From Isoetes taiwanensis (Eukaryota > Streptophyta > Lycopodiopsida > Isoetales > Isoetaceae): a DNA stretch of 64,000 nt. The notes beneath the pieces are model-generated. The model saw only the letters and a list, made by a program, of their open reading frames with translations, did not search any database and was not told where the DNA came from. The stretch covers positions 3,719,678 through 3,783,677 of the forward strand of contig JAJEKV010000096.1 in NCBI GenBank assembly GCA_021234155.1, read 5' to 3'. The translations under genes were made by a program, and so were the position numbers. The stretch's first letter is position 1, and every line of letters begins with the position of its first letter. Positions 1 through 64,000 of this stretch are shown piece by piece.

Positions 1-708
1 TGATGCACAAACTGCGGCAAATGATTTTGGCCAGCTTACACCTTCTTCGCATCTTCAAGTTAGACAAAGCGATTTACCATACATTTAGAAAACAAAGAAT
101 ACAAAGAACAAAAACTATATTAACCTTCGTCTGCATGGGGTATATTTCGACACCACATGCTTAACTGCGCTGTCCACAATTGCTGTGCTTCGAACCTTGA
201 CCTGTATGCATTTTACCCTTTACGGCATGGCCATGGCGGATGAATCACTTAATGCTTCCATTCAAAAAACTGCCTTTTTTGTATTTCTGAATTGCTATTG
301 TAGGCCTGAAATTCCCTCTTCTGTGAGAAAGCACAAGTATCTCCCATAACCAATTCATATTTAGAATACGCACAAATCTTCCAAATATCGATATGACTAT
401 GATGTTAAGCCATCATCAACACATCACTATCCCTGAATGCTGAAGGCGTCAATCGAATGTGTACCCTTTCAGGAGCAGGACACATATAGGAGAGAATATA
501 AGAAAAGCATCTGTAGGATATGCAAAAAGCAAGTTAATTCTAAATGCTCATATAATCTACCACTCTAGGGGAATCTTTATTACCTCAAACCGATTTGAAA
601 ATATGGCAGAGAAATTTCCTTCCATTCACCAAACATAGCTTCGAACAACAACACATATCTACTTGCACAAGTAATCAGAGAGACATGGTGAGAAAAAAAT
701 TGAGACAT
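1..708. other. No gene seen; AT-rich
   Basis: AT-rich DNA without a convincing coding region, RNA gene or repeat on either strand. It could hold introns or exons of the unrecognised minus-strand gene suggested by the possible exon just downstream, but I see no second exon. Confidence 0.4.
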
Positions 709-942
709 TTATAGCATCCACAACTGTACTTTTGGAAAAAACTTATAATAAAATTTGTTGCTATCAAGATATGTAACATTTGCAGTCATGAACTTCTGAT
801 CCACAAAAGAACTGCAGTTGGATTCCAGCCGTTTTGGTGTCACTCTTGATGGCAAGTTTGCATGCTCTAATAGATTGTGAAATGTACACTCAACAATAAC
901 CGGATATTCTTTATCTGATAGCAATGCCTTCAACTCCTTAAC
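709..942 (-). CDS. Possible internal exon, protein not recognised
   Basis: An open stretch of about 75 residues on the minus strand starts after a plausible AG acceptor at 943-944 and has a plausible GTACAG donor at 724-729. There is no ATG at its head, so it would be an internal exon. The composition looks like real globular protein (motifs PVIVECTFHNLLEH and DQKFMTANVTYLD) rather than repeat translation. I do not recognise the family and found no flanking exon. It could equally be chance. Confidence 0.2.
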   Translation of the reverse strand, partial: VKELKALLSDKEYPVIVECTFHNLLEHANLPSRVTPKRLESNCSSFVDQKFMTANVTYLDSNKFYYKFFPKVQLWML

Positions 943-1194
943 CTTTTATGACCGACAACACAATTTAAGTGGTTACAATATTTAGATTTGTAGAAATAAC
1001 ATTTAGCATACAGAAAACAAATCTACCATTATGGCAGCATCGACTGCTAGAATTTGATGCAGAAGGTCACAAAATGCTGTACGAACTATAACTTGGAGGC
1101 CATTGGCAATCACATGCACTTTATACTACTGAAATTGACCACTGTAGAATACTTGTTTCTAGTCTCAGAGCAACAAACTCGTCTTGTTCACCGC

Positions 1195-1270
1195 CGTTAC
1201 GTGGATCCAGTTTAGTTACAGGCCCATTTCGCACCGTAGGCATGGTGCGAAATTGACTCAGTTACAAATC
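1195..1270. repeat. Palindromic repeat, copy 1
   Basis: Arms ATTTCGCACC (1226-1235) and GGTGCGAAAT (1244-1253) form a 10-bp perfect stem with an 8-nt centre. The flanks (GTGGATCCAGTTTAGTTACA on the left, TTGACTCAGTTACAAAT on the right) recur around the copies at 4,765-4,910, so this is a dispersed repeat rather than a chance hairpin. No function is evident. Confidence 0.75.
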
Positions 1271-1339
1271 ACACCGAAAACAATGCCCACATCCTCCTTA
1301 AAATGCTCCCTTTTAGAAATGGGGAATTGACGAGCAAAG

Positions 1340-1890
1340 GATAATTTTTTGAGGAGAAGGGTATTCTTGTTCTATGTTAGGGGTATCGAGGGAGTAACAG
1401 GGGGATTTCACATTAAAATAGGGGGATTTCATATTAAAATACTGGGATTTATAGTAAGAATGGGGGATGAGAAGAAATGGGGTAATGGGAGGTAGTAGGG
1501 GTAATGGGGAAGTAATAGGGGGATTGGAATTTAGAATATGGGGACTTCTAAGTAAAAAAATGAAGAATGGGGGATGACGAGAAATGGGGTAATCAGGGTT
1601 AATAGAGGTAATGAGAAAGTAATAAGGGATTGCAAATTAGAATATGGGGATTTACAAAACAAAAATGAAGAATGGGGAATGTAGAGAAATGGGGTAGTCA
1701 GTGTTAGTAGGGGGTAATGCGAAAGAGTAATGGGGGACTGCAATTTAAACATGGGGATCTACGAAAAAAAAAAGAAGAATGGGGGGTGACGAGAAATGGG
1801 GTAGTCATTGGATAATATGGGTAATGAGAGAGTAATAGGGGGATTGTAGTGCAGAACGTAGGGATTTGGAAGAGAAATAAAGAAGGGGAA
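1340..1890. repeat. Decayed A/G-rich minisatellite, ~107-bp unit
   Basis: At least four imperfect tandem units start near 1,450, 1,561, 1,665 and 1,772. Each reads roughly 'GAAGAATGGGGGATGACGAG', then AAATGGGGTA, GGTAATGAGAAAGTAAT and a GGGGATTT tract. The strand is strongly purine-rich (G runs between A/T blocks). Short open frames on both strands here translate only the repeat and are not genes. A related array lies at 4,140-4,740. Confidence 0.7.
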
Positions 1891-2356
1891 ATGAAGAAAA
1901 ACGGGGATTCACATGAAAAGGGGTTGAAAGGAAAAGAGGATGAAGATTATATTTGGAGGATTACACATCAAAATGGGGATGCCTATGAATTACATGGGAT
2001 TTGCAGTTCAAAGAGGATTTGTATCGTGAGATTTAAAATGCACTTTATATTTGTATCATATGGTTTAAAGTGTAGTTGCTTGTCTTCAATTTTTGATCTA
2101 CTTCTGACGGCCTTTAATGGCCCATCAAACACATCAGCTCTGTAGGAATAACAAACTATTTCCCATCCATGAACTCGGCTCCATCCGACGAAGAAATGAA
2201 TAAACTTCACAACTAGAATTCCTATTTGCTTCATTTCGACTATAAAGAAGAATCATAGTGTGACATCATTTTTCACTACACAAGTGGAGGTGACAAAAAA
2301 GAAAATGCAAAATACGCAAGTGCGGACGAATAAAAAAATTGGCAAAACGTGCCAAC
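1891..2356. other. No gene seen
   Basis: AT-rich DNA following the minisatellite. Open frames on both strands are short and overlap without family resemblance. A possible gene start begins at 2,357. Confidence 0.4.
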
Positions 2357-2494
2357 ATGGCAAAACTGTTTCAAAATGTTGTTAGGCTATGGCGAAGTTC
2401 CGGCACTGAGAAGCGCATCATTGAGGTCAGTTTCGACGGCGCTGGTCGCAAATCTTTCTTCTCTGTTGGCGCCATGGATAGAGCTTCAGTTTGA
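2357..2494 (+). CDS. Short ORF, possible first exon of unrecognised gene
   Basis: An ATG-initiated frame of 45 residues (begins MAKLFQNVVRLWR, contains TEKRIIEVSFDGAGRKSFF) lies in a locally GC-richer stretch. A short candidate exon follows at 2,705-2,732 between a strong TTTTTACAG acceptor and a GTTAAG donor. I could not join the two with confidence because no clear GT donor precedes the TGA. I do not recognise the protein. It may be the 5' end of a host gene whose remaining exons are not evident, or chance. Confidence 0.25.
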   Translation: MAKLFQNVVRLWRSSGTEKRIIEVSFDGAGRKSFFSVGAMDRASV

Positions 2495-2732
2495 GTGTAG
2501 TTTTGTGTCATGTAGAGTTTTTCTTGTTGATCATCCAACAAACTTCCTTAGCGCTTGCTTTTTCTGTGTTGCGATCTGAAGATCTTGGATTTTTTTTCTG
2601 GATCATCAAAGAAAGTTTTGGAAGGCTATTTTCCGTCATTTTTAGTTTTGCTGTCGATTTTCTCTTGCATGCTTTGTTTTGATGACTTGTTTGTGTTTTT
2701 ACAGGGGCAGATGCTCTGATGGATGATAGCAG

Positions 2733-4139
2733 GTTAAGTTTTCTTGTTATCTTGCATTCAAACACATATAACATCATATGCCTCTGAACCACAAACCATG
2801 AGTTCACTATGGAGGGGTTTTGCAGCAAAATCGTATGCATGTTTATCTACACTTGAGTTTATTAAGTACATGCCAGGGCCGGGGGTCTCTAATTTTGTGT
2901 CCTATGGTAGTCTGATACCAAAGCTAATCTATAGTGCATGACAGTCCTTTGCCATTTCAACTTGAGATTTCCAATAAATATCAAGACAGGTGAGCACAGT
3001 ATGTCAAATGCTGGTTTACTGACATTTCAATGCTATAAGGGCATTTTCTTAGTCTGGTTCAATGAGATCTTTGCTTTTGTAAGTATAGCAGCTTTGCTTT
3101 TTTAGATATAGATAGGACATGGCTTTAGCAGCTCAATGCCTTGACTTCCAGAGGAGAGAATGTATCTGAAGAGATGTTATGGCATGCAATTTGGAAGTTT
3201 CCTATATATGCTTTTGGCTCATTTCAATGGCATGCAAGCTACATAAGCAGGAGTTTACTTTAGTCATCAAGCTCAGAAATGAAACATTACATATGACCAT
3301 GTAGAAGTTAAATACAGCCCCCAAAAGGGAATCCAATGGATCGTAATTAATGTTTTGAACAATAGTAAAATTGTTATTATCAGGCAGCTCATGTAGAATT
3401 CAGTGTTTGCTAAAGATTTTACTGGATTTGTGAAAGGATGAGCAAGGTGGCTTGTTGGTTTTATATCTATCAAGCTTATTGGTAAGTTATCTGATGACTG
3501 TATTTGGGTGGAAGTATTTACAGTCTCATTGTAAGAATTTGCAAATTTAAGTTGATGTGCATATTAATGTCTTCTCGTGGATCTCTTTGTCACTTTCCAA
3601 AATTTAGTGAATTATTGGGCCATAATTGCCATGATAGATAGACAGCAGTTGCTACAGGCTATCAGATAAGAACAAGTTGAGTTGAGATTCTGCGCAGCAG
3701 CCCAAGGGCAGGCAAGCAAGGGAACTCCTTCACATATACTTTCAATGGTAGAATTTCAGCGACAGTGGCTCAGAAAATGGAACTCTACTTGCTTCCAAGC
3801 CAACTATATTCCATACCAAAGATGACGGAAAAGTTGAACCTCATCCATCATCAATGAAATCACGAGTTTCTTATTTTCTATATTCATATCTTGTTTATAG
3901 TGACAAGGTCAAAATGGCTGCAATTTTTTTCAGGGATTCATCAGACATCTCTGATTATGTGTTATTCATGTTCGGAGGAAGTCTTATATCAAATAGTGGA
4001 GGAAGTCTTGTATCAAATAGTGATAAATAGTGATGGCCACGTTGAAATGCTTAATGGCTACTGAATTTCTTATCAGCATCTTCTAGTACAATGCAGCATG
4101 GTCATTATGCTGCAATCATGATAGCCCAAGAATTGAGTT
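2733..4139. other. No gene seen; AT-rich intergenic or intronic
   Basis: About 1.4 kb of AT-rich sequence. If the short ORF at 2,357 is an exon, this may be intron or UTR. A 22-bp direct duplication (GGAGGAAGTCTTATATCAAAT-like) sits near 3,974-4,019. Nothing else is supported. Confidence 0.4.
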
Positions 4140-4740
4140 TGAATATGAGTGAATTTGAGTTTATTTGAGAAAAGGGTATTAACTAAGTATGGGATATTAA
4201 ACTACAAGGTCACAGAAGGGAATGTGTGAAAAGAGGGGTATGAATGGAGGGGATATTAAACAAAAAATCACAAAAGGGGGATTTTTGAGAAAAGGGTATT
4301 AACTGAGTACGGGATATTAAACTACAAAGTAACAAAGAAGAGGGGGTAAGAACAAAATAAGGGGATATTAAACATAAAATCACAAAGGGGGGATTTTTTA
4401 GAAAAGGGGTATGAACATTGGTGCAGAAAATGGGGTACATTATTGCATATGTCAAAATGGGGTACAAATGAAATTAAAGGTATATTAAACTACAAAATCA
4501 CAAAGGGGGATTGTTTCTACAAAGGGGTATGAATATTATTTGTGAGAAAAGGGGTATGACCATTGCATACGGCAATGGGGGATATAAAAAAAATTCAAAT
4601 AAGGGGATATTAATTTACAAAATCGCAAAGGGGGGATTGTGGCCAAATACCCTGTTTCTAAAAATCATGTCTATTCCACGAAAAGGGGGATTTTGAGGGG
4701 TTTTTTATGGGGGATTTTAAGGAGGATATGGGCATCATTT
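4140..4740. repeat. Decayed A/G-rich minisatellite, second array
   Basis: Recurring blocks GGGATATTAAAC, ACAAAATCACAAA, GGGGGATT and GAAAAGGGGTATGA repeat with a period of about 110-125 bp and many indels. The style matches the 1,340-1,890 array and a short patch near 37,985-38,165. Apparent ORFs are translations of the repeat. Confidence 0.65.
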
Positions 4741-4764
4741 TTTATGTGAATTATTGAAGGGCCT

Positions 4765-4910
4765 ATTTCGCACCGTAGCCACGGTGCGAAATTGACTCAG
4801 TTACAAATTATTGAAGGGCCTATTTCGCACCGTGGCTACGGTGCGAAATACGTGGATCCAGTTTAGTTACAGGCCCATATTTTACACCGTGGCCATGATG
4901 CGCAATACAT
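4765..4910. repeat. Palindromic repeat pair with inverted loop, plus a decayed third copy
   Basis: Two perfect 28-nt hairpins occur 57 bp apart: ATTTCGCACCGT-AGCC-ACGGTGCGAAAT (4,765-4,792) and the same arms with loop GGCT (4,822-4,849). AGCC and GGCT are reverse complements, so each hairpin is the other in inverted orientation. Both are preceded by ATTGAAGGGCCT. A degenerate copy lies at about 4,876-4,907. The outer flanks match those of the copy at 1,195-1,270. Confidence 0.85.
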
Positions 4911-5479
4911 GCATCCAATTTACTTACAATTACAGCATTTCGCACAATGAGCACTATCGAACTGATAAATAAACCAACTCTTTTATAGTAGAGACATTAA
5001 CAAGAGCTCTCAATACGGACATAACCTTTGCCTTGCCTACATCTCATTGAGCTCCACTCCCTTGATCGCTCAACAGCTGCGGACTTATACCAAGCTTCCC
5101 TCTTTTTTTCCCGCTGGGTTTTTTGTCTAAACAAAGTTAGCAAGTGTTGATTCACTCTGGTTCCGTGATTTCTTCACCCATTTGGACACGATCCTTCCGT
5201 AAAACCATTGGCACATCTGCTGTAAGGAATTCCCAACTGAACCTCTGTGTTGGGTGAAACAGAAGAATGCATTCTTTGCTTGCTTATGGGACTTCTCTAT
5301 TCCTTGTGTATCCTAAATTCTCAGGCTTCCATATTCCCTGACAAACCACATGCCATGTGCGAACAGAATATGGACGTAGTGAGTCAAATTGGCCTCACCT
5401 CATGCCGTCAGGAAAGACAGTGTGAAGTTTGTGACTTGCCTCCTAAAAATTTGGCAACATCATTTTCCCTCAACTTACC
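4911..5479. other. No gene seen
   Basis: Non-repetitive sequence between the palindrome cluster and the decayed family at 5,480. Open frames are on the wrong strand for that family and show no motif. It may hold its remaining 3' part, too decayed to read. Confidence 0.4.
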
Positions 5480-7620
5480 TTTTTTCTGCATTTCCTTTAC
5501 CAAGACAGAGAAATCCTCGCCATGCCTTGATTTTCTTCAGGCGATCTATCATGATCATTTCGATCATCCTCACCAATAATAAAATCCTTGTAAGCTTCCC
5601 AAACACCGATAAGTTCTCTTCGGGAAGCAAAACCTCTTAGCCTTTGGACCACCCATATTGGGTTTCGAGGGGAACCTTGCCTGATACCTTTGGATCTTGA
5701 AGTATTTTGTAGTGCCCACCATGGAGTCCCACATTAGATAGCACCTTTTCAACTTCATGCATGGCAGCTTCCCTAGAGCTTTGGGGTGATTTATTCCAAG
5801 CAAACAGGATACTCATGTAAACCATCTTGTCTATGATTCTCAAGAAAGCATGAAGGGTGCATATGTGTACTCTTTTTAACGGAATCGGCAGAATTGACAT
5901 CAAGGTTGTGTCCTTCTCTTCTCTATTTGGTGGCTCATCCTGGACACAGTCTAATGTACTCTTGTCCAACCCAAATTGAATCTTTTCTCGCATGATAGAG
6001 ACAGAGGAACAAGCATGAGTAGTCTTACCAAAGACCATGCTTCATTCTCAGTACATGCATTTTATTGTCTTCAAATCTACAACAAGATGCCATTCAACCT
6101 CGTGACTCACCATATCCGTGAACCGCAAGTTTTTCTCCGATTCCGTGAGAGGCAATCATTGTGGGGATGGGTGTTTGATCAAAACCCATTTCAAAGATCT
6201 TTGTGATTTTCCTCGGCACCAAATAAACCAACCCACCAAATGTGTTCTTCAGACCGGACGGAGAACTTACCATCTAGATTTGACTCTTCATTCCCTCAGA
6301 TTCAAAGCTCGTTCATTAGACTCGATGAAACCCTCTCGTTACTTCTCGCCTTTCACTAATTCCATTTCATCCAAATTCAAAACAATTCTTAGTTTGCCAA
6401 ATAAGACTCTTCTACCTTCATATCATAAAATCGAACCAAAAGCTGAAGCATTCTACTTAAGTCTATCCAGCAATTGTTATTTTTATTAAGGCAGAAAGTA
6501 TCACCAAACTTCGACTTCTTCTTACCTTTGGTATAGGATGGCAATGTATCCAAATTGACACTGCTGGTCAGCTGATACATATCACCAAGAAGCTCTTGCA
6601 CCTGTCTGTTTCTCGATGACCTACAAGTCCTCACACTAGTCATCCTTGGTAGTAGAATAGTTTTGGTAATGCCTTGTTGTTTAAAGCCATCCTGCAAGCA
6701 TCTGAACAAAGCAATGTAAGCTTGCCTACTTATTCCCACATTGTCACACAGTTCTTGCACTGATTCTGAGGTTTGACTGTTCCCAAACTCCTGCAACAAT
6801 TACTGTACTACAGCTTTCCTAGGTTGAATACTACCAGGAAGCTTTAACATTCTCAATACATCATCTTTAGTAACTAATCTCTTTAATAAACAGGCAATAT
6901 TAGCAGGTTTTCTCTTATTTTCTTCTACAAGATTTGGATCAACAAGCTTTTTAATAGCCATGACCCTTTTTTTTGAGCCTCCACCTCCAGGGGCTAATAT
7001 ATTTATGGGCTTCAGGTTTCTTGCCCTCTCCCTGATTCCCGGTGGAGTTCTTTTCATTCGTTTGACTTGCTTGTGAAGGGAGTCATTTTTTTGCACAACC
7101 CTCTTCATTCCTTGCTGCAGTGATTTCATCTCCGTCACCAATTTTTAATTTTCTACCTCCAATTCATTGAGCCTGCTGCATTGCTGAGACAGCAAGTAGT
7201 TCGCCTGTTGGAGCTGATTAACATCTAATAAAACTTTGCCCCTGAGATCTCTCATTATTACAGTCGGATTGCAGACCTGTTTTTGCCATGAACATGCTGT
7301 TGCCGAATCCCTGTTGCAGACTTGCCAGTACAGAGTAGCCTGCTTTTAGGGGTCAGGACATTTTCTCCTGCAGTTTCTGCTTTACTACTGTCCGTCTCCA
7401 GCATGCCAACTAGCCCATCGATGCTAGCAGTTACAACCCCTATCTCTGAATTTGCAGAATCGGAATCAGACCCAATGCCTTTTCCATCTGTATATTCATC
7501 TTTTTTTATTCCTTTTTTATTGTTATGGCTTGGCTTAGTCATTGTTACAACAGCAGTAGGCAACATCGTGTTTGCCATCATGCTTACCGTCATTTTTCTT
7601 TGCCCTAGTACTGTGCGCCA
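5480..7620 (-). pseudogene. Decayed member of an uncharacterised multicopy protein family
   Basis: Read on the minus strand, a single protein can be followed through several breaks. It has an acidic/Ser-rich N-terminus (about 7,590-7,260), a coiled coil (7,255-7,080, begins MRDLRGKVLLD), a basic stretch, then ELCDNVGISRQAYIALFRC (around 6,720). Next come EVEWHLVVDLKTIKCMY (about 6,060) and PLKRVHICTLHAFLRI (about 5,860). From memory, these last motifs resemble large uncharacterised proteins repeated many times in non-flowering plant and some animal genomes, probably mobile-element proteins. In-frame TAA codons at about 7,144 and 6,800 interrupt one continuous frame, and both fit CAA-to-TAA change. 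Frameshifts follow near 6,390 and 6,030. No catalytic site was identified. Confidence 0.5.
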
Positions 7621-7623
7621 TTG

Positions 7624-7843
7624 AGTTGAGAGAGATAGATAGATAGATAGATAGTATTTTAACGTCACGCCACTAGGCAGCATCCAACTGGACATGTGAC
7701 CACACACCACACTACATTGCTTTGTTGGGCCCTGCCCCCAACCACTTTACATTGCGTCTGTGGGTTTTGACACCCAACATGGGCAGTCTCGAACTCGAGA
7801 CCTATAGTTGCTGGACCTAGTGTATTACCACTAGACTAAACAC

Positions 7844-7850
<7 letters not shown>
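7624..7850 (-). mobile_element. tRNA-derived SINE
   Basis: On the minus strand a tRNA-like head begins TCTGGGTGTTTAGTC with a good Pol III A box (TAGTCTAGTGG, 7,828-7,838) and B box (GAGTTCGAGACT, 7,785-7,796), spaced 31 bp apart as in a tRNA. The acceptor stem cannot close, so it is not a functional tRNA. An unrelated body of ~140 bp follows and ends in TTAAAATA then (CTAT)n at 7,632-7,655, a typical simple-repeat SINE tail. The element abuts a (CT)n tract separating it from the LINE. Confidence 0.7.
7632..7655. repeat. (GATA)n microsatellite, SINE tail
   Basis: Five to six GATA units on the plus strand, at the 3' end of the minus-strand SINE. Confidence 0.9.

Positions 7851-7851
<1 letters not shown>

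Positions 7852-7884
<33 letters not shown>
7852..7884. repeat. (AG)n microsatellite
   Basis: About 16 AG dinucleotides between the SINE head and the LINE 3' end. On the minus strand the LINE 3' UTR runs into (CT)n, so the tract may be the LINE's simple-repeat tail. Confidence 0.95.
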
Positions 7885-7886
<2 letters not shown>

Positions 7887-7963
7887 ATTTTTCCATATAT
7901 GAGACCATCAGGTCTATTAGATGTTACAAGATACAATATAGATCATACATTCTGTTAACAGTT

Positions 7964-8751
7964 TCACGTGAGCTCCTGTTGGAGCATCACTGTCTCCCCC
8001 GCTCTCATATCCTCCTCATACTCTTGTAATAAATGTTTATAGCTTTTAATTGATGCCTCTCTAAGTTTTAGTGCCTCCATCAAAAAGCTCCCTATAAGCT
8101 GCCCCGGATGCTCAAAAAATTCCCCAAGTGAAGCTGAATTCATCCCCAAACTATCTCTTAGGTTCTGGTAAGCAGGACAAAGTCTAATGAAATGTTCCTC
8201 GTCCTCAACTTCACCTGAGTTGCAAACCTTGCATAACCGTTTGTCCCTGTTGTAGTTCCCCCATCTTCCTACCTCCACTCCCAGGTGATGTGAACTAAGC
8301 CTTAGTCTGCATATATTATGTCTCTTATTTGTTGAGATCTCCTCGCTAAGATATGCCATCGGCCTTAGTCCGGGGTTCATGGTCTCCTGGTAATATTTCA
8401 TTTTTGTACCACACCTTTGCCAAACTATGTATTGCACATTGGTCCTAACCATTCTCTTATCATAATCTTATCATGTGGCATGGACTCCAGTGTCATTCCC
8501 CATCGGCTCAACCATTTCCTTATGTCTGCCAGCCACCCTTTATGTTCACTCTCTTTCATAGCTAGCACCGGAAATCTGCTTTCCTCCATTAGCTTAACCT
8601 TGCTAAAGTACCAAAGCAATTGGCATAGTGCTTCACTCTCTACTGACATCATACCTGCCTCCTTCAATAGCATTTCATAGGGCGTTTGCATCTTCACTCC
8701 AAGTTCTGTCATCAGAAACTTTTTTTGTACCTTTTCAACTTTTTTCCACAT
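7964..8751 (-). pseudogene. LINE C-terminal region with zinc knuckle
   Basis: Two overlapping minus-strand frames (8,751-8,425 and 8,452-7,964) carry the post-RT region. It includes a zf-RVT-like zinc-binding motif, CKVCNSGEVEDEEHFIRLC (C-x2-C..H-x4-C), followed by a helical tail ending in the 3' UTR. No RNase H domain is seen. A frameshift near 8,440 splits it. Confidence 0.75.
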
Positions 8752-9914
8752 CTCTTGAGATAGGCCTGGACTGCTTGGACTAATGTCTTGTATAACATTT
8801 TTTTGAGACCAAAATTTACAATTTCAGCTTTTCTGCATCTCCTCTGCATGGAGAATAGAGCCTTTAGGCCACTATCCGCCCTTTGTTCAACTGATTTGTT
8901 CCATGTGTAATTTTGGTCTACAATCAGCCCTAAATATTTGTATTGTGCAGCAAGCTCTACTTGGCTGCCCTTGTATGTGAATGTGAAATTGTCTGCCCGG
9001 GTGCCAAATACAATAATTTTGGTTTTTTTGAGATTTACCTTCATTTCCATAGTGTCACAGAAAGAAGCTAACGTGTCCAGATGTTTGTGCAAGTCTTGCT
9101 TATCCCTTGATAGTAGGACAATGTCATCAGCATAGAGAAGTAGAAGAAGCACGCATCCTCCTATTGTAGTGCCCTCACCTTCGTTTTGAATTATCCAAGT
9201 CTCCAGCTCATCTACGAATATGCCAAACAGAGTGGGGGACAATGGGCATCCTTGCTTGACCCCTATATTATTGTTCACCACTTCACTACACTTCTCTATC
9301 AAAGGAGCAAACAGCTGAACCACCACTTTTTCGTACAAACAAGCCACTGCATCTCTCATGCTAGCTGGTATTCCAACTCTTTCCATTCTATCCCACAAAT
9401 TTCCTCTTCTGACCATATCAAAGGCTTTTGTGAGATCCACAAATAAGGCAAACATGGGGTTTTTGGTTTTTTTAACTGCATCCATAGCTGCCCTGAGCGT
9501 CACCAGATGATCTATGGTAGATCGTCCAGGCTGAAATCCTGCTTGTCCCCTTGCCCTCACCTCTGTTCGTTCTGCCCATGCACTTATTCTTTGTTCTACA
9601 ATTGAAGCAAATAGCTTTGCAAACAGGTTACTCACCATTATGATGCGGTAATTTCCTGGGTCATTTTGGCAACCAGCTTTATGTATCGGTACTGCCCTGT
9701 TTCTTTGCCATTCAGTAGGAAAGCCATCCCTTAGTGCAGCATTCAGCATTTTGGCTAGAATCTTCTGAACATTGTTTCCAGTCCATTTAAGCATTTCCGC
9801 CCCCAAGCCTGTTGCATCTAATGCTTTTCCTGTTGCGAGCTTCTGAAGTCCTTTCAGTACATCTATTTCTGTGATATGCATTGACTCGTGATCTCTCATC
9901 ATGATATCTTCCAC
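8712..9914 (-). pseudogene. LINE reverse transcriptase
   Basis: RVT_1-type reverse transcriptase, about 340 well-conserved residues. Motifs in order: NYRIIMVSNLFAKLFASIVE, QAGFQPGRSTIDHL, FVDLTKAFDMV (first catalytic Asp), GVKQGCPLSPTLFGIFVDEL and LLYADDIVLLS (YADD catalytic pair). All polymerase motifs are intact over the open segment. A frameshift near 8,790 separates the thumb from the downstream zinc-knuckle part. The RT itself looks recently active, whereas flanking domains are broken. Confidence 0.9.
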
Positions 9915-10362
9915 CCCTTCTATATGGTAGAGTTTGTCTAGGTGACCAAGTCAGAGCATGCATGTCTAGTTTGTGAATTTGCCCTTTTGAGTCTCTCAAG
10001 CGGTTCCAAATTTTTCTCAGATCCTTAACCAGCTCTTGCACCATTGCTGCTTCTTTCAATTTCAGGAAACTTCTCTTTCTGCATCTTAGCATCTTGAAAT
10101 ACACCTTCCTGGCCGCGTGCTTATCTGTCCCTTTTGCTTTTTTGTACAACTCTCTTTGGCGCTTACACTCCTCATCAAACCAAGCATGACATGGTAGCCC
10201 CTTAGCCCTCCTAGCGGATGTGAAATATGCCTTTGCCTTATCAAGCAAGAATTCTGTCAGTATATGGCTGATTTCAGCAACATTGTCTGGCCATTGTATC
10301 TCTCCTACTCCTTCCTCACACATCTTCTCATACATTTTTGCTTTTCTAAAATGTAGGCGCAT
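9787..10362 (-). pseudogene. LINE spacer between endonuclease and reverse transcriptase
   Basis: Basic, helix-rich segment in the usual place between the endonuclease and RT (motifs PCHAWFDEECKRQRELYKKA and RKVYFKMLRCRKRSFLKLK). It overlaps the RT frame by about 130 bp, so a frameshift near 9,900 separates them. Homologous spacers in plant LINEs have a similar W.(D/N)EEC pattern. Confidence 0.7.
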
Positions 10363-10474
10363 GCCTGAATGGGACTTGTCACATCCCGTTCTTTGCCCAT
10401 TGTCTTTGGTCAGATTCTGCCCTGCTCAATCCCACTTCAAATCCCTCAATCTCATGTAGTGCTTGCACATGTGC

Positions 10475-11236
10475 CTATACTACATCAACCACACTAGCCC
10501 CCCTTCCACCTGTTCCAAGTGACGTGCATTTTTGTGTCCCATTCAACAATTGCGTCCCATTAAGCACTAGCAGGCTTAGCCCACCGCACATATTAAGCAA
10601 ATGACTGCCTTGTGGTATTACATACTTGTAAGCGTCATCAGTCACCCGGTCCCATCCTGCTAATTTAATTTCATCCTCTTCCATTCTCTCCATCCAGATA
10701 GGCTCTCCAAAAGCACTGGTCATGTAGGCTTGTTTATCAGCAATTCTACCATTGAAGTCACCCATAAGAATGATGTTGCCCTCTTCCACGAGATCAAGCG
10801 CTGCTTGTTCCAGGTGATGGAAGGGATCATCCCTATCCATGTCTGGCAGGTCGTAAGTAGGGGACTCCCTAGGTGGAAAATAGCATCCGAACACAAAAGT
10901 GGGTTTTTGATGATTTGGTAATTCAATAGCAATGAATTGCTGCTTACATTTATCCCTTCTAAGCTTTACCATTCCAGAGAATCCTTCTCTTATGTAACAC
11001 GCTACCCCTCCAAAACCTTTGTTTCTCCAGCCCTTCTTATGCCATTCAGAGTGAAGCACTATGTATCTCTCAATGTCTAGTAAACCGGATTCCTCATGTT
11101 CATGTGTCTCAGCAAAGAAAATAACATCCCAATGATTGAGAACATCTCCAGCAGAGGCTATTTTTGTAGACTCCAATCCGTTAATGTTCCACGTACAAAT
11201 CCTAGAGAGAGTCCACCATTTTTTTAGTATATACAC
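10475..11236 (-). pseudogene. LINE endonuclease domain
   Basis: EEP-type (exonuclease-endonuclease-phosphatase) domain of about 250 residues that nicks target DNA for target-primed reverse transcription. Visible motifs are CTWNINGLES, FAETHEHEESG, FGGVACYIREG and LMGDFNGRI (the DxN catalytic pair). The frame reads VDVV then TAG. Past the stop the same frame continues with a degenerate ESDQ where the family has SDH, so the catalytic histidine is lost as well. Not functional as it stands. Confidence 0.85.
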
Positions 11237-11240
11237 ATGA

Positions 11241-11554
11241 TCTCAGGTCCCATTCAGACTTACAGGAGTTGAAAACACACAACAAAAATCTTATAGAAAT
11301 CAGGATTCAAAAAATTATTTGCTGGTTTTTTCTTACAGTTCATTGAGAGAAAAATATATCCAATTTCTCTCCATCACGTTAGTTCCAAATCAAGCCAAAT
11401 TTCTTTCCACATGTTCCTACAAGTTCCCTGATAGTCATTTCAAATATCAGCCAGAAATGTTAAAAAAACACTTAAGATATCATCATTTGAGTGTACATAT
11501 CTTTTTCTGCCATAGGGATGTATGGACAAATTTTCTGTCCACTTGGCTCAAAAA
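11241..11554. other. No gene seen
   Basis: Short AT-rich interval between the LINE 5' end and the minisatellite, with no supported feature. Confidence 0.4.
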
Positions 11555-11835
11555 TGCCACCTAGGCTCAAACATGCCAAGGTGGCTCAAACATGCCACCA
11601 AGGTGGCTCAAACATACACAAGGTGGCTCAAACATGCCACGTGGGCTCCAACATGCCACGTGGGCTCCAACATGCCAAGGTGGCTCAAACATGCCACCTA
11701 GGCTCAAACATGCCACATATGCTCAAGCATGACGCCTAGGCATGCCACGTGGACTCCATAATGCCACGTGGGCTCCAACATGCCACCTAGGCTCAAACAT
11801 GCCACATATGCTCAAGCATGACACCTTGGTGACAT
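11555..11835. repeat. ~20-bp minisatellite
   Basis: About 13 tandem imperfect units of GGCTCAAACATGCCACGTG, alternating CACGTGG, CAAGGTGG, CACCTAGG and CACATATG joins. A higher-order duplication is visible (the block around 11,695-11,730 recurs at 11,787-11,822). Open frames are repeat translations. Confidence 0.9.
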
Positions 11836-13394
11836 GGCATGCCAAGTAAGCAAGGTCAAGTTTTGACTAGGCCAAAAATGAAAAGATGTCCATCTTTGTC
11901 TTTCAGCAGTAGTCATGACCCACTGTTTTCTCACAAATATTCCAGGTGACAAAAAGACTTATGTACCACCTTATAGCATTCTATATAGTATGCAATAATT
12001 TCTGGATATAGTGTTTTCACTGCCTTCAAAAATCAGTAATATCCAAGGTTCATTTGATTGTAAATTATCTTATTCAAGTCCACTCAAGTAAACAATATGT
12101 GCTTGCACCAAATAAGGTGGAGCATTGCAAGTAACCATTATATTCTCTACACAATGTGGGATCTACAATGTGAAAGCAATCAACATGTAATAAGTAAGAA
12201 ATCATTGCATAGTAACTGACATAGTAACGATTGCACATAATAAATCATTAGAATCTCATCATACCACTTGCTTTAATAAATCATGAATACCAGTTCCAAT
12301 CATCAACAGTTCCAATGTAGAGCATTCATCAACAGTTCCAATGTAGATCATTTTCATCAACAGTTCCAATGTAGAGCATTCCCCGTAGATAACAACGCAC
12401 GGCAAATAAAAACCTAACCAAACCTACAACTTAAGTGTACAAAATAATGGAAGCATGTTTTATATTTATGTTACGATACGATGATCATCCTATAATTTGT
12501 CACACTATAAGCCTTAAGCATAAACATATAGATATATGAATTCTATTGATTATATCAACAACACACAAGATAAGCATACTCAATTATGCAAGTCAATGCT
12601 ACAACTAAAGCAAGACTTGGGTTTACACTCTCTCAAACAAGTAACATTCTCTTATGCCACACGGTTCTTACAAAACTAATGCCTAGCATTGCCAAGGCTC
12701 ACTTATAATGCAATAATGTTCAATGTTTAATAAATAAAAACTAGCAACTACTTTCACTTTGATTTACAACTTTTCCCATGTATGTGTCTCTACCAACTAC
12801 ATTTGCCCAACATATCTTACATTTTATGTTTTTATGTACAGTATACCAGCATACTTATTACTGCTAAGGTTTTTCCCTCGAAAACCCTTTGAGGCAGGGG
12901 CTTTTCAATTCCGACAGTAAGACGCTTGCTGCTCTCTTTTTGTTTGGGTTCCATAGGCCAATTGGTCTTCGTGGACGATAAAAAAATCTATTCTATTCTA
13001 TTCTATTCTGGAATAACACATGCATTCATTTACATTTTATATTCTATTTGGAACAATATGTGCACATCGGCATGCGTCCCATTTGCCTACTATAATCACA
13101 GAGTATGCAATAGTAAGAAATATATGCCTCAGTCTTACAATGGTCTTGACATATTAAATGCAATAATGTCTATACATTTAAACAAGCCATTGTAAAGTTG
13201 CTACTACTTTCACTCCCGTTTTCAATTTTGCTCACATGTTCCACCAATTACATATAACTACATTTGCCTACGTGTATCCATTTTGGACTAACATATGCAC
13301 ATCGAAGAGCACTTCTATCATTAAAGCCTATAATCTCATAGGATGTCAAATGGGTGAAACCAATGAACAACCTACAAGCATACATGTTTATTAT
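11836..13394. other. No gene seen; short duplications and a retroelement-like tail
   Basis: AT-rich. Three copies of CATCAACAGTTCCAATGTAG lie at about 12,304-12,375. At 12,860-13,012 a GC-richer block ends in GACGATAAAAAAA and (TCTAT)n, which looks like the 3' end of a plus-strand non-LTR element. No coding region is supported. Confidence 0.5.
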
Positions 13395-13418
13395 TACAAG
13401 AAATTTATCGCGGCGGCC
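13395..13418 (+). repeat. Candidate transposon terminus, GC-rich motif
   Basis: TACAAGAAATTTATCGCGGC followed by GGCC stands out from AT-rich surroundings. The same 24-nt motif occurs once more, inverted and with one change, at 20,930-20,953. ACAAGAAA followed by a GC-rich block resembles the ends of some CACTA/EnSpm-type elements, but the leading CACT is absent here. Confidence 0.4.
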
Positions 13419-13617
13419 TCCAAACATATATTGTCAAATATTAACACCTTCATTTCTAAAAACTATACTCAATTTTCTTAAACCAATATCAAGAAGCCTC
13501 TTGGATGCACATATGAAAAATAAAGAAGTATGATGGATTAACTTGCAAAAGTTTAGTGCACCCAGCCTCTTCGCTCACACTATCTCCACCCGATTTGGGT
13601 TGGAAAACCTAGGAACA

Positions 13618-13690
13618 TGGAAACCCTTCCGAATTTCCGTAAAACCCGGAAGGGTTTCCACTTGAACACGGAAGGGTTTCCATAAAAAAT
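13618..13690. repeat. Short fold-back of GGAAACCCTTCC units
   Basis: One GGAAACCCTTCC unit followed by two inverted copies (GGAAGGGTTTCC). This is a minor outpost of the array at 16,580-17,140. Confidence 0.85.
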
Positions 13691-13699
13691 AAAATATTT

Positions 13700-14796
13700 G
13701 GATGCGAGGTCCGGCAGTAATTAATTTACATAATTTAATTCATGCGCCTGTTTCGGAAGAGAATTTTTTTCGAGAATGAGGCTTATCTAAACACCGGAGT
13801 ATAATTGCTTCATTCGTATAGCTATGGCGATGCATGATAGGAACTGCGACCATGAAGGCTGCTGTTGCTCATGACAGTGATCAACCACTATGGATTTGGA
13901 TCCAGAAAAAGAACAAACTAATGCTGAAGATGCTTCTACTGAGGTAATTTTTAGCGAGTCTTGATTTTTCTCTAGCCTTGATTTTTCTCTTACGATCATA
14001 GGGCCCCAAATCCCGACCTATTCCGGCCTAGGTTGGAGTCGGGCACCCACAGACGATTGGGTCAAAACTCAAAATATTTGTTTCCCTTTTTCAATATATG
14101 GCAGGGCGCAGGCGCCAAAGGAATCGGAGCAAGGTATTTTCGAGCTCATCTTGGTCGCTGAATTCTTTCTTGAGCCCTGCTCCGAGCCCAAGCATAGCTC
14201 AGTCTCCCACCTAGGATGTTTCCAACTTAGGATGCGCCACCACATATTGCACAATCTGCAGTGGATGTTTTAACGTGGTCGGTTCGCTTATTGAACTCTG
14301 TCATTTGAATGGTCGCCTGGTTGCAAGGTAGAGCCAGCTTTGTTGTTGAGGCAATGCAAAGGAAATGTTTTTGACCAGGGGTCTAGTTTCCTAGAGCCAG
14401 CTTCATTTTGGTTGCCTCTGTTTTGTTTCGTTGCCCTGCTTCCGGCATACATATTCTCTGGCCGATCTTCTGTCCTATATCATTTTGGACAGGTTTTGTT
14501 CTGCATGATTCCGGGCTCTTTTGCATGATCCCGGGCCCTTTTGTAGTCTGCATACAAGGAGAAAAAAACCAATTCCGTATCTAAGTTCTTCAGCAAAGTT
14601 ATTGGTGCCTTGCCTAGAGTGGGACTAATTGCTCAACTCTTAAGTGATGAAGGTGGTATTGGTGGGGACAAATTACAGTTTGCAGAGTTTTGTAGTAAGG
14701 TGGACAGATTACAGTTTGCAGAGTTTTGTAGTAAGGTGGGTAAGTTTTGTTGTATTCTGTGTCGTCAAAAAATATTAGATATTTTGTATTAGATAT
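13700..14796. other. No clear gene; upstream of PPR pseudogene
   Basis: Mixed sequence that may include 5' UTR or promoter of the PPR locus. A 37-bp tandem duplication (ACAGTTTGCAGAGTTTTGTA..) lies at about 14,672-14,745 and a ~22-bp one at 14,790-14,838. No ORF with family resemblance was found. Confidence 0.4.
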
Positions 14797-16262
14797 TTGG
14801 GAACAGAGGCTGCATTAGATATTTTGGAACAGAGGCATAATGTAATATCTAGAAACAATGCGTACTGTCTCTTGATAGAATGCTGCAGAAGAACAGACTT
14901 TGAATATGGCAGGAGATTGCAGTCTCTAATGCTGCAGAGCAGTTTGGATTCAGTAGCTGTCCTAGGGGATCATCTCATTCGCCTTCTCGAATGCATGGTT
15001 GAAGCAAATCAAATATTTAGTAGGATTTTACAGCCAAGCGTGTATACATGGTATGCAGTATTTTCATCTCATGTTAATCATGATCAACCTCAGACTGCCT
15101 TTGAATTATCCCGCATGATGGAACTTTCAGGTGTCAAGAGAAATCTTCATGTATATGTTGCTATTTTCAAAGCATGTGCAATGGCTCCAAATGCGTGTCG
15201 GGGTAGGTTAATCCATTCAGAGCTCATGCGGAGCAATATTCAACCGGATGTTTTCATAGAAAGTGCAATGGTGGATATGTATGCTAAGTCAGGGAGCTTG
15301 GAGGAGGCACACAGGATCTTTGCCACATCACAAATCCAGAACGTGGTATTATGGAATACAATGATGGCCGGGTATGTGCAGAATGGTGAGATCTTCTTTG
15401 CCCAAGAATGCTTTGATTACATGCAGCTGAGGGGAATAGGACCAGACATGGTGTCATGGAATACTATGATTGCAGGATATGCTCAACATGGTCGAGAGTG
15501 TATGGCCTTGGAATGCCTTGAAAACATGATACAGAAATCTGTTAAACCGAATAGAGTTACGTATTTAGGAATTTTGAAAGCATGTGCTAATATTGGAGTC
15601 ATGAATTTTGGAAGGCATATACATAACCAGATTGTAGAGAGTGGGGACTTGCACATTTTCTTGGGTAGTGCCCTTGTGGATATGTATGTTAAATGTGGGA
15701 GTTTAGATGATGCGTGGAAAACTTTTACACAATTTCCGAATACAAATGTGGTAATGTGGGGTGCTATGCTTGCTGGATTTGCTGAATATGGTGAAGTTTT
15801 ACTAGCATTGGACTTATTTGCCAATATGCAAAATGCAGGTGTACAAGCAAATGCGCTTATATTCACTGGGATTCTTGATGCATGCAGTTCGGCGGGCCTA
15901 GTAGATGATGGTTGTTGGTATTTTCACTCTACGAGAGTGATACGAGAGTGACACATGCAATAATACCGTAATTCATTACAATTGCATGGTTGATCTTTTT
16001 ATCCGTGCAGGCTTTGTTACAGAAATAGAACGTTTTCTGAAATATGCCATGTCACTGACTATTATTGGCTGGAAATCTCTTCTCAGAGCTTGTCAAGAAA
16101 ATGCCCCATGTAGAGTTAGGGAGTCAATGCTTCAAAGAAATTGTCAATGTAGATTCTCACTGTGTTGCAGCCTATGTGCTGTTGTCAAATGTTTATGCTG
16201 CTAATTACTCGCAAGAACATGATAATATACCATTCTTGAAAAAGTATGTCCTGTTTTCTCCT
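14797..16262 (+). pseudogene. PLS-type PPR protein, C-terminally frameshifted
   Basis: PPR proteins bind organellar RNA, one 31-36-residue helix pair per base. The open segment (14,797-15,951) holds about eight P, L and S motifs. Hallmarks are MVDMYAKSGSLEEAHRIF, LWNTMMAGYVQNGE, SWNTMIAGYAQHGRE and MYVKCGSLDDAWKTF. It has no ATG before 14,929, so the true start is upstream or lost. At 15,951 the frame breaks. The continuation is recognisable in other frames: MVDLFIRAGF (15,986), then an E-motif-like block VELGSQCFKEI..YVLLSNVYAAN (about 16,100-16,205). No DYW deaminase domain follows. At least two frameshifts make function unlikely unless they are consensus errors. Confidence 0.8.
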
Positions 16263-16579
16263 AAAATTTAAATTTACAGCTCATCCAACTAAAGACTCAA
16301 AAGTACCGGTTGCTAGTTATGTTTAGTAGTTACTCATACCAGGCATTCTTTGTTTGCTTTCTTTTTTTTGCATGGCACAATCTTGGCCCGTGCTAAACCT
16401 AAAGGCTTGCAATTCGATGGTGCAGTCTAGGACGTTACTAAACCACATCTTAACCAGAGATCAGGATAAAAAACATTGTGGAGTGGAGCTAAGCCAAAGG
16501 AGTTCCATGTTATGTTGGGTGTTACGTGCCAGAATTTTTGAGATCACGTTGGTCTCAATTCTTAGTTAATCTTACCCCA
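16263..16579. other. No gene seen
   Basis: Interval between the PPR pseudogene and the hairpin array. No feature is supported. Confidence 0.4.
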
Positions 16580-17140
16580 TGGAGTTTCTAACTGTATGTG
16601 GAAACCTAACCTATTTTCCTCCTCATGTGGAAACCTAACCTGTTTTCCTCCTCCTGTGGAAACCCTTCCTATTTTCCTCCTCCTGTGGAAACCCTTCCCA
16701 ATTTCCATCATGCATGGAAATCGGAAAGGGTTTCCACTGAAAATTTGAATTTTGAGTGAGGTGCGCTCGATGGACGTGCGCCTTAATGTCGGGCGTCCGT
16801 GTGGAAAGGCGTGAGCCATAAAGGCCACGTGTATAAATATTTAAAAAAAAAAAATTTGTGGAAACCCTTCCGGATTTCCATGGAAACCCTTCCGGATTTT
16901 CCAATATGGAAACCCTTCCGGCTTTCCATGGAAACCCTTCCGAATTTCCATGGAAACCCTTCCGGGTTTTCAAATTCTGGAAAACCAGAAGGGTTTCCGT
17001 GGAAACCCTTCCGGGTTTTATTAAAAACCAGAAGGGTTTCCATTAAAACCCGGAAGGGTTTCCATGGAAAACCGGAAGGGTTTCCATGGAAAGCCGGAAG
17101 GGTTTCCTTGGAAACTCGGAAGGGTTTCCATGGGAGGCCA
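16580..17140. repeat. 22-bp unit array arranged as an inverted repeat
   Basis: The core array (16,857-17,138) has six units of TGGAAACCCTTCCGGATTTC-type in one orientation. These are followed, with one interleaved exchange, by six units of the reverse complement (CCGGAAGGGTTTCCATGG). The two halves can pair over more than 100 bp. A looser prelude (16,590-16,740) has GTGGAAACC and TTTCCTCCTCCT alternating. The apparent ORFs on both strands here are repeat translations. Confidence 0.9.
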
Positions 17141-17747
17141 ACCCAAATCGGGCGTACTTAAAACCATCGCAGCCTCTTGGATGCACATTCAAAAGAGTAT
17201 GATGAATTAACTTGCAAAAGTTTACTGCAAATATTCCTCATTAGTGACTGAAGCTTAACGTCCACAATAGAAGATTTTTTCATCTAAAACCGCCATTAAG
17301 AGTGAATTTCTCAAAATCTAATTATTATTAGAGTTAGGCCTAGATAGGCTAGAGGTTTGCAATGGAACCCATGTGAACCGTCCCTTCTACTTCAGTTTTT
17401 ATTAATTTCTCCTTCCTTTTATTTTATTACAAAAGGAGTTTAAGGTCAGTCAGTACTGCTTTTACACTAAAATCTCGCCACGCTTCTGGTTCAACGGCGC
17501 ACGCTGCGAGTCTTATCACATAGGATGTCGTGGCGCATAATTAGCCCAGCTAGTCTATCGTCGGCCTGTCTAACATAACAGCGGTCCTGTTAAAGCCCCT
17601 GTTAGAATCCATTGTTAAGAGCTCTGTTCTTTGAATCGGGAGGATCGGCTATTCTTCTCCCTCTCCAAGCTGCCCAGCTCCGGCGGACCATTGCATTGTT
17701 TGTATAAAGGCTAGATCCGGCGACATTTAATCGCCGGAATACTTCCA
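17141..17747. other. Likely promoter and 5' UTR of the UDP-apiose/xylose synthase fragment
   Basis: The last ~130 bp (from about 17,620) are GC-richer and pyrimidine-rich, with a TATAAAGG at 17,702, consistent with a retained core promoter and leader ahead of the exon at 17,748. The rest shows no feature. Confidence 0.4.
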
Positions 17748-17921
17748 ATGGCGCCCAGATTTGATCTTGATGGGCAAGAAATCCAGCCTCTGAAGATATG
17801 TATGATCGGCGCAGGCGGCTTCATAGGTTCCCACTTATGTGAAAAGCTAATGTGGGAAACGGAGCATTCTGTTCTTGCAATAGTTTATAGAGAAACAGAC
17901 CTAATATATGCTGCACCATAA
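17748..17921 (+). pseudogene. AXS: UDP-D-apiose/UDP-D-xylose synthase, orphan first exon
   Basis: A 57-codon ATG frame begins MAPRFDLDGQEIQPLKICMI and continues with GAGGFIGSHLCEKLM. This is the N-terminal Rossmann NAD-binding motif (GxGGFIG) of the cytosolic AXS enzymes, which convert UDP-glucuronate to UDP-apiose and UDP-xylose for cell-wall pectin. The full enzyme is about 385-390 residues. Resemblance stops after VLAI, where a GTTTAT could be a splice donor, and TAA follows ten codons on. I searched the next kilobase by eye and found no second exon. This is most likely a duplicated 5' fragment with its leader. An intact gene with a very long first intron is less likely. Confidence 0.65.
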
Positions 17922-18490
17922 TACAGCCTTGGGACGAAGCCAAATAGAATCTGGCAGTGGCACCAAATAAATACCAAACTCAGACATATGTTTGCTTCAG
18001 TCGCCGCCCTTCAGTATTCAAGAGTCAGATTGGATGGCTATGGCTCCGGATTGGATGGCTATGGCATCAAATTGTTATTTTTGGCTTCAAATATTGGGCA
18101 CCGTAGCTTCTCCACTGCAAGAAACAGCCTCTTTGCTTACCTCTGTTTGCCGATGCATCGCATAGATCAAAGTAGAGCATCGATAGAGAAGCAGGATCCC
18201 TTTCGCATCTTCCTCTGGCAGCAGGATTTGACCGGCAAACAACATCCGACAGTAATCGAGTGATATGATCCGGCCAACATACCTATGTGTTCGTTGCAAC
18301 GACAGGGAGGTCAAGCATACCCGCCATCGCCAAACAGCCAGGCGTCGAAGTTGCAGGAGGAGATTGTGAATACGTGGCATAAAAATATGAGATTAGATTG
18401 CGGCGCAGAAATATTCGTGAGGGACACAAGAACAAAGGGAAAATTACAAACTGCTTTATCCTACCATATGTAAAGCAGTTACCTACATTG
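17922..18490. other. No recognised gene downstream of AXS fragment
   Basis: Moderately GC-rich sequence with open frames of 60-95 codons that show no family resemblance and no AXS exon. A short direct duplication GATTGGATGGCTATGGC lies at about 18,030-18,065. Confidence 0.4.
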
Positions 18491-18682
18491 GAACCATCGC
18501 ATTTATGGTAGATTTTATGGCATTTATGATCATTTATGGCATTTATAGGAACATTCCTCTTCGTCTTTGCCGGAGTTTATGGCTGCGAACCATCGCATTT
18601 ATGGTAGATTTTATGGCATTTATGATCATTTATGGCATTTATAGGAACATTCCTCTTCGTCTTTGCCGGAGTTTATGGCTGC
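18491..18682 (+). repeat. 96-bp tandem duplication
   Basis: Two essentially identical 96-bp units (18,491-18,586 and 18,587-18,682). The unit length is a multiple of three, so a frame stays open through both copies, but the translation has no recognisable domain. Confidence 0.95.
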
Positions 18683-20313
18683 GAGCCATCAGTGGGTTGG
18701 GTTCCTTCCTTCTATCTATTCTTTTGTTTTCGGTTTTTAATCTATTTTTTCATTTACCATCTTGAGATTCCCAAATGAGCTATGGCGACTATCTCCCGCC
18801 CAGTCCAAGCTTCCCTCTTTTTTTTTTCAAATCGATTCTGAGAGATTTCGAAGCTAGAGGAGCTGGAAAATTACACTGGATTCTTACGCTTTGGGCTCGA
18901 GGCATGCTTTCTCCTTCGACTCGGTTTGGTTGTCAAGCGAACCCCCCGAAACCCTTCTATTTTTTTTTACGAAATTAAAGCTCGGTTATGGCGCTAATAA
19001 GCAATGCTAAGGGACTCTCGTGCTTCTCGTTTTGATTTAAAACATTGCACTCTTGCGGGGGCATCTGGATTTGATATCTATATCAAGGACATAAACTACG
19101 CTATACCGCGGCTTTGCCCGATTTGATCATCTTGAACGAGAAAATGGTAAGCCCAAAGCTGTTGTGCCGGATCTTTTGTTTGTGGGTTTTACGCAACTCC
19201 GTTCCGACACATGAGGGTTTGAAATTTTGCCCTGGCGGGGCTTGTGTGCCATGATTTGTAAGGCCCATGGAACTGATTTGTAGACCCCAAAACAGGGGGC
19301 TTGGTCTGCAGCATTTAAGCGGATCCACGAAATCTTTTTCCACCAAAGGTTTCCCTTGTGCTTTTATCGTTTAGAAGCGTGGCATTTAGCTCGATGATCA
19401 CATCTTGGGGTAAGTTGCAAATAGAAAGGCCTGCAAGCTTCAATTGATGTGTAGTCTTTGTTTTAGATCTTAGGGAATAAATGCTTGAGCTTAAAATTTC
19501 TTAAGAAGGTCAGCAGCAAGGCGGTGAATTTCTTGCTTGAGGCAACTAAGTTCTTGAACACATTGAGATTTGTAATAGAAGATTTTTGTGGGATTTGTGA
19601 GTACTACGATCCACGGGGAGGCAAGTTCCTCTTTAGTTTTTAAAATGTTTTCGTCGGCAAATTTCAAATGGGAAATGAGTGGAGCTCTCTCTTCTAAAGA
19701 CATGCAATTTTCTCTTTGTTGAAAGGGATCTCATTATTTTGAAAACATGATTCTTAAAATGGATTTTATAGCTTGGGCGTAATAAGGACTAGTAGACGGT
19801 CGACTTCCTTTCACTTTTTTATGCACAGCAATCCTGAACTATTGTCCTCTCTTTTTGTTTCCCTTTATGTTCTAGCTTTTATTAATGTAGATATGTTGAT
19901 ATGTTATGCACATTGTATTATGTTTCGGACAATTAAATAATGGTGAGCTTGACTTTTTGCTACAATTTCTGCACGGATCTTGAGGTTGCTAGTGCAAATG
20001 ATGGTAGGTTATACGCATTTAGTAAGATACAAAGCGGGTTGGTAAGATGCAAAGCGGTACTGTAAATTTGTCTCGTTAAAACTCTTGCTCTATAAAACCA
20101 TTTCTAGCCTTAAAATGCTTACATTCCCTTCAAGTATTCTCTCCGCGTTGAAGATGATGGCGGATGTTTGTCTTGAAAATTGTGTTGTCAATTCAAATGT
20201 TTAAAGAAAAGTTAAGGTCATAGGTTAACTTACAAGGTGGCAACATTTGTGCATTTCATATGATACTGTTATTGCGGCGCATTTGGTAATTGCCACACAC
20301 TTGCATCATATAG
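18683..20313. other. No gene seen
   Basis: About 1.6 kb of AT-rich DNA with GC-richer patches around 18,780-19,350. Only short unsupported frames. Confidence 0.4.
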
Positions 20314-20431
20314 CAAGTTCCCTAATCTCTATTATGTTGATTGCTTCGTTATATGCATTGTTATGCAAGAATCAAGTTCCCTAATCTCTATTATGTTGAT
20401 TGCTTCGTTATGTGCATTGTTATGCAAGAAT
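20314..20431. repeat. 59-bp tandem duplication
   Basis: CAAGTTCCCTAATCTCTATT.. (20,314-20,372) is repeated at 20,373-20,431 with one substitution. Confidence 0.95.
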
Positions 20432-20837
20432 GATGGGATGTACACCCTAAGTTAGGTTAAACCATCTAGGTCCATTAGTCTGCCGTGTTGCTCATTACAA
20501 TCGGACACAACCTATGTTTCAAATCTAGTTTGCAGTGAATAAGTCAAATGGGAAATGATACTGTAAATTTTTTATATGCTAGGTCACATGCATTAGTTTA
20601 AGGCATGTACTTTATGGCCAAGTTTAAGGCATTTGTTCTATGGCCATGGAGTGATGCCATCCAGTTGGTCTATAAAGCTTCTAGCCTTCGACATCACCAT
20701 ATTCATGTTCACAAGCTCTAAGTGGAGAGCAAAATATAGTATGTTTCCATGATCCAGTCCAAGTAAAAGCATTTTAGGCAATATTTGAAACAATTTAGGT
20801 AGCAAGTAACATGCTATTTGCAAGAGTTTATTTCTTT
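20432..20837. other. No gene seen
   Basis: AT-rich spacer with no supported feature. Confidence 0.4.
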
Positions 20838-20839
20838 GA

Positions 20840-20953
20840 CAGGGCATGTATAGACGAGTTGGGGAAGAGAAACGTTCGCAGCGGCCATGTATAGACGAGT
20901 TGAGGAAGAGAAACGTTCGCGGCGGCCTTGGCCGCCGCGATAAGTTTCTTGTA
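20840..20953 (-). repeat. 41-bp tandem duplication ending in a GC-rich candidate transposon terminus
   Basis: A 41-bp unit (TATAGACGAGTTGRGGAAGA.., starting near 20,848 and 20,889) is present twice, then GGCGGCCTTGGCCGCC forms a perfect palindrome. The following GGCCGCCGCGATAAGTTTCT-TGTA (20,930-20,953) is the inverted copy of the motif at 13,395-13,418. Confidence 0.7.
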
Positions 20954-21777
20954 TATGTAGAGATTAGATGTTTCTTTAATGTTTTGTATCTTTCAGGTGA
21001 TCAAGATACCCTTCACTTATTTGCTCTATCTATGGACACCATTACATCTAAAACATTGTATTACATCTACAAACACCATTTCCTCTATTCACATGCCCGT
21101 GGATAATGCCCGGCCTTGCCGGACACATGTTTCTAGTCAAAATACTATTTAGGTATACGAATACCCCCTTAAACTATGCCAAACCCTGGCCTTTCAACAA
21201 TTGTAGGACATAATCTAGTACTTGTATTGGCTAATACGATGGCTATTCCCTCTTTGCTTTTATTTGAAATTCTTTTATACATCACATGCTTTTTATGGTG
21301 GTCAAAAGAAAGAAGAGATCACAATTTCATTCTACACTCGATTGTAGCGACTTTCAATAATCCTTCCAAATACACCAATAACTTCAACATAAAATACACA
21401 AAACTGGAAGGAACAATATTGTTTATAGAACATAAATTATACATGAAATGATATGATAGATCCACTTGATTATATTAAATTTGTTTATGCATACCACCAA
21501 TTGCTTTCAACAGTCTCTGTCGAATAAATATGTTATTATTTTTTATAATTTTTCTCAAATGTACTTTTGTCTTTATGTACTACCTATTTTATAGTACAAT
21601 TCAACTTCATGTCATCAAAATTAAGTCGCTTATGAGGACAAGTTACATACTAAGTACGTTGAATCCTAAAATGTATTTGGTCTTTTCTCCCTTTGCCATT
21701 TCATAGTTTTTCTTCGAATCCCATTTGACTATAATGAGTTAAGGAGTTGCTTCTTAGCTCGGGGCAATTTTATGTAC
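20954..21777. other. No gene seen
   Basis: AT-rich sequence before the truncated LINE, with no supported coding region. Confidence 0.4.
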
Positions 21778-22125
21778 TGTAAAGGGATTCTTTTTTTTTT
21801 TGAGAGAGATAAAATATAGACTTTATTTACTTTAAAGGTACCACATGGCAGGGGTGTACTCATCTGTAAATCTGAGATGAGGATAGCTACATGGCTCTTT
21901 CTTGCACTATTCGCTTGTACTTCCTAGTGTAAGCTTAGGTAGGTTCCCCATATTTCGACCTTTACTTCTTCTTCACCCTCGAAGGCTAGCCTGAATTTTT
22001 TTAGCCTTTCAAGTACTATATGTAGAAGCTGATGTGGTGATATATCTTCTTGATTTTCATCGAAGACCAAGGCGTTTCTCCTTTTCCATATTGACCAGAT
22101 TGTCCAGGCTGTATTGTAAAGGGAT
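21778..22125 (-). mobile_element. 5'-truncated LINE insertion with 11-bp target duplication
   Basis: TGTAAAGGGAT occurs at 21,778-21,788 and again at 22,115-22,125. Between them, on the minus strand, lies the 3' end of a LINE: a frame with AWTIWSIWKRRNALVF (typical of the region after the zinc knuckle in plant LINE ORF2), a short 3' UTR and a poly(A) tail of about 11 A. Only ~325 bp of the element were inserted, a standard outcome of incomplete target-primed reverse transcription. Confidence 0.85.
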
Positions 22126-22429
22126 GATAAAATGGCCCTTAGCAACTATTATGGAACCTATGTAATAAACACTTTGGGTTGAAATGTCATTTTTTCTATT
22201 CTATTGTAGCTAGTCAACATGTGAAAGCGTGTAGCTGGGGGACAGTTTTGCGCTGGGCAAGCACCCCCTAAGCACCCTTTACAACATTTTTTTTGAATAC
22301 TTTTTTATTTTAGGTTCCCCCGTCATGCCCTTCACGTTCTTTGTGCAGCAGGCCGCTTCTGCTGCCTGCGACCCTAGCTAAATCGATCAATAGCTACATC
22401 GATCAGTAGCTAGTAAGACATACTTCGAC
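22126..22429. other. 5' flank of element 1 gene B
   Basis: Should contain the promoter and possibly the left end of element 1. I looked for the GGGTATAAAATCACT terminus of element 2 and did not find it. A CGATCAATAGCTACATCGAT imperfect repeat lies at 22,383-22,408. Confidence 0.4.
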
Positions 22430-25044
22430 ATGATTCACCCGATGGCTATGATTCCGGCATCTTTTGGAAACCCTAGTTGCATTTGTGTGGATCAAACAAC
22501 TGCATTTTGGACGCCCGAAAAGGTAGACCCTAAAGCTGTCTTGTTTCCTTTGATCTTTTTTGCATTCTTTTGCCTTTATCCGGCTCATGCATGCTTCTTT
22601 TTGTAGGCCAAAATGAGGTTTGCAAGCACTATTGAGGAATTTCAGGTTTATAGATTGCTTCCAAATGAAGGCAGAGATCCAGAAACTTTAACTTGGGCTG
22701 ATTGCCCCACATCTGATTTTCTTAGTGTGTGGAATCGTGAAGTGAAAGACAATAAGATCAAGCTCCACCAGGTGAGGCCAGAATTTGCAGATGATTTGCA
22801 TGATTTGGTACACAAGGTTTATCAGAAAGGCTTAAAAAATAAGGAAGCTAGGACAGTCTTTGCTAGAGCTTTTGCATGGCAGCATACTCCAATGGCACTT
22901 GCTCATCCTGCTAAATTTATAGTGAATTGGGCTAGATTTGCATGGAATAGAATGCGACTTTAAAGAGAGAAATACCCAAAAAAAAAACTGATATGGAAGA
23001 AATAAATTTGAAGAATGTTTCTTTCGCTATTTCATCTTTAGAGGCAGACTTAAATGTCCTGAATGATGCACTTGCTTTATTAGAGCTTGAACTCAAAGAA
23101 AAGCAAACTAAATTGGTCAGTGTGAATGGAATTTTGCAAGGGTATGACCTTGCAGCTACATCAATTTCATTAGATATACGGGAAATTAAGAACGATCTAC
23201 AAAGCTTGAAAGAGATTTGCCCAGATGAAGATGCAGCTTTGAAGCAAAAATCTGATGAAGAATGTGCACTAGGTCTTTCCTTGTTCACCATTTTGAAGAA
23301 AAAACAGGAGGCAGACATTCGGCCAGATATAGAAGCACAGATAAGACGGCTACGTGCATTAATTACTTATAAGCAGGAAAAGCAAGATGATCTGAAAACC
23401 AAACTAGCAAACCTGCAACATTTGAGGTCTTCATTCCTTACCACCACATTGATCAGGCCTTCTCCTGGAAATTGGACTATTGTTGACGATACAAGTGGAT
23501 GTGTACTTTGTGGCATGGCATTTAGTATCAATTTTGCCATGCATGTACAGCTCCAATGTGGACACAAGTTCCATTTATGGTGCTTTTAGAAGTGCATGCA
23601 GAACTTGCAATGTAATGTTTGCAACCTAGAGCTGCCAACAGACTTGTATTCGGAGCTGGGTTACGTAAATTTTGTACCTAACGTGGAGGATGAAGAAGAT
23701 ACTGAGACTGTGGCCACTAAAGGTACATGTAGTCATATTAACGATGAAGTTGTTGAATCTCCTCAGAAATTACCAGTAAAGAGACGTCCACAAACTCGAT
23801 CCATGACAAGCCCTTTGAAAGGTTAGTTTAATATTTCATATATGTTCAATAGCTGGATTATTTAATTGAAAGTATGCAGGAAAAGAAAAACAACACAAAC
23901 GGTTGAAGAAATCACAAGGAGAGAACGAGGGATTTGCTGAAAACGAAGACGCTGATTTGGAGCAGCGAGGTTTGAGTAAGTGTTTAGTATTTAGCTTGGT
24001 ATTTTTTTGCATTTGTACTAAGACATATTAAGCAGGTGTGGAAGATAATACGAGAGGTCTGGAAGCTAAAGTTACTCAAATAGGTAAGCTGCCTTCCCCT
24101 AAAATTTCACTATGCAGACTAGTGTTTCAGACTAAGATAAATTGCAGGAGAAGAAATTATAGGGGTCGAAGAAGTTCCACCCGATGAAGCTCCAATAGAG
24201 CAAGAACCACCTGATGAAGCTCCAACGGAGCAGGAACCACTTGATCAAGCTCCACCACATGTGAAAGTTGGAAGAAAGGGCGTACCAAAACACTTCAGAC
24301 CTCCAAATATTTCTGATGCACCTGCTACAAGACAGAAGCAAAGAAAGGTAAAGAAGCCAAGGGTTAATCAGAGGAAAAAGAAAGCTGCAAACACTGAAAA
24401 ACCTATGGACTCTCAACCGACTGCTCCTGCTAGCATGAAGAATACTTCGGATGCAACAACAATTGCTGCTGTAAGCACTGAAAATACAGTAGGTCAGTAG
24501 AGAACACATTGATGTTTTATTTCAAAACTTCTAGTACATTAGCATGTAATTTAAAACTATTGTGAATGGCAGGTACAGGTTGCTCGAATCAAGCAGAGTC
24601 TTGGAACTCTAGCCAAATAAAGAAGTTATGGTTTCCAACCCAGGTAGCTAATTGGCCATGCACGAACTAGAATCCTATTGGCTTTACAAATCAATTCACA
24701 ACTTTACCTCTGAAAGTCCACTTTTACATGGTATAGACCCTATCTTACCTTCTGCTGCTGCAGCCGATGAAATTCAATCTCCCCTACATGGTCACAGTTC
24801 ACCTTTGCATGCTCCAGACCGTATCATGCCTTCTGCTACAGCTGATGAAATTCAATCTCCCATCCGTGGTGGCAGTTTGCTCTTGCATGTTCCAGACCCT
24901 ATCGTGCCTTTTGCTACAGCTGATGAAATTCAATCTCCCGTCTGTGGTGGCGGTCCACATTTGCCTGCAAATGAATCTGATACGGAATCAGATGAAGATG
25001 GAGACATGACTCTGAAGCAATTTACAAAGAACATCGGCTGTTAA
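22430..25044 (+). pseudogene. Element 1 gene B: conserved N-domain, coiled coil, RING-like protein
   Basis: Exons can be traced: 22,430-22,522 (start MIHPMAM, GTAGAC donor), 22,607-23,821, 23,880-about 23,969, 24,036-24,083, 24,148-24,492 and 24,573 onward. The reading frame is preserved across each of these junctions. Domains: an N-terminal block shared with element 2 (SVWN..D.KIK..V.P..., FARAFAW, NW), a coiled coil (about 22,993-23,400), and a RING-like finger with CVLCGMAF..CGHKFHLWC..CNVC (C-x2-C, C-x-H-x2-H-x2-C, C-x2-C). A charged tail follows with PPDEAP/EQEP repeats and three 26-residue repeats (DEIQSP). Breaks: TAA at 22,961, a frameshift in an A-run near 22,980, TAG at 23,587 inside the RING, and a frameshift near 24,650. 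RING proteins often are ubiquitin ligases, but the role here is unknown. Confidence 0.65.
24730..24966 (+). repeat. Three 78-bp coding repeats in gene B tail
   Basis: Three in-frame tandem units of 26-27 residues, each with LH..D.I.P..ATADEIQSP, in the C-terminal tail of element 1 gene B. The frame stays open through all three, suggesting they arose while the gene was coding. Confidence 0.85.
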
Positions 25045-26179
25045 TTTACTCAGTTAAAGTATGCTAGTGCATGTATCTTTTGGCTGCGAAATGTCACTAC
25101 TGTAAAGAAATAAGACAAACCCGATGTAAATCCATCCAATTTTGCTGCCCTGATGTTTATAGTGCTGCCCTGATGTTTATAGTGCTGCCCTCATGTTTAT
25201 AGTGCTCTATAATACACTTGTTAGTGCAAGAAATGCCTTGTTTTGACCTAGTTGGTCATTTGACTAATATGCCATATATTTGGTTGAATCAAATTTTGGA
25301 TTTTGAAAACAGTCTGACAGATAAGTGCTGAAAGTGCAAAATAATGCAGTTGTCTTTTTTGGCAGGGAAACTATGTTTTGTATTATGCTTGGTTCACTGG
25401 TTAAAGATGAGCAAGGCATGACCTGCAGCTTTATATGATCTGTATGCTGTTATTCTATATTGCAAAACAGGGGAAATGAAGGAACCGGCCTGTATGCCTA
25501 ATCGCTACCCAGATGTTTTGTATGAATGTCCCAAAGCCAAAGATTCGGTTATGAACTGTTGTGTTGAACAGTACTTGGGTCATACCCAAATGAACAGTGG
25601 TTTGGACTTGAACCATTAAATATGCATTTTGTTTTTTAGTTTAGGGCCAAGTTGCCTGAAAATGAAGTGTATTCGACTAAAACAACATTTCCTCTTGCAA
25701 TCAAACTGTATATAAGTTGTGCCATCGATAAGGGAAACTTCACTTCACTTCAATCTGCATACTTCACTTCAATCTGCATACTTCACATAAAATTTTCAAA
25801 CTCACTTTAGGCAAAATATTTGTAAACTATGTAAAAGGAAAATAGTATTGCTTTTGTCAAGGACACGTCCTTGGATAGTTTTTAAGAACTATTGGTATGC
25901 ACTTGACTCAAGGCAAACATTGAGTTATTACAATTGAAATGGAATTTCTGAGAGCTCCAATGAATTGCTTGGCTTGTTTTCTAATCACATTTAAAGTGCA
26001 AGCTGTATTTTGTGCTTTATGTTCCCTAAGAAGGCTTAATTACAAGAGTTGCTGAAGGTTTTGCTTAAGGCATTTCTCTAAAAAACCTTAACTCTCTGAG
26101 CAATCAATTTTTCTAAAGGTCAGTTCTCTTATATAGGTTCAAATTGCAAACAGATAGCCTTCTATTTTTGTGAACAAGC
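25045..26179. other. Spacer inside element 1; short tandem repeats only
   Basis: AT-rich. Three 23-bp units of GCTGCCCTGATGTTTATAGT lie at about 25,141-25,207, and a 19-bp duplication (CACTTCAATCTGCATACTT) at about 25,745-25,790. No coding region is supported. Confidence 0.5.
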
Positions 26180-27105
26180 TTAAAGCATAAAAATAGTCTT
26201 CTTGGGCATTCTATCAAAGACAACCTTTGCATCTAGGGCACTACCGCACTTGCCATACATGTTAACGATAGCTGTCTCAACAATAATGTCCGGCACAATT
26301 CCATTACACAACCTGCAGGCATGTATCCATCGGCATTCCAAAAGATCTGCAAGACAAGCGTAAGCATGAAGCATGCATACAAATGGTACATTATCCAAGT
26401 TATCTGTACAAGCTGTCACCATAATGTTCCAAGATATAAAATTTCTTTTTACCATGTTCTGAAACATAATGTAAACATTGTCTAAGTATTTACATTTAGC
26501 ATACATATTGAGAAGAGCGTTTCCCACAATGATATATAGTTCATATCCTTCTTTTATAACATAAGCATGCATTCTCTTCCCTTCTTCCAAGTCTGACAGA
26601 CCACCACATGCATTGATAACGCTCACAAATGTCACCTTGCTTGTCTTCAATCCCTCATCTTGCATTTGTATAAAAACATTAACAGCATCAACATTGTGCC
26701 CATTCTGAACATATGAAGCATGGCATTCCAGGAAACAATATCTCTTTCCTGCATCTCGTTGAAGAGTTTGTGTGCATCTTTTAGACTTCCACATTTGCCA
26801 TACATTTCAACAAGAGCAGTTGCAACAATTATGTTTGATTCAAGCCCAAATGCCATAATGCACCTATGCTGGTCTGTCACTTTCTAAACTCGCAGCCCCA
26901 TTGAAAACAGCAACAATTGTGTTCCATGATCATATTATCAAACAAGCTGTATCTTCTAAGCTGTATCTTCTGCCACCATTCAGGATGTTCTAAAATCTGA
27001 GAATGAACAAGCTTACCTCGGGGAAGAATTTTATTATTGGTACACCATCGCAATAGCAATATAGTAGTATATGGTACTTCATGATCTGGCTCACATTTCT
27101 GAGAT
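26180..27105 (-). pseudogene. PPR protein fragment between genes B and A of element 1
   Basis: Minus-strand PLS-type PPR remnants are spread over three frames. The first is TTILLLRWCTNNKILPRGKLVHSQIL (about 27,090-27,000, first-repeat style). The second is ATALVEMYGKCGSLKDAHKLF with RDIVSWNAML (about 26,830-26,720). The third is NALLNMYAKCKYLD and NMYGKCGSALDAKVVFDRMP (26,700-26,190). Roughly five motifs remain, with no E or DYW region. Several frameshifts and deletions make it a pseudogene. It may be a captured host fragment, or it may have been there before the element if B and A are not one unit. Confidence 0.75.
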
Positions 27106-27369
27106 ATGTCCTTGCTTTGCAGTGTAATTTCCTTGCTTTTGCAACATGGTACTCCAAATGAGACAGGCTGCATTGAGAAATTATGACAATATTTGGCTCC
27201 TCCAGGGATGGATGTAACTGTAATGGCCATGTAGGGCAATGTACTATTTTTTACCTGTGATAAACAAGATACCTGCCAACTTCACCTGTGAAACAATCAT
27301 CTGCATTTCCCTGCCAAAATAATAAGAATGAATTACAAGAAATTGAAAAGCCAGAAATCACAACATGTT

Positions 27370-30300
27370 CACTACAAACCTGAACTACTTTTGGATTTAG
27401 GGTTCCTTCCAACTGTCTTAGACTTCACTCCAACTGCCTTCTTCTTCCCAACCTTCTTCTTTCCAACTGCCTTTTTTCTAGCTATTACCTTCTTCCGCAC
27501 AGCATTTAGAATGTCCTCTCTTCTTTCAACTATTTTCTAGCTTGTCTTGGAACTGCCAAGGGCTATAATGTCTCAGAATCTGGTGGTGGCAAGGAATCCA
27601 TGATATGCTCATGTGCTGCTAGAGGTAAATGGTACACATTATCTTCACCTAAATCAGCAAGTAACTCTACGTTTGCAGATATTACGAGATGTGAATAGCA
27701 ATTCACATCTGGCATATGGCTTAACAACTCGTATCTACCTTCACCAATATACTTGTAGGACTTGCCGGTTAGAATGACCTCTTGTCTACTGAATTTTGAT
27801 CCCCACTGATCCTTGAATGCTATTTCTACCATGTGCTTAGCTTCGGTGCATTTTACAATCCAGAAATCAACATTCTCTGCATTGTTGGCTTCTGCATTAA
27901 TGGCAAAATTGTCTCCAACTTGTACAAGTTCTGCTTTCCACTGGTTATCTCCTTCATATTGCACATGAGTGACTGGTGTATCCTCCTGCATTATCTCAGG
28001 CTTCAATTCAGAATATGTATAACGTTTCAATCTCTTTATGTGCTTGCACCTATTCCATAATCCCATCCAGCAACTAGTACAAAAGCAAAATAGAGGTCTG
28101 TGGGCCACCATGGTAGGTCTATTTTGGCAGATTGGCCTGATGGTATGAATGTTTTTTGTGCCCTTCAAGGTGTCACAGTCATATGTCACTTCCCTGCACA
28201 CCTCACCTAACTTTATAAGCCAAAATACCCTGTGCAGGACATTGATCACAATTAGTAAAACGCACACACATACAAGCATGTTTGTGAAGTCCTAGAATTT
28301 GATCATACCTACTGATTAAAGTGTCTTTGACACCTCTTTTCACTTGGAAATACCAAATCAAGAATTGTACAACATCCTCCGCATTCCTTAGAGGTGCGCC
28401 GTCCCTCTTTAACATTTCACTTGTAAGTATCCTCTTTATGACGGCACCAGCACCGTCATGCTCTCCCTTGCCATGGCAAGATGCAAAGAAATTCCATGAA
28501 ATCTTTATTGCATTAGATTGATAAAATCTTCCTAAGTGATAGAAGGCCCTGGAGGACTTGAACTGCGTTGCGCAACCATCAGACCAAAATACATGATTTG
28601 AATAGCATATACCTTTTTCCTTCAAGTAGTTGGCATGCTTCTGGAGGCAGTGTTGTACGAATAAGCTATCATGCTTTCGATCGTCTGATATGTAAAAGTG
28701 GGTCTCTTTCACCAACTTACGATCGCCAATTAGAAGGTTTGGAGTCTCGTCTTTCTTTGCATGTCTGTAAGTAATGTGCACTAGTATAGAACATTGATCA
28801 TTCCTCCAATGCATTGTCTGGATTTCCTGCTGAATTTTGAACGTATAGTTTTCTGCGAAGTCTATAACAGATACAACAGTATCCTTTGGGAATGTTTGCA
28901 AACATTCCTTAAACTGGTCTGCCTGCCACCTTGCCGTATAGTTATGGGGAATGAATTGTTTGATAACTGCATCAGCATGCTCCATAAATTCATGTAATGA
29001 TGTGCTCTTGTAAGCCAACTTCATAACGTCCTTCGTGGTGACTACTGGCTTCCCCCCTTTGCTTGTATCCTTTATATAGGTTTCTGTTGTCTGCAATATA
29101 AGAGCAAATTTGATGTTGCCTTTCTTAAATACCCAACATGCCAGCATATTACCTTGCAGGAGAAACATTTACTCTTATTTATCCTAAACTTATCCCTGGC
29201 TATAATTTACTTGCCTACCCTGTATGCATGTCTTATCCCTATGCAGGCCATAATTTACTTGGCTACCCGATATGCAGTCTTATCCCTAACCTCGTGTAAG
29301 CAACACTTACAAAGAGAACCCCATCAATACTTAAGCACATGCAACACTTACAGCAGCAACCCCATCAATACTTAAGCACATGCAACACTTACAGCAGCAA
29401 CCCCATCAATACTTAAGCACATGCAACCTTATAAGATCAAATAACCTATACTGAACTAGTGAAAGCACTCGCACCCTCCATAGCAACATTTAAACCACCA
29501 CAAGATAAATTAAATCATCTCTTCATGGCTAATCTAAACTATATCAAATAAAAGTCATAATCAAATTAATGTCAATCAAAGCATGCAACTAATGGAATGC
29601 TAACCTTCTCGAAGTTCTTCCAATCAAGCTTAATTGACTTGCGCTTCTCTTTGGGACATCTTTGGAATGATTTCAGACCACAAGCATTGCAGTCCATGGT
29701 CAAACAAGTAGACTTATACCAACCTGCAGTTTCATCCTTAGGACACACCATAGTTTTCCACAACTATTGAAAGTATGATTGCTCGCTGCACATATTGGGC
29801 CTGGACCACAGACATCACATTTGCATGTACACCTAGAACCATGGGTGTTAGAATCTCGTCTTAGCTTGTTGATTGCCTGCCTAACAAATTCCATTCTCAT
29901 GTGGTATATGCAGCAACATGTTTCCCTCTCTTTAAGCCTTTTCACAAACTTGGGCTTCAAAGTCTCAAACAACCTGAGACCTATTTTCATCTCTGGATAT
30001 TGATGCTTAAATTTCTTATAAAATGTGACCTGAAATGTAATAAACAATATAAGATAGAGAGAAGCTTTTTATTGTGAAAACAAGGAAGCAATTACATACC
30101 TGACTCTCTTCCAAGTAATGAAGTGGCTGCAGGTTATACGGCTTAGCAATCTTATCACCGTTATTATTTCTTCTCAATTTCATAACCTGCCTTTTATTTG
30201 GACAGACCCTAGTTTCAGAAATCCAAAAGTTGTATACCTTTTTGCGATCTTCATCCGATAGCCGATCAGATCTGCATTTCCTTTTGAACATAGACCACGG

Positions 30301-30561
30301 GCCTCCAAATTCAGTAAACTTTCTCCTGTCCAATGCGGCATACACTGCCTTTCTCCTCATGTTCAAAACCTTTGCAACTGCTGTCCGGTTGGTAGATCCA
30401 TTAACAGCCATCATCAAGGTGGATGCCCGTGCTTGATTGATGTCCTGTGTTCTAGCACTTTATTAGCTTGAAGAGTGTCCTTCATATTCTCAACAACATG
30501 TTGGTATACTTGTAATTTCCTGTTTCCAATGATCCCAAACTCATGTAGGTGTTCGGCTGCC
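27370..30561 (-). pseudogene. Element 1 gene A: DDE-transposase-like protein, nearly intact
   Basis: Minus-strand exons with good splice sites: 30,561-30,102, 30,029-29,605, 29,090-28,309 and 28,229-27,563, plus a lysine-rich tail at about 27,540-27,370 (repeats of KKAVGKKK). N-terminus: helix-turn-helix-like NRTAVAKVLNMRRKAVYAAL, then GGPWSMFKRK. Exon 2 has a Cys cluster (CTCKCDVCGPGPIC). Exon 3 carries the presumed catalytic core: VIDFAENYTFK, VFWSDGCATQFKSSR and FFASCHGKGEHDGAGAVIKR. These are three acidic positions in an RNase-H-like order, as in DDE transposases. Exon 4 has HRPLFCFCTSCW and VQVGDNFAI, also present in element 2. Only two frameshifts (about 30,450 and 29,775) and a late TAG break it. 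The superfamily is not certain. Confidence 0.65.
29297..29430. repeat. 41-bp tandem repeat in gene A intron
   Basis: Three units of GCAACACTTACAGCAGCAAC.. followed by CCCATCAATACTTAAGCACA-TG, within the intron between exons 2 and 3 of element 1 gene A. Confidence 0.9.
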
Positions 30562-32238
30562 CTGGATATGATTTATTTTCTATCAGCAGGATGCCACAAG
30601 GCCCCCAATAAGTAACTCGCATTCATAATCATGATGGAAACCAGTATAAGGGTGGTTTTTAATACATGCAACCAGGGCTCGAAAATAGCAATGTGCCTAA
30701 CCAGTAAAAATGCCGTTGGGTATTTGAGGCTACCGGAAAAAATATATATTAGTGCCTTTTCTAGTGTATTACGCCGGAAATTTTTTATTTCCTTGCCGGA
30801 AAATTGCCGGAATTTTTTTAGGACGACCGGAATTTAACACAAGTGGGCGGATTTTTAGGGGAGGAACTCCCCTATTTTCGAACCATGCATGCAACTCGTA
30901 ATGTCAATGAAAACTAGATGACTTTCATGGTTTTGTAATATCACTACTAGTTTGATCATAGTTCTTATACTAATTCTATGTCTTACACTAGTTTCTTAAA
31001 ATTATTGCTAGTTTAGGAGGTGATTTTTGAGCCTACATTGTTAATATTATAATCTATGATGATTTTACATACTGGTTAGCATGATCAGATACATGGTTTT
31101 AACCTAGTTTCAATCCTCCCAAGCTTTTTTTATTAGTTCAAGAACCATGTTTGATTTTGGAAGTGTGTTATATGTTTTTGGCACATGCTTATTTACTATG
31201 CATGTTAGCAGGCTATTATGTTGGTTTATGATATTGTTTTTTTATACACTTGTTTCAATCCTTAAAGTCATTATGAACTTTGAGCATAATTTCTTATATT
31301 AACTAGTAATTCCAACGATTATATCTATTTTTGCACTCCTTTTAGAGCATGATCCTTATTCGTAAAACTTAGGTTATGTACATTGACTTGTCTACTAGTT
31401 GCATGGTGTGGTCTATGTTTTCTACCATTATATGTAGCATAGTTTTATGTTGGGCCAAGTGTATATTTGTTCTTATAGTTGCCAATGCATTCTTTGTGGT
31501 ATAATATTTAGTATATCCATAGAGTGCACATTTTGTATGAAAGAGGATTTTGGATTATTTTAAGTGTTTATCATGCATAATTTAGAGGTTCCCTTGCATA
31601 ATTGGAGTGATGAGCAGCTCTAGAGGTATGGTGTAGATAATAACCCTTTTGCTACCAACATAAGATCCTTTTTTTAAACTCAAATAATATTCATACCCAT
31701 TGTACCATCTGGCAAAAGGCAATAGATGTTCGGGATTGGCGAACTTCACCTAGGCAGCAACTTAGAATAAAACATGCTTCACTTTCATGCAATAAAGAGT
31801 TACGAGAAATGCAAAAGCAATCTTGAATTCAAAGCATGATCCTAATTGCATATATTCACATTATATTAACTTCTAGTCGCCAATAAATCATATGAGCTCT
31901 ATGAACAACAATTTTCCTTGGCACTGTTTCATTCGATCGATTGATAAGGACCTATATTTAGCTATAAGTATCAATGGTCATATGAGCACCAACGATTTTC
32001 TCATGAAATTGCTAGGTCAAATATGCATGAGCATTCATTCATTAAAGAAATTCGCTAGATCAAAGATTCATGAACACGCAATCGTTGACCTTCAAGTCTA
32101 GAATCGCATCATAAATATATGACTTTGTTATTTTTTTAAACCAGGAATGCAAGCCATTCAATATAGTGGCGACAACTCAGATGTTTTTTTTTTAACCATT
32201 ATAAATATGAGCCATTTAACATAGTGGCGACACAATTG
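30562..32238. other. No gene seen; AT-rich
   Basis: Should contain the right end of element 1, which I could not identify. A GCCGGAA-rich patch lies at about 30,740-30,835. Beyond 30,900 the sequence is AT-rich with no coding region. Confidence 0.4.
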
Positions 32239-34660
32239 CCTCCCTTCGAACCCTCGAGGAAACCCTGCACGCAAGCTCTCAGCCACTTCAAAGGCAGGGA
32301 GGGCTGCCAAAATGCAAACCCTACAGATTTTGTAGGGTTTAAGTATCGGGAAGCTGCTCCATCTGCTAATCCCACCGTTCAAATGGTAGCTCATGTCCCA
32401 AGAAACATTTTCAAAAAGAAAAAATGGCCATCCCCGCACGGGATGTATAAGCGCCAAATTTCCCCTTTAAGGACGTATATAGGCGCATCTAGCGGGAAAT
32501 GAAGGGTCGCCCCAGTTCGGTTGTTCCAGTGAGCTTGAAATGCGGTTTTGTCTTTGTATATGAGTTCAAAGCATTCAGTTTACTCCAAAACCAACCAGTA
32601 GGAATAACAGAGCCAAACTCGACTCGCCATGGGCAATTAACTAGTGGACCCTTCGCTCAACATATGCTCCCTGCCTAGTGCACGAGTCTAATAAACATAG
32701 CATGTACTCGATAATTCGAACTTTTGCTCGATCTTCTACTCCTCAAACGTGTGTCCTAGATTAACTCTGCTTCTCTGGATGCAACACCGCACTGGTATTG
32801 TCGTTCCGTGGCTTCTGGCATGCTCGGGTCACGATGTCCGGGCTTGGAACACGACATCAGGTCTAAGCAGGTTTGGAACTGGTGCCTGGAAGGGCTTTTA
32901 TTGTTCTCCCTCCCTTCGAACCCTTGAGGAAACCCTGCACGCAAGCTCTCAGCCACTTCAAAGGCAGGGAGGGCTGCCAAAACGCAAACCCTACAGATTT
33001 TGTAGGATTTAAGTATCGGGATACCAAAGCTGCTCCATCTGCTAATCCCACCATTCAAATGGTAGCTCATGTCCCAAGAAACGTCTTCGAAAAGAAAAAA
33101 TGGCCATCCTCCGCACGGATGTGCCAAGCCCCAAATTTCCCCCTTTCCGACGTATATAGGCGCACGATGGGGAAATGAAGGGTCGCCCCAGTTCGGTTGT
33201 TCCAGTGAGCTTGAAATGCGGTTTTGACTTCGTATATGAGTTCAAAGAATCCAGTTTACTCCAAAACCAACCAGTAGAAACAACAGACCCAAACTCGACT
33301 CGCCATGGGCAACTAGTGGACCTTTCGCTCAACATATGCTCCCTGCCTAGTGCACTAGTCTAATAAACATAGCATGTACTCAATAATTCGAACTTTTGCT
33401 CGATCTTCTACTCGTCAAACATGTGTCCTAGGGTAACTCTGCTCCTCTGGATGGAACACCGCACTGGTATTGTCGTTCCGTGCCTTCTGGCATGCTCGAG
33501 GTCACGATGTCCGGGCTTGGAACACGACATCAGGTCTAAGCAGGTTTGGAACTGGTGCCTGGAAGGGCTTTTATTGTTCTCCCTCCCTTCGAACCCTTGA
33601 GGAAACCCTGCACGCAAGCTCTCAGCCAATTCAAAGGCAGGGAGGGCTGCCAAAACGCAAACCCTACAGATTTTGTAGGGTTTAAGTATCGGGATACCAA
33701 AGGTGCTCCATCTGCTAATCCCACCGTTCAAATGGTAGCTCATGTCCCAAGAAACGTCTTCGAAAAGAAAAAATGGCCATCCCCTGCGCGGACGTGCCAA
33801 GCCCCAAATTTTCCCCTTTCCGACGTATATAGGTGCACAACGGGGAAATGAAGGGTCGCCCCAGTTCGGTTGTTCCAGTGAGCTTGAAATGTGATTTTGT
33901 CTTCGTATATGAGTTCAAAGCATCCAATTTACTCCAAAACCAACCAGTAGGAACAACAGAGCCAAACTCGACTCGCCATGGGCAACTAACTAGTGGACCT
34001 TTCGCTCAACATATGCTCCCTGCCTAGTGCACTAGTCTAATAAACATAGCATGTACTCGATAATTCGAACTTCTGCTCGATCTTCTACTCCTCAAACATG
34101 TGTCCTAGGATAACTCTGCTCCTCTGGATGCAACACTGCACTGGTATTGTCGTTCCGTGCCTTCTGGCATGCTCGGGGTCACGATGTCCGGGCTTGGAAC
34201 ACGACATCATGTCTAAGCAGGTTTGGAACTGGTGCCTAGAAGGGCTTTTATTGTTCTCCCTCCCTTCGAACCCTTGAGGAAACCCTGCATGCAAGCTCTC
34301 AGCCACTTCAAAGGCAGGGAGGGCTGCCAAAACGCAAACCCTACAGATTTTGTAGGGTTTAAGTATCGGGATACCAAAGCTGCTCCATCTGCTAATCCCA
34401 CCGTTCAAATGGTAGCCCATGTCCCAAGAAACGTATTCGAAAAGAAAAAATGGCCATCTTCCGCACGGATGTGCCAAGTCCCAAATTTCCCCCTTTCCGA
34501 CGTATATAGGCGCACGACGGGGAAATGAAGGGTCGCCCCAGTTCGGCTGGTCCAGTGAGCTTGAAATGCGGTTTTGACTTCGTATATGAGTTCAAAGCAT
34601 ACTCCAGGGACCAACTAGTAGGACCAACATATAGCCAAGCTCGACTCGCCATGTCTACAT
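32239..34660. repeat. ~675-bp tandem array, 3.6 copies, each with a TATA-like box
   Basis: Units start at 32,239, 32,909, 33,582 and 34,259 (CCTCCCTTCGAACCCTYGAG), about 670-677 bp apart. The last is cut off near 34,660. Each unit has a small hairpin (ACCCTACA-GATTT-TGTAGGGT, the arms altered in one copy) and a stretch CGACGTATATAGGCGCA followed ~20 bp on by an ATG starting a 45-62-codon frame (MKGRPSS). Substitutions between copies do not favour third codon positions, and the tail reads in different frames, so I do not call it a gene. A minus-strand frame of up to 130 codons is likewise shared by descent only. Confidence 0.9.
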
Positions 34661-35310
34661 AGAACTTGTGTCTAGTGTGTTTCTGGAGAATGCTCCTCTA
34701 AATAAAATGCAAACCTTTTGAGTTATGATGGTCTTGTTGTGCATCAGGTCTTTTGCTTTAAACGTAAGCATTCACATTGGTCACATATTTTTGAACAAGG
34801 CCGCTTCAAAGTCTAAACGCCATAATAGGGCAAGAAATTACAAAGGCACAATTTTAATATTCTCTCTCTATTTGAGTTTCTCTGTAACTCCATCTCTATG
34901 TATACATAGCGCATCACCAACACATGTGAGTTCAAAATGGCCGTGTCTTATTTCTAGACCGTATAGTTAACCTTAGGCAATTTAGGCGGTCCTAGCTGCT
35001 TCTAAATTCTAAGTTTTGATAAGGTGAGAAATCATTAGTTATGCTTTAGATACCATTCGCCTCGTAATAATTTCTTAACGTAGAGTCTATATTTCAGCAA
35101 GATACACCATCACACCAACATTCAAAATTCACTCCATTATAATGTTACTCTAAATCCTCGATTTGATCCAAAATTTCTAGATCCTAGGGCCACAAATACT
35201 GACTACATCAAGTCCCATACTTAGTCTATTTTCCAACTCTCCTTTCTGTGCTCTTTACTTCTGTGAGAGCAAATGGGCTGTGTGCTTTCATGTGCCTCGA
35301 CTAATCGGTG
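34661..35310. other. No gene seen
   Basis: AT-rich interval after the tandem array. Confidence 0.4.
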
Positions 35311-35703
35311 ATGCGGGAGATAGAGGAGGAGATAAGGATCTGCAGCATCTGTGTGAGTATGATAGCCATCGTTTCGACCTTGATAATTGCCGCCATGGCG
35401 GGAGATATCACTGTGCCGGACCTGCTTAGGGCAGAACAAAATCACCTGTTTGTTGGAGCTCCCTGTGTGGCCTCTTCTCATTTGAAGTTCATGAAGATTA
35501 TTGCTCATAGCCTTTTGGTTTTTGAGGTATTTTTTCTTCGCAGTGGATCCTTTCTCTTTGTGACACTCCTTAACTTTCTATTAAAACCCTCGCACATCAT
35601 TCGTAGTTTTAGGGCTCATATTGTTCTTGGCATCAGAGAACACGTTTTCCCACTTGAATGCCGATTGTGGGCATCCGCTTTTCTGATTCTTGGTGTAAGG
35701 TGA
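35311..35703 (+). CDS. Unrecognised ORF, possibly a first exon
   Basis: An ATG frame of 130 residues in a locally GC-richer stretch. It starts MREIEEEIRICSICVSMIAI, so a hydrophobic segment (about residues 12-30) follows a charged start, as in a signal anchor. A second ATG (MAGDITVPDLLRAEQNHLF) is at about residue 30. After LLVFE a GTATTTTT could be a donor, and the remainder looks less protein-like. I do not recognise it, and it could be noncoding. Confidence 0.25.
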   Translation: MREIEEEIRICSICVSMIAIVSTLIIAAMAGDITVPDLLRAEQNHLFVGAPCVASSHLKFMKIIAHSLLVFEVFFLRSGSFLFVTLLNFLLKPSHIIRSFRAHIVLGIREHVFPLECRLWASAFLILGVR

Positions 35704-38700
35704 AGAAAAGCTTGCTGAACTTGATCTATATCTTCATGTAATATTTCCAGAAGCGAGCAAGTCATTAGGCAGCAAGTTGATCAAGTGAAGTTAACCTTTT
35801 TTTCATAAATATGGACACCTTTCTAATTACTTCATTCCACAGTTTACGAGGATTCTTCTGGAAAGCTGCTCGCATAGGTATGCCTGCAACATCATTTTCG
35901 TAAATTCGCTATCCTGGATGTTCATGGTGTGGAGAGCGTTTGAGTTTTGTATGGGGTTTTACATGTTGTTCTTTTGAATTGCATCTGCTCTGTAGTGCAG
36001 TATTTTCCATTGTGGTGTATTTGCACTGAATAAAAGCAGCATTTGATTCTGGTTTCCCTTTGTTTTTCAACTTGGTTCTCATATACCCCTTGGTAACCAT
36101 CTTTGTTAACGAATATGGAGTAACTTCAAATGTTTAATTTCCTGGAAGCCACGGAAAACACGAGGCCATGAAATATATTGCCAATGGCAATTGGAGACAT
36201 GGCGGTTGACACTACTTTTCATGCACACTATTTGCAAACCAAATCATACTTTTTGGTTTGGAAATCTTTGAAAGCTTGAAGTCTTGTGGTAAAAATTCAT
36301 CAATTGGGTGAGTGATAAAATCATACTGAATGAAAATTGCTAGGCTTCCTTAACGTAAAAATAGCTATTAAAATATTTATTTATAGTTAAGAGGCAAGTT
36401 GACTTTATTATTGATAAATGGACCACATTGGATAAATGGCCGACAAAAGTGCCTTGGCAGATACTTATGAATTGGTCAAAGCCAATTTGGTCTCTTGACA
36501 GACCTATTGGTGATGGCACTACAACCTTTACGGTAAGCTTGTATTCTGCTTGATTCAACCGCTATTAAACGGATCTTTGATAGCCTTAACATTGCGGGAG
36601 ATACTTGCGGATGAGACCTCAAATGTCCGAGAAAGTTACCCGTTGCATTGTGGCTAAAAGAAGATGTGGACAAGGTTTTGCATACGACAAATTGAAAACA
36701 ATGCAATGCTCTACTTAGTGTTCATCCAGAAAAAATTGACAGCTCAAGTATACCATTTTCAGATTATGGAAAGAGGTGTATGCCTGATATTATTGTACTC
36801 TGATAACAAAATTCAATGGGAAAAAAATTGAGCATCTTAGTCTTGGTCTTCTGTACTCTTCCCTTTTGTAATCAAAATACCGATAATAAGCAAATTTGGA
36901 TTAAAAAGGAAAAATAAAATAAAAATGCTCAAATGAACTATATGCTGAAATATACCAATTAATTAGGAGATATCACAATTTAGAACCATGTAAAAAAATC
37001 ATGAACCTCAAATTTTTTTACGCTAATACATGAAGGTTAAATACTATGGTCTCTTATCGTATTACCAAACTTGCCACGTGAAACACAGTAAGGCTGATAT
37101 CATGAAAAAAAAAAAAAAACACTAGTTTTTCACATTATCGTGGAAGCAAAATCATACTGGTATATCTAAACCAAGCATAGTTTTATTGATAACTAGTCAC
37201 TATAAAATACCATAATAATTATACACTAAAATAACAAAGATGATTAATTGCTATGAAATATCATACTAATTACGCACGTAAAATTACAATGTCAATAAAC
37301 CAAGGATAATAGATGTGATCAAATATCATTCCGATAAACGTGATAAATTAAGTAGTAGCACATATCATATATTCAAGTTCTCATAAAAACTAGCTATAAA
37401 TTATCATCTTTCAATACCATGTGAAGAAACACTATTCGTATGTCATGTTACTAAACTGCATTGATGAACTATATGGTATAACTAGACATGATTTGTAAAC
37501 TTTTTGGCCCACATACCGGTATCGATTTTAGGAGTTGGTTTTTACTACGAAATCATTAGAAAAAGATCATACTAATTCAATTTTGGGAGCACCAAATGTC
37601 GTGGACATAAAAAGTGTCCCCCAGGTACACGCTTTCACCCTAGGGGAACTGTAGTTGCGATGCTATTCTGCCATGGAGGGAGGTCAGTGCTAGAACGACA
37701 AATCAACGATAGTTCCCTGGCAAGTTTGAAGTTGAGGAGCCATTAGATTGATAGGATTTGCTCTGCTTGAAGCTCATTCTCGCAGTGTGGCATAAATCGT
37801 GGCTTAAGCACAAAACATTCTTCATGTTCTTCACCGGTTGTTTACATGTTTTTCCCCAGCTATTGCTCGTTCTTCACTGGCTAGACAAAAATGACATGCC
37901 AATTTGCACTAGGAAGCAAGCATGTTCTCCAATTAGGACAAATTTAGATAATCCCAAGGGGTTTCACATTATTGAACTTAAAAAAACATCTGAGCGTTAC
38001 GGAGGGGAGGGAGGGATACTAAGGGAAGGAGTATACTAGAATTTCATGTTACCATAATTAAGAAAATGTTATGGGGTAAATCTAAGGAAGGGGTATAAAA
38101 TTGAAGAAAATATAAAATCGTATGAAGGGGTTTTTTCTTGATAGGAATCCTTATAAGGGGGCTTTTGTCCAACTTGAGGAACGCAAACCATTATAAAAGT
38201 GAATCTCATAGGGACAACCCAACTTCAATCTTAGTCTGAAGTAATTTCAACTAAGTGTGCATTAGCAACAAATCAAATATGGAAGTCTAGTGTTCAAATA
38301 TGTGGTGGTAGTCTATAACTTAGTTGGACCTTTAGGGGGTGTATCCTATCTGGGTTCAAAGCCCTCCGGCAACCATGGAGAAGTGGGAGAGTGCAATTCT
38401 CATCGAGTGCACACAGTTCTGACAAAAGTGGGTGAGTGTGAGTTTCATCTTATGCCTTTGTCATAGTCCTAAAACATGATGGCAACGGGGTAGAGGTATG
38501 GCATTAAAACTATTGATTAACAAATTTATTTGATTCGTAGACATCCTAGAATTATTCCCATAATAATTGTGTGTCCATGCTGGTATGACATTAAGACTAC
38601 TGACCAACAAATTTATTTGATTGGTATAGACATCCTAGAATTACGCTCATGATAATCTTGTGTAGTGTGTATCTCATAAATGAAGCATCAAATGTCCTAA

Positions 38701-39086
38701 GAGATAAAAGTTTTAACCAGCTAACAAACAATTTTGCTTGTTTGGTAGACAACCTAGAATTATTCTCCAGTTTTTTCCATAGTATTATGTTTCTTTTCTT
38801 TTTTCTCCTTTGTTCTTGCATTATTCATCTGCAAGATGGGTCTAGAAGATCAAACATTTCACTAGATGAAATGCTTAAATAAAATACATTCTTGCTTCAC
38901 CATTCTCTAGTCTAACGAATAGTGTAAACATAGATAGTCGGATGGTGCGCACTGGGCACTGAGTGGAATCATTGGTTGGATATAGGAGCGGCCTTAACCG
39001 ATTGATGAGCATAGAAGCATACTTGTTGCATGGAATGTATTTTTTTAGGCTATGACTCTTATACATAGAATTGAAGAAATGTTATG
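35704..39086. other. No gene seen; AT-rich, with minor repeats
   Basis: Over 3 kb without a supported gene. An A/G-rich patch (37,985-38,165) resembles the minisatellites at 1.3 and 4.1 kb. Three imperfect ~90-bp units with CAAATTTATTTGATT and GACATCCTAGAATTA lie at about 38,505-38,770. The ERF gene's 3' flank begins at the right edge. Confidence 0.5.
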
Positions 39087-40040
39087 TTACAAGTCAAAAT
39101 AATTTACATAGAAACGAGGGGAAACCTCAGAACATGGTTGGAGGGGACAAGGAAAGGAATTGTCGGGCGGAAAAGGGATGTCTTCAAAGTCCCAAATTTG
39201 GAAATCAGAGATGGCCTCCACACAGGGCTGCTCTGTAAGGCCCAGGATATGGCTAAGAACGTCCTCCTCTTCGAACGGATCTCGCCATAGCTCCTCCACA
39301 GAATCCTCCACAGACCCTTCTTCGCTTTCTTCCTTCAAAACCGCCTCTTGAGACCCATCTGTGGCGCTGGAATCTGGACTGGAGCATTCTTCCGACACCA
39401 TAGCTTCTTCTGCAGAGCTTTCTTCCCTTTTGGGCTTCTTAATCGCCGATTTTCTGCACCGCCGCCTCGTTCTTATGCAGGTCTGCCTTGCGCTCAACAG
39501 TAGCCTCAGATCCGGTATTCCGTCTGGAAAGTTGAGCTTTGCTTTTGCTCCGCGGATCCGCCTAGCTTCTATATCGTAGGCTATGGCGGCCTCTTCCGCT
39601 GAGTTGAAGGATCCCAGCCATAGCCGCGTCTTCTTATCTCTGTCCCTTATCTCTGCTACCCATTTTCCTGTCCCCCTTTGCCTTACTCCTATAAATCGCC
39701 CCTTTTTTCTTCCTGATTTTGCAGTATATCTTTCACAATTGAGTAATCCATCATTTTGGCTCTGAAACGCTGTTTAAGAAACGGAAATCAGACTCCATAT
39801 CCAGTTTTTCGTGAAGAAATATAGAAAACAGCACTTTAATGTAAATCGTTTCTTACCTGACACATTCTCGACCGCTGGGACGCTTGGATTTATAGAACCA
39901 TAATAGAAGCTCTGGAAAGAGATAGATGGACCTCCAAAATTTCCAGCAGAAATTCCATATTGCGCAAAAGGGTCGCTAGTCCAAACAGGAACAGAACTGC
40001 CGGCCGGATTAGAAGCCTCTGTATCTTGAACTCGACACAT
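39087..40040 (-). CDS. AP2/ERF-family transcription factor (intact, two exons)
   Basis: Exon 1 is 40,040-39,857 and exon 2 is 39,769-39,087. The GTAAGA donor and CTTAAACAG acceptor keep phase 1 across an 87-bp intron, giving about 288 residues from the ATG ([14 protein letters not shown]). One AP2 domain at about residues 86-145 has [36 protein letters not shown] and [14 protein letters not shown], the DNA-contacting GVRxR..W.AEIR strands and the amphipathic helix. A single AP2 domain places it in the ERF family, which binds GCC- or DRE-type promoter elements in the nucleus. A basic segment ([17 protein letters not shown]) is a likely nuclear signal, and the acidic, aromatic C-terminus ([14 protein letters not shown]) a likely activation region. 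The subgroup is uncertain. An upstream TTTATAAC lies near 40,190. It is the only gene in the window I consider intact. Confidence 0.9.
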
Positions 40041-41493
40041 TTTTGGATTCAGGACTGTAGAAATCCAGCGCTATGCAACACAAGAATAGATCCGAAAAGA
40101 GAAAAGAGCGAAGAATCGAGATCTGAGATTGAGGCGCCGGAATCAAACTGAAGCAGAGCACACCAAGATTTGTGGCTTATCCTCTGTTATAAAGCAAAAA
40201 AGACCAGGAAAATATCCACGGCTAGTATGATTCCACATGGCAAAGTGCCAGATGGCAGCATCCTACGGGATTAGGGGCGTGTGGAGGCCTCGAGCGCATA
40301 TGTCCCACCAAAAAATATCCCCCACCATTGGACAAAGTCAGATACCAAAATAATGGTATTATATGTTGCAAAAATAAAGTGCTAGGTGGCATAATGCTAT
40401 GGTCTTTGAGGCGCGTGGTGAATGTGTGGGGGGGGGGGCGCCCCCACACATTACACTGCTTGACCATTATCTTAGCTCATCTTGTACATTTTTCTACATT
40501 GTACAATGAACATTGAACATTTGAACATGGCTCTGCCTTTGAACTCGTTTCAATTCATGACTTATGGGATCCATACTTGTGAATATCTTCAGCCGCCTCT
40601 ATGCCTGCCGCCTTTATACAGTTGCTCTGTCTATACATACACCCAACACATATTATTCTCAATGCATACTATGTCAAACCCCCTGTTGTTTCCCACGAAA
40701 CTGTCATCCTCCATTACTGTATCAGATGCAAAAGAATGTGGATACTCTTCACAAACAAGTCTAAGAAATATCCCAATATACGTTAGGTATACACTCTCTT
40801 TATAAATGCCAAATGCTTTAACTAGCAGTTCCAATTGTCATTTTACTATTGCTAATTTTTTGTGTGCATTGGTATGCACAATTTAACGCTTTTGTCCTTT
40901 ATTGTGCTTCTAGAACATGGACCATAATGGATCATTTTTCGTTTCTTTTTCTTTATTTTTATTAATGCGAAAGGGGGTGAGGGGCAGGGAGCGGCGGTGT
41001 ACATAAACATATGTCTTAATGGTAGAGTGCATTGTATTTCTACGAACGTTTCTAGAATTGATCAGTTCTCAAGAAAGATTTTAAGCAACATATATTTCCT
41101 ATGATTTTTCTTGTTCTTGGTTTGGATGGTTTATTGGTGAAATGTATTGTTCCCTCGCTTTTTGTTTGCTTTTGTGTTTGTCAAGCATCTACTAGAGCAT
41201 AGAATAGAATAGAGTAGAATAGGCAACAATTTCTTTAAACAAGATGTCTAGATGTTCATAAGACATTTTTGTGATGGAATCGCAAGATGCTCAAAACTCA
41301 CAATATTAGTGTTTCTTCTTTGTCTTAGTGGTTTTATTCTTCCTTTCATGATCCCATGCAAGGAAGGCGCTTCTTTTTGCATGGAACTTCTAGGATCCTG
41401 ACTGCTAGGGAGGTTATTGATAAATATGTTGAATTCAATGCTGAGAATATGCCACATAAAAGTAGGAAAGATCAATAGGGAAAAACAGTTGTC
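40041..41493. other. ERF promoter side and gene-free DNA
   Basis: The first ~200 bp are the ERF promoter and leader. At 40,421-40,452 AATGTGTGGGGG and CCCCCACACATT form a perfect 12-bp-arm hairpin around a G-rich loop. At about 41,195-41,222 an (AATAG)n-like run resembles a non-LTR retroelement tail. No coding region seen. Confidence 0.5.
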
Positions 41494-42959
41494 TGTGACG
41501 TTCCACATAGTTATACGGTGTATGTATAACTATACTGACACATCACGAGCCGAGGATACGCCATCATGGGGGTACGTAGACTAACCACAAGGGATTAATT
41601 TAGCTATGCTAAATTAATAAGGGGTTAATTAAAGGTTAATTACCTATAGTTAAGGCAATTAAGCTAATTAAGTTAGGATAATTGATTAATTAGGAAGAGG
41701 ACACTTGGCCACACTCGATTGGCCAGTAGGAAACTGCTAATTTGGGGCAGCAAATTGGATTCCAATCCCAATTTGCCCCAAATCGAATCCATGGAGAGGA
41801 GCTGTTGGGCGCCCAGGCTACTTGAAGATGGAGATCCCACATGACAATGGTTCCAGCCAAAATTCGGGTTAGTAGATAGATTAGTTTGATATTTCTAGGG
41901 CCAGCGCCTCTGTCAGGCTTCTTTGCTTGTCTTTGATGATGATTAACCCTTGTTTGATAGTTAGAACTGTTCTCAACTATTGATTATGCTCTGTGATGGA
42001 TGGATGGATGTATCTTTGGTAGCATCTCTGTTAGTTCTTCCAGAAAGCAGGGATTAAGGGGGGTAGAGACCTCTGTGACCTATGTTCATTAGTATGCTCC
42101 TAGTATCTCCCATAATACCTGCTAAGTGCGGCCTGTGCACAAGATCCCACCGAGCTGTGGAATCTATGGCATGATTGGAGCACCAGACAAGGAGCCGTAG
42201 TGATGAAGTGTGGGGTGGGGTCTCGCCTGAGCATGAAAGGCTACGGGGACTCCTTCAGTGAGCTAGGCCTGATAGCTGGCCAGTGAACCAGGCCGGGTAT
42301 GGGTCTGACACTCCCTGGGTATAGTTGTGTGATCACCCTGTACTTTGAAGATAAAGTTAGGGGAGTAGGTCGGGTACGGATGCGGGGATCGCTGATGCGG
42401 CACGTATTCTCTAGCTCACCCATGGAATCACTGCGACTCTGGGAAGGGACAATTCCCTCACCTGCCTCATCGGACCGGGGAGATGTAACCCAGAGTAGTC
42501 CCGAAGGGTGATGCCTTGGGATTGCGTCTCAAGAAGGCTACAATGACGCCATAGTTTGATTCAGCTCAGCTGCAAAGTGTGCACAGGAGGGGCGGATGGA
42601 GTGGACAACCCTAGCCGATGTTCTATGCCAGCCAATGCCATGCCAAGATTCGGTCTGCTGATCTCTTGAGACCTAGCCGTCAGTTGATCCTCATCGGAGT
42701 CAGAGCCGGGGTAGCACCTTGGGTTTGGGGAGTTTTCTCTAGTATTAAATATGATATTTATGATATGCTTATGTTGTATGCTAACCTTGTATTCACGCTT
42801 CCGCGACATAGGAGCCCCATTGAAGGCGTGGGCCGAATGACACCTCCGTGTCCTTCACCCGGGCATCTTTCTATAGATGGTCCGAGTTAGACGCCATGGG
42901 AGGGGAAAGTCCCCGTATGTATACGTCCGGAGCGCCGTATATGTTCAGGGAGCGTCACA
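41494..42959 (+). mobile_element. LTR of an LTR retrotransposon (1,466 bp)
   Basis: The stretch begins TGTGACG and ends CGTCACA, matching inverted ends of the TG..CA type. It is followed at once by a primer-binding site complementary to initiator tRNA-Met. That orders it as a 5' LTR on the plus strand. A second LTR and gag/pol genes are not present in the window, so the element is truncated or interrupted after ~450 bp of leader. Open frames inside it are unsupported. Confidence 0.75.
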
Positions 42960-42973
42960 GTAGTATCAGAGCC
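42960..42973 (+). other. Primer-binding site (tRNA-iMet)
   Basis: GTAGTATCAGAGCC lies directly after the LTR end. The usual plant sequence is TGGTATCAGAGCC, so there is one change. It is the site where tRNA-iMet primes minus-strand cDNA synthesis. Confidence 0.75.
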
Positions 42974-43404
42974 GTGATTTTGAGTGTCCGAAATCATAGC
43001 ACTGACCCAAATCTCTAACCCGCTAGATCGGTAGTGAGTGGGAGTTAAGCTAGTTGGACTGCCTAACTTCTTAGTGATTTGGGTTTGTGCTAGGTTGATG
43101 TAATAAATTGTGAGTTTTAGGAAGTTTAGGGCGATTTGGAGGGAAAAATGTGTGACTGGAGGACCCAAGTTTAGATGGGCCATAGCTTTTTGTAGGTAGC
43201 TCGCATGAAGGCAAAATTGGTTCCAACAGATCGTACACATCTCAAATACCCTAGGGGGCACGTTTCCCGAGGTCGAAATGGCAACACCAAGGCAAAAAGT
43301 CAAGATGGGCGCTGCTAGCAGATAGGGTGTTTAGTTTCAAAAGATATGAGCGTATAACGCTAACAGCGCCCATATACGGTCACGCGTACAAAAATACGCG
43401 CCTG
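42974..43404 (+). other. Retrotransposon leader remnant
   Basis: Sequence downstream of the primer-binding site, without a gag frame. It ends at a 25-T run where the 2.85-kb tandem array begins. Confidence 0.45.
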
Positions 43405-46289
43405 TTTTTTTTTTTTTTTTTTTTTTTTTATTAATGCAAATACGATAATTATGTTGGCTATGCAAATGGCAATTATGGCAATTTTGCCGGCTGTGTAGCT
43501 GAGAAACTGAGATTGGCATTGAGTATACTCAATCAGATAGTTACCTTTGACTATAAGATATCCATTATGTTAATTATCTTGCAGTGCAAGTTCATCTTTG
43601 GGTAAATTCAAGGGCCACGGCCCACGTGGTTTTTTTTGACATGGAAGTTTTATTTTTTGACATGGAAATGAATGATAAAGCTTTTAGATGTTTTAAGATA
43701 TGCATGCATTGGATTTAAATGCATGTTGGAGATGTGGAGGTTAACATGCAAATAATGCATGTAACTTTTTACCAAAGCTTTGCAAAACGTGGATGGGCTT
43801 TGCAAAACGTGGATTTTGATGGAGAGTTTCCATGGGCTTTGCAAAACGTGGATTTTCTATCGTACTATTACCATAAGGTATGTCGTATTGTATTGACATA
43901 TTTGCATATTAAATTTTTAGTATGGATCAGAGCATATTGCATATGCTCAGAGCATATTTTGCATATTGCATACTGCTCAGAGCATCAGAAAAGCAGGCGG
44001 ATATGGTCAAAAGCGCGTTGCCAAAATTTATGGTAGCTCCTCTAGACCTAATAATAAATATGTGCCGGTAAAGAACAGATGTGGTCAGATTGACCCATAT
44101 AGAATTTTGGACTGCATAAGCTTATGTTTTTCCGGATACCCTAAGCTAGAGCAGCCTTCTCCAGCGGCCAGTTTTGAATGGGTTAATTCCAGCATATGCC
44201 TTGATGTTTTGACGCTCCTTGAGCAAAGTTTCATATCTATCCGGGTCTCTATTAACACCTACGGATTCAGTAGCAGAGCTCCAATGCAAAATGGCTAGAG
44301 GTTGCTGCAGATGCCTTCTGTAGTAAATGGTTCAGATGGAATGGACAATCGCTCAGATAATCCAGTTCTCAAGAACTTTGTTTTAGTTTTCCCTTCTAAT
44401 GCAAAGGGTTATGCCATTATATGGATGAGGATCTGGCCAAAATCGTGGCTTCAATGGCAGAGATGACAGAATGGGTTACCGAAAAATGTATTATCGTTCA
44501 ACAACAAATGCCAGGAGATCATATATCTGCTCAAATGCCAACTTGACACAAGATTCAGAGGAAGATCTCCAAAACTTACAGGTTCTTTTAATCTGTTTCC
44601 AGATTTTGGCTTTCATAATATACAGGGCATTTGATTTGTTCTATTTAATAGGAACATTTAGTCTCCTTTTGTTTGGGGTTGTTAGATAGAACCCTGTAAT
44701 GCTGAGCATGGATATGTCTACATGAATAACTATGCAGAGTTACTATGCTGGCATATTACTATGCATGGATGGATGAATAACATGAATAACATGGATGGAT
44801 GTCTACTTGAATAACTATGCTGGCATATTACTATGCAGAGTTTTGTGTCCCAATAAAATACCGGTCATGGCCTAGTAGAGGGATCAACTGTCATGGTAAT
44901 TAGAATGTTTACATTCTTGAATTTATACAATACAAGAAGGATCTGATGACCTATGCATATCCGCTGGCCATGTGATAGAAAGTGATGTATGATAAGCTCT
45001 TTAAGTGTTGGCAGATGTCTATGCAGTTGCATTTTTTCTCCATGTATTCTTTTAGCTATTTTCAACTGGCAGGGCAAGAGGCACAATGGGTAATCAGCGA
45101 AGAGCTGAAAATCCCAATGTACCTTTTGGCCCTTGCCCTGATACCATTAACATGCTAACAGGGTATTGATTGGCTGCAGGTACGGGATTTTCTTCCCATT
45201 GTTCCCTTTGCTTTTGTAGTTGGATTTGGCTGGAAGAATGATGGAGATCTTACGCATTTTGTTGCTGAAGTTTGTCACTAAGAAGTTTACATTGGCAAAG
45301 GCATCACATAAACGGGTTTTTTTTAGAATATTATCATTTTAGCTTTGCTTTCTAGCAATAGTCTGTGACTAGAAAAGATCAGGCTTGTAATTAAAATACT
45401 ATCTGCTACATTAGTCTCCAGATATATTGAAACAATATGATGCTTACTGGATAAATACTTCTTGCAATGATTTATGATCAATACATGCTGAAATGCTTAA
45501 ATATTGACAAGACATTAATGATAAGAAAAGTACTTTTGTTGAAATATTATGATTCTATTGTTACTTTATGGATGAAAAAATGCTATATTGGCTGAAACAT
45601 ACAGGAATGAACAAGTAAAAATGGGTAAAAGGACACTGATCTAGAAATGCTCAGTCTAGTATCAGGGTGATAATATCGCCAAAGGATTGGCCAGAGCGTA
45701 TGTCCAGTCTAGGTTTACTAGTTCAGTTTGGTTTTTTTTTAGACACTTCATCACACTGGAGATATCTGGTGTTGTCCTCTACCTATTGGCTAGTTGTATG
45801 AGCATTTAAGCTGTCCTAAGCTGCAACTTAGGAAAAGTAAATATATGGCTGATTGCATTGATATTTCTAGTAGACAACATATTGATTTTGCAAAGTTACT
45901 TTTCTGTTAGATATTATTTATGCAGGACGCATGTGATGAGGAAGAATATGAGGTTATACCACCTACATGATACTATGGAAACATGCAAAATGCAACCAAG
46001 ATGAGATTGGCCATGAGGCTTGACACTATACTGATGCCAGTTGGCTCTATAGTTGTCTACTTTACATATGCCAGTTGGCTATATAATTATTTCAATATGA
46101 CAGCACACAACAGCACAGTGTGCTCTAGTTGGTGCTATAGTTTCCAAAAACTCCATTAACAAGGTATGTTCTAAATCTAGAATTTCCTTCTAAATCTAGA
46201 ATTTCCTTCTGCTTTAAATTATGGGATGAGGCTTAACCCCTGCTGTGGCAGTGGGGGTTAGCTCTCCCCATGGTCATAGATTGATATTA
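43405..46289. repeat. 2.85-kb tandem array, unit 1
   Basis: First of four near-identical units (others at 53,190, 56,092 and 58,918). It lacks the first ~40 bp (TCAAGGTGTGTTTACCCTCA..) of the other units and starts at a T25 run. Each unit contains three GCTTTGCAAAACGTGGAT motifs and scattered short frames. Fragments such as MDEDLAKIVASMAEMTEWV look protein-like but are not embedded in a traceable gene. It is separated from unit 2 by element 2. Confidence 0.95.
46286..46289 (+). other. Target-site duplication ATTA, left
   Basis: ATTA precedes the left inverted repeat of element 2 and is repeated at 53,186-53,189. Units 2-4 show the single ATTA of the empty site (GATATTATCAAGG at 56,085 and 58,911). 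Confidence 0.9.
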
Positions 46290-46307
46290 GGGTATAAAAT
46301 CACTCGT
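46290..46307 (+). repeat. Element 2 left terminal inverted repeat
   Basis: GGGTATAAAATCACTCGT, the reverse complement of 53,168-53,185 except one base. Confidence 0.9.
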
Positions 46308-46444
46308 GGGGTTGAAAAAGTAGTGTCCGGACGTCTGCTTGCTTTGCTTTGCTTTTGCTTTATCGAATTGCTTTGCTCGTTCTTCTCAGCACACAGCGAA
46401 CTGTGAATTCCCCCCAAACTCGATCACTCCTACGGATCGATGAC

Positions 46445-46627
46445 ATGGCTGTCCGATTATTGGGGAATCAGTTACGGTTGGCTTTGGCGGGAGGAATGAT
46501 GGAGTGTAATTGCGAAATTGAAGGAGGCAGGTTGGCGGGAACTGTCCTCTCTTGCCATTCTCAGAATTTGGTTACGGTGGAGAATCAGCGGATTGGAGTT
46601 TCTCATATTCATAATTTGAATGGATGA
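46445..46627 (+). CDS. Short ORF ahead of element 2 gene A
   Basis: A 60-residue ATG frame starting MAVRLLGNQLRLALAGGMME, immediately upstream of gene A and in the same direction. It may be a 5' exon of gene A or a separate small protein. No family is recognised. It overlaps the end of the left subterminal region. Confidence 0.3.
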   Translation: MAVRLLGNQLRLALAGGMMECNCEIEGGRLAGTVLSCHSQNLVTVENQRIGVSHIHNLNG

Positions 46628-46639
46628 AGATGAGAAGAG

Positions 46640-49600
46640 ACTGATTTTTCGTGAAAATTGATCTTTGCCGAAAAAAGAGGGAATCAAGGAAACGCAAAAG
46701 GGAATTGATGGAAGCGCCTGCTAATTCCAAAGAATTAAGCCTCAGTGTGAGAAGAATTCAGGAGATTTCAAAGGATATGCATGATTATTTTGAGGATCTG
46801 ACAAAACATGCCAATGCTTTAGATAAGGCTGCTATTGTGGACAGATTTGTAAGAAAGATAGAACCAAATGTACCTTTACAAGTAAGCGTTGCAGACAAAA
46901 GAGAGACAAAGGTTATGCAAAAAGTGATTGCTAATGTGAAGGAAACTATGCAGCTGCACAAACGAACCAGAAAGATTGACATTCTGGCAGCAAAAAGGTC
47001 AACTTTACAAATGGTTACATCCACAGAGAATAAACTTAATCATTCTGCAGTAGCCAGGCTGCTTGAAGTGCCTAGAAAATCTATTTGTGCAGCCTATAGA
47101 AGAAGAGTAATGGCAGAAAGGGAATCAGGTCCCTGGTCTATGTTTTTGAGGAAGAAAAGGTCTGATTCTGTCAGTGATGAAGTGAAAAAGGTTGTCTCAG
47201 TTTTCTGGACTGAAAACACAAGAGTTTCTCCATACAAAAAACATGTGAGGAAGTTTAAGACAGAAAATGGCAATAAAGTTGACCATCCAATCCATTTGCT
47301 TGAGGTCTCCCAGGTATTTATATCTGGAATGTTTCTGGTCAGCTGTTAATTTGTAGTGTTTGATAAAACTTTTCATGTTGAAGTTGAACAATTTATGCTT
47401 CACATGTTTTATGTATGAATTTGCTATCTGCATTGTTTCAGTCCCTATTGCTTTATAAATTTGCATTCTGCAATGTCTCAGTATCTTTGATTAATTACTT
47501 ATTATGATTGATTTGCTTCATTGTTTCAGTACTTTCATGATTTTGCTTTATGCATTACAAAATGAATTTTACATGTTGTCTGCAGCTCCAGTTCTATATG
47601 GCTTTCAAGCAACAATATCCACATATCAACATTGCACAACAAACATTTGAGAGGCTGAAGCCTTCATTTGTTAGAAGACTTCATGAGAGGAAACTTCTTT
47701 GCCAAGTCGATTATCACATCCATTTGGAATTTGTTCTTCAAACACCGAACAGAATAAGAACAGACCTAGAGGTGTTCATGAAAATTGTTCCCGCAATTGC
47801 GGTGTGTGTGTGAGAAGGAGATGAATGCAAAGCTAAATTGATGACTTACAAGTCTACTAGTGAGTTGTGGAGGGAACTTGTATGTGAAAAGCAAGATCCC
47901 TTAGAAGAATGGCACAAGCATTCTGTCTGATGGTTGCTTGTAAATCTTGTGGTTTGAAAAGGTACATTTAACATTCATGTATATCTATTTTGGAAATGAG
48001 CTAACGTTGTAGCTTTGGATTGCCAATCATCCAAAGGAAAAAGACAATGAAAGACATTTACATTGAGTGGAAACAGTTTGAGAAGGTATATTAATTTGTT
48101 TTAGTGTTATTTACTTTTTACTCAAACTTGTTTAGGACCTAACATCACCAAATTGTCTGCTGTATTGCAGCAAGAGCCCAGTAATTTGAAGGAGAGTTCA
48201 ATTAAGTAAGAGGGGAGGAAAAAAACCAACTAAAGTCACAAGATTAGCATACAAGTCTGCTCCAAAGACAAGAGTTTATTCAAGATGCCAACAAGACACT
48301 TGTGCAATTTGTTCCACATAATTACATCGGCACATTGGAGGGCAAAGCAATTTAAGCAATGCTTAGCCAACTTTCCAAAGAATACTATTGTATCGATGAA
48401 TTGATTTTCTTTGAGAACTATAGCCTCAAAATTCGGAAGGAAGTACAATCATGCCATTGGCATACCGACCAAATTACTATTCTTGTTCACATTACCTATA
48501 GACATCCCTCTGAAAAGGAAGAGGAAGAATTTAGGAACACAATCGATCTTGTTCGGATCGAGAAACAAGTTCAGTACGGATCGAAGAATAATTAAGAGAC
48601 ACATTTTTACATTTCTGATTGCAAGGAGCATTCAACTGAGTTTGTCAACCACTTGCTTGAAAGTCCATGCACAAAGTGGCTGAAACAAATGAATATAGAG
48701 TACAAAGAACCATGTTTTTGGAGTGATGGTTGCACATCTCAATTCAAAGGTGCGGACCCTTACGGTACATAGGTAGAAATTTTGTGAACAATCCTACTCT
48801 GAATATTTATGGTGTTTTTTTGCAAGTTCTCATGGTAAAGGAGAACATGATGGAGCTGGAGCTGTTTTGAAATTAATTCTAGCAAAGGAGCAACATACTT
48901 CATTTTATGCTCTGATGGAATTGCTTTGATGCTTTTGCTTTTTGCTTTTGCTTTTTGCTTTTGCTTTGATTAATGCTTTGACTAACTTTGCTTTGAATTG
49001 GCTTTGCATTTGCTTTCTGCATTCATTAAATTTGCTCTGCATTTGCTTTACATCCTTATGTTGGCTTTCATTCAATTCCAGTGGATGTCTCATTACTTTT
49101 GATTTACGCTTTGATTATCTTTGCTAACAATTTGCTCTTGCATTTGCTTTCTGAATTTGCTTTGCTTTGCTTTTGCATTAACTTGCTTTGAGTCAATGCT
49201 TTCCAGGTACTTTTGGAATATTGAAGCTAAGGACATAGATAAGTCTGAAAAGAAGGAATGGAAAACTTTGAATGGGAGCTCAAAGTTACATAGCATTAGG
49301 GCACTTGATAGGAAGGATCCAACAAAAAGTGAGTACCGGATGCCTTGCTTGTTTTTGCCAAGCATGTTTTCATGGAGATTGGGATAATTGCATTAACAAG
49401 AGAAGGATAGGAGGCTGGAAAGAAGGTGTATTAAAACCAAAAGAAGTACAACCCGTTGAATCTCCCGTATTATCCAATGAGGAGGAGGAAGAAGAAGATG
49501 ATGATGATGAGGGTGAGCTTGATTACCTCGGTGACATCTTAGAAGTTGGGGATAACTTTGCTGTACTGCGAAAGAAAATAATGATGAGGGTGTCGACTTT

Positions 49601-49900
49601 TACTTACTGCGGTGTCTTGAGACAAAGCAAACATTCTTTGGATTCTTATGTTGATGAGTGGGGAATGTATACAATGTTGGAGAGGTTATAGTATCAGGGC
49701 CACTACTATCAAGCAATTAGACACTCTAACTTTTCAATTGTTTGGTGGACAAGCCCGGTGGCTTCAATTCTGACCACTTGGTAAGGCATGTTAAGTTTGA
49801 CATGAATGATATTGGTGGCAACATGTACATGTTAGGAGAAGAGACCTGCCAGAAAAATCATGTCATCTTTACTTGCTCGGGAATGAGTTCAATGCTCTCG
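46640..49900 (+). pseudogene. Element 2 gene A: DDE-transposase-like, decayed
   Basis: Homologue of the minus-strand gene at 30.6-27.4 kb, with matching exon order: 46,640-47,313, 47,586 to about 47,965, 48,013-48,085, 48,171 to about 48,930 and 49,207 onward. Shared blocks include LNHSAVARLLEVPRKSICAA with ESGPWSMFLRKK (HTH-like region) and FERLKPSFVRRLHERK. Further ones are ENYSLKIRKEVQSCHW, CFWSDGCTSQFK, HGKGEHDGAGAVLK (read across frames) and ILEVGDNFAV. Many stops and frameshifts occur, and the first acidic position of the presumed triad is disrupted (CIDELIFFENY in place of VIDFAENY). Some breaks may be consensus errors. It is not functional as read. Confidence 0.65.
48925..49200. repeat. 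TTTGC-rich degenerate repeat
   Basis: Some 20 short blocks of TTTGCTTT, TTTGCATTTGC and similar lie in the position of the last intron of gene A. Shorter tracts of the same motif are at 46,332-46,375 and 53,117-53,147, near both ends of element 2. Confidence 0.85.
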
Positions 49901-50281
49901 ATTTGGGTTTCAGTTCACAAGTGCATAGTACAAAACATTGACATTCATATTGATATTGTTACAACAGTTTACAATAGAGTGCACAATGATGTGCATTCAA
50001 AATCGGCAAACGGGGAAAAAAAATTATGTATGCGGGTATATTCACATCTAACATTACATTGCACAATGATGTGCATTCAAAATGTGGCAACCAGGAAGAA
50101 AATTTTATGGTTGCCGGTGTATTTTTCACATCTTACACTTTTCTTGACATTCCTTAACATCCATTGCCTCACAAACTGTCTTCCGGGAACACGCAAGAGC
50201 GAGAACTCCGATTAAGGTAAGAAGATATGGCAAGCCAAACAAATCAAACAAATCAAGCAAAAAAATAAATTGCTTACCGAA
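49901..50281. other. Spacer inside element 2
   Basis: Between gene A and the phosphatase gene. Contains a ~75-bp imperfect direct duplication around TGCACAATGATGTGCATTCA (49,987 and 50,059). No gene seen. Confidence 0.5.
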
Positions 50282-50966
50282 GTTCCATCATGGCAACCGC
50301 ACATTTCCGCGGAATAGCCCATCTTGGATTCTCCCGCACATGCTTGGAACACAAATCCAAAATATCAAAGTCTTCTTGTTTGACAATTTACGGGGCAAGA
50401 TGTTCTTTCACAAATTTTGTAGGCTCGGGACTTTCAGCCCAACCAAACAAACATCCTTCATCTTTTCAAACCATTACATTGCCCTCATCAAACTGAAATG
50501 AGCTAACTATTAAAGAATGGTACACTTGGTGAAAAAAAAAAGATTTATCTGAGAGAATCATCCACCAACAAGACATTCTTCATTTCAGGATATGCTTCAA
50601 TGACATAAGAAAGTGGCTTCAAATAGACCGGCTTGTCTGGATTGGCTGGGTGTGGATAAGGCAATTTCAAACATTGTGCTCCTTCCCAAATGAACTTGAA
50701 CTTAATAAGATAATCTGCAGGCAACATCTGCTGCAGGCACTCAATGATGTTGTAGCGGTTCATACTGGACCAAATAGCAATTTCAAAATGTTCTAGGGCC
50801 CAGTCCATGAAATTATGCAAACCTGGTCTGCAAACCAGCACTTTGTTGGTTGTGTACAGTTTCTTCAGATTTGCAGGTATTGGTGTTCTGTGTTTGTCAT
50901 GCTTATGCCAACTCTTCATAAGCACACCATTCAAATCAAGGACCAACAGTTTGTCTTTGTGCCTCC
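50282..50966 (-). pseudogene. NIF/FCP1-like HAD phosphatase carried by element 2
   Basis: Minus-strand exon after a TTGTTTGTAG acceptor at 50,967. Motifs are KLLVLDLNGVLMKSW (HAD motif I), VLVCRPGLHNFMDWAL, IAIWSSMNRYNI (motif II, S/T) and KNVLLVDDS (motif III/IV). This is the catalytic fold of CTD-phosphatase-like (NLI-interacting factor) proteins, which dephosphorylate serine/threonine. Motif I reads DLN where most FCP1-like enzymes have DxD. TAA follows LVDDS, but the usual C-terminal part continues in the next ~260 bp with shifts (KFVKEHLAP, NPRWAIPRKCAVAMMEL, ending near 50,282). It lies between genes A and B. It could be element-encoded or captured host sequence. Confidence 0.65.
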
Positions 50967-51237
50967 CTACAAACAAGAGATACATTTTAAAAACACTTTA
51001 GACACAAACTAAGATATGACATTGTCAACTATGAAAAGATTACAGATTCACATATTCAATGAAAACATTTTATTTTAATGAAAAGTTTACAGATTCTAAT
51101 ATTTAGAAAAGATTTTATTTTAACAGAAATCTTACAAATTGAAAATATGACAATGTCAAATACAGAGTGGTTTACAGGTTCAAAGTTTAGCCCTTCCCAT
51201 TATAGGCATCTAATATTCTTTCTATTGGAGTCGTTTG

Positions 51238-51411
51238 TCACCTTTTTTGTAACTTGCACCTTCTCAAAGAACTACTTTGGGAATAGGTTTGATTGCTTTC
51301 TTCTTTTTGCTGGCCTGCCCGAAGACGCTTCCTTGAATTCTTTGTATTCTTTGTTGCATCCTCTTGAACTTCTCTTCCATCCTCCTCGATCGACTTCTTT
51401 GTCTTGCTCAT
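51238..51411 (-). CDS. Small highly charged ORF in element 2
   Basis: A 57-residue ATG frame starting MSKTKKSIEEDGREVQEDAT, rich in Lys, Arg and Glu. It directly follows the last recognised exon of gene B in another frame, so it may be gene B's C-terminal tail after a frameshift, or a first exon of the phosphatase gene. No domain. Confidence 0.35.
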   Translation of the reverse strand: MSKTKKSIEEDGREVQEDATKNTKNSRKRLRAGQQKEESNQTYSQSSSLRRCKLQKR

Positions 51412-53030
51412 CCACTGCTGGTAATTACATTTGTGGCATCCGCAATTGTGACCACCAATTTGTCCGACTCCTGGCGATCCACAATCTGTGGGTTATGCGT
51501 TCCCGCGGCATTCGATGTGAATATCCGAGTTGGAGTTACGGGATCGGGAAGAATAGTCTGGCGAGGTTCAAGGCTAGTTTCCTTGATATTGATTGTAGCT
51601 CTTCTCAACCTGCTCTTAATTCCCAAAGAAGCTCCTTCCCTCGAAGAACTTGGAATATTTTCTAAAATACCTTCATATGCACGGTCAGAATCACCAGCAT
51701 CTTCATCTTCATCAGCAAATTCACCAAATTCATCTAAATCCACATAGTCATCATGTTTCCTTTTTGTTGGTAACTTTTCCTGCAAATAACATGACCAAAA
51801 CTTTTCAACAAAAGCAATTTTCACAAATAAAGCAAAGCAAATAAATAATACTTACTTTCTTAGATGATTCTTACGTTTCTTTGTTCTTCTTTTTTCTTCT
51901 CCTTCATTTGCATTGGTCTCTAAGCCAAGTTCTTCAAAGAATTTCATTGGGACATCCATAGAACAATCCAGGCATTTTTATTCTCTACAAGAAGCGGTAC
52001 TGCAAATTAAATGATAAGCATGTTGGCATGGTAGCACTGCACTAATCTTGTAGTCATCTTGGAAAGCTAATCCACATGCAGAACATGGTATTTCATAACA
52101 CAATGGCAACCTGCTTTGCAATAACTTGAACTGAATACAGGAGGCATTTACACTACTCAAGTTATAGCAATTAGCCCTGTAATTCTTCCATTTGAGCAGG
52201 TCCCTTTCTAGCACTCCATGTAATGCTTCCAATTCATTCTTCTTCTCAACTTGATGATCATCCACCTTTTCAATAAGGCTCTCTAATTTCCTGCAATAGA
52301 ATTTCTCCTGCATCAAGTCCTGCATCAAGTCCTCAATTCTTTTCTTATCAGAATCAGACTTTTCTACTTTGGATTCCAAAAAATTGATCTCAGCCTGCAA
52401 CCTGCTTATGTCTTCTCTGCTTGCTTCGATCCTGGCAATATCTCTCTCATTCACATGTCTGTTTAGGGTGATCTTGCTTGCAATGTCTGCCAGATCTTTC
52501 TTGCACAATTCAAATTCACCCTCCAACCTATTCACTTCTTCATCCAAGACCCTAACATTAAACATTAAGCTACCTCTGTTTAGCAAAGGAACAAAGACTT
52601 GCCCGAGAGTAAACCTGCATTACTTGGCTTCAATGGTGTGGGATTTGGTGTGGTTCTTCTGCTCTTTGCCTGGAGAGGTCAAGTTTTCGCCAGGGAATGT
52701 TTTGGTTCGAGCTTAACTAGCTTCCTTGGGTACCTGTCAACTTGTTCTTTAAATGAAACCCAGTTTATCTTGTGTTCGTCCGGGTTAAGAGCTGCTCGAC
52801 TACAATTCTCCCAAGTAAATGCAAAGGCAAATTTCTTCCTGAGCTCATTGTTCGCCAGACCATGAGGATAAAGCTCTGAGATAAGAAAATCTAGCAGTTC
52901 TTTTAAATGAGGCTTCACATAAAATTTCTTAATTTTACCGTCAGTGAAGCCATGATTCCAGACTGATTCCCAATCCTCGTCGATGTTTTGATCCTCCAAC
53001 CATTTAATCCATTTCTCGCGGTACCATTCC
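51408..53030 (-). pseudogene. Element 2 gene B: conserved N-domain, coiled coil, RING-like protein
   Basis: Minus-strand exons at about 53,030-52,734, 52,551-51,856 and 51,780-51,408. The first junction keeps frame (DR|VLDEE). The N-terminal block (ESVWN..DGKIK..VKPH, GLANNELRKKFAFAFTW, INW) aligns with element 1 gene B. Next is a ~130-residue coiled coil (LDEEVNRLEGEFELCKKDL onward), then a RING-like finger: CSACGLAF..CQHAYHLIC..CLDC. An in-frame TAA (51,978-51,980) falls between the last HxxHxxC and CxxC, at a different place from the TAG in element 1, so the two nonsense changes are independent. The last exon is acidic (DEFGEFADEDEDAGDSD). No ATG was found in frame; a frameshift near 53,035 would connect to MAMK. 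Confidence 0.65.
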
Positions 53031-53167
53031 TTCGTCGTAAAGCTTCATCGCCATCGCCCGAGGTAGTTATGGCGCCAAAATTCGATTCCGAGCTAACCAA
53101 ATGTGAACCAAAAAAGTTTGCTTTTGCTTTGCTTTTTGCTTTGCTTTTTCGCGTTTTTTTGTACCCG

Positions 53168-53185
53168 ACTAGTGATTTTATACCC
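53168..53185 (-). repeat. Element 2 right terminal inverted repeat
   Basis: ACTAGTGATTTTATACCC, the inverse of the left end, with the second ATTA directly after it. Confidence 0.9.
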
Positions 53186-53189
53186 ATTA

Positions 53190-56091
53190 TCAAGGTGTGT
53201 TTACCCTCATTCCACGGTAGGTGGTAGGGTTTTTTTTATTAATGCAAATACGATAATTATGTTGGCTATGCAAATGGCAATTATGGCAATTTTGCTTGGT
53301 ACCGTGTAGCCGAAAATCGAGATTGGCATTGAGTATACTCAATCGATAGTTACCTTTGACTATAAGATATCCATTATGTTAATTATCTTGCGAAGCAAGT
53401 TCATCTTTGGTAAATTCAAGGGCCACGCCCACGTGGTTTTTTTTTTTGACATGGAAGTTTTATTTTTTGACATGGAAATGAATGATAAAGCTTTTAGATG
53501 TTTTAAGATATGCATGCATTGGATTTAAATGCATGTTGGAGATGTGGAGGTTAACATGCAAATAATGCATGTAACTTTTACCAAAGCTTTGCAAAACGTG
53601 GATGGGCTTTGCAAAACGTGGATTTTGATGGAGAGTTTCCATGGGCTTTGCAAAAACGTGGATTTTCTATCGTACTATTACCATAAGGTATGTCGTATTG
53701 TATTGACATATTTGCATATTAAATTTTTAGTATGGATCGAGCATATTGCATATGCTCGAGCATATTTTGCATATTGCATAATTTGCCGAGCATCGTAAAA
53801 GCAAAGGATATGGTCAAAAGCGTTGCCAAAATTTATGGTAGCTCCTCTAGACCTAATAATAAATATGTGCCTAGGTAAAACGGATGTGGTCGATTGACCC
53901 ATATAGAATTTTGACCGCATAAGCTTATGTTTTTCCGGATACCTAAGCTAGAGCAGCCTTCTCCAAATGCCGCTTTTGAATGGGTTAATTCCAAAGATAT
54001 GCCTTGATGTTTTGACGCCTCCTTGAGCAAAGTTTCATATCTATCCGGGTCTCTATTAACACCTACGGATTGATGAGCGAGCTCCAATGCAAAATGGTCG
54101 AGGTTGCCGCAGATGCCTTCTCAGTAGTAAATGGTTCGGATGGAATGGACAATCGCCGTGATAATCCAGTTCTCAAGAACTTTGTTTTAGTTTTCCTTCT
54201 AATGCAAAGGGTTATGCCATTATATGGATGAGGATCCGCCAAAATCGTGGCTTCAATGGCGTAGATGACGTAATGGGTTACTGAAAAAATGTATTATCGT
54301 TCAACAACAAATGCCAGGAGATCATATATCTGCTCAAATGCCAACTTGACACAAGATTCAGAGGAAGATCTCCAAAACTTACAGGTTCTTTTAATCTGTT
54401 TCCAGATTTTGGCTTTCATAATATACAGGGCATTTGATTTGTTCTATTTAATAGGAACATTTAGTCTCCTTTTGTTTGGGGTTGTTAGATAGAACCATGT
54501 GAATGCTTTGAGCATGGATATGTCTACATGAATAACTATGCAGAGTTACTATGCTGGCATATTACTATGCATGGATGGATGAATAACATGAATAACATGG
54601 ATGGATGTCTACTTGAATAACTATGCTGGCATATTACTATGCAGAGTTTTGTGTCCCAATAAAATACCGGTCATGGCCTAGTAGAGGGATCAACTGTCAT
54701 GGTAATTAGAATGTTTACATTCTTGAATTTATACAATACAAGAAGGATCTGATGACCTATGCATATCCGCTGGCCATGTGATAGAAAGTGATGTATGATA
54801 AGCTCTTTAAGTGTTGGCAGATGTCTATGCAGCTGCATTTTTTCTCCATGTATTCTTTTAGCTATTTTCAACTGGCAGGGCAAGAGGCACAATGGGTAAT
54901 CAGCGAAGAGCTGAAAATCCCAATGTACCTTTTGGCCCTTGCCCTGATACCATTAACATGCTAACAGGGTATTGATTGGCCGGCAGTACGGGATTTTCTT
55001 CCCATTGTTCCCTTTGCTTTTGTAGTTGGATTTGGCTGGAAGAATGATGGAGATCTTACGCATTTTGTTGCTGAAGTTTGTCACTAAGAAGTTTACATTG
55101 GCAAAGGCATCACATAAACGGTTTTTTTAGAATATTATCATTTTAGCTTTGCTTTCTAGCAATAGTCTGTGACTAGAAAAGATCAGGCTTGTAATTAAAA
55201 TACTATCTGCTACATTAGTCTCCAGATATTGAAACAATATGATGCTTACTGGATAAATACTTCTTGCAATGATTTATGATCAATACATCTTTGAAATGCT
55301 TAAATATTGACAAGACATTAATGATAAGAAAAGTACTTTTGTTGAAATATTATGATTCTCTTGTTACTTTATGGATGAAAAAAATGCTATATTGGCTGAA
55401 ACATACGAGAATGAACAAGTAAAAATGGGTAAAAGGACACGATCTAGAAATGCTCAGTCTAGTATCAGGGTGATAATACTGCCAAGGGATTGACCGAGGC
55501 AGATGTCTGGTCTAGGTTTACTAGTTCAGGCTGGGTTTTTTTTAGACACTTCATCACACTGGAGATATCTGGTGTTGTCCTCTACCTATTGGCTAGTTGT
55601 ATGAGCATTTAAGTCGCCCTAAGTGCAACTTAGGAAAAGTAAATATATGGCTGATTGCATTGATATTTCTAGTAGACAACATATTGATTTTGCAAAGTTA
55701 CTTTTCTGTTAGATATTATTTATGCAGGACGCATGTGATGAGGAAGAATATGAGGTTATACCACCTACATGATACTATGGAAACATGCAAAATGCAACCA
55801 AGATGAGATTGGCCATGAGGCTTGACACTATACTGATGCCAGTTGGCTCTATAGTTGTCTACTTTACATATGCCAGTTGGCTATATAATTATGTCAATAT
55901 GACAGCACACAACAGCACAGTGTGCTCTAGTTGGTGCTATAGTTTCCAAAAACTCCATTAACAAGGTATGTTCTAAATCTAGAATTTCCTTCTAAATCTA
56001 GAATTTCCTTCTGCTTTAAATTATGGGATGAGGCTTAACCCCTGCTGTGGCAGTGGGGGTTAGCTCTCCCCATGGTCACAGATTGATATTA
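53190..56091. repeat. 2.85-kb tandem array, unit 2 (2,902 bp)
   Basis: Begins TCAAGGTGTGTTTACCCTCA just after element 2 and runs directly into unit 3. Its first ~1.1 kb differs from units 1 and 4 mainly at CAG and CTG triplets (for instance CAG to CG, CTG to CCG), whereas other sequence is nearly identical. Confidence 0.95.
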
Positions 56092-58917
56092 TCAAGGTGT
56101 GTTTACCCTCATTCCACGGTAGGTGGTAGGGTTTTTTTTATTAATGCAAATACGATAATTATGTTGGCTATGCAAATGGCAATTATGGCAATTTTGCCGG
56201 CTGTATAGCTGAGAAACTGAGATTGGCATTGAGTATACTCAATCAGATAGTTACCTTTGACTATAAGATATCCATTATGTTAATTATCTTGCAGTGCAAG
56301 TTCATCTTTGGGTAAATTCAAGGATATGCATGCATTGGATTTAAATGCATGTTGGACATGTGGAGGTTAACATGCAAATAATGCATGTAACTTTTACCAA
56401 AGCTTTGCAAAACGTGGATGGGCTTTGCAAAACGTGGATTTTCATGGAGAGTTTCCATGGGCTTTGCAAAACGTGGATTTTCTATCGTACTATTACCATA
56501 AGGTATGTCGTATTGTATTGACATATTTGCATATTAAATTTTTAGTATGGATCAGAGCATATTGCATATGCTTAGAGCATATTTTGCATATTGCATACTA
56601 CTCAGAGCATCAGAAAAGCAGGCGGATATGGTCAAAAGCGCGTTGCCAAAATTTATGGTAGCTCCTCTAGACCTAATAATAAATATGTGCTTGGTAAAAG
56701 AATGTATGTGGTCGATTGACCCATATAGAATTTTGGACTTTGCATAAGCTTATGTTTTTCCTGGATACCCTAAGCTAGAGCAGCCTTCTCCGGTGCCCGC
56801 TTTTGAATGGGTTAATTCCAAAGATATGCCTTGATGTTTTGACGCTCCTTGAGCAAAGTTTCATATCTATCCGGGTCTCTATTAACACCTACACGATTCG
56901 TGAGCGTGAGCTCCAATGCAAAATGGTGGAGGTTGCTTTGCAGATGCCTTCAGAGTAAATGGTTCGAGATGGAATGGACAATCGCCGAGATAATCCAGTT
57001 CTCAAGAACTTTGTTTTAGTTTTCCCTTCTAATGCAAAGGGTTATGCCATTATATGGATGAGGATCTGGCCAAAATCGTGGCTTCAATGGCGAGAGATGA
57101 TGAGAATGGGTTACCAAAAATGTATTATCGTTCAACAACAAATGCCGAGAGATCATATATCCGCTCAAATGCCAACTTGACACAAGATTCGGAGGAAGAT
57201 CTCCAAAACTTACAGTTCTTTTAATCTGTTTCCAGATTTTGGCTTTCATAATATCTGAGGGCATTTGATTTGTTCTATTTAATAGGAACATTTAGTCTCC
57301 TTTTGTTTGGGGTTGTTAGATAGAACCACATGTCTTGAAAGCATGGATATGTCTACATGAATAACTATGCAGAAGTTACTATCTGGCATATTACTATGCA
57401 TGGATGGATGAATAACATGAATAACATGGATGGATGTCTACTTGAATAACTATGCTGGCATATTACTATGCAGAGTTTTGTGTCCCAATAAAATACCGGT
57501 CATGGCCTAGTAGAGGGATCAACTGTCATGGTAATTAGAATGTTTACATTCTTGAATTTATACAATACAAGAAGGATCTGATGACCTATGCATATCCACC
57601 GCCATGTGATAGAAAGTGATGTATGATAAGCTCTTTAAGTGTTGGCGGATGTCTATGCGGTGCATTTTTCTCCATGTATTCTTTTAGCTATTTTCAACTG
57701 GCAGGGCAAGAGGCACAATGGGTAATCAGCGAAGAGCTGAAAATCCCAATGTACCTTTTGGCCCTTGCCCTGATACCATTAACATGCTAACAGGGTATTG
57801 ATTGGCTGCAGGTACGGGATTTTCTTCCCATTGTTCCCTTTGCTTTTGTAGTTGGATTTGGCTGGAAGAATGATGGAGATCTTACGCATTTTGTTGCTGA
57901 AGTTTGTCACTAAGAAGTTTACATTGGCAAAGGCATCACATAAACGGTTTTTTTAGAATATTATCATTTTAGCTTTGCTTTCTAGCAATAGTCTGTGACT
58001 AGAAAAGATCAGGCTTGTAATTAAAATACTATCTGCTACATTAGTCTCCAGATATTGAAACAATATGATGCTTACTGGATAAATACTTCTTGCAATGATT
58101 TATGATCAATACATGCTGAAATGCTTAAATATTGACAAGACATTAATGATAAGAAAAGTACTTTTGTTGAAATATTATGATTCTACTGTTACTTTATGGA
58201 TGAAAAAATGCTATATTGGCTGAAACATACAGGAATGAACAAGTAAAAATGGGTAAAAGGACACTGATCTAGAAATGCTCAGTCTAGTATCAGGGTGATA
58301 ATACTGCCAAGGGATTGACCGAGGCAGATGTCTGGTCTAGGTTTACTAGTTCAGGCTGGGTTTTTTTTAGACACTTCATCACACTGGAGATATCTGGTGT
58401 TGTCCTCTACCTATTGGCTAGTTGTATGAGCATTTAAGCTGTCCTAAGCTGCAACTTAGGAAAAGTAAATATATGGCTGATTGCATTGATATTTCTAGTA
58501 GACAACATATTGATTTTGCAAAGTTACTTTTCTGTTAGATATTATTTATGCAGGACGCATGTGATGAGGAAGAATATGAGGTTATACCACCTACATGATA
58601 CTATGGAAACATGCAAAATGCAACCAAGATGAGATTGGCCATGAGGCTTGACACTATACTGATGCCAGTTGGCTCTATAGTTGTCTACTTTACATATGCC
58701 AGTTGGCTATATAATTATGTCAATATGACAGCACACAACAGCACAGTGTGCTCTAGTTGGTGCTATAGTTTCCAAAAACTCCATTAACAAGGTATGTTCT
58801 AAATCTAGAATTTCCTTCTAAATCTAGAATTTCCTTCTGCTTTAAATTATGGGATGAGGCTTAACCCCTGCTGTGGCAGTGGGGGTTAGCTCTCCCCATG
58901 GTCACAGATTGATATTA
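56092..58917. repeat. 2.85-kb tandem array, unit 3 (2,826 bp)
   Basis: Joined seamlessly to units 2 and 4. It lacks an internal stretch of ~80 bp (between TTCAAGG and ATATGCATGC, the segment with ACATGGAAGTTTTATTTTTT in units 1, 2 and 4), a deletion with AAG microhomology. Confidence 0.95.
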
Positions 58918-61281
58918 TCAAGGTGTGTTTACCCTCATTCCACGGTAGGTGGTAGGGTTTTTTTTATTAATGCAAATACGATAATTATGTTGGCTATGCA
59001 AATGGCAATTATGGCAATTTTGCCGGCTGTGTAGCTGAGAAACTGAGATTGGCATTGAGTATACTCAATCAGATAGTTACCTTTGACTATAAGATATCCA
59101 TTATGTTAATTATCTTGCAGTGCAAGTTCATCTTTGGGTAAATTCAAGGGCCACGGCCCACGTGGTTTTTTTTGACATGGAAGTTTTATTTTTTGACATG
59201 GAAATGAATGATAAAGCTTTTAGATGTTTTAAGATATGCATGCATTGGATTTAAATGCATGTTGGAGATGTGGAGGTTAACATGCAAATAATGCATGTAA
59301 CTTTTTACCAAAGCTTTGCAAAACGTGGATGGGCTTTGCAAAACGTGGATTTTGATGGAGAGTTTCCATGGGCTTTGCAAAACGTGGATTTTCTATCGTA
59401 CTATTACCATAAGGTATGTCGTATTGTATTGACATATTTGCATATTAAATTTTTAGTATGGATCAGAGCATATTGCATATGCTCAGAGCATATTTTGCAT
59501 ATTGCATACTGCTCAGAGCATCAGAAAAGCAGGCGGATATGGTCAAAAGCGCGTTGCCAAAATTTATGGTAGCTCCTCTAGACCTAATAATAAATATGTG
59601 CCGGTAAAGAACAGATGTGGTCAGATTGACCCATATAGAATTTTGGACTGCATAAGCTTATGTTTTTCCTGATACCATAAGCTAGAGCAGACCTTCTCCA
59701 AATGCCGGTTTGAATGGGTTAATTCCAAAGATATGCCTTGATGTTTTGACGCTCCTTGAGCAAAGTTTCATATCTATCCGGGTCTCTATTAACACCTACG
59801 GATTCAGTAGCAGAGCTCCAATGCAAAATGGCTGGAGGTTGCTGCAGATGCCTTCTGTAGTAAATGGTTCAGATGGAATGGACAATCGCTCAGATAATCC
59901 AGTTCTCAAGAACTTTGTTTTAGTTTTCCCTTCTAATGCAAAGGGTTATGCCATTATATGGATGAGGATCCGCCAAAATCGTGGCTTCAATGGCGATAGA
60001 TGAGAATGGGTTACCAAAAATGTATTATCGTTCAACAACAAATGCCGAGAGATCATATATCCGCTCAAATGCCAACTTGACACAAGATTCGTGGAAGATC
60101 TCCAAAACTTACGAGTTCTTTTAATCTGTTTCCGTTTTTGGCTTTCATAATATCTGAGGGCATTTGATTTGTTCTATTTAATAGGAACATTTAGTCTCCT
60201 TTTGTTTGGGGTTGTTAGATAGAACCCTGTAATGCTGAGCATGGATATGTCTACATGAATAACTATGCAGAGTTACTATGCTGGCATATTACTATGCATG
60301 GATGGATGAATAACATGAATAACATGGATGGATGTCTACTTGAATAACTATGCTGGCATATTACTATGCAGAGTTTTGTGTCCCAATAAAATACCGGTCA
60401 TGGCCTAGTAGAGGGATCAACTGTCATGGTAATTAGAATGTTTACATTCTTGAATTTATACAATACAAGAAGGATCTGATGACCTATGCATATCCATTTG
60501 GCCATGTGATAGAAAGTGATGTATGATAAGCTCTTTAAGTGTTGGCAGATGTCTATGCAGCTGCATTTTTTCTCCATGTATTCTTTTAGCTATTTTCAAC
60601 TGGCAGGGCAAGAGGCACAATGGGTAATCAGCGAAGAGCTGAAAATCCCAATGTACCTTTTGGCCCTTGCCCTGATACCATTAACATGCTAACAGGGTAT
60701 TGATTGGTCAGGTGCACGGGATTTTCTTCCCATTGTTCCCTTTGCTTTTGTAGTTGGATTTGGGTACGGAAGAATGATGGAGATCTTACGCATTTTGTTC
60801 TTTGAAGTTTGTCACTAAGAAGTTTACATTGGCAAAGGCATCACATAAACGGTTTTTTTAGAATATTATCATTTTAGCTTTGCTTTCTAGCAATAGTCTG
60901 TGACTAGAAAAGATCAGGCTTGTAATTAAAATACTATCTGCTACATTAGTCTCCAGATATTGAAACAATATGATGCTTACTGGATAAATACTTCTTGCAA
61001 TGATTTATGATCAATACATGCTGAAATGCTTAAATATTGACAAGACATTAATGATAAGAAAAGTACTTTTGTTGAAATATTATGATTCTACTGTTACTTT
61101 ATGGATGAAAAAATGCTATATTGGCTGAAACATACAGGAATGAACAAGTAAAAATGGGTAAAAGGACACTCATCTAGAAATGCTCAGTCTAGTATCAGGG
61201 TGATAATACTGCCAAGGGATTGACCGAGGCAGATGTCTGGTCTAGGTTTACTAGTTCAGGCTGGGTTTTTTTTTTTTTTTT
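58918..61281. repeat. 2.85-kb tandem array, unit 4 (truncated)
   Basis: Follows the unit for ~2.35 kb and stops at a T17 run inside the unit (other copies have eight T then AGACACTTC). Unrelated sequence follows. Unit 1 also begins at a T run, so both array edges are poly(T) tracts. Confidence 0.95.
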
Positions 61282-61517
61282 AATTTAAAGAAAAAAGTTT
61301 TGAAAAGTGAAGTGAGTTTTCGAGTTTGTGTTTCTTGTTTGAAAGTGTGTTTCCTGAGTCGCCTTCTTGCCGCCATCCGCCGGAGTTGAGCTCCCTAGCC
61401 GCCATAGCCGACCTTGACTCTTACCTTGCCACTACCCTAACTGCCTAGCGCCTTCATCTAGGGTCTAGCGCCCCCTTGCTCTACCCAAAAGCGCCACACT
61501 TCTTTTCTTTGCCGACC

Positions 61518-61943
61518 ATGCACATACCGCACCATGCACCATGCTTCAAACTCACCGTAGATCTAAAAACCATGAATGTTTTTCAGCTCTACAGTGTGCT
61601 GGTAGATCATCTTGGGGTTGAGAGCGATATGGTAGACACAGTTTTGGACCTTCTTGTCATCCATTTTGTAGCGAACCGTAGGATTCCCTATCCTATTTTT
61701 CATTTCAATGAGCGCTTTCTTATGAAGTTGAATGTGGCCAATGAGGCCTATACTTTAGTAGAGCAGCCTGACCAAGCTTGGGCCATTGTTAAGTTCTACC
61801 CGTTAGCGGGCCCAGATGAAGACCCCATAGAGCTTGCGGGGCCGGAAGCCCGTGAGGGTTATGGACCTTTATGCGAAATGCACAACCCGCAACAAATCGC
61901 TAGTGGTACCCCCGAGAACGAGTCAGACGCTTTTATTACCTAG
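61518..61943 (+). CDS. Unrecognised ORF at right-hand cluster
   Basis: An ATG frame of 141 residues in markedly GC-richer DNA, with protein-like composition: NVFQLYSVLVDHLGVESDM, NRRIPYPIFHFNERFLMKLN, then an acidic Pro-rich end. Codon use and the abrupt composition change from the AT-rich array support coding origin. I do not recognise the family. The ORF ends 17 bp before the next one and may be joined to it by a lost frame. Confidence 0.45.
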   Translation: MHIPHHAPCFKLTVDLKTMNVFQLYSVLVDHLGVESDMVDTVLDLLVIHFVANRRIPYPIFHFNERFLMKLNVANEAYTLVEQPDQAWAIVKFYPLAGPDEDPIELAGPEAREGYGPLCEMHNPQQIASGTPENESDAFIT

Positions 61944-61960
61944 GGAAGGGCCAGGTACTC

Positions 61961-62392
61961 ATGTATTTGGATCACTATAATCTGCCCCCTTTCTATTGGA
62001 ATGAAGAGTTACATAGCTTCATCTTCGATGATCTCCCATCCGAAATCACACAGGATCGTATGGACCTTATCGAAGCCGATATGCAAGCTCACCCGGACCG
62101 GTATCATGCAGAGATTGCATGGCGAACTCAAGTGCGCCAGGACAGGGAGGCCCGGGATGCTGAGAGAGAGCGTATCCGTAGAGCAGAGGAAGTTGCCCAA
62201 ACACAGCGGAGCGCAGATCAACATGTGGTTCAGGAGGGAGATCAACATGTTGTTCATGAAACAGAGGAAAGATGGGGCAACAGGAAGAGGAAGCTTACGA
62301 AACCAACAAGGGGAGGCATCCGTTACAAGATCCGGATTGCCCGAGTAAGGATCTTTGCGATCCGCAAGACCACCCCTACAGCGTCGGGAACG
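61961..62392 (+). CDS. Unrecognised ORF upstream of H3-like sequence
   Basis: Protein-like frame starting [20 protein letters not shown], with [21 protein letters not shown] followed by a very basic/acidic helix ([16 protein letters not shown]). Its first ~50 residues resemble the ORF at 63,049 (pattern W..., MQAHP.., Y), suggesting one duplicated domain. The frame stays open to 62,500, but beyond ~62,390 it overlaps the histone-like reading and is probably not coding. Confidence 0.45.
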
Positions 62393-62393
62393 G

Positions 62394-62772
62394 ATGGTAC
62401 AAAGGGCAAAACACCCCTCGACTGGTGGCAAGACCCTACCATTGCCCAACCCACCTGCCAAGCCGAGAAAACCCCACATGTTCCGGCCAGTACACGGTAG
62501 CCTGCGCGAAATACGTAAGTATCGGGGCGACTCACGAGCCCTTGATCACGCGGCTACCCTTCCAAATGGCTGGTTCGAGAAATTACTCAAGAGTTCAAGA
62601 CCAATATGAGGTTTCGTGCTTTTGCTTTTACTTGCGCTTCGTGAAGGCTGCTGAAGCCTACCTCATTGAGATTATGAGCGATGCCAACCTGTGCGCCATT
62701 CATGCTAAAAGAGTCACCATTATGCCCAAAGATATACATTTGGCGCGAAGAATCCGAGGAGATTCCCGCTAG
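62394..62772 (+). pseudogene. Histone H3-like sequence, frame-broken
   Basis: Histone H3 can be followed from a short tail ([13 protein letters not shown]) through [10 protein letters not shown] and REIRKYR (frame 1), [12 protein letters not shown] (frame 2) and [20 protein letters not shown] (frame 3). It then reads [20 protein letters not shown] and [20 protein letters not shown] to a TAG at 62,770 (frame 2). The C-terminal half is close to canonical H3, whereas the tail is shortened and lacks ARTKQTARKS. There is no intron. It is either a pseudogene of an H3 variant or a diverged H3 gene with three consensus frame errors. A centromeric variant is not indicated by the canonical C-terminus. 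Confidence 0.75.
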
Positions 62773-63048
62773 TTTAGGGATTTTCTTATTTCTTGGGCAT
62801 ATTGTAAAAGCTTTATGAGATATATGTAAATATTTTTTTTGGAAGTTATGGAATCAAACCTGTATTTTTAATGACTTTTTATATATTTAACTAAAAAAAT
62901 TATTAAATAAATAATATTTTTTTTAATATTATTTTTGTGACCTAGAAAAACGTGCCAAAAAAGTATAAAGTCACTTTTTGTATATTAGGGTTTCATTTTT
63001 CTCCTTGCCTTCAGCGCCTTCCTCCTCCTCGCTTGTTCTTTGCTCGTC

Positions 63049-63625
63049 ATGGACCGCCCTACTCTACAACAGTGGTACCTGGATGGTGAGCATTGGGACC
63101 CTGCGGTTCCCTTTGATGTACTTCACCCTCATTTGCTCCAGCAAGTGGATCTCATCCACAACATGCAAGCGCATCCGCACTATGCAAGTTTTCTTGATTC
63201 TTCCACCGAAAAGATTGTGCCCTGCATGTGTCTTCAACGGCGGACTCCGGCTATACCTCGACTTCAACACCTTGGTGGAGATGTTGGGGGATGATGACCA
63301 CACACGTAATGTTCTTAGGGGCATTAGGAGAAGAGGGGCCGACCTTCCCATTGTCACCATAGACCGCGAGCTCTGTTTTGAGGCTCGTTTTGCACTGGCG
63401 ATCATCATGTACCAGTACATAGAGGATGAACAGATACCTGCAGAGCAGTCTACCACGCCAGTACCCCCTGATCCGGAGGACGATGAAGTCGTCGACGAGC
63501 AAGATTTTGCAAGATGGAAAGAAGTGGCTACAGAGGCACCGACAGGTCGTGATAAAGCCCTGAAGCTTGAAGGGCTAGATCTTCTCCATACTCTTGAACA
63601 ACCAAGAGTATCTCATTTTGGAGGA
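63049..63625 (+). CDS. Unrecognised ORF (frame-shifted) with MQAHP motif
   Basis: Begins MDRPTLQQWYLDGEHWDPAV, then LLQQVDLIHNMQAHPHYASF in one frame to about 63,225. It continues convincingly in a second frame: GGLRLYLDFNTLVEMLGDDD, RELCFEARFALAIIMYQYIE and an acidic stretch. High GC at third positions supports coding. Similar in part to the ORF at 61,961. No known domain was recognised; a retroelement gag-like or lineage-specific family is possible. Confidence 0.45.
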
Positions 63626-63629
63626 TATC

Positions 63630-64000
63630 ATGTGGGCTTACCGCGTCATCGCCGATATGCGGGGTCGGCGAAAGATAGAAGTCCTATATGACCTTGCAAA
63701 GTTCTGCCAAGATGACCTCGTCGACTTCACAACGCCTGTTGTGCATCCGCCACAAGTCCAAGGTTTGTTTGCATTCCAGCCAGAGGAGATAGAGCCCGTT
63801 GAGACCCTTTTGTCTCTCCGGCAGTTCATAATGACTGATGATCCACAGCCTCCTGAGGAGCAGTTTGCGGCCATCATGCGACCTCCTCCTGCAAGTCAGC
63901 CATTGGAGGCAGAGGTGGACCAGGGTGAGGAAGACCTTTGTGATGCAAAGATGCGTCTTCGGGATGAAAAGGAAGAGAAGTCGTATTTAATTAAAGTGGG
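63630..64000 (+). CDS. Continuation ORF, runs off the window
   Basis: A third frame open from 63,630 to the end (at least 123 residues): MWAYRVIADMRGRRKIEVLY, DLAKFCQDDLVDF, then acidic/Pro-rich sequence and a charged helix. It most likely continues the protein begun at 63,049, since the frame switch near 63,600 preserves helix-like sequence on both sides. The 3' end is outside the window. Confidence 0.45.
   Translation, partial: MWAYRVIADMRGRRKIEVLYDLAKFCQDDLVDFTTPVVHPPQVQGLFAFQPEEIEPVETLLSLRQFIMTDDPQPPEEQFAAIMRPPPASQPLEAEVDQGEEDLCDAKMRLRDEKEEKSYLIKV

Follow-up and report, generated by a model that had tools for sequence, protein, structure and literature searches.

Two decayed transposons in Isoetes taiwanensis, probable members of a Sola-like family with a convergent RING-H2 partner gene

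Two broken elements in the window

The window, a 64,000-nt stretch of Isoetes taiwanensis contig JAJEKV010000096.1, holds two copies of an element in which a transposase-like gene (gene A) and a gene for a RING-type protein (gene B) are convergent; the overall orientation is opposite between the copies. Copy 1 has the following features.

about 22219-30593: whole of copy 1, truncated; the right end is set by the limit of homology to L002, a near-complete relative
22219..22250, no strand assigned: left terminal inverted repeat (TIR), GTGAAAGCGTGTAGCTGGGGGACAGTTTT, outermost bases decayed; homology to L001 and L002 extends to 22221, two bases within their TIR
22607..22960, plus strand: gene B helical N-domain, with 95.6% identity to the B of L001 and 96.5% to that of L002
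22951..23826, plus strand: gene B coiled coil and RING-H2, CVLC...CGHKFHLWCF*KC...CNVC, preceded by a frameshift, with a stop at 23587 in the RING loop
24580..25044, plus strand: gene B C-terminal tail, pseudogenised, with SWNSSQIKKLWFP and an acidic SDTESDEDGDMTLKQF end
26180..27239, minus strand: captured pentatricopeptide repeat (PPR) gene fragment, PF01535 at E 3e-15 on 26180-26794
27566..30593, minus strand: gene A, putative DDD transposase, 5' truncated, from homology to L001 and L002
28206..29168, minus strand: gene A catalytic exon, with D103, D197 and D238 of the frame

Copy 2 carries a further gene (gene C) between A and B.

46286..46289, no strand: left target-site duplication ATTA
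46290..46319, plus strand: left TIR, GGGTATAAAATCACTCGTGGGGTTGAAAAA
46645..49688, plus strand: gene A, in fragments with frameshifts, from tblastn and blastp to A of other loci
50283..50985, minus strand: gene C, HAD/NIF phosphatase-like with a DxN motif I, 3' part broken; PF03031 at E 3e-13 on 50545-50985, extent from tblastn
51855..53044, minus strand: gene B, with the N-domain at 52682-53044, coiled coil and RING at 51855-52619, and a stop in the RING loop
53156..53185, minus strand: right TIR
53186..53189, no strand: right target-site duplication ATTA

Both copies are broken. The first part of gene A and the right TIR are missing from copy 1, and its gene B carries the frameshift near 22960 and the stop noted above. 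The two tail motifs of this gene were also read in the tails of B at L001, L003 and L004. In copy 2 the TIRs are 30 nt each and 87% complementary. A preliminary description had placed the elements at 22.4-30.6 kb and 46.3-53.2 kb. The second interval held, at 46290-53185 from TIR to TIR with the duplication outside; an element does lie at the first, with its extent now refined. Comparison of the translated frames of the two copies by BLASTP gave, for A, 45% identity in the N part (E 3e-24), 49% in the middle (1e-17) and 49-58% in the main core blocks. For B, identity was 39% in the N-domain (E 1e-15) and 20% in the coiled coil/RING (E 3e-6). These alignments, together with the TIRs and 4-bp duplications of the family described below, bear out the earlier view of two related mobile elements.

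Ends and gene pairing across the genome

Both window copies belong to a large, diversified transposon family in the 1.66-Gb genome of Isoetes taiwanensis. In all 14 bounded elements, a single TIR pair encloses conserved parts of both A and B, and identical 4-bp flanks lie directly outside the GGGT-type TIRs. Twelve had such flanks as first placed; L005 and L006 had them after boundary moves of 1 and 2 nt, made with the flanks already known. The duplications vary (CCAA, CATG, CGAG, ATAG, TTAT three times, TCAA, ATAA, TGCT, TTTT, AGGA, AGAT and ATTA), element length is 6.6-8.7 kb and the TIRs measure about 27-31 nt. The loci come from three sources: L001-L016 were selected for listed A and B lying close with mostly open frames and are a non-random sample, L017-L024 combine six unpaired A places, taken from among the closest, with two of a distant group, and L025-L032 were picked from the HAD list at fixed ranks. 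Evidence for conservation of the family comes from one genome, that of Isoetes taiwanensis; no relative was found in viral contigs, bacterial or archaeal genomes or plasmids with narrow peptide patterns or one tblastn, a weak basis for absence.

Gene A and gene B occur together far more often than by chance. With the window copies counted, a listed B lay within 10 kb of A at 35 of 124 copy-1-type and 44 of 149 copy-2-type A places. The null gave means of 1.0 and 2.0 pairs with maxima of 6, and proximity by chance was rejected. Null positions on each contig ranged up to the highest coordinate observed there, a choice that raises rather than lowers the likelihood of chance pairs. The place lists keep the top 124-150 out of thousands of first-look candidates, so that the pair fractions are lower bounds. 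Second-match rows were dropped before counting to give the 124 places, and one C1083 second-match row to give the 149; from a further place list two overlapping rows (C985 and C1083) were dropped, and 148 were used. Convergence was found in 34 of the 35 copy-1-type pairs and all 44 copy-2-type pairs, the single divergent pair being of copy-1 type. The arrangement proposed from the window, A and B convergent within 10 kb at many loci, was thus seen in 78 of 79 listed pairs. Of eight 'unpaired' A loci inspected over 8.6 kb each, three showed no B. The A and B distances between loci correlate, with r 0.89 over 18 loci and 0 of 5000 permutations as high, and with values of 0.61 (7/5000) and 0.95 (1/5000) within two lineages. 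This analysis used 18 of 21 loci, L026, L031 and L032 having been dropped for too little of the A N-terminal part.

Three genes and a captured fragment

The three aspartates of gene A, D103, D197 and D238 in copy 1 catalytic-exon numbering, are invariant in 10 of 10 aligned A cores. In a structural model of A (pLDDT 46, low confidence), Asp 261 sits at the first strand, Asp 355 where the fourth core strand ends and Asp 396 immediately ahead of the last core helix. By the anatomy of this model, with three Asp in RNase H-like order, gene A is a predicted DDD transposase; the DDE-like assignment made from the window is upheld as DDE/DDD-type. Searches of Pfam, NCBIfam and PDB by sequence gave no convincing match, the best PDB rows being weak zinc-finger/BTB matches at E 0.13-0.14. 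Foldseek returned no match to the model at E <=0.001 and a mixed list of EndoV, NTPDases, Tn5 transposase, Argonautes and esterases, while the VIA matches, all with Z below 8, are presumably RNase H-like and actin-like folds. The structure matches are weak and mixed, so that no transposase family is ruled out by structure. For estimates of selection, pairs that were saturated or outside dS 0.05-2 were left out, which kept 19 of 153 pairs for the A core (121 saturated) and 10 of 55 for the A N-terminal part. The A core gave dN/dS of 0.06-0.13 in 13 of the 19 kept pairs (dS 0.35-1.9).

Gene B is, from its sequence features, predicted to be a helical-domain/coiled-coil/RING-H2 protein. The copy-1 B N-domain was found at no fewer than 150 places genome-wide, the best of thousands of first-look candidates. 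The RING-H2 pattern C-x2-C ... C-x-H-x2-H-x2-C ... C-x2-C, with its eight ligands, was present in 19 of 44 scanned stretches, two of them (the window copies) with a stop inside; it was unmatched in the decayed or incomplete B of L010, L014, L015, L020, L024, L027, L031 and L032. The zinc ligands are kept in both lineages, and a B profile searched against PDB matched the RING-H2 of RLIM (E 2e-4), RNF38 and Arkadia. The make-up of N-domain, coiled coil and RING read earlier from the window is upheld. In structure searches, coiled-coil matches filled the lists and no fold was assigned to the N-domain. Three B pairs gave dN/dS of 0.19-0.24 (dS 0.38-1.04) among 8 of 55 pairs kept (42 saturated). 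As close pairs gave 0.22-0.73 and cross-lineage B pairs 0.52-0.56, the selection estimate for B rests on those three pairs.

Gene C lies at the same position in 8 of 8 copy-2-type loci fetched, as well as in copy 2, and the HAD gene is therefore not private cargo. In the copy-2 lineage it comes after B and shares its strand, an order seen by reading in a further lineage too (L026, L029 and L032); the copy-1-type loci that were examined showed no gene C. Among rank-sampled HAD places, 5 of 8 were accompanied by A and/or B. Separately, C1040 departs from the usual pattern, with a listed HAD place that shares the strand of a copy-1-type B and lies upstream of it. Gene C of L011 matched the domain of FCP1, SCP and UBLCP1 (PF03031, E 3e-19), a dullard-like domain (E 2e-10, below the curated cut-off) and UBLCP1 (3shq, E 6e-5). 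Active HAD phosphatases have DxDx(T/V) at motif I. The transposon-borne genes instead have Asn for the second Asp: a pattern allowing D or N detected motif I as DxNGV in 12 HAD copies borne on transposons and 2 in other repeats, and 8 further HAD frames also had DLNGV. In contrast, DLDHT was seen at this motif only in the FCP1-like gene of L025. Gene C gave dN/dS of 0.16-0.32 at dS 0.59-1.11, one pair giving 1.09, with 4 of 15 pairs kept in one set and 51 of 136 in a larger set (limited to frames of 150 aa or more, with two frameless loci omitted). Gene C is thus, as judged from sequence, a third gene conserved in the copy-2 lineage, apparently under purifying selection, and recurrence at copy-2-type loci and at rank-sampled HAD places, with these dN/dS values, led us to reject the idea of one-off cargo. 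The preliminary description, which had taken the HAD and PPR stretches as different cargo, was mistaken about the former: only the PPR piece is captured debris.

That piece is broken and patchy. It is absent from the close relatives L001 and L002, and was rejected as a functional part for this reason; a PPR piece lies between A and B at one other locus, C912. Its 26877-27239 portion had no Pfam match at 0.01. The piece is apparently a fragment of a host gene that was captured and plays no part in mobility.

Relation to known transposons and proposed working

Several known systems share parts of this plan. PIF/Harbinger elements encode a transposase and a dedicated Myb-like second protein and make 3-bp duplications. 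The family here likewise has a dedicated second protein beside the transposase, with 4-bp duplications and no DDE_Tnp_4 (PF13359) match in the A frames scanned. MuDR/Mutator is a plant element with two convergent genes, mudrA and mudrB, as here, of which mudrB is not known to be a RING protein. Its duplications are 7-12 bp and its TIRs relatively long, at times exceeding 300 bp, in the available part of one account (PMC10741241), compared with 4 bp and about 30 nt here. TransibSU, in the accessible portion of PMC4411706, has a 5-bp duplication (CCAGG) and a Kelch-PHD partner, with a head-to-head sea urchin locus. The RAG/TransibSU group resembles our family as a two-gene transposon of transposase plus accessory protein, and RING is tied to the RAG1/Chapaev group; there, however, the RING lies on the transposase side and here on the partner B (PMC4411706, same portion). 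The duplications here are 4 bp rather than 5 bp, and no RAG1-like sequence in A was matched by Pfam or PDB sequence.

The closest fit is to Sola, a superfamily whose groups Sola1, Sola2 and Sola3 were reportedly set out by Bao et al. in 2009. Sola elements have a DDD transposase, 4-bp target duplications, a size of mostly 2-9 kb and TIRs of 11-1124 bp, and occur in a moss, as given in the part of PMC10741241 available to us. The family here, compared by description with that part, agrees in duplications (14 of 14 elements), DDD (10 of 10 cores, low-confidence model), size and TIR length. What sets it apart is the conserved, convergent RING-H2 gene, joined in some lineages by a HAD gene; that portion of the account mentions no such partner. 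We consider that the family fits a Sola-like transposon with putative dedicated RING and HAD partner genes, the Sola likeness being one of described features, not of transposase homology. The earlier statement that no named plant DNA transposon family was known with a coiled-coil/RING partner gene is accordingly doubtful as to the transposon, whereas for the RING partner it stood in the literature searched: no description of the A/B(/C) layout was found in the portions seen of papers including PMC4455052, PMC10741241, PMC9033089, PMC6890710 and PMC4411706, with transposon databases outside the scope. It is possible, if doubtful, that the family has already been catalogued under Sola (Sola1), its second protein known to Repbase curators and only the host new. 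The shared DDD, duplication, size and TIR length favour this, as does the naming of Sola1 for Physcomitrella, with Sola also in Capsicum (PMC9033089, as partly available); on the other hand, the literature searched, seen in part and exclusive of Repbase and Dfam, yielded no RING or HAD partner for Sola.

Collectively, these results make it likely that both window copies are decayed members of an abundant, diversified family of TIR cut-and-paste-type DNA transposons, with a Sola-like DDD transposase, a dedicated convergent RING partner and a lineage-specific HAD gene. The gene A product would be expected to bind the GGGT... TIRs of about 27-31 nt and to insert with a 4-nt stagger; here the TIRs and 4-bp duplications are observed and the chemistry is inferred. 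Gene B, which faces A within the one TIR pair, would encode a dedicated accessory protein, most likely a transposition partner working with A through its coiled coil. It may act as an E3-type adaptor whose target is A or a host factor. Gene C would most likely be a phosphate-binding, weakly active or inactive phosphatase supporting the role of B in its lineages.

Alternatively, B (and C) could be passengers: an ancestral element would have picked up these host genes a single time, and they would have been duplicated along with it without being needed for movement. Such capture does happen in the family, as the PPR piece attests; B is missing at three of the eight 'unpaired' A loci, no C turned up at the copy-1-type loci that were examined, and the dN/dS case for B is a matter of few pairs. 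We nonetheless regard passengers as improbable, as dN/dS is below 0.33 for B and C at the dS values given above, the B zinc ligands are retained in both lineages, B diverges in step with A, and the actual passenger, PPR, is the one that is broken and patchy. That A and B, both high copy, are independent repeats adjoining by accident in two places is refuted by the pair counts against null means of 1 and 2, by the near-universal convergence and by TIRs common to A and B with duplications outside both genes.

For a transposon with dedicated partners, a bolder and quite tentative suggestion is that this TIR lineage carries its own ubiquitin-pathway kit: a transposase-dedicated RING-H2 protein and, in some lineages, a UBLCP1/FCP1-like pseudophosphatase might form a counter-silencing module that stabilises the transposase or removes or re-routes a host silencing or repair factor. 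The usual picture of a plant DNA transposon is of a transposase accompanied, if at all, by a single DNA-binding helper. Helper genes that are conserved seem out of the ordinary for such elements and may reveal how they handle the host. A RING-H2 and a lineage-specific HAD partner under constraint within one TIR pair offer a tractable case, in which the element may act on ubiquitin or phosphorylation control of the host, and a testable parallel to RAG-type two-subunit recombinases. For annotation, the family is a caution that RING and HAD 'genes' in Isoetes taiwanensis and related genomes may be transposon genes.

Boundaries of the window copies and their relatives

The preliminary description reported two related mobile elements in the window, both with gene A (a putative transposase) and gene B (a putative RING protein). 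Translated frames of both genes align between the copies far above chance, and copy 2 is bounded by terminal inverted repeats (TIRs), which bears this out.

Copy 1: 22.2-30.6 kb; decayed left TIR at ~22219; ends at 30593 inside gene A
Copy 2: 46.3-53.2 kb; 30-nt inverted repeats at 46290-46319 and 53156-53185 (87% complementary); ATTA on each flank

Both copies are broken: in copy 1, B has a frameshift and a stop and A lacks its start, and in copy 2, A has frameshifts, B has a stop and the frame of gene C, a HAD phosphatase-like gene (PF03031), is shortened. L002, a close relative of copy 1, extends ~760 bases beyond the copy-1 breakpoint, up to its own TIR. Simple sequence of the GCTTT/TTTGC type occurs in copy 2 at window positions 48926-49200 (A region) and 53120-53155 (beside the right TIR).

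Sixteen loci (L001-L016) were picked for paired, mostly open frames, giving an intact-biased sample. A TIR pair enclosing both genes was found at 13 of the 16, making 14 bounded elements with copy 2; self-comparison found none at L003, L004 and L013. The bounded elements are 6.6-8.7 kb long with TIRs of ~27-31 nt, and a GGGT start is common to the TIRs of different lineages (copy-1 type, GGGTGAAAGCGTGTAGCTGGGGGAC; copy-2 type, e.g. GGGTGTAAATTTGATATTGGTACCC), from which L006 and L015 deviate on the left side. Identical 4-bp flanks were observed for all 14 elements: for 12 as first placed, and for the other two, L005 and L006, after boundary shifts of 1 and 2 nt chosen with the flanks already seen. 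These duplications differ in sequence among elements; L012 has TTTT, compatible also with shorter duplication lengths. In 14/14 elements the TIRs enclose the conserved parts of A and B, the query open frame overshooting the TIR at a non-conserved end in L011 and L014. A and B are thus mobile as a single unit. Open frames resembling retrotransposon integrase by eye directly adjoin the elements in the flanks of L015 (588-1586) and L016 (2-1318); these two elements are possibly inserted into or beside LTR retrotransposons.

Window positions 25460-27270, within copy 1, contain PPR repeats; L001 and L002 lack this stretch. Its closest long matches, C1050:12029138-12030778 (85%) and C912:930261-932197 (88-92%), are in the same genome, and the latter sits between a listed A (C912:928405, +) and a listed B (C912:934836, -). 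Exon-like pieces have 95-98% matches at several other places. What was first described as PPR debris in one copy is thus probably a piece of a host gene, captured and carried within one sub-branch. Weak tblastx similarity in the central parts of L005 and L006 may reflect further captures.

Convergent pairing of A and B across the genome

The genome holding the window is 1.66 Gb, and pairing was counted among the best-scoring places: for the copy-1 type, the best 124 of 9330 first-look candidates for the A core and the best 150 of 2066 for the B N-domain; for the copy-2 type, the best 150 of 5884 for A and the best 150 of 2150 for B. Because only best-scoring places were listed, the pair fractions are minima. 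A listed B lies within 10 kb of at least 35 of the 124 A places of the copy-1 type (34 convergent, one divergent; copy 1 counted) and of at least 44 of the 149 of the copy-2 type (all convergent; 148 B places used; copy 2 counted). With B placed at random, the mean was 1.0 pairs for the copy-1 type and 2.0 for the copy-2 type (maximum 6), so A and B do face each other within 10 kb at many loci, the check put forward in the preliminary description. Cross-lineage pairs within 10 kb among the listed places comprised a single copy-1-type A with a copy-2-type B, and no copy-2-type A with a copy-1-type B. Direct reading of eight A places unpaired in the lists revealed correctly oriented downstream B sequence at five, two with only a small part; B was not found in the stretch fetched for the other three.

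Across 18 loci, A and B protein distances were correlated (r = 0.89; 0/5000 permutations as high), also within lineages (0.61, 7/5000; 0.95, 1/5000).

The three encoded proteins

The gene A frames scanned gave no above-cut-off Pfam or NCBIfam match and no convincing match to PDB sequences. Three aspartates, D103 (VIDFAEN), D197 (WSDGC) and D238 (GEHDG), are invariant in 10 aligned A cores. Although the AlphaFold model has low confidence (mean pLDDT 46), its strands and helices around the three aspartates follow the order of an RNase H-like fold: Asp 261, the first, lies in core strand one (256-262), Asp 355 ends strand 350-355 after the first long core helix, and Asp 396 immediately precedes the last core helix (398-410). 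Foldseek matches were mixed and weak, and VIA-align matches of residues 245-390, which we take to be RNase H-like and actin-like folds, all had Z < 8. The dN/dS of the A core was 0.06-0.13 in 13 pairs (dS 0.35-1.9) and 0.22-0.50 in six close pairs, with 121/153 pairs saturated. The gene, initially called DDE-like, is by its anatomy a DDD transposase with predicted catalysis. Separately, the same genome has at least 150 strong DDE_Tnp_4 (PF13359) places (the best 150 of 1704 candidates); many of these contain open frames >400 aa.

In the B model (mean pLDDT 73, lower in the RING), residues 7-123 form a helical N-domain and residues 148-281 a long coiled coil, alongside a RING, in agreement with the domains first described. 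A pattern scan found the full C-x2-C...C-x-H-x2-H-x2-C...C-x2-C in 19/44 stretches, from both lineages and L026, and the eight zinc ligands are invariant across six long aligned frames. Window copies 1 and 2 keep the pattern with a stop inside the loop. The B profile matches the RING-H2 domains of RLIM (E 2e-4), RNF38 and Arkadia. Copy-1-type B ends, by reading, in a conserved acidic tail. For B, three pairs at dS 0.38-1.04 gave a dN/dS of 0.19-0.24; two close pairs gave 0.34-0.49, and three pairs across the lineages, close to saturation, gave 0.52-0.56.

The HAD gene, previously regarded as differing cargo, is instead a third gene: in copy 2 and in all eight copy-2-type loci fetched, it is encoded on the B strand and flanked by the 3' ends of B and A. 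A tblastn search at 1e-4 did not detect it in copy 1, in the copy-1-type loci L001-L008 or in L017-L024, whose stretches cover one side of their A only. A genome search with PF03031 scored the best 150 of 3263 candidates, of which six have a listed copy-2-type A within 10 kb (all convergent; null mean 0.4) and seven a listed copy-2-type B (all same strand; null mean 0.6), 11 distinct places altogether. None of these 150 is near a listed copy-1-type A, and one is upstream of a copy-1-type B on the same strand. Eight HAD places taken at set ranks included five with A and/or B in the copy-2-type layout (L026, L031 and L032 with both, L027 with B, L029 with A) and an FCP1-like gene by motif, L025, which keeps DLDHT. 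The remaining two belong to another repeat:

L028, 2496-6299, - strand: second multi-ORF repeat with a DxN HAD gene next to further open frames
L030, 2505-6301, - strand: second multi-ORF repeat with a DxN HAD gene; other frames common with L028

Three L028 frames had no Pfam match at 0.01, one reading ...FVVIAGQHSMRAMQLL..., and neither A nor B matched in the ~3 kb fetched on each side of this repeat. On contig C1018, strong PF03031 (SCP-like phosphatase) places cluster at ~22.9-23.0 Mb and 26.0-26.8 Mb and are possibly host paralogues.

Active HAD phosphatases have DxD at motif I; in the twelve transposon-borne copies where this motif was detected it is DxNGV(L/A), from which weak or no phosphatase activity is predicted. 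UBLCP1, a proteasome/CTD phosphatase, was the only solved relative found by sequence (E 6e-5). The median dN/dS is 0.27 over 51/136 pairs (0.16-0.32 at dS 0.59-1.11; 0.47-0.73 in eight closer pairs), and a separate set of four pairs ranged over 0.34-1.09; selection has thus maintained gene C.

Relation to known transposons and a proposed mechanism

MuDR and Harbinger are two-protein transposons. RAG-type Transib elements are also two-protein, and according to PMC4411706 their RING belongs to the transposase side, whereas here it is on the partner gene B. No description of a RING or HAD partner gene was found in the literature searched, which lay outside Repbase Reports and subscription journals. 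Sola elements are described in PMC10741241 as having a DDD transposase, 4-bp duplications, a size of mostly 2-9 kb and TIRs of 11-1124 bp, and as occurring in moss and being apparently uncommon in flowering plants. Published tables include Sola1 of Physcomitrella and also Capsicum (PMC9033089) and Sola repeats of the fern Ceratopteris (PMC6890710). The elements here share each structural feature described in PMC10741241 (DDD, 4-bp duplication, size and TIR length). Judged by these features they work like Sola elements, and Sola membership is likely but unproven.

In the one genome analysed, the elements form a large family of many copies with two or three genes per unit, and predicted catalytic and zinc residues are conserved with purifying selection, for which dN/dS, taken over a mixture of live and dead copies, gives an approximate measure, with few usable pairs for B. 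In the mechanism we propose, A would bind the TIRs and cut and join with a 4-nt stagger. B would associate with A via its coiled coil and supply an E3-type RING, with A or a host protein as its target. In some lineages, C may contribute a phospho-binding or weak phosphatase function.
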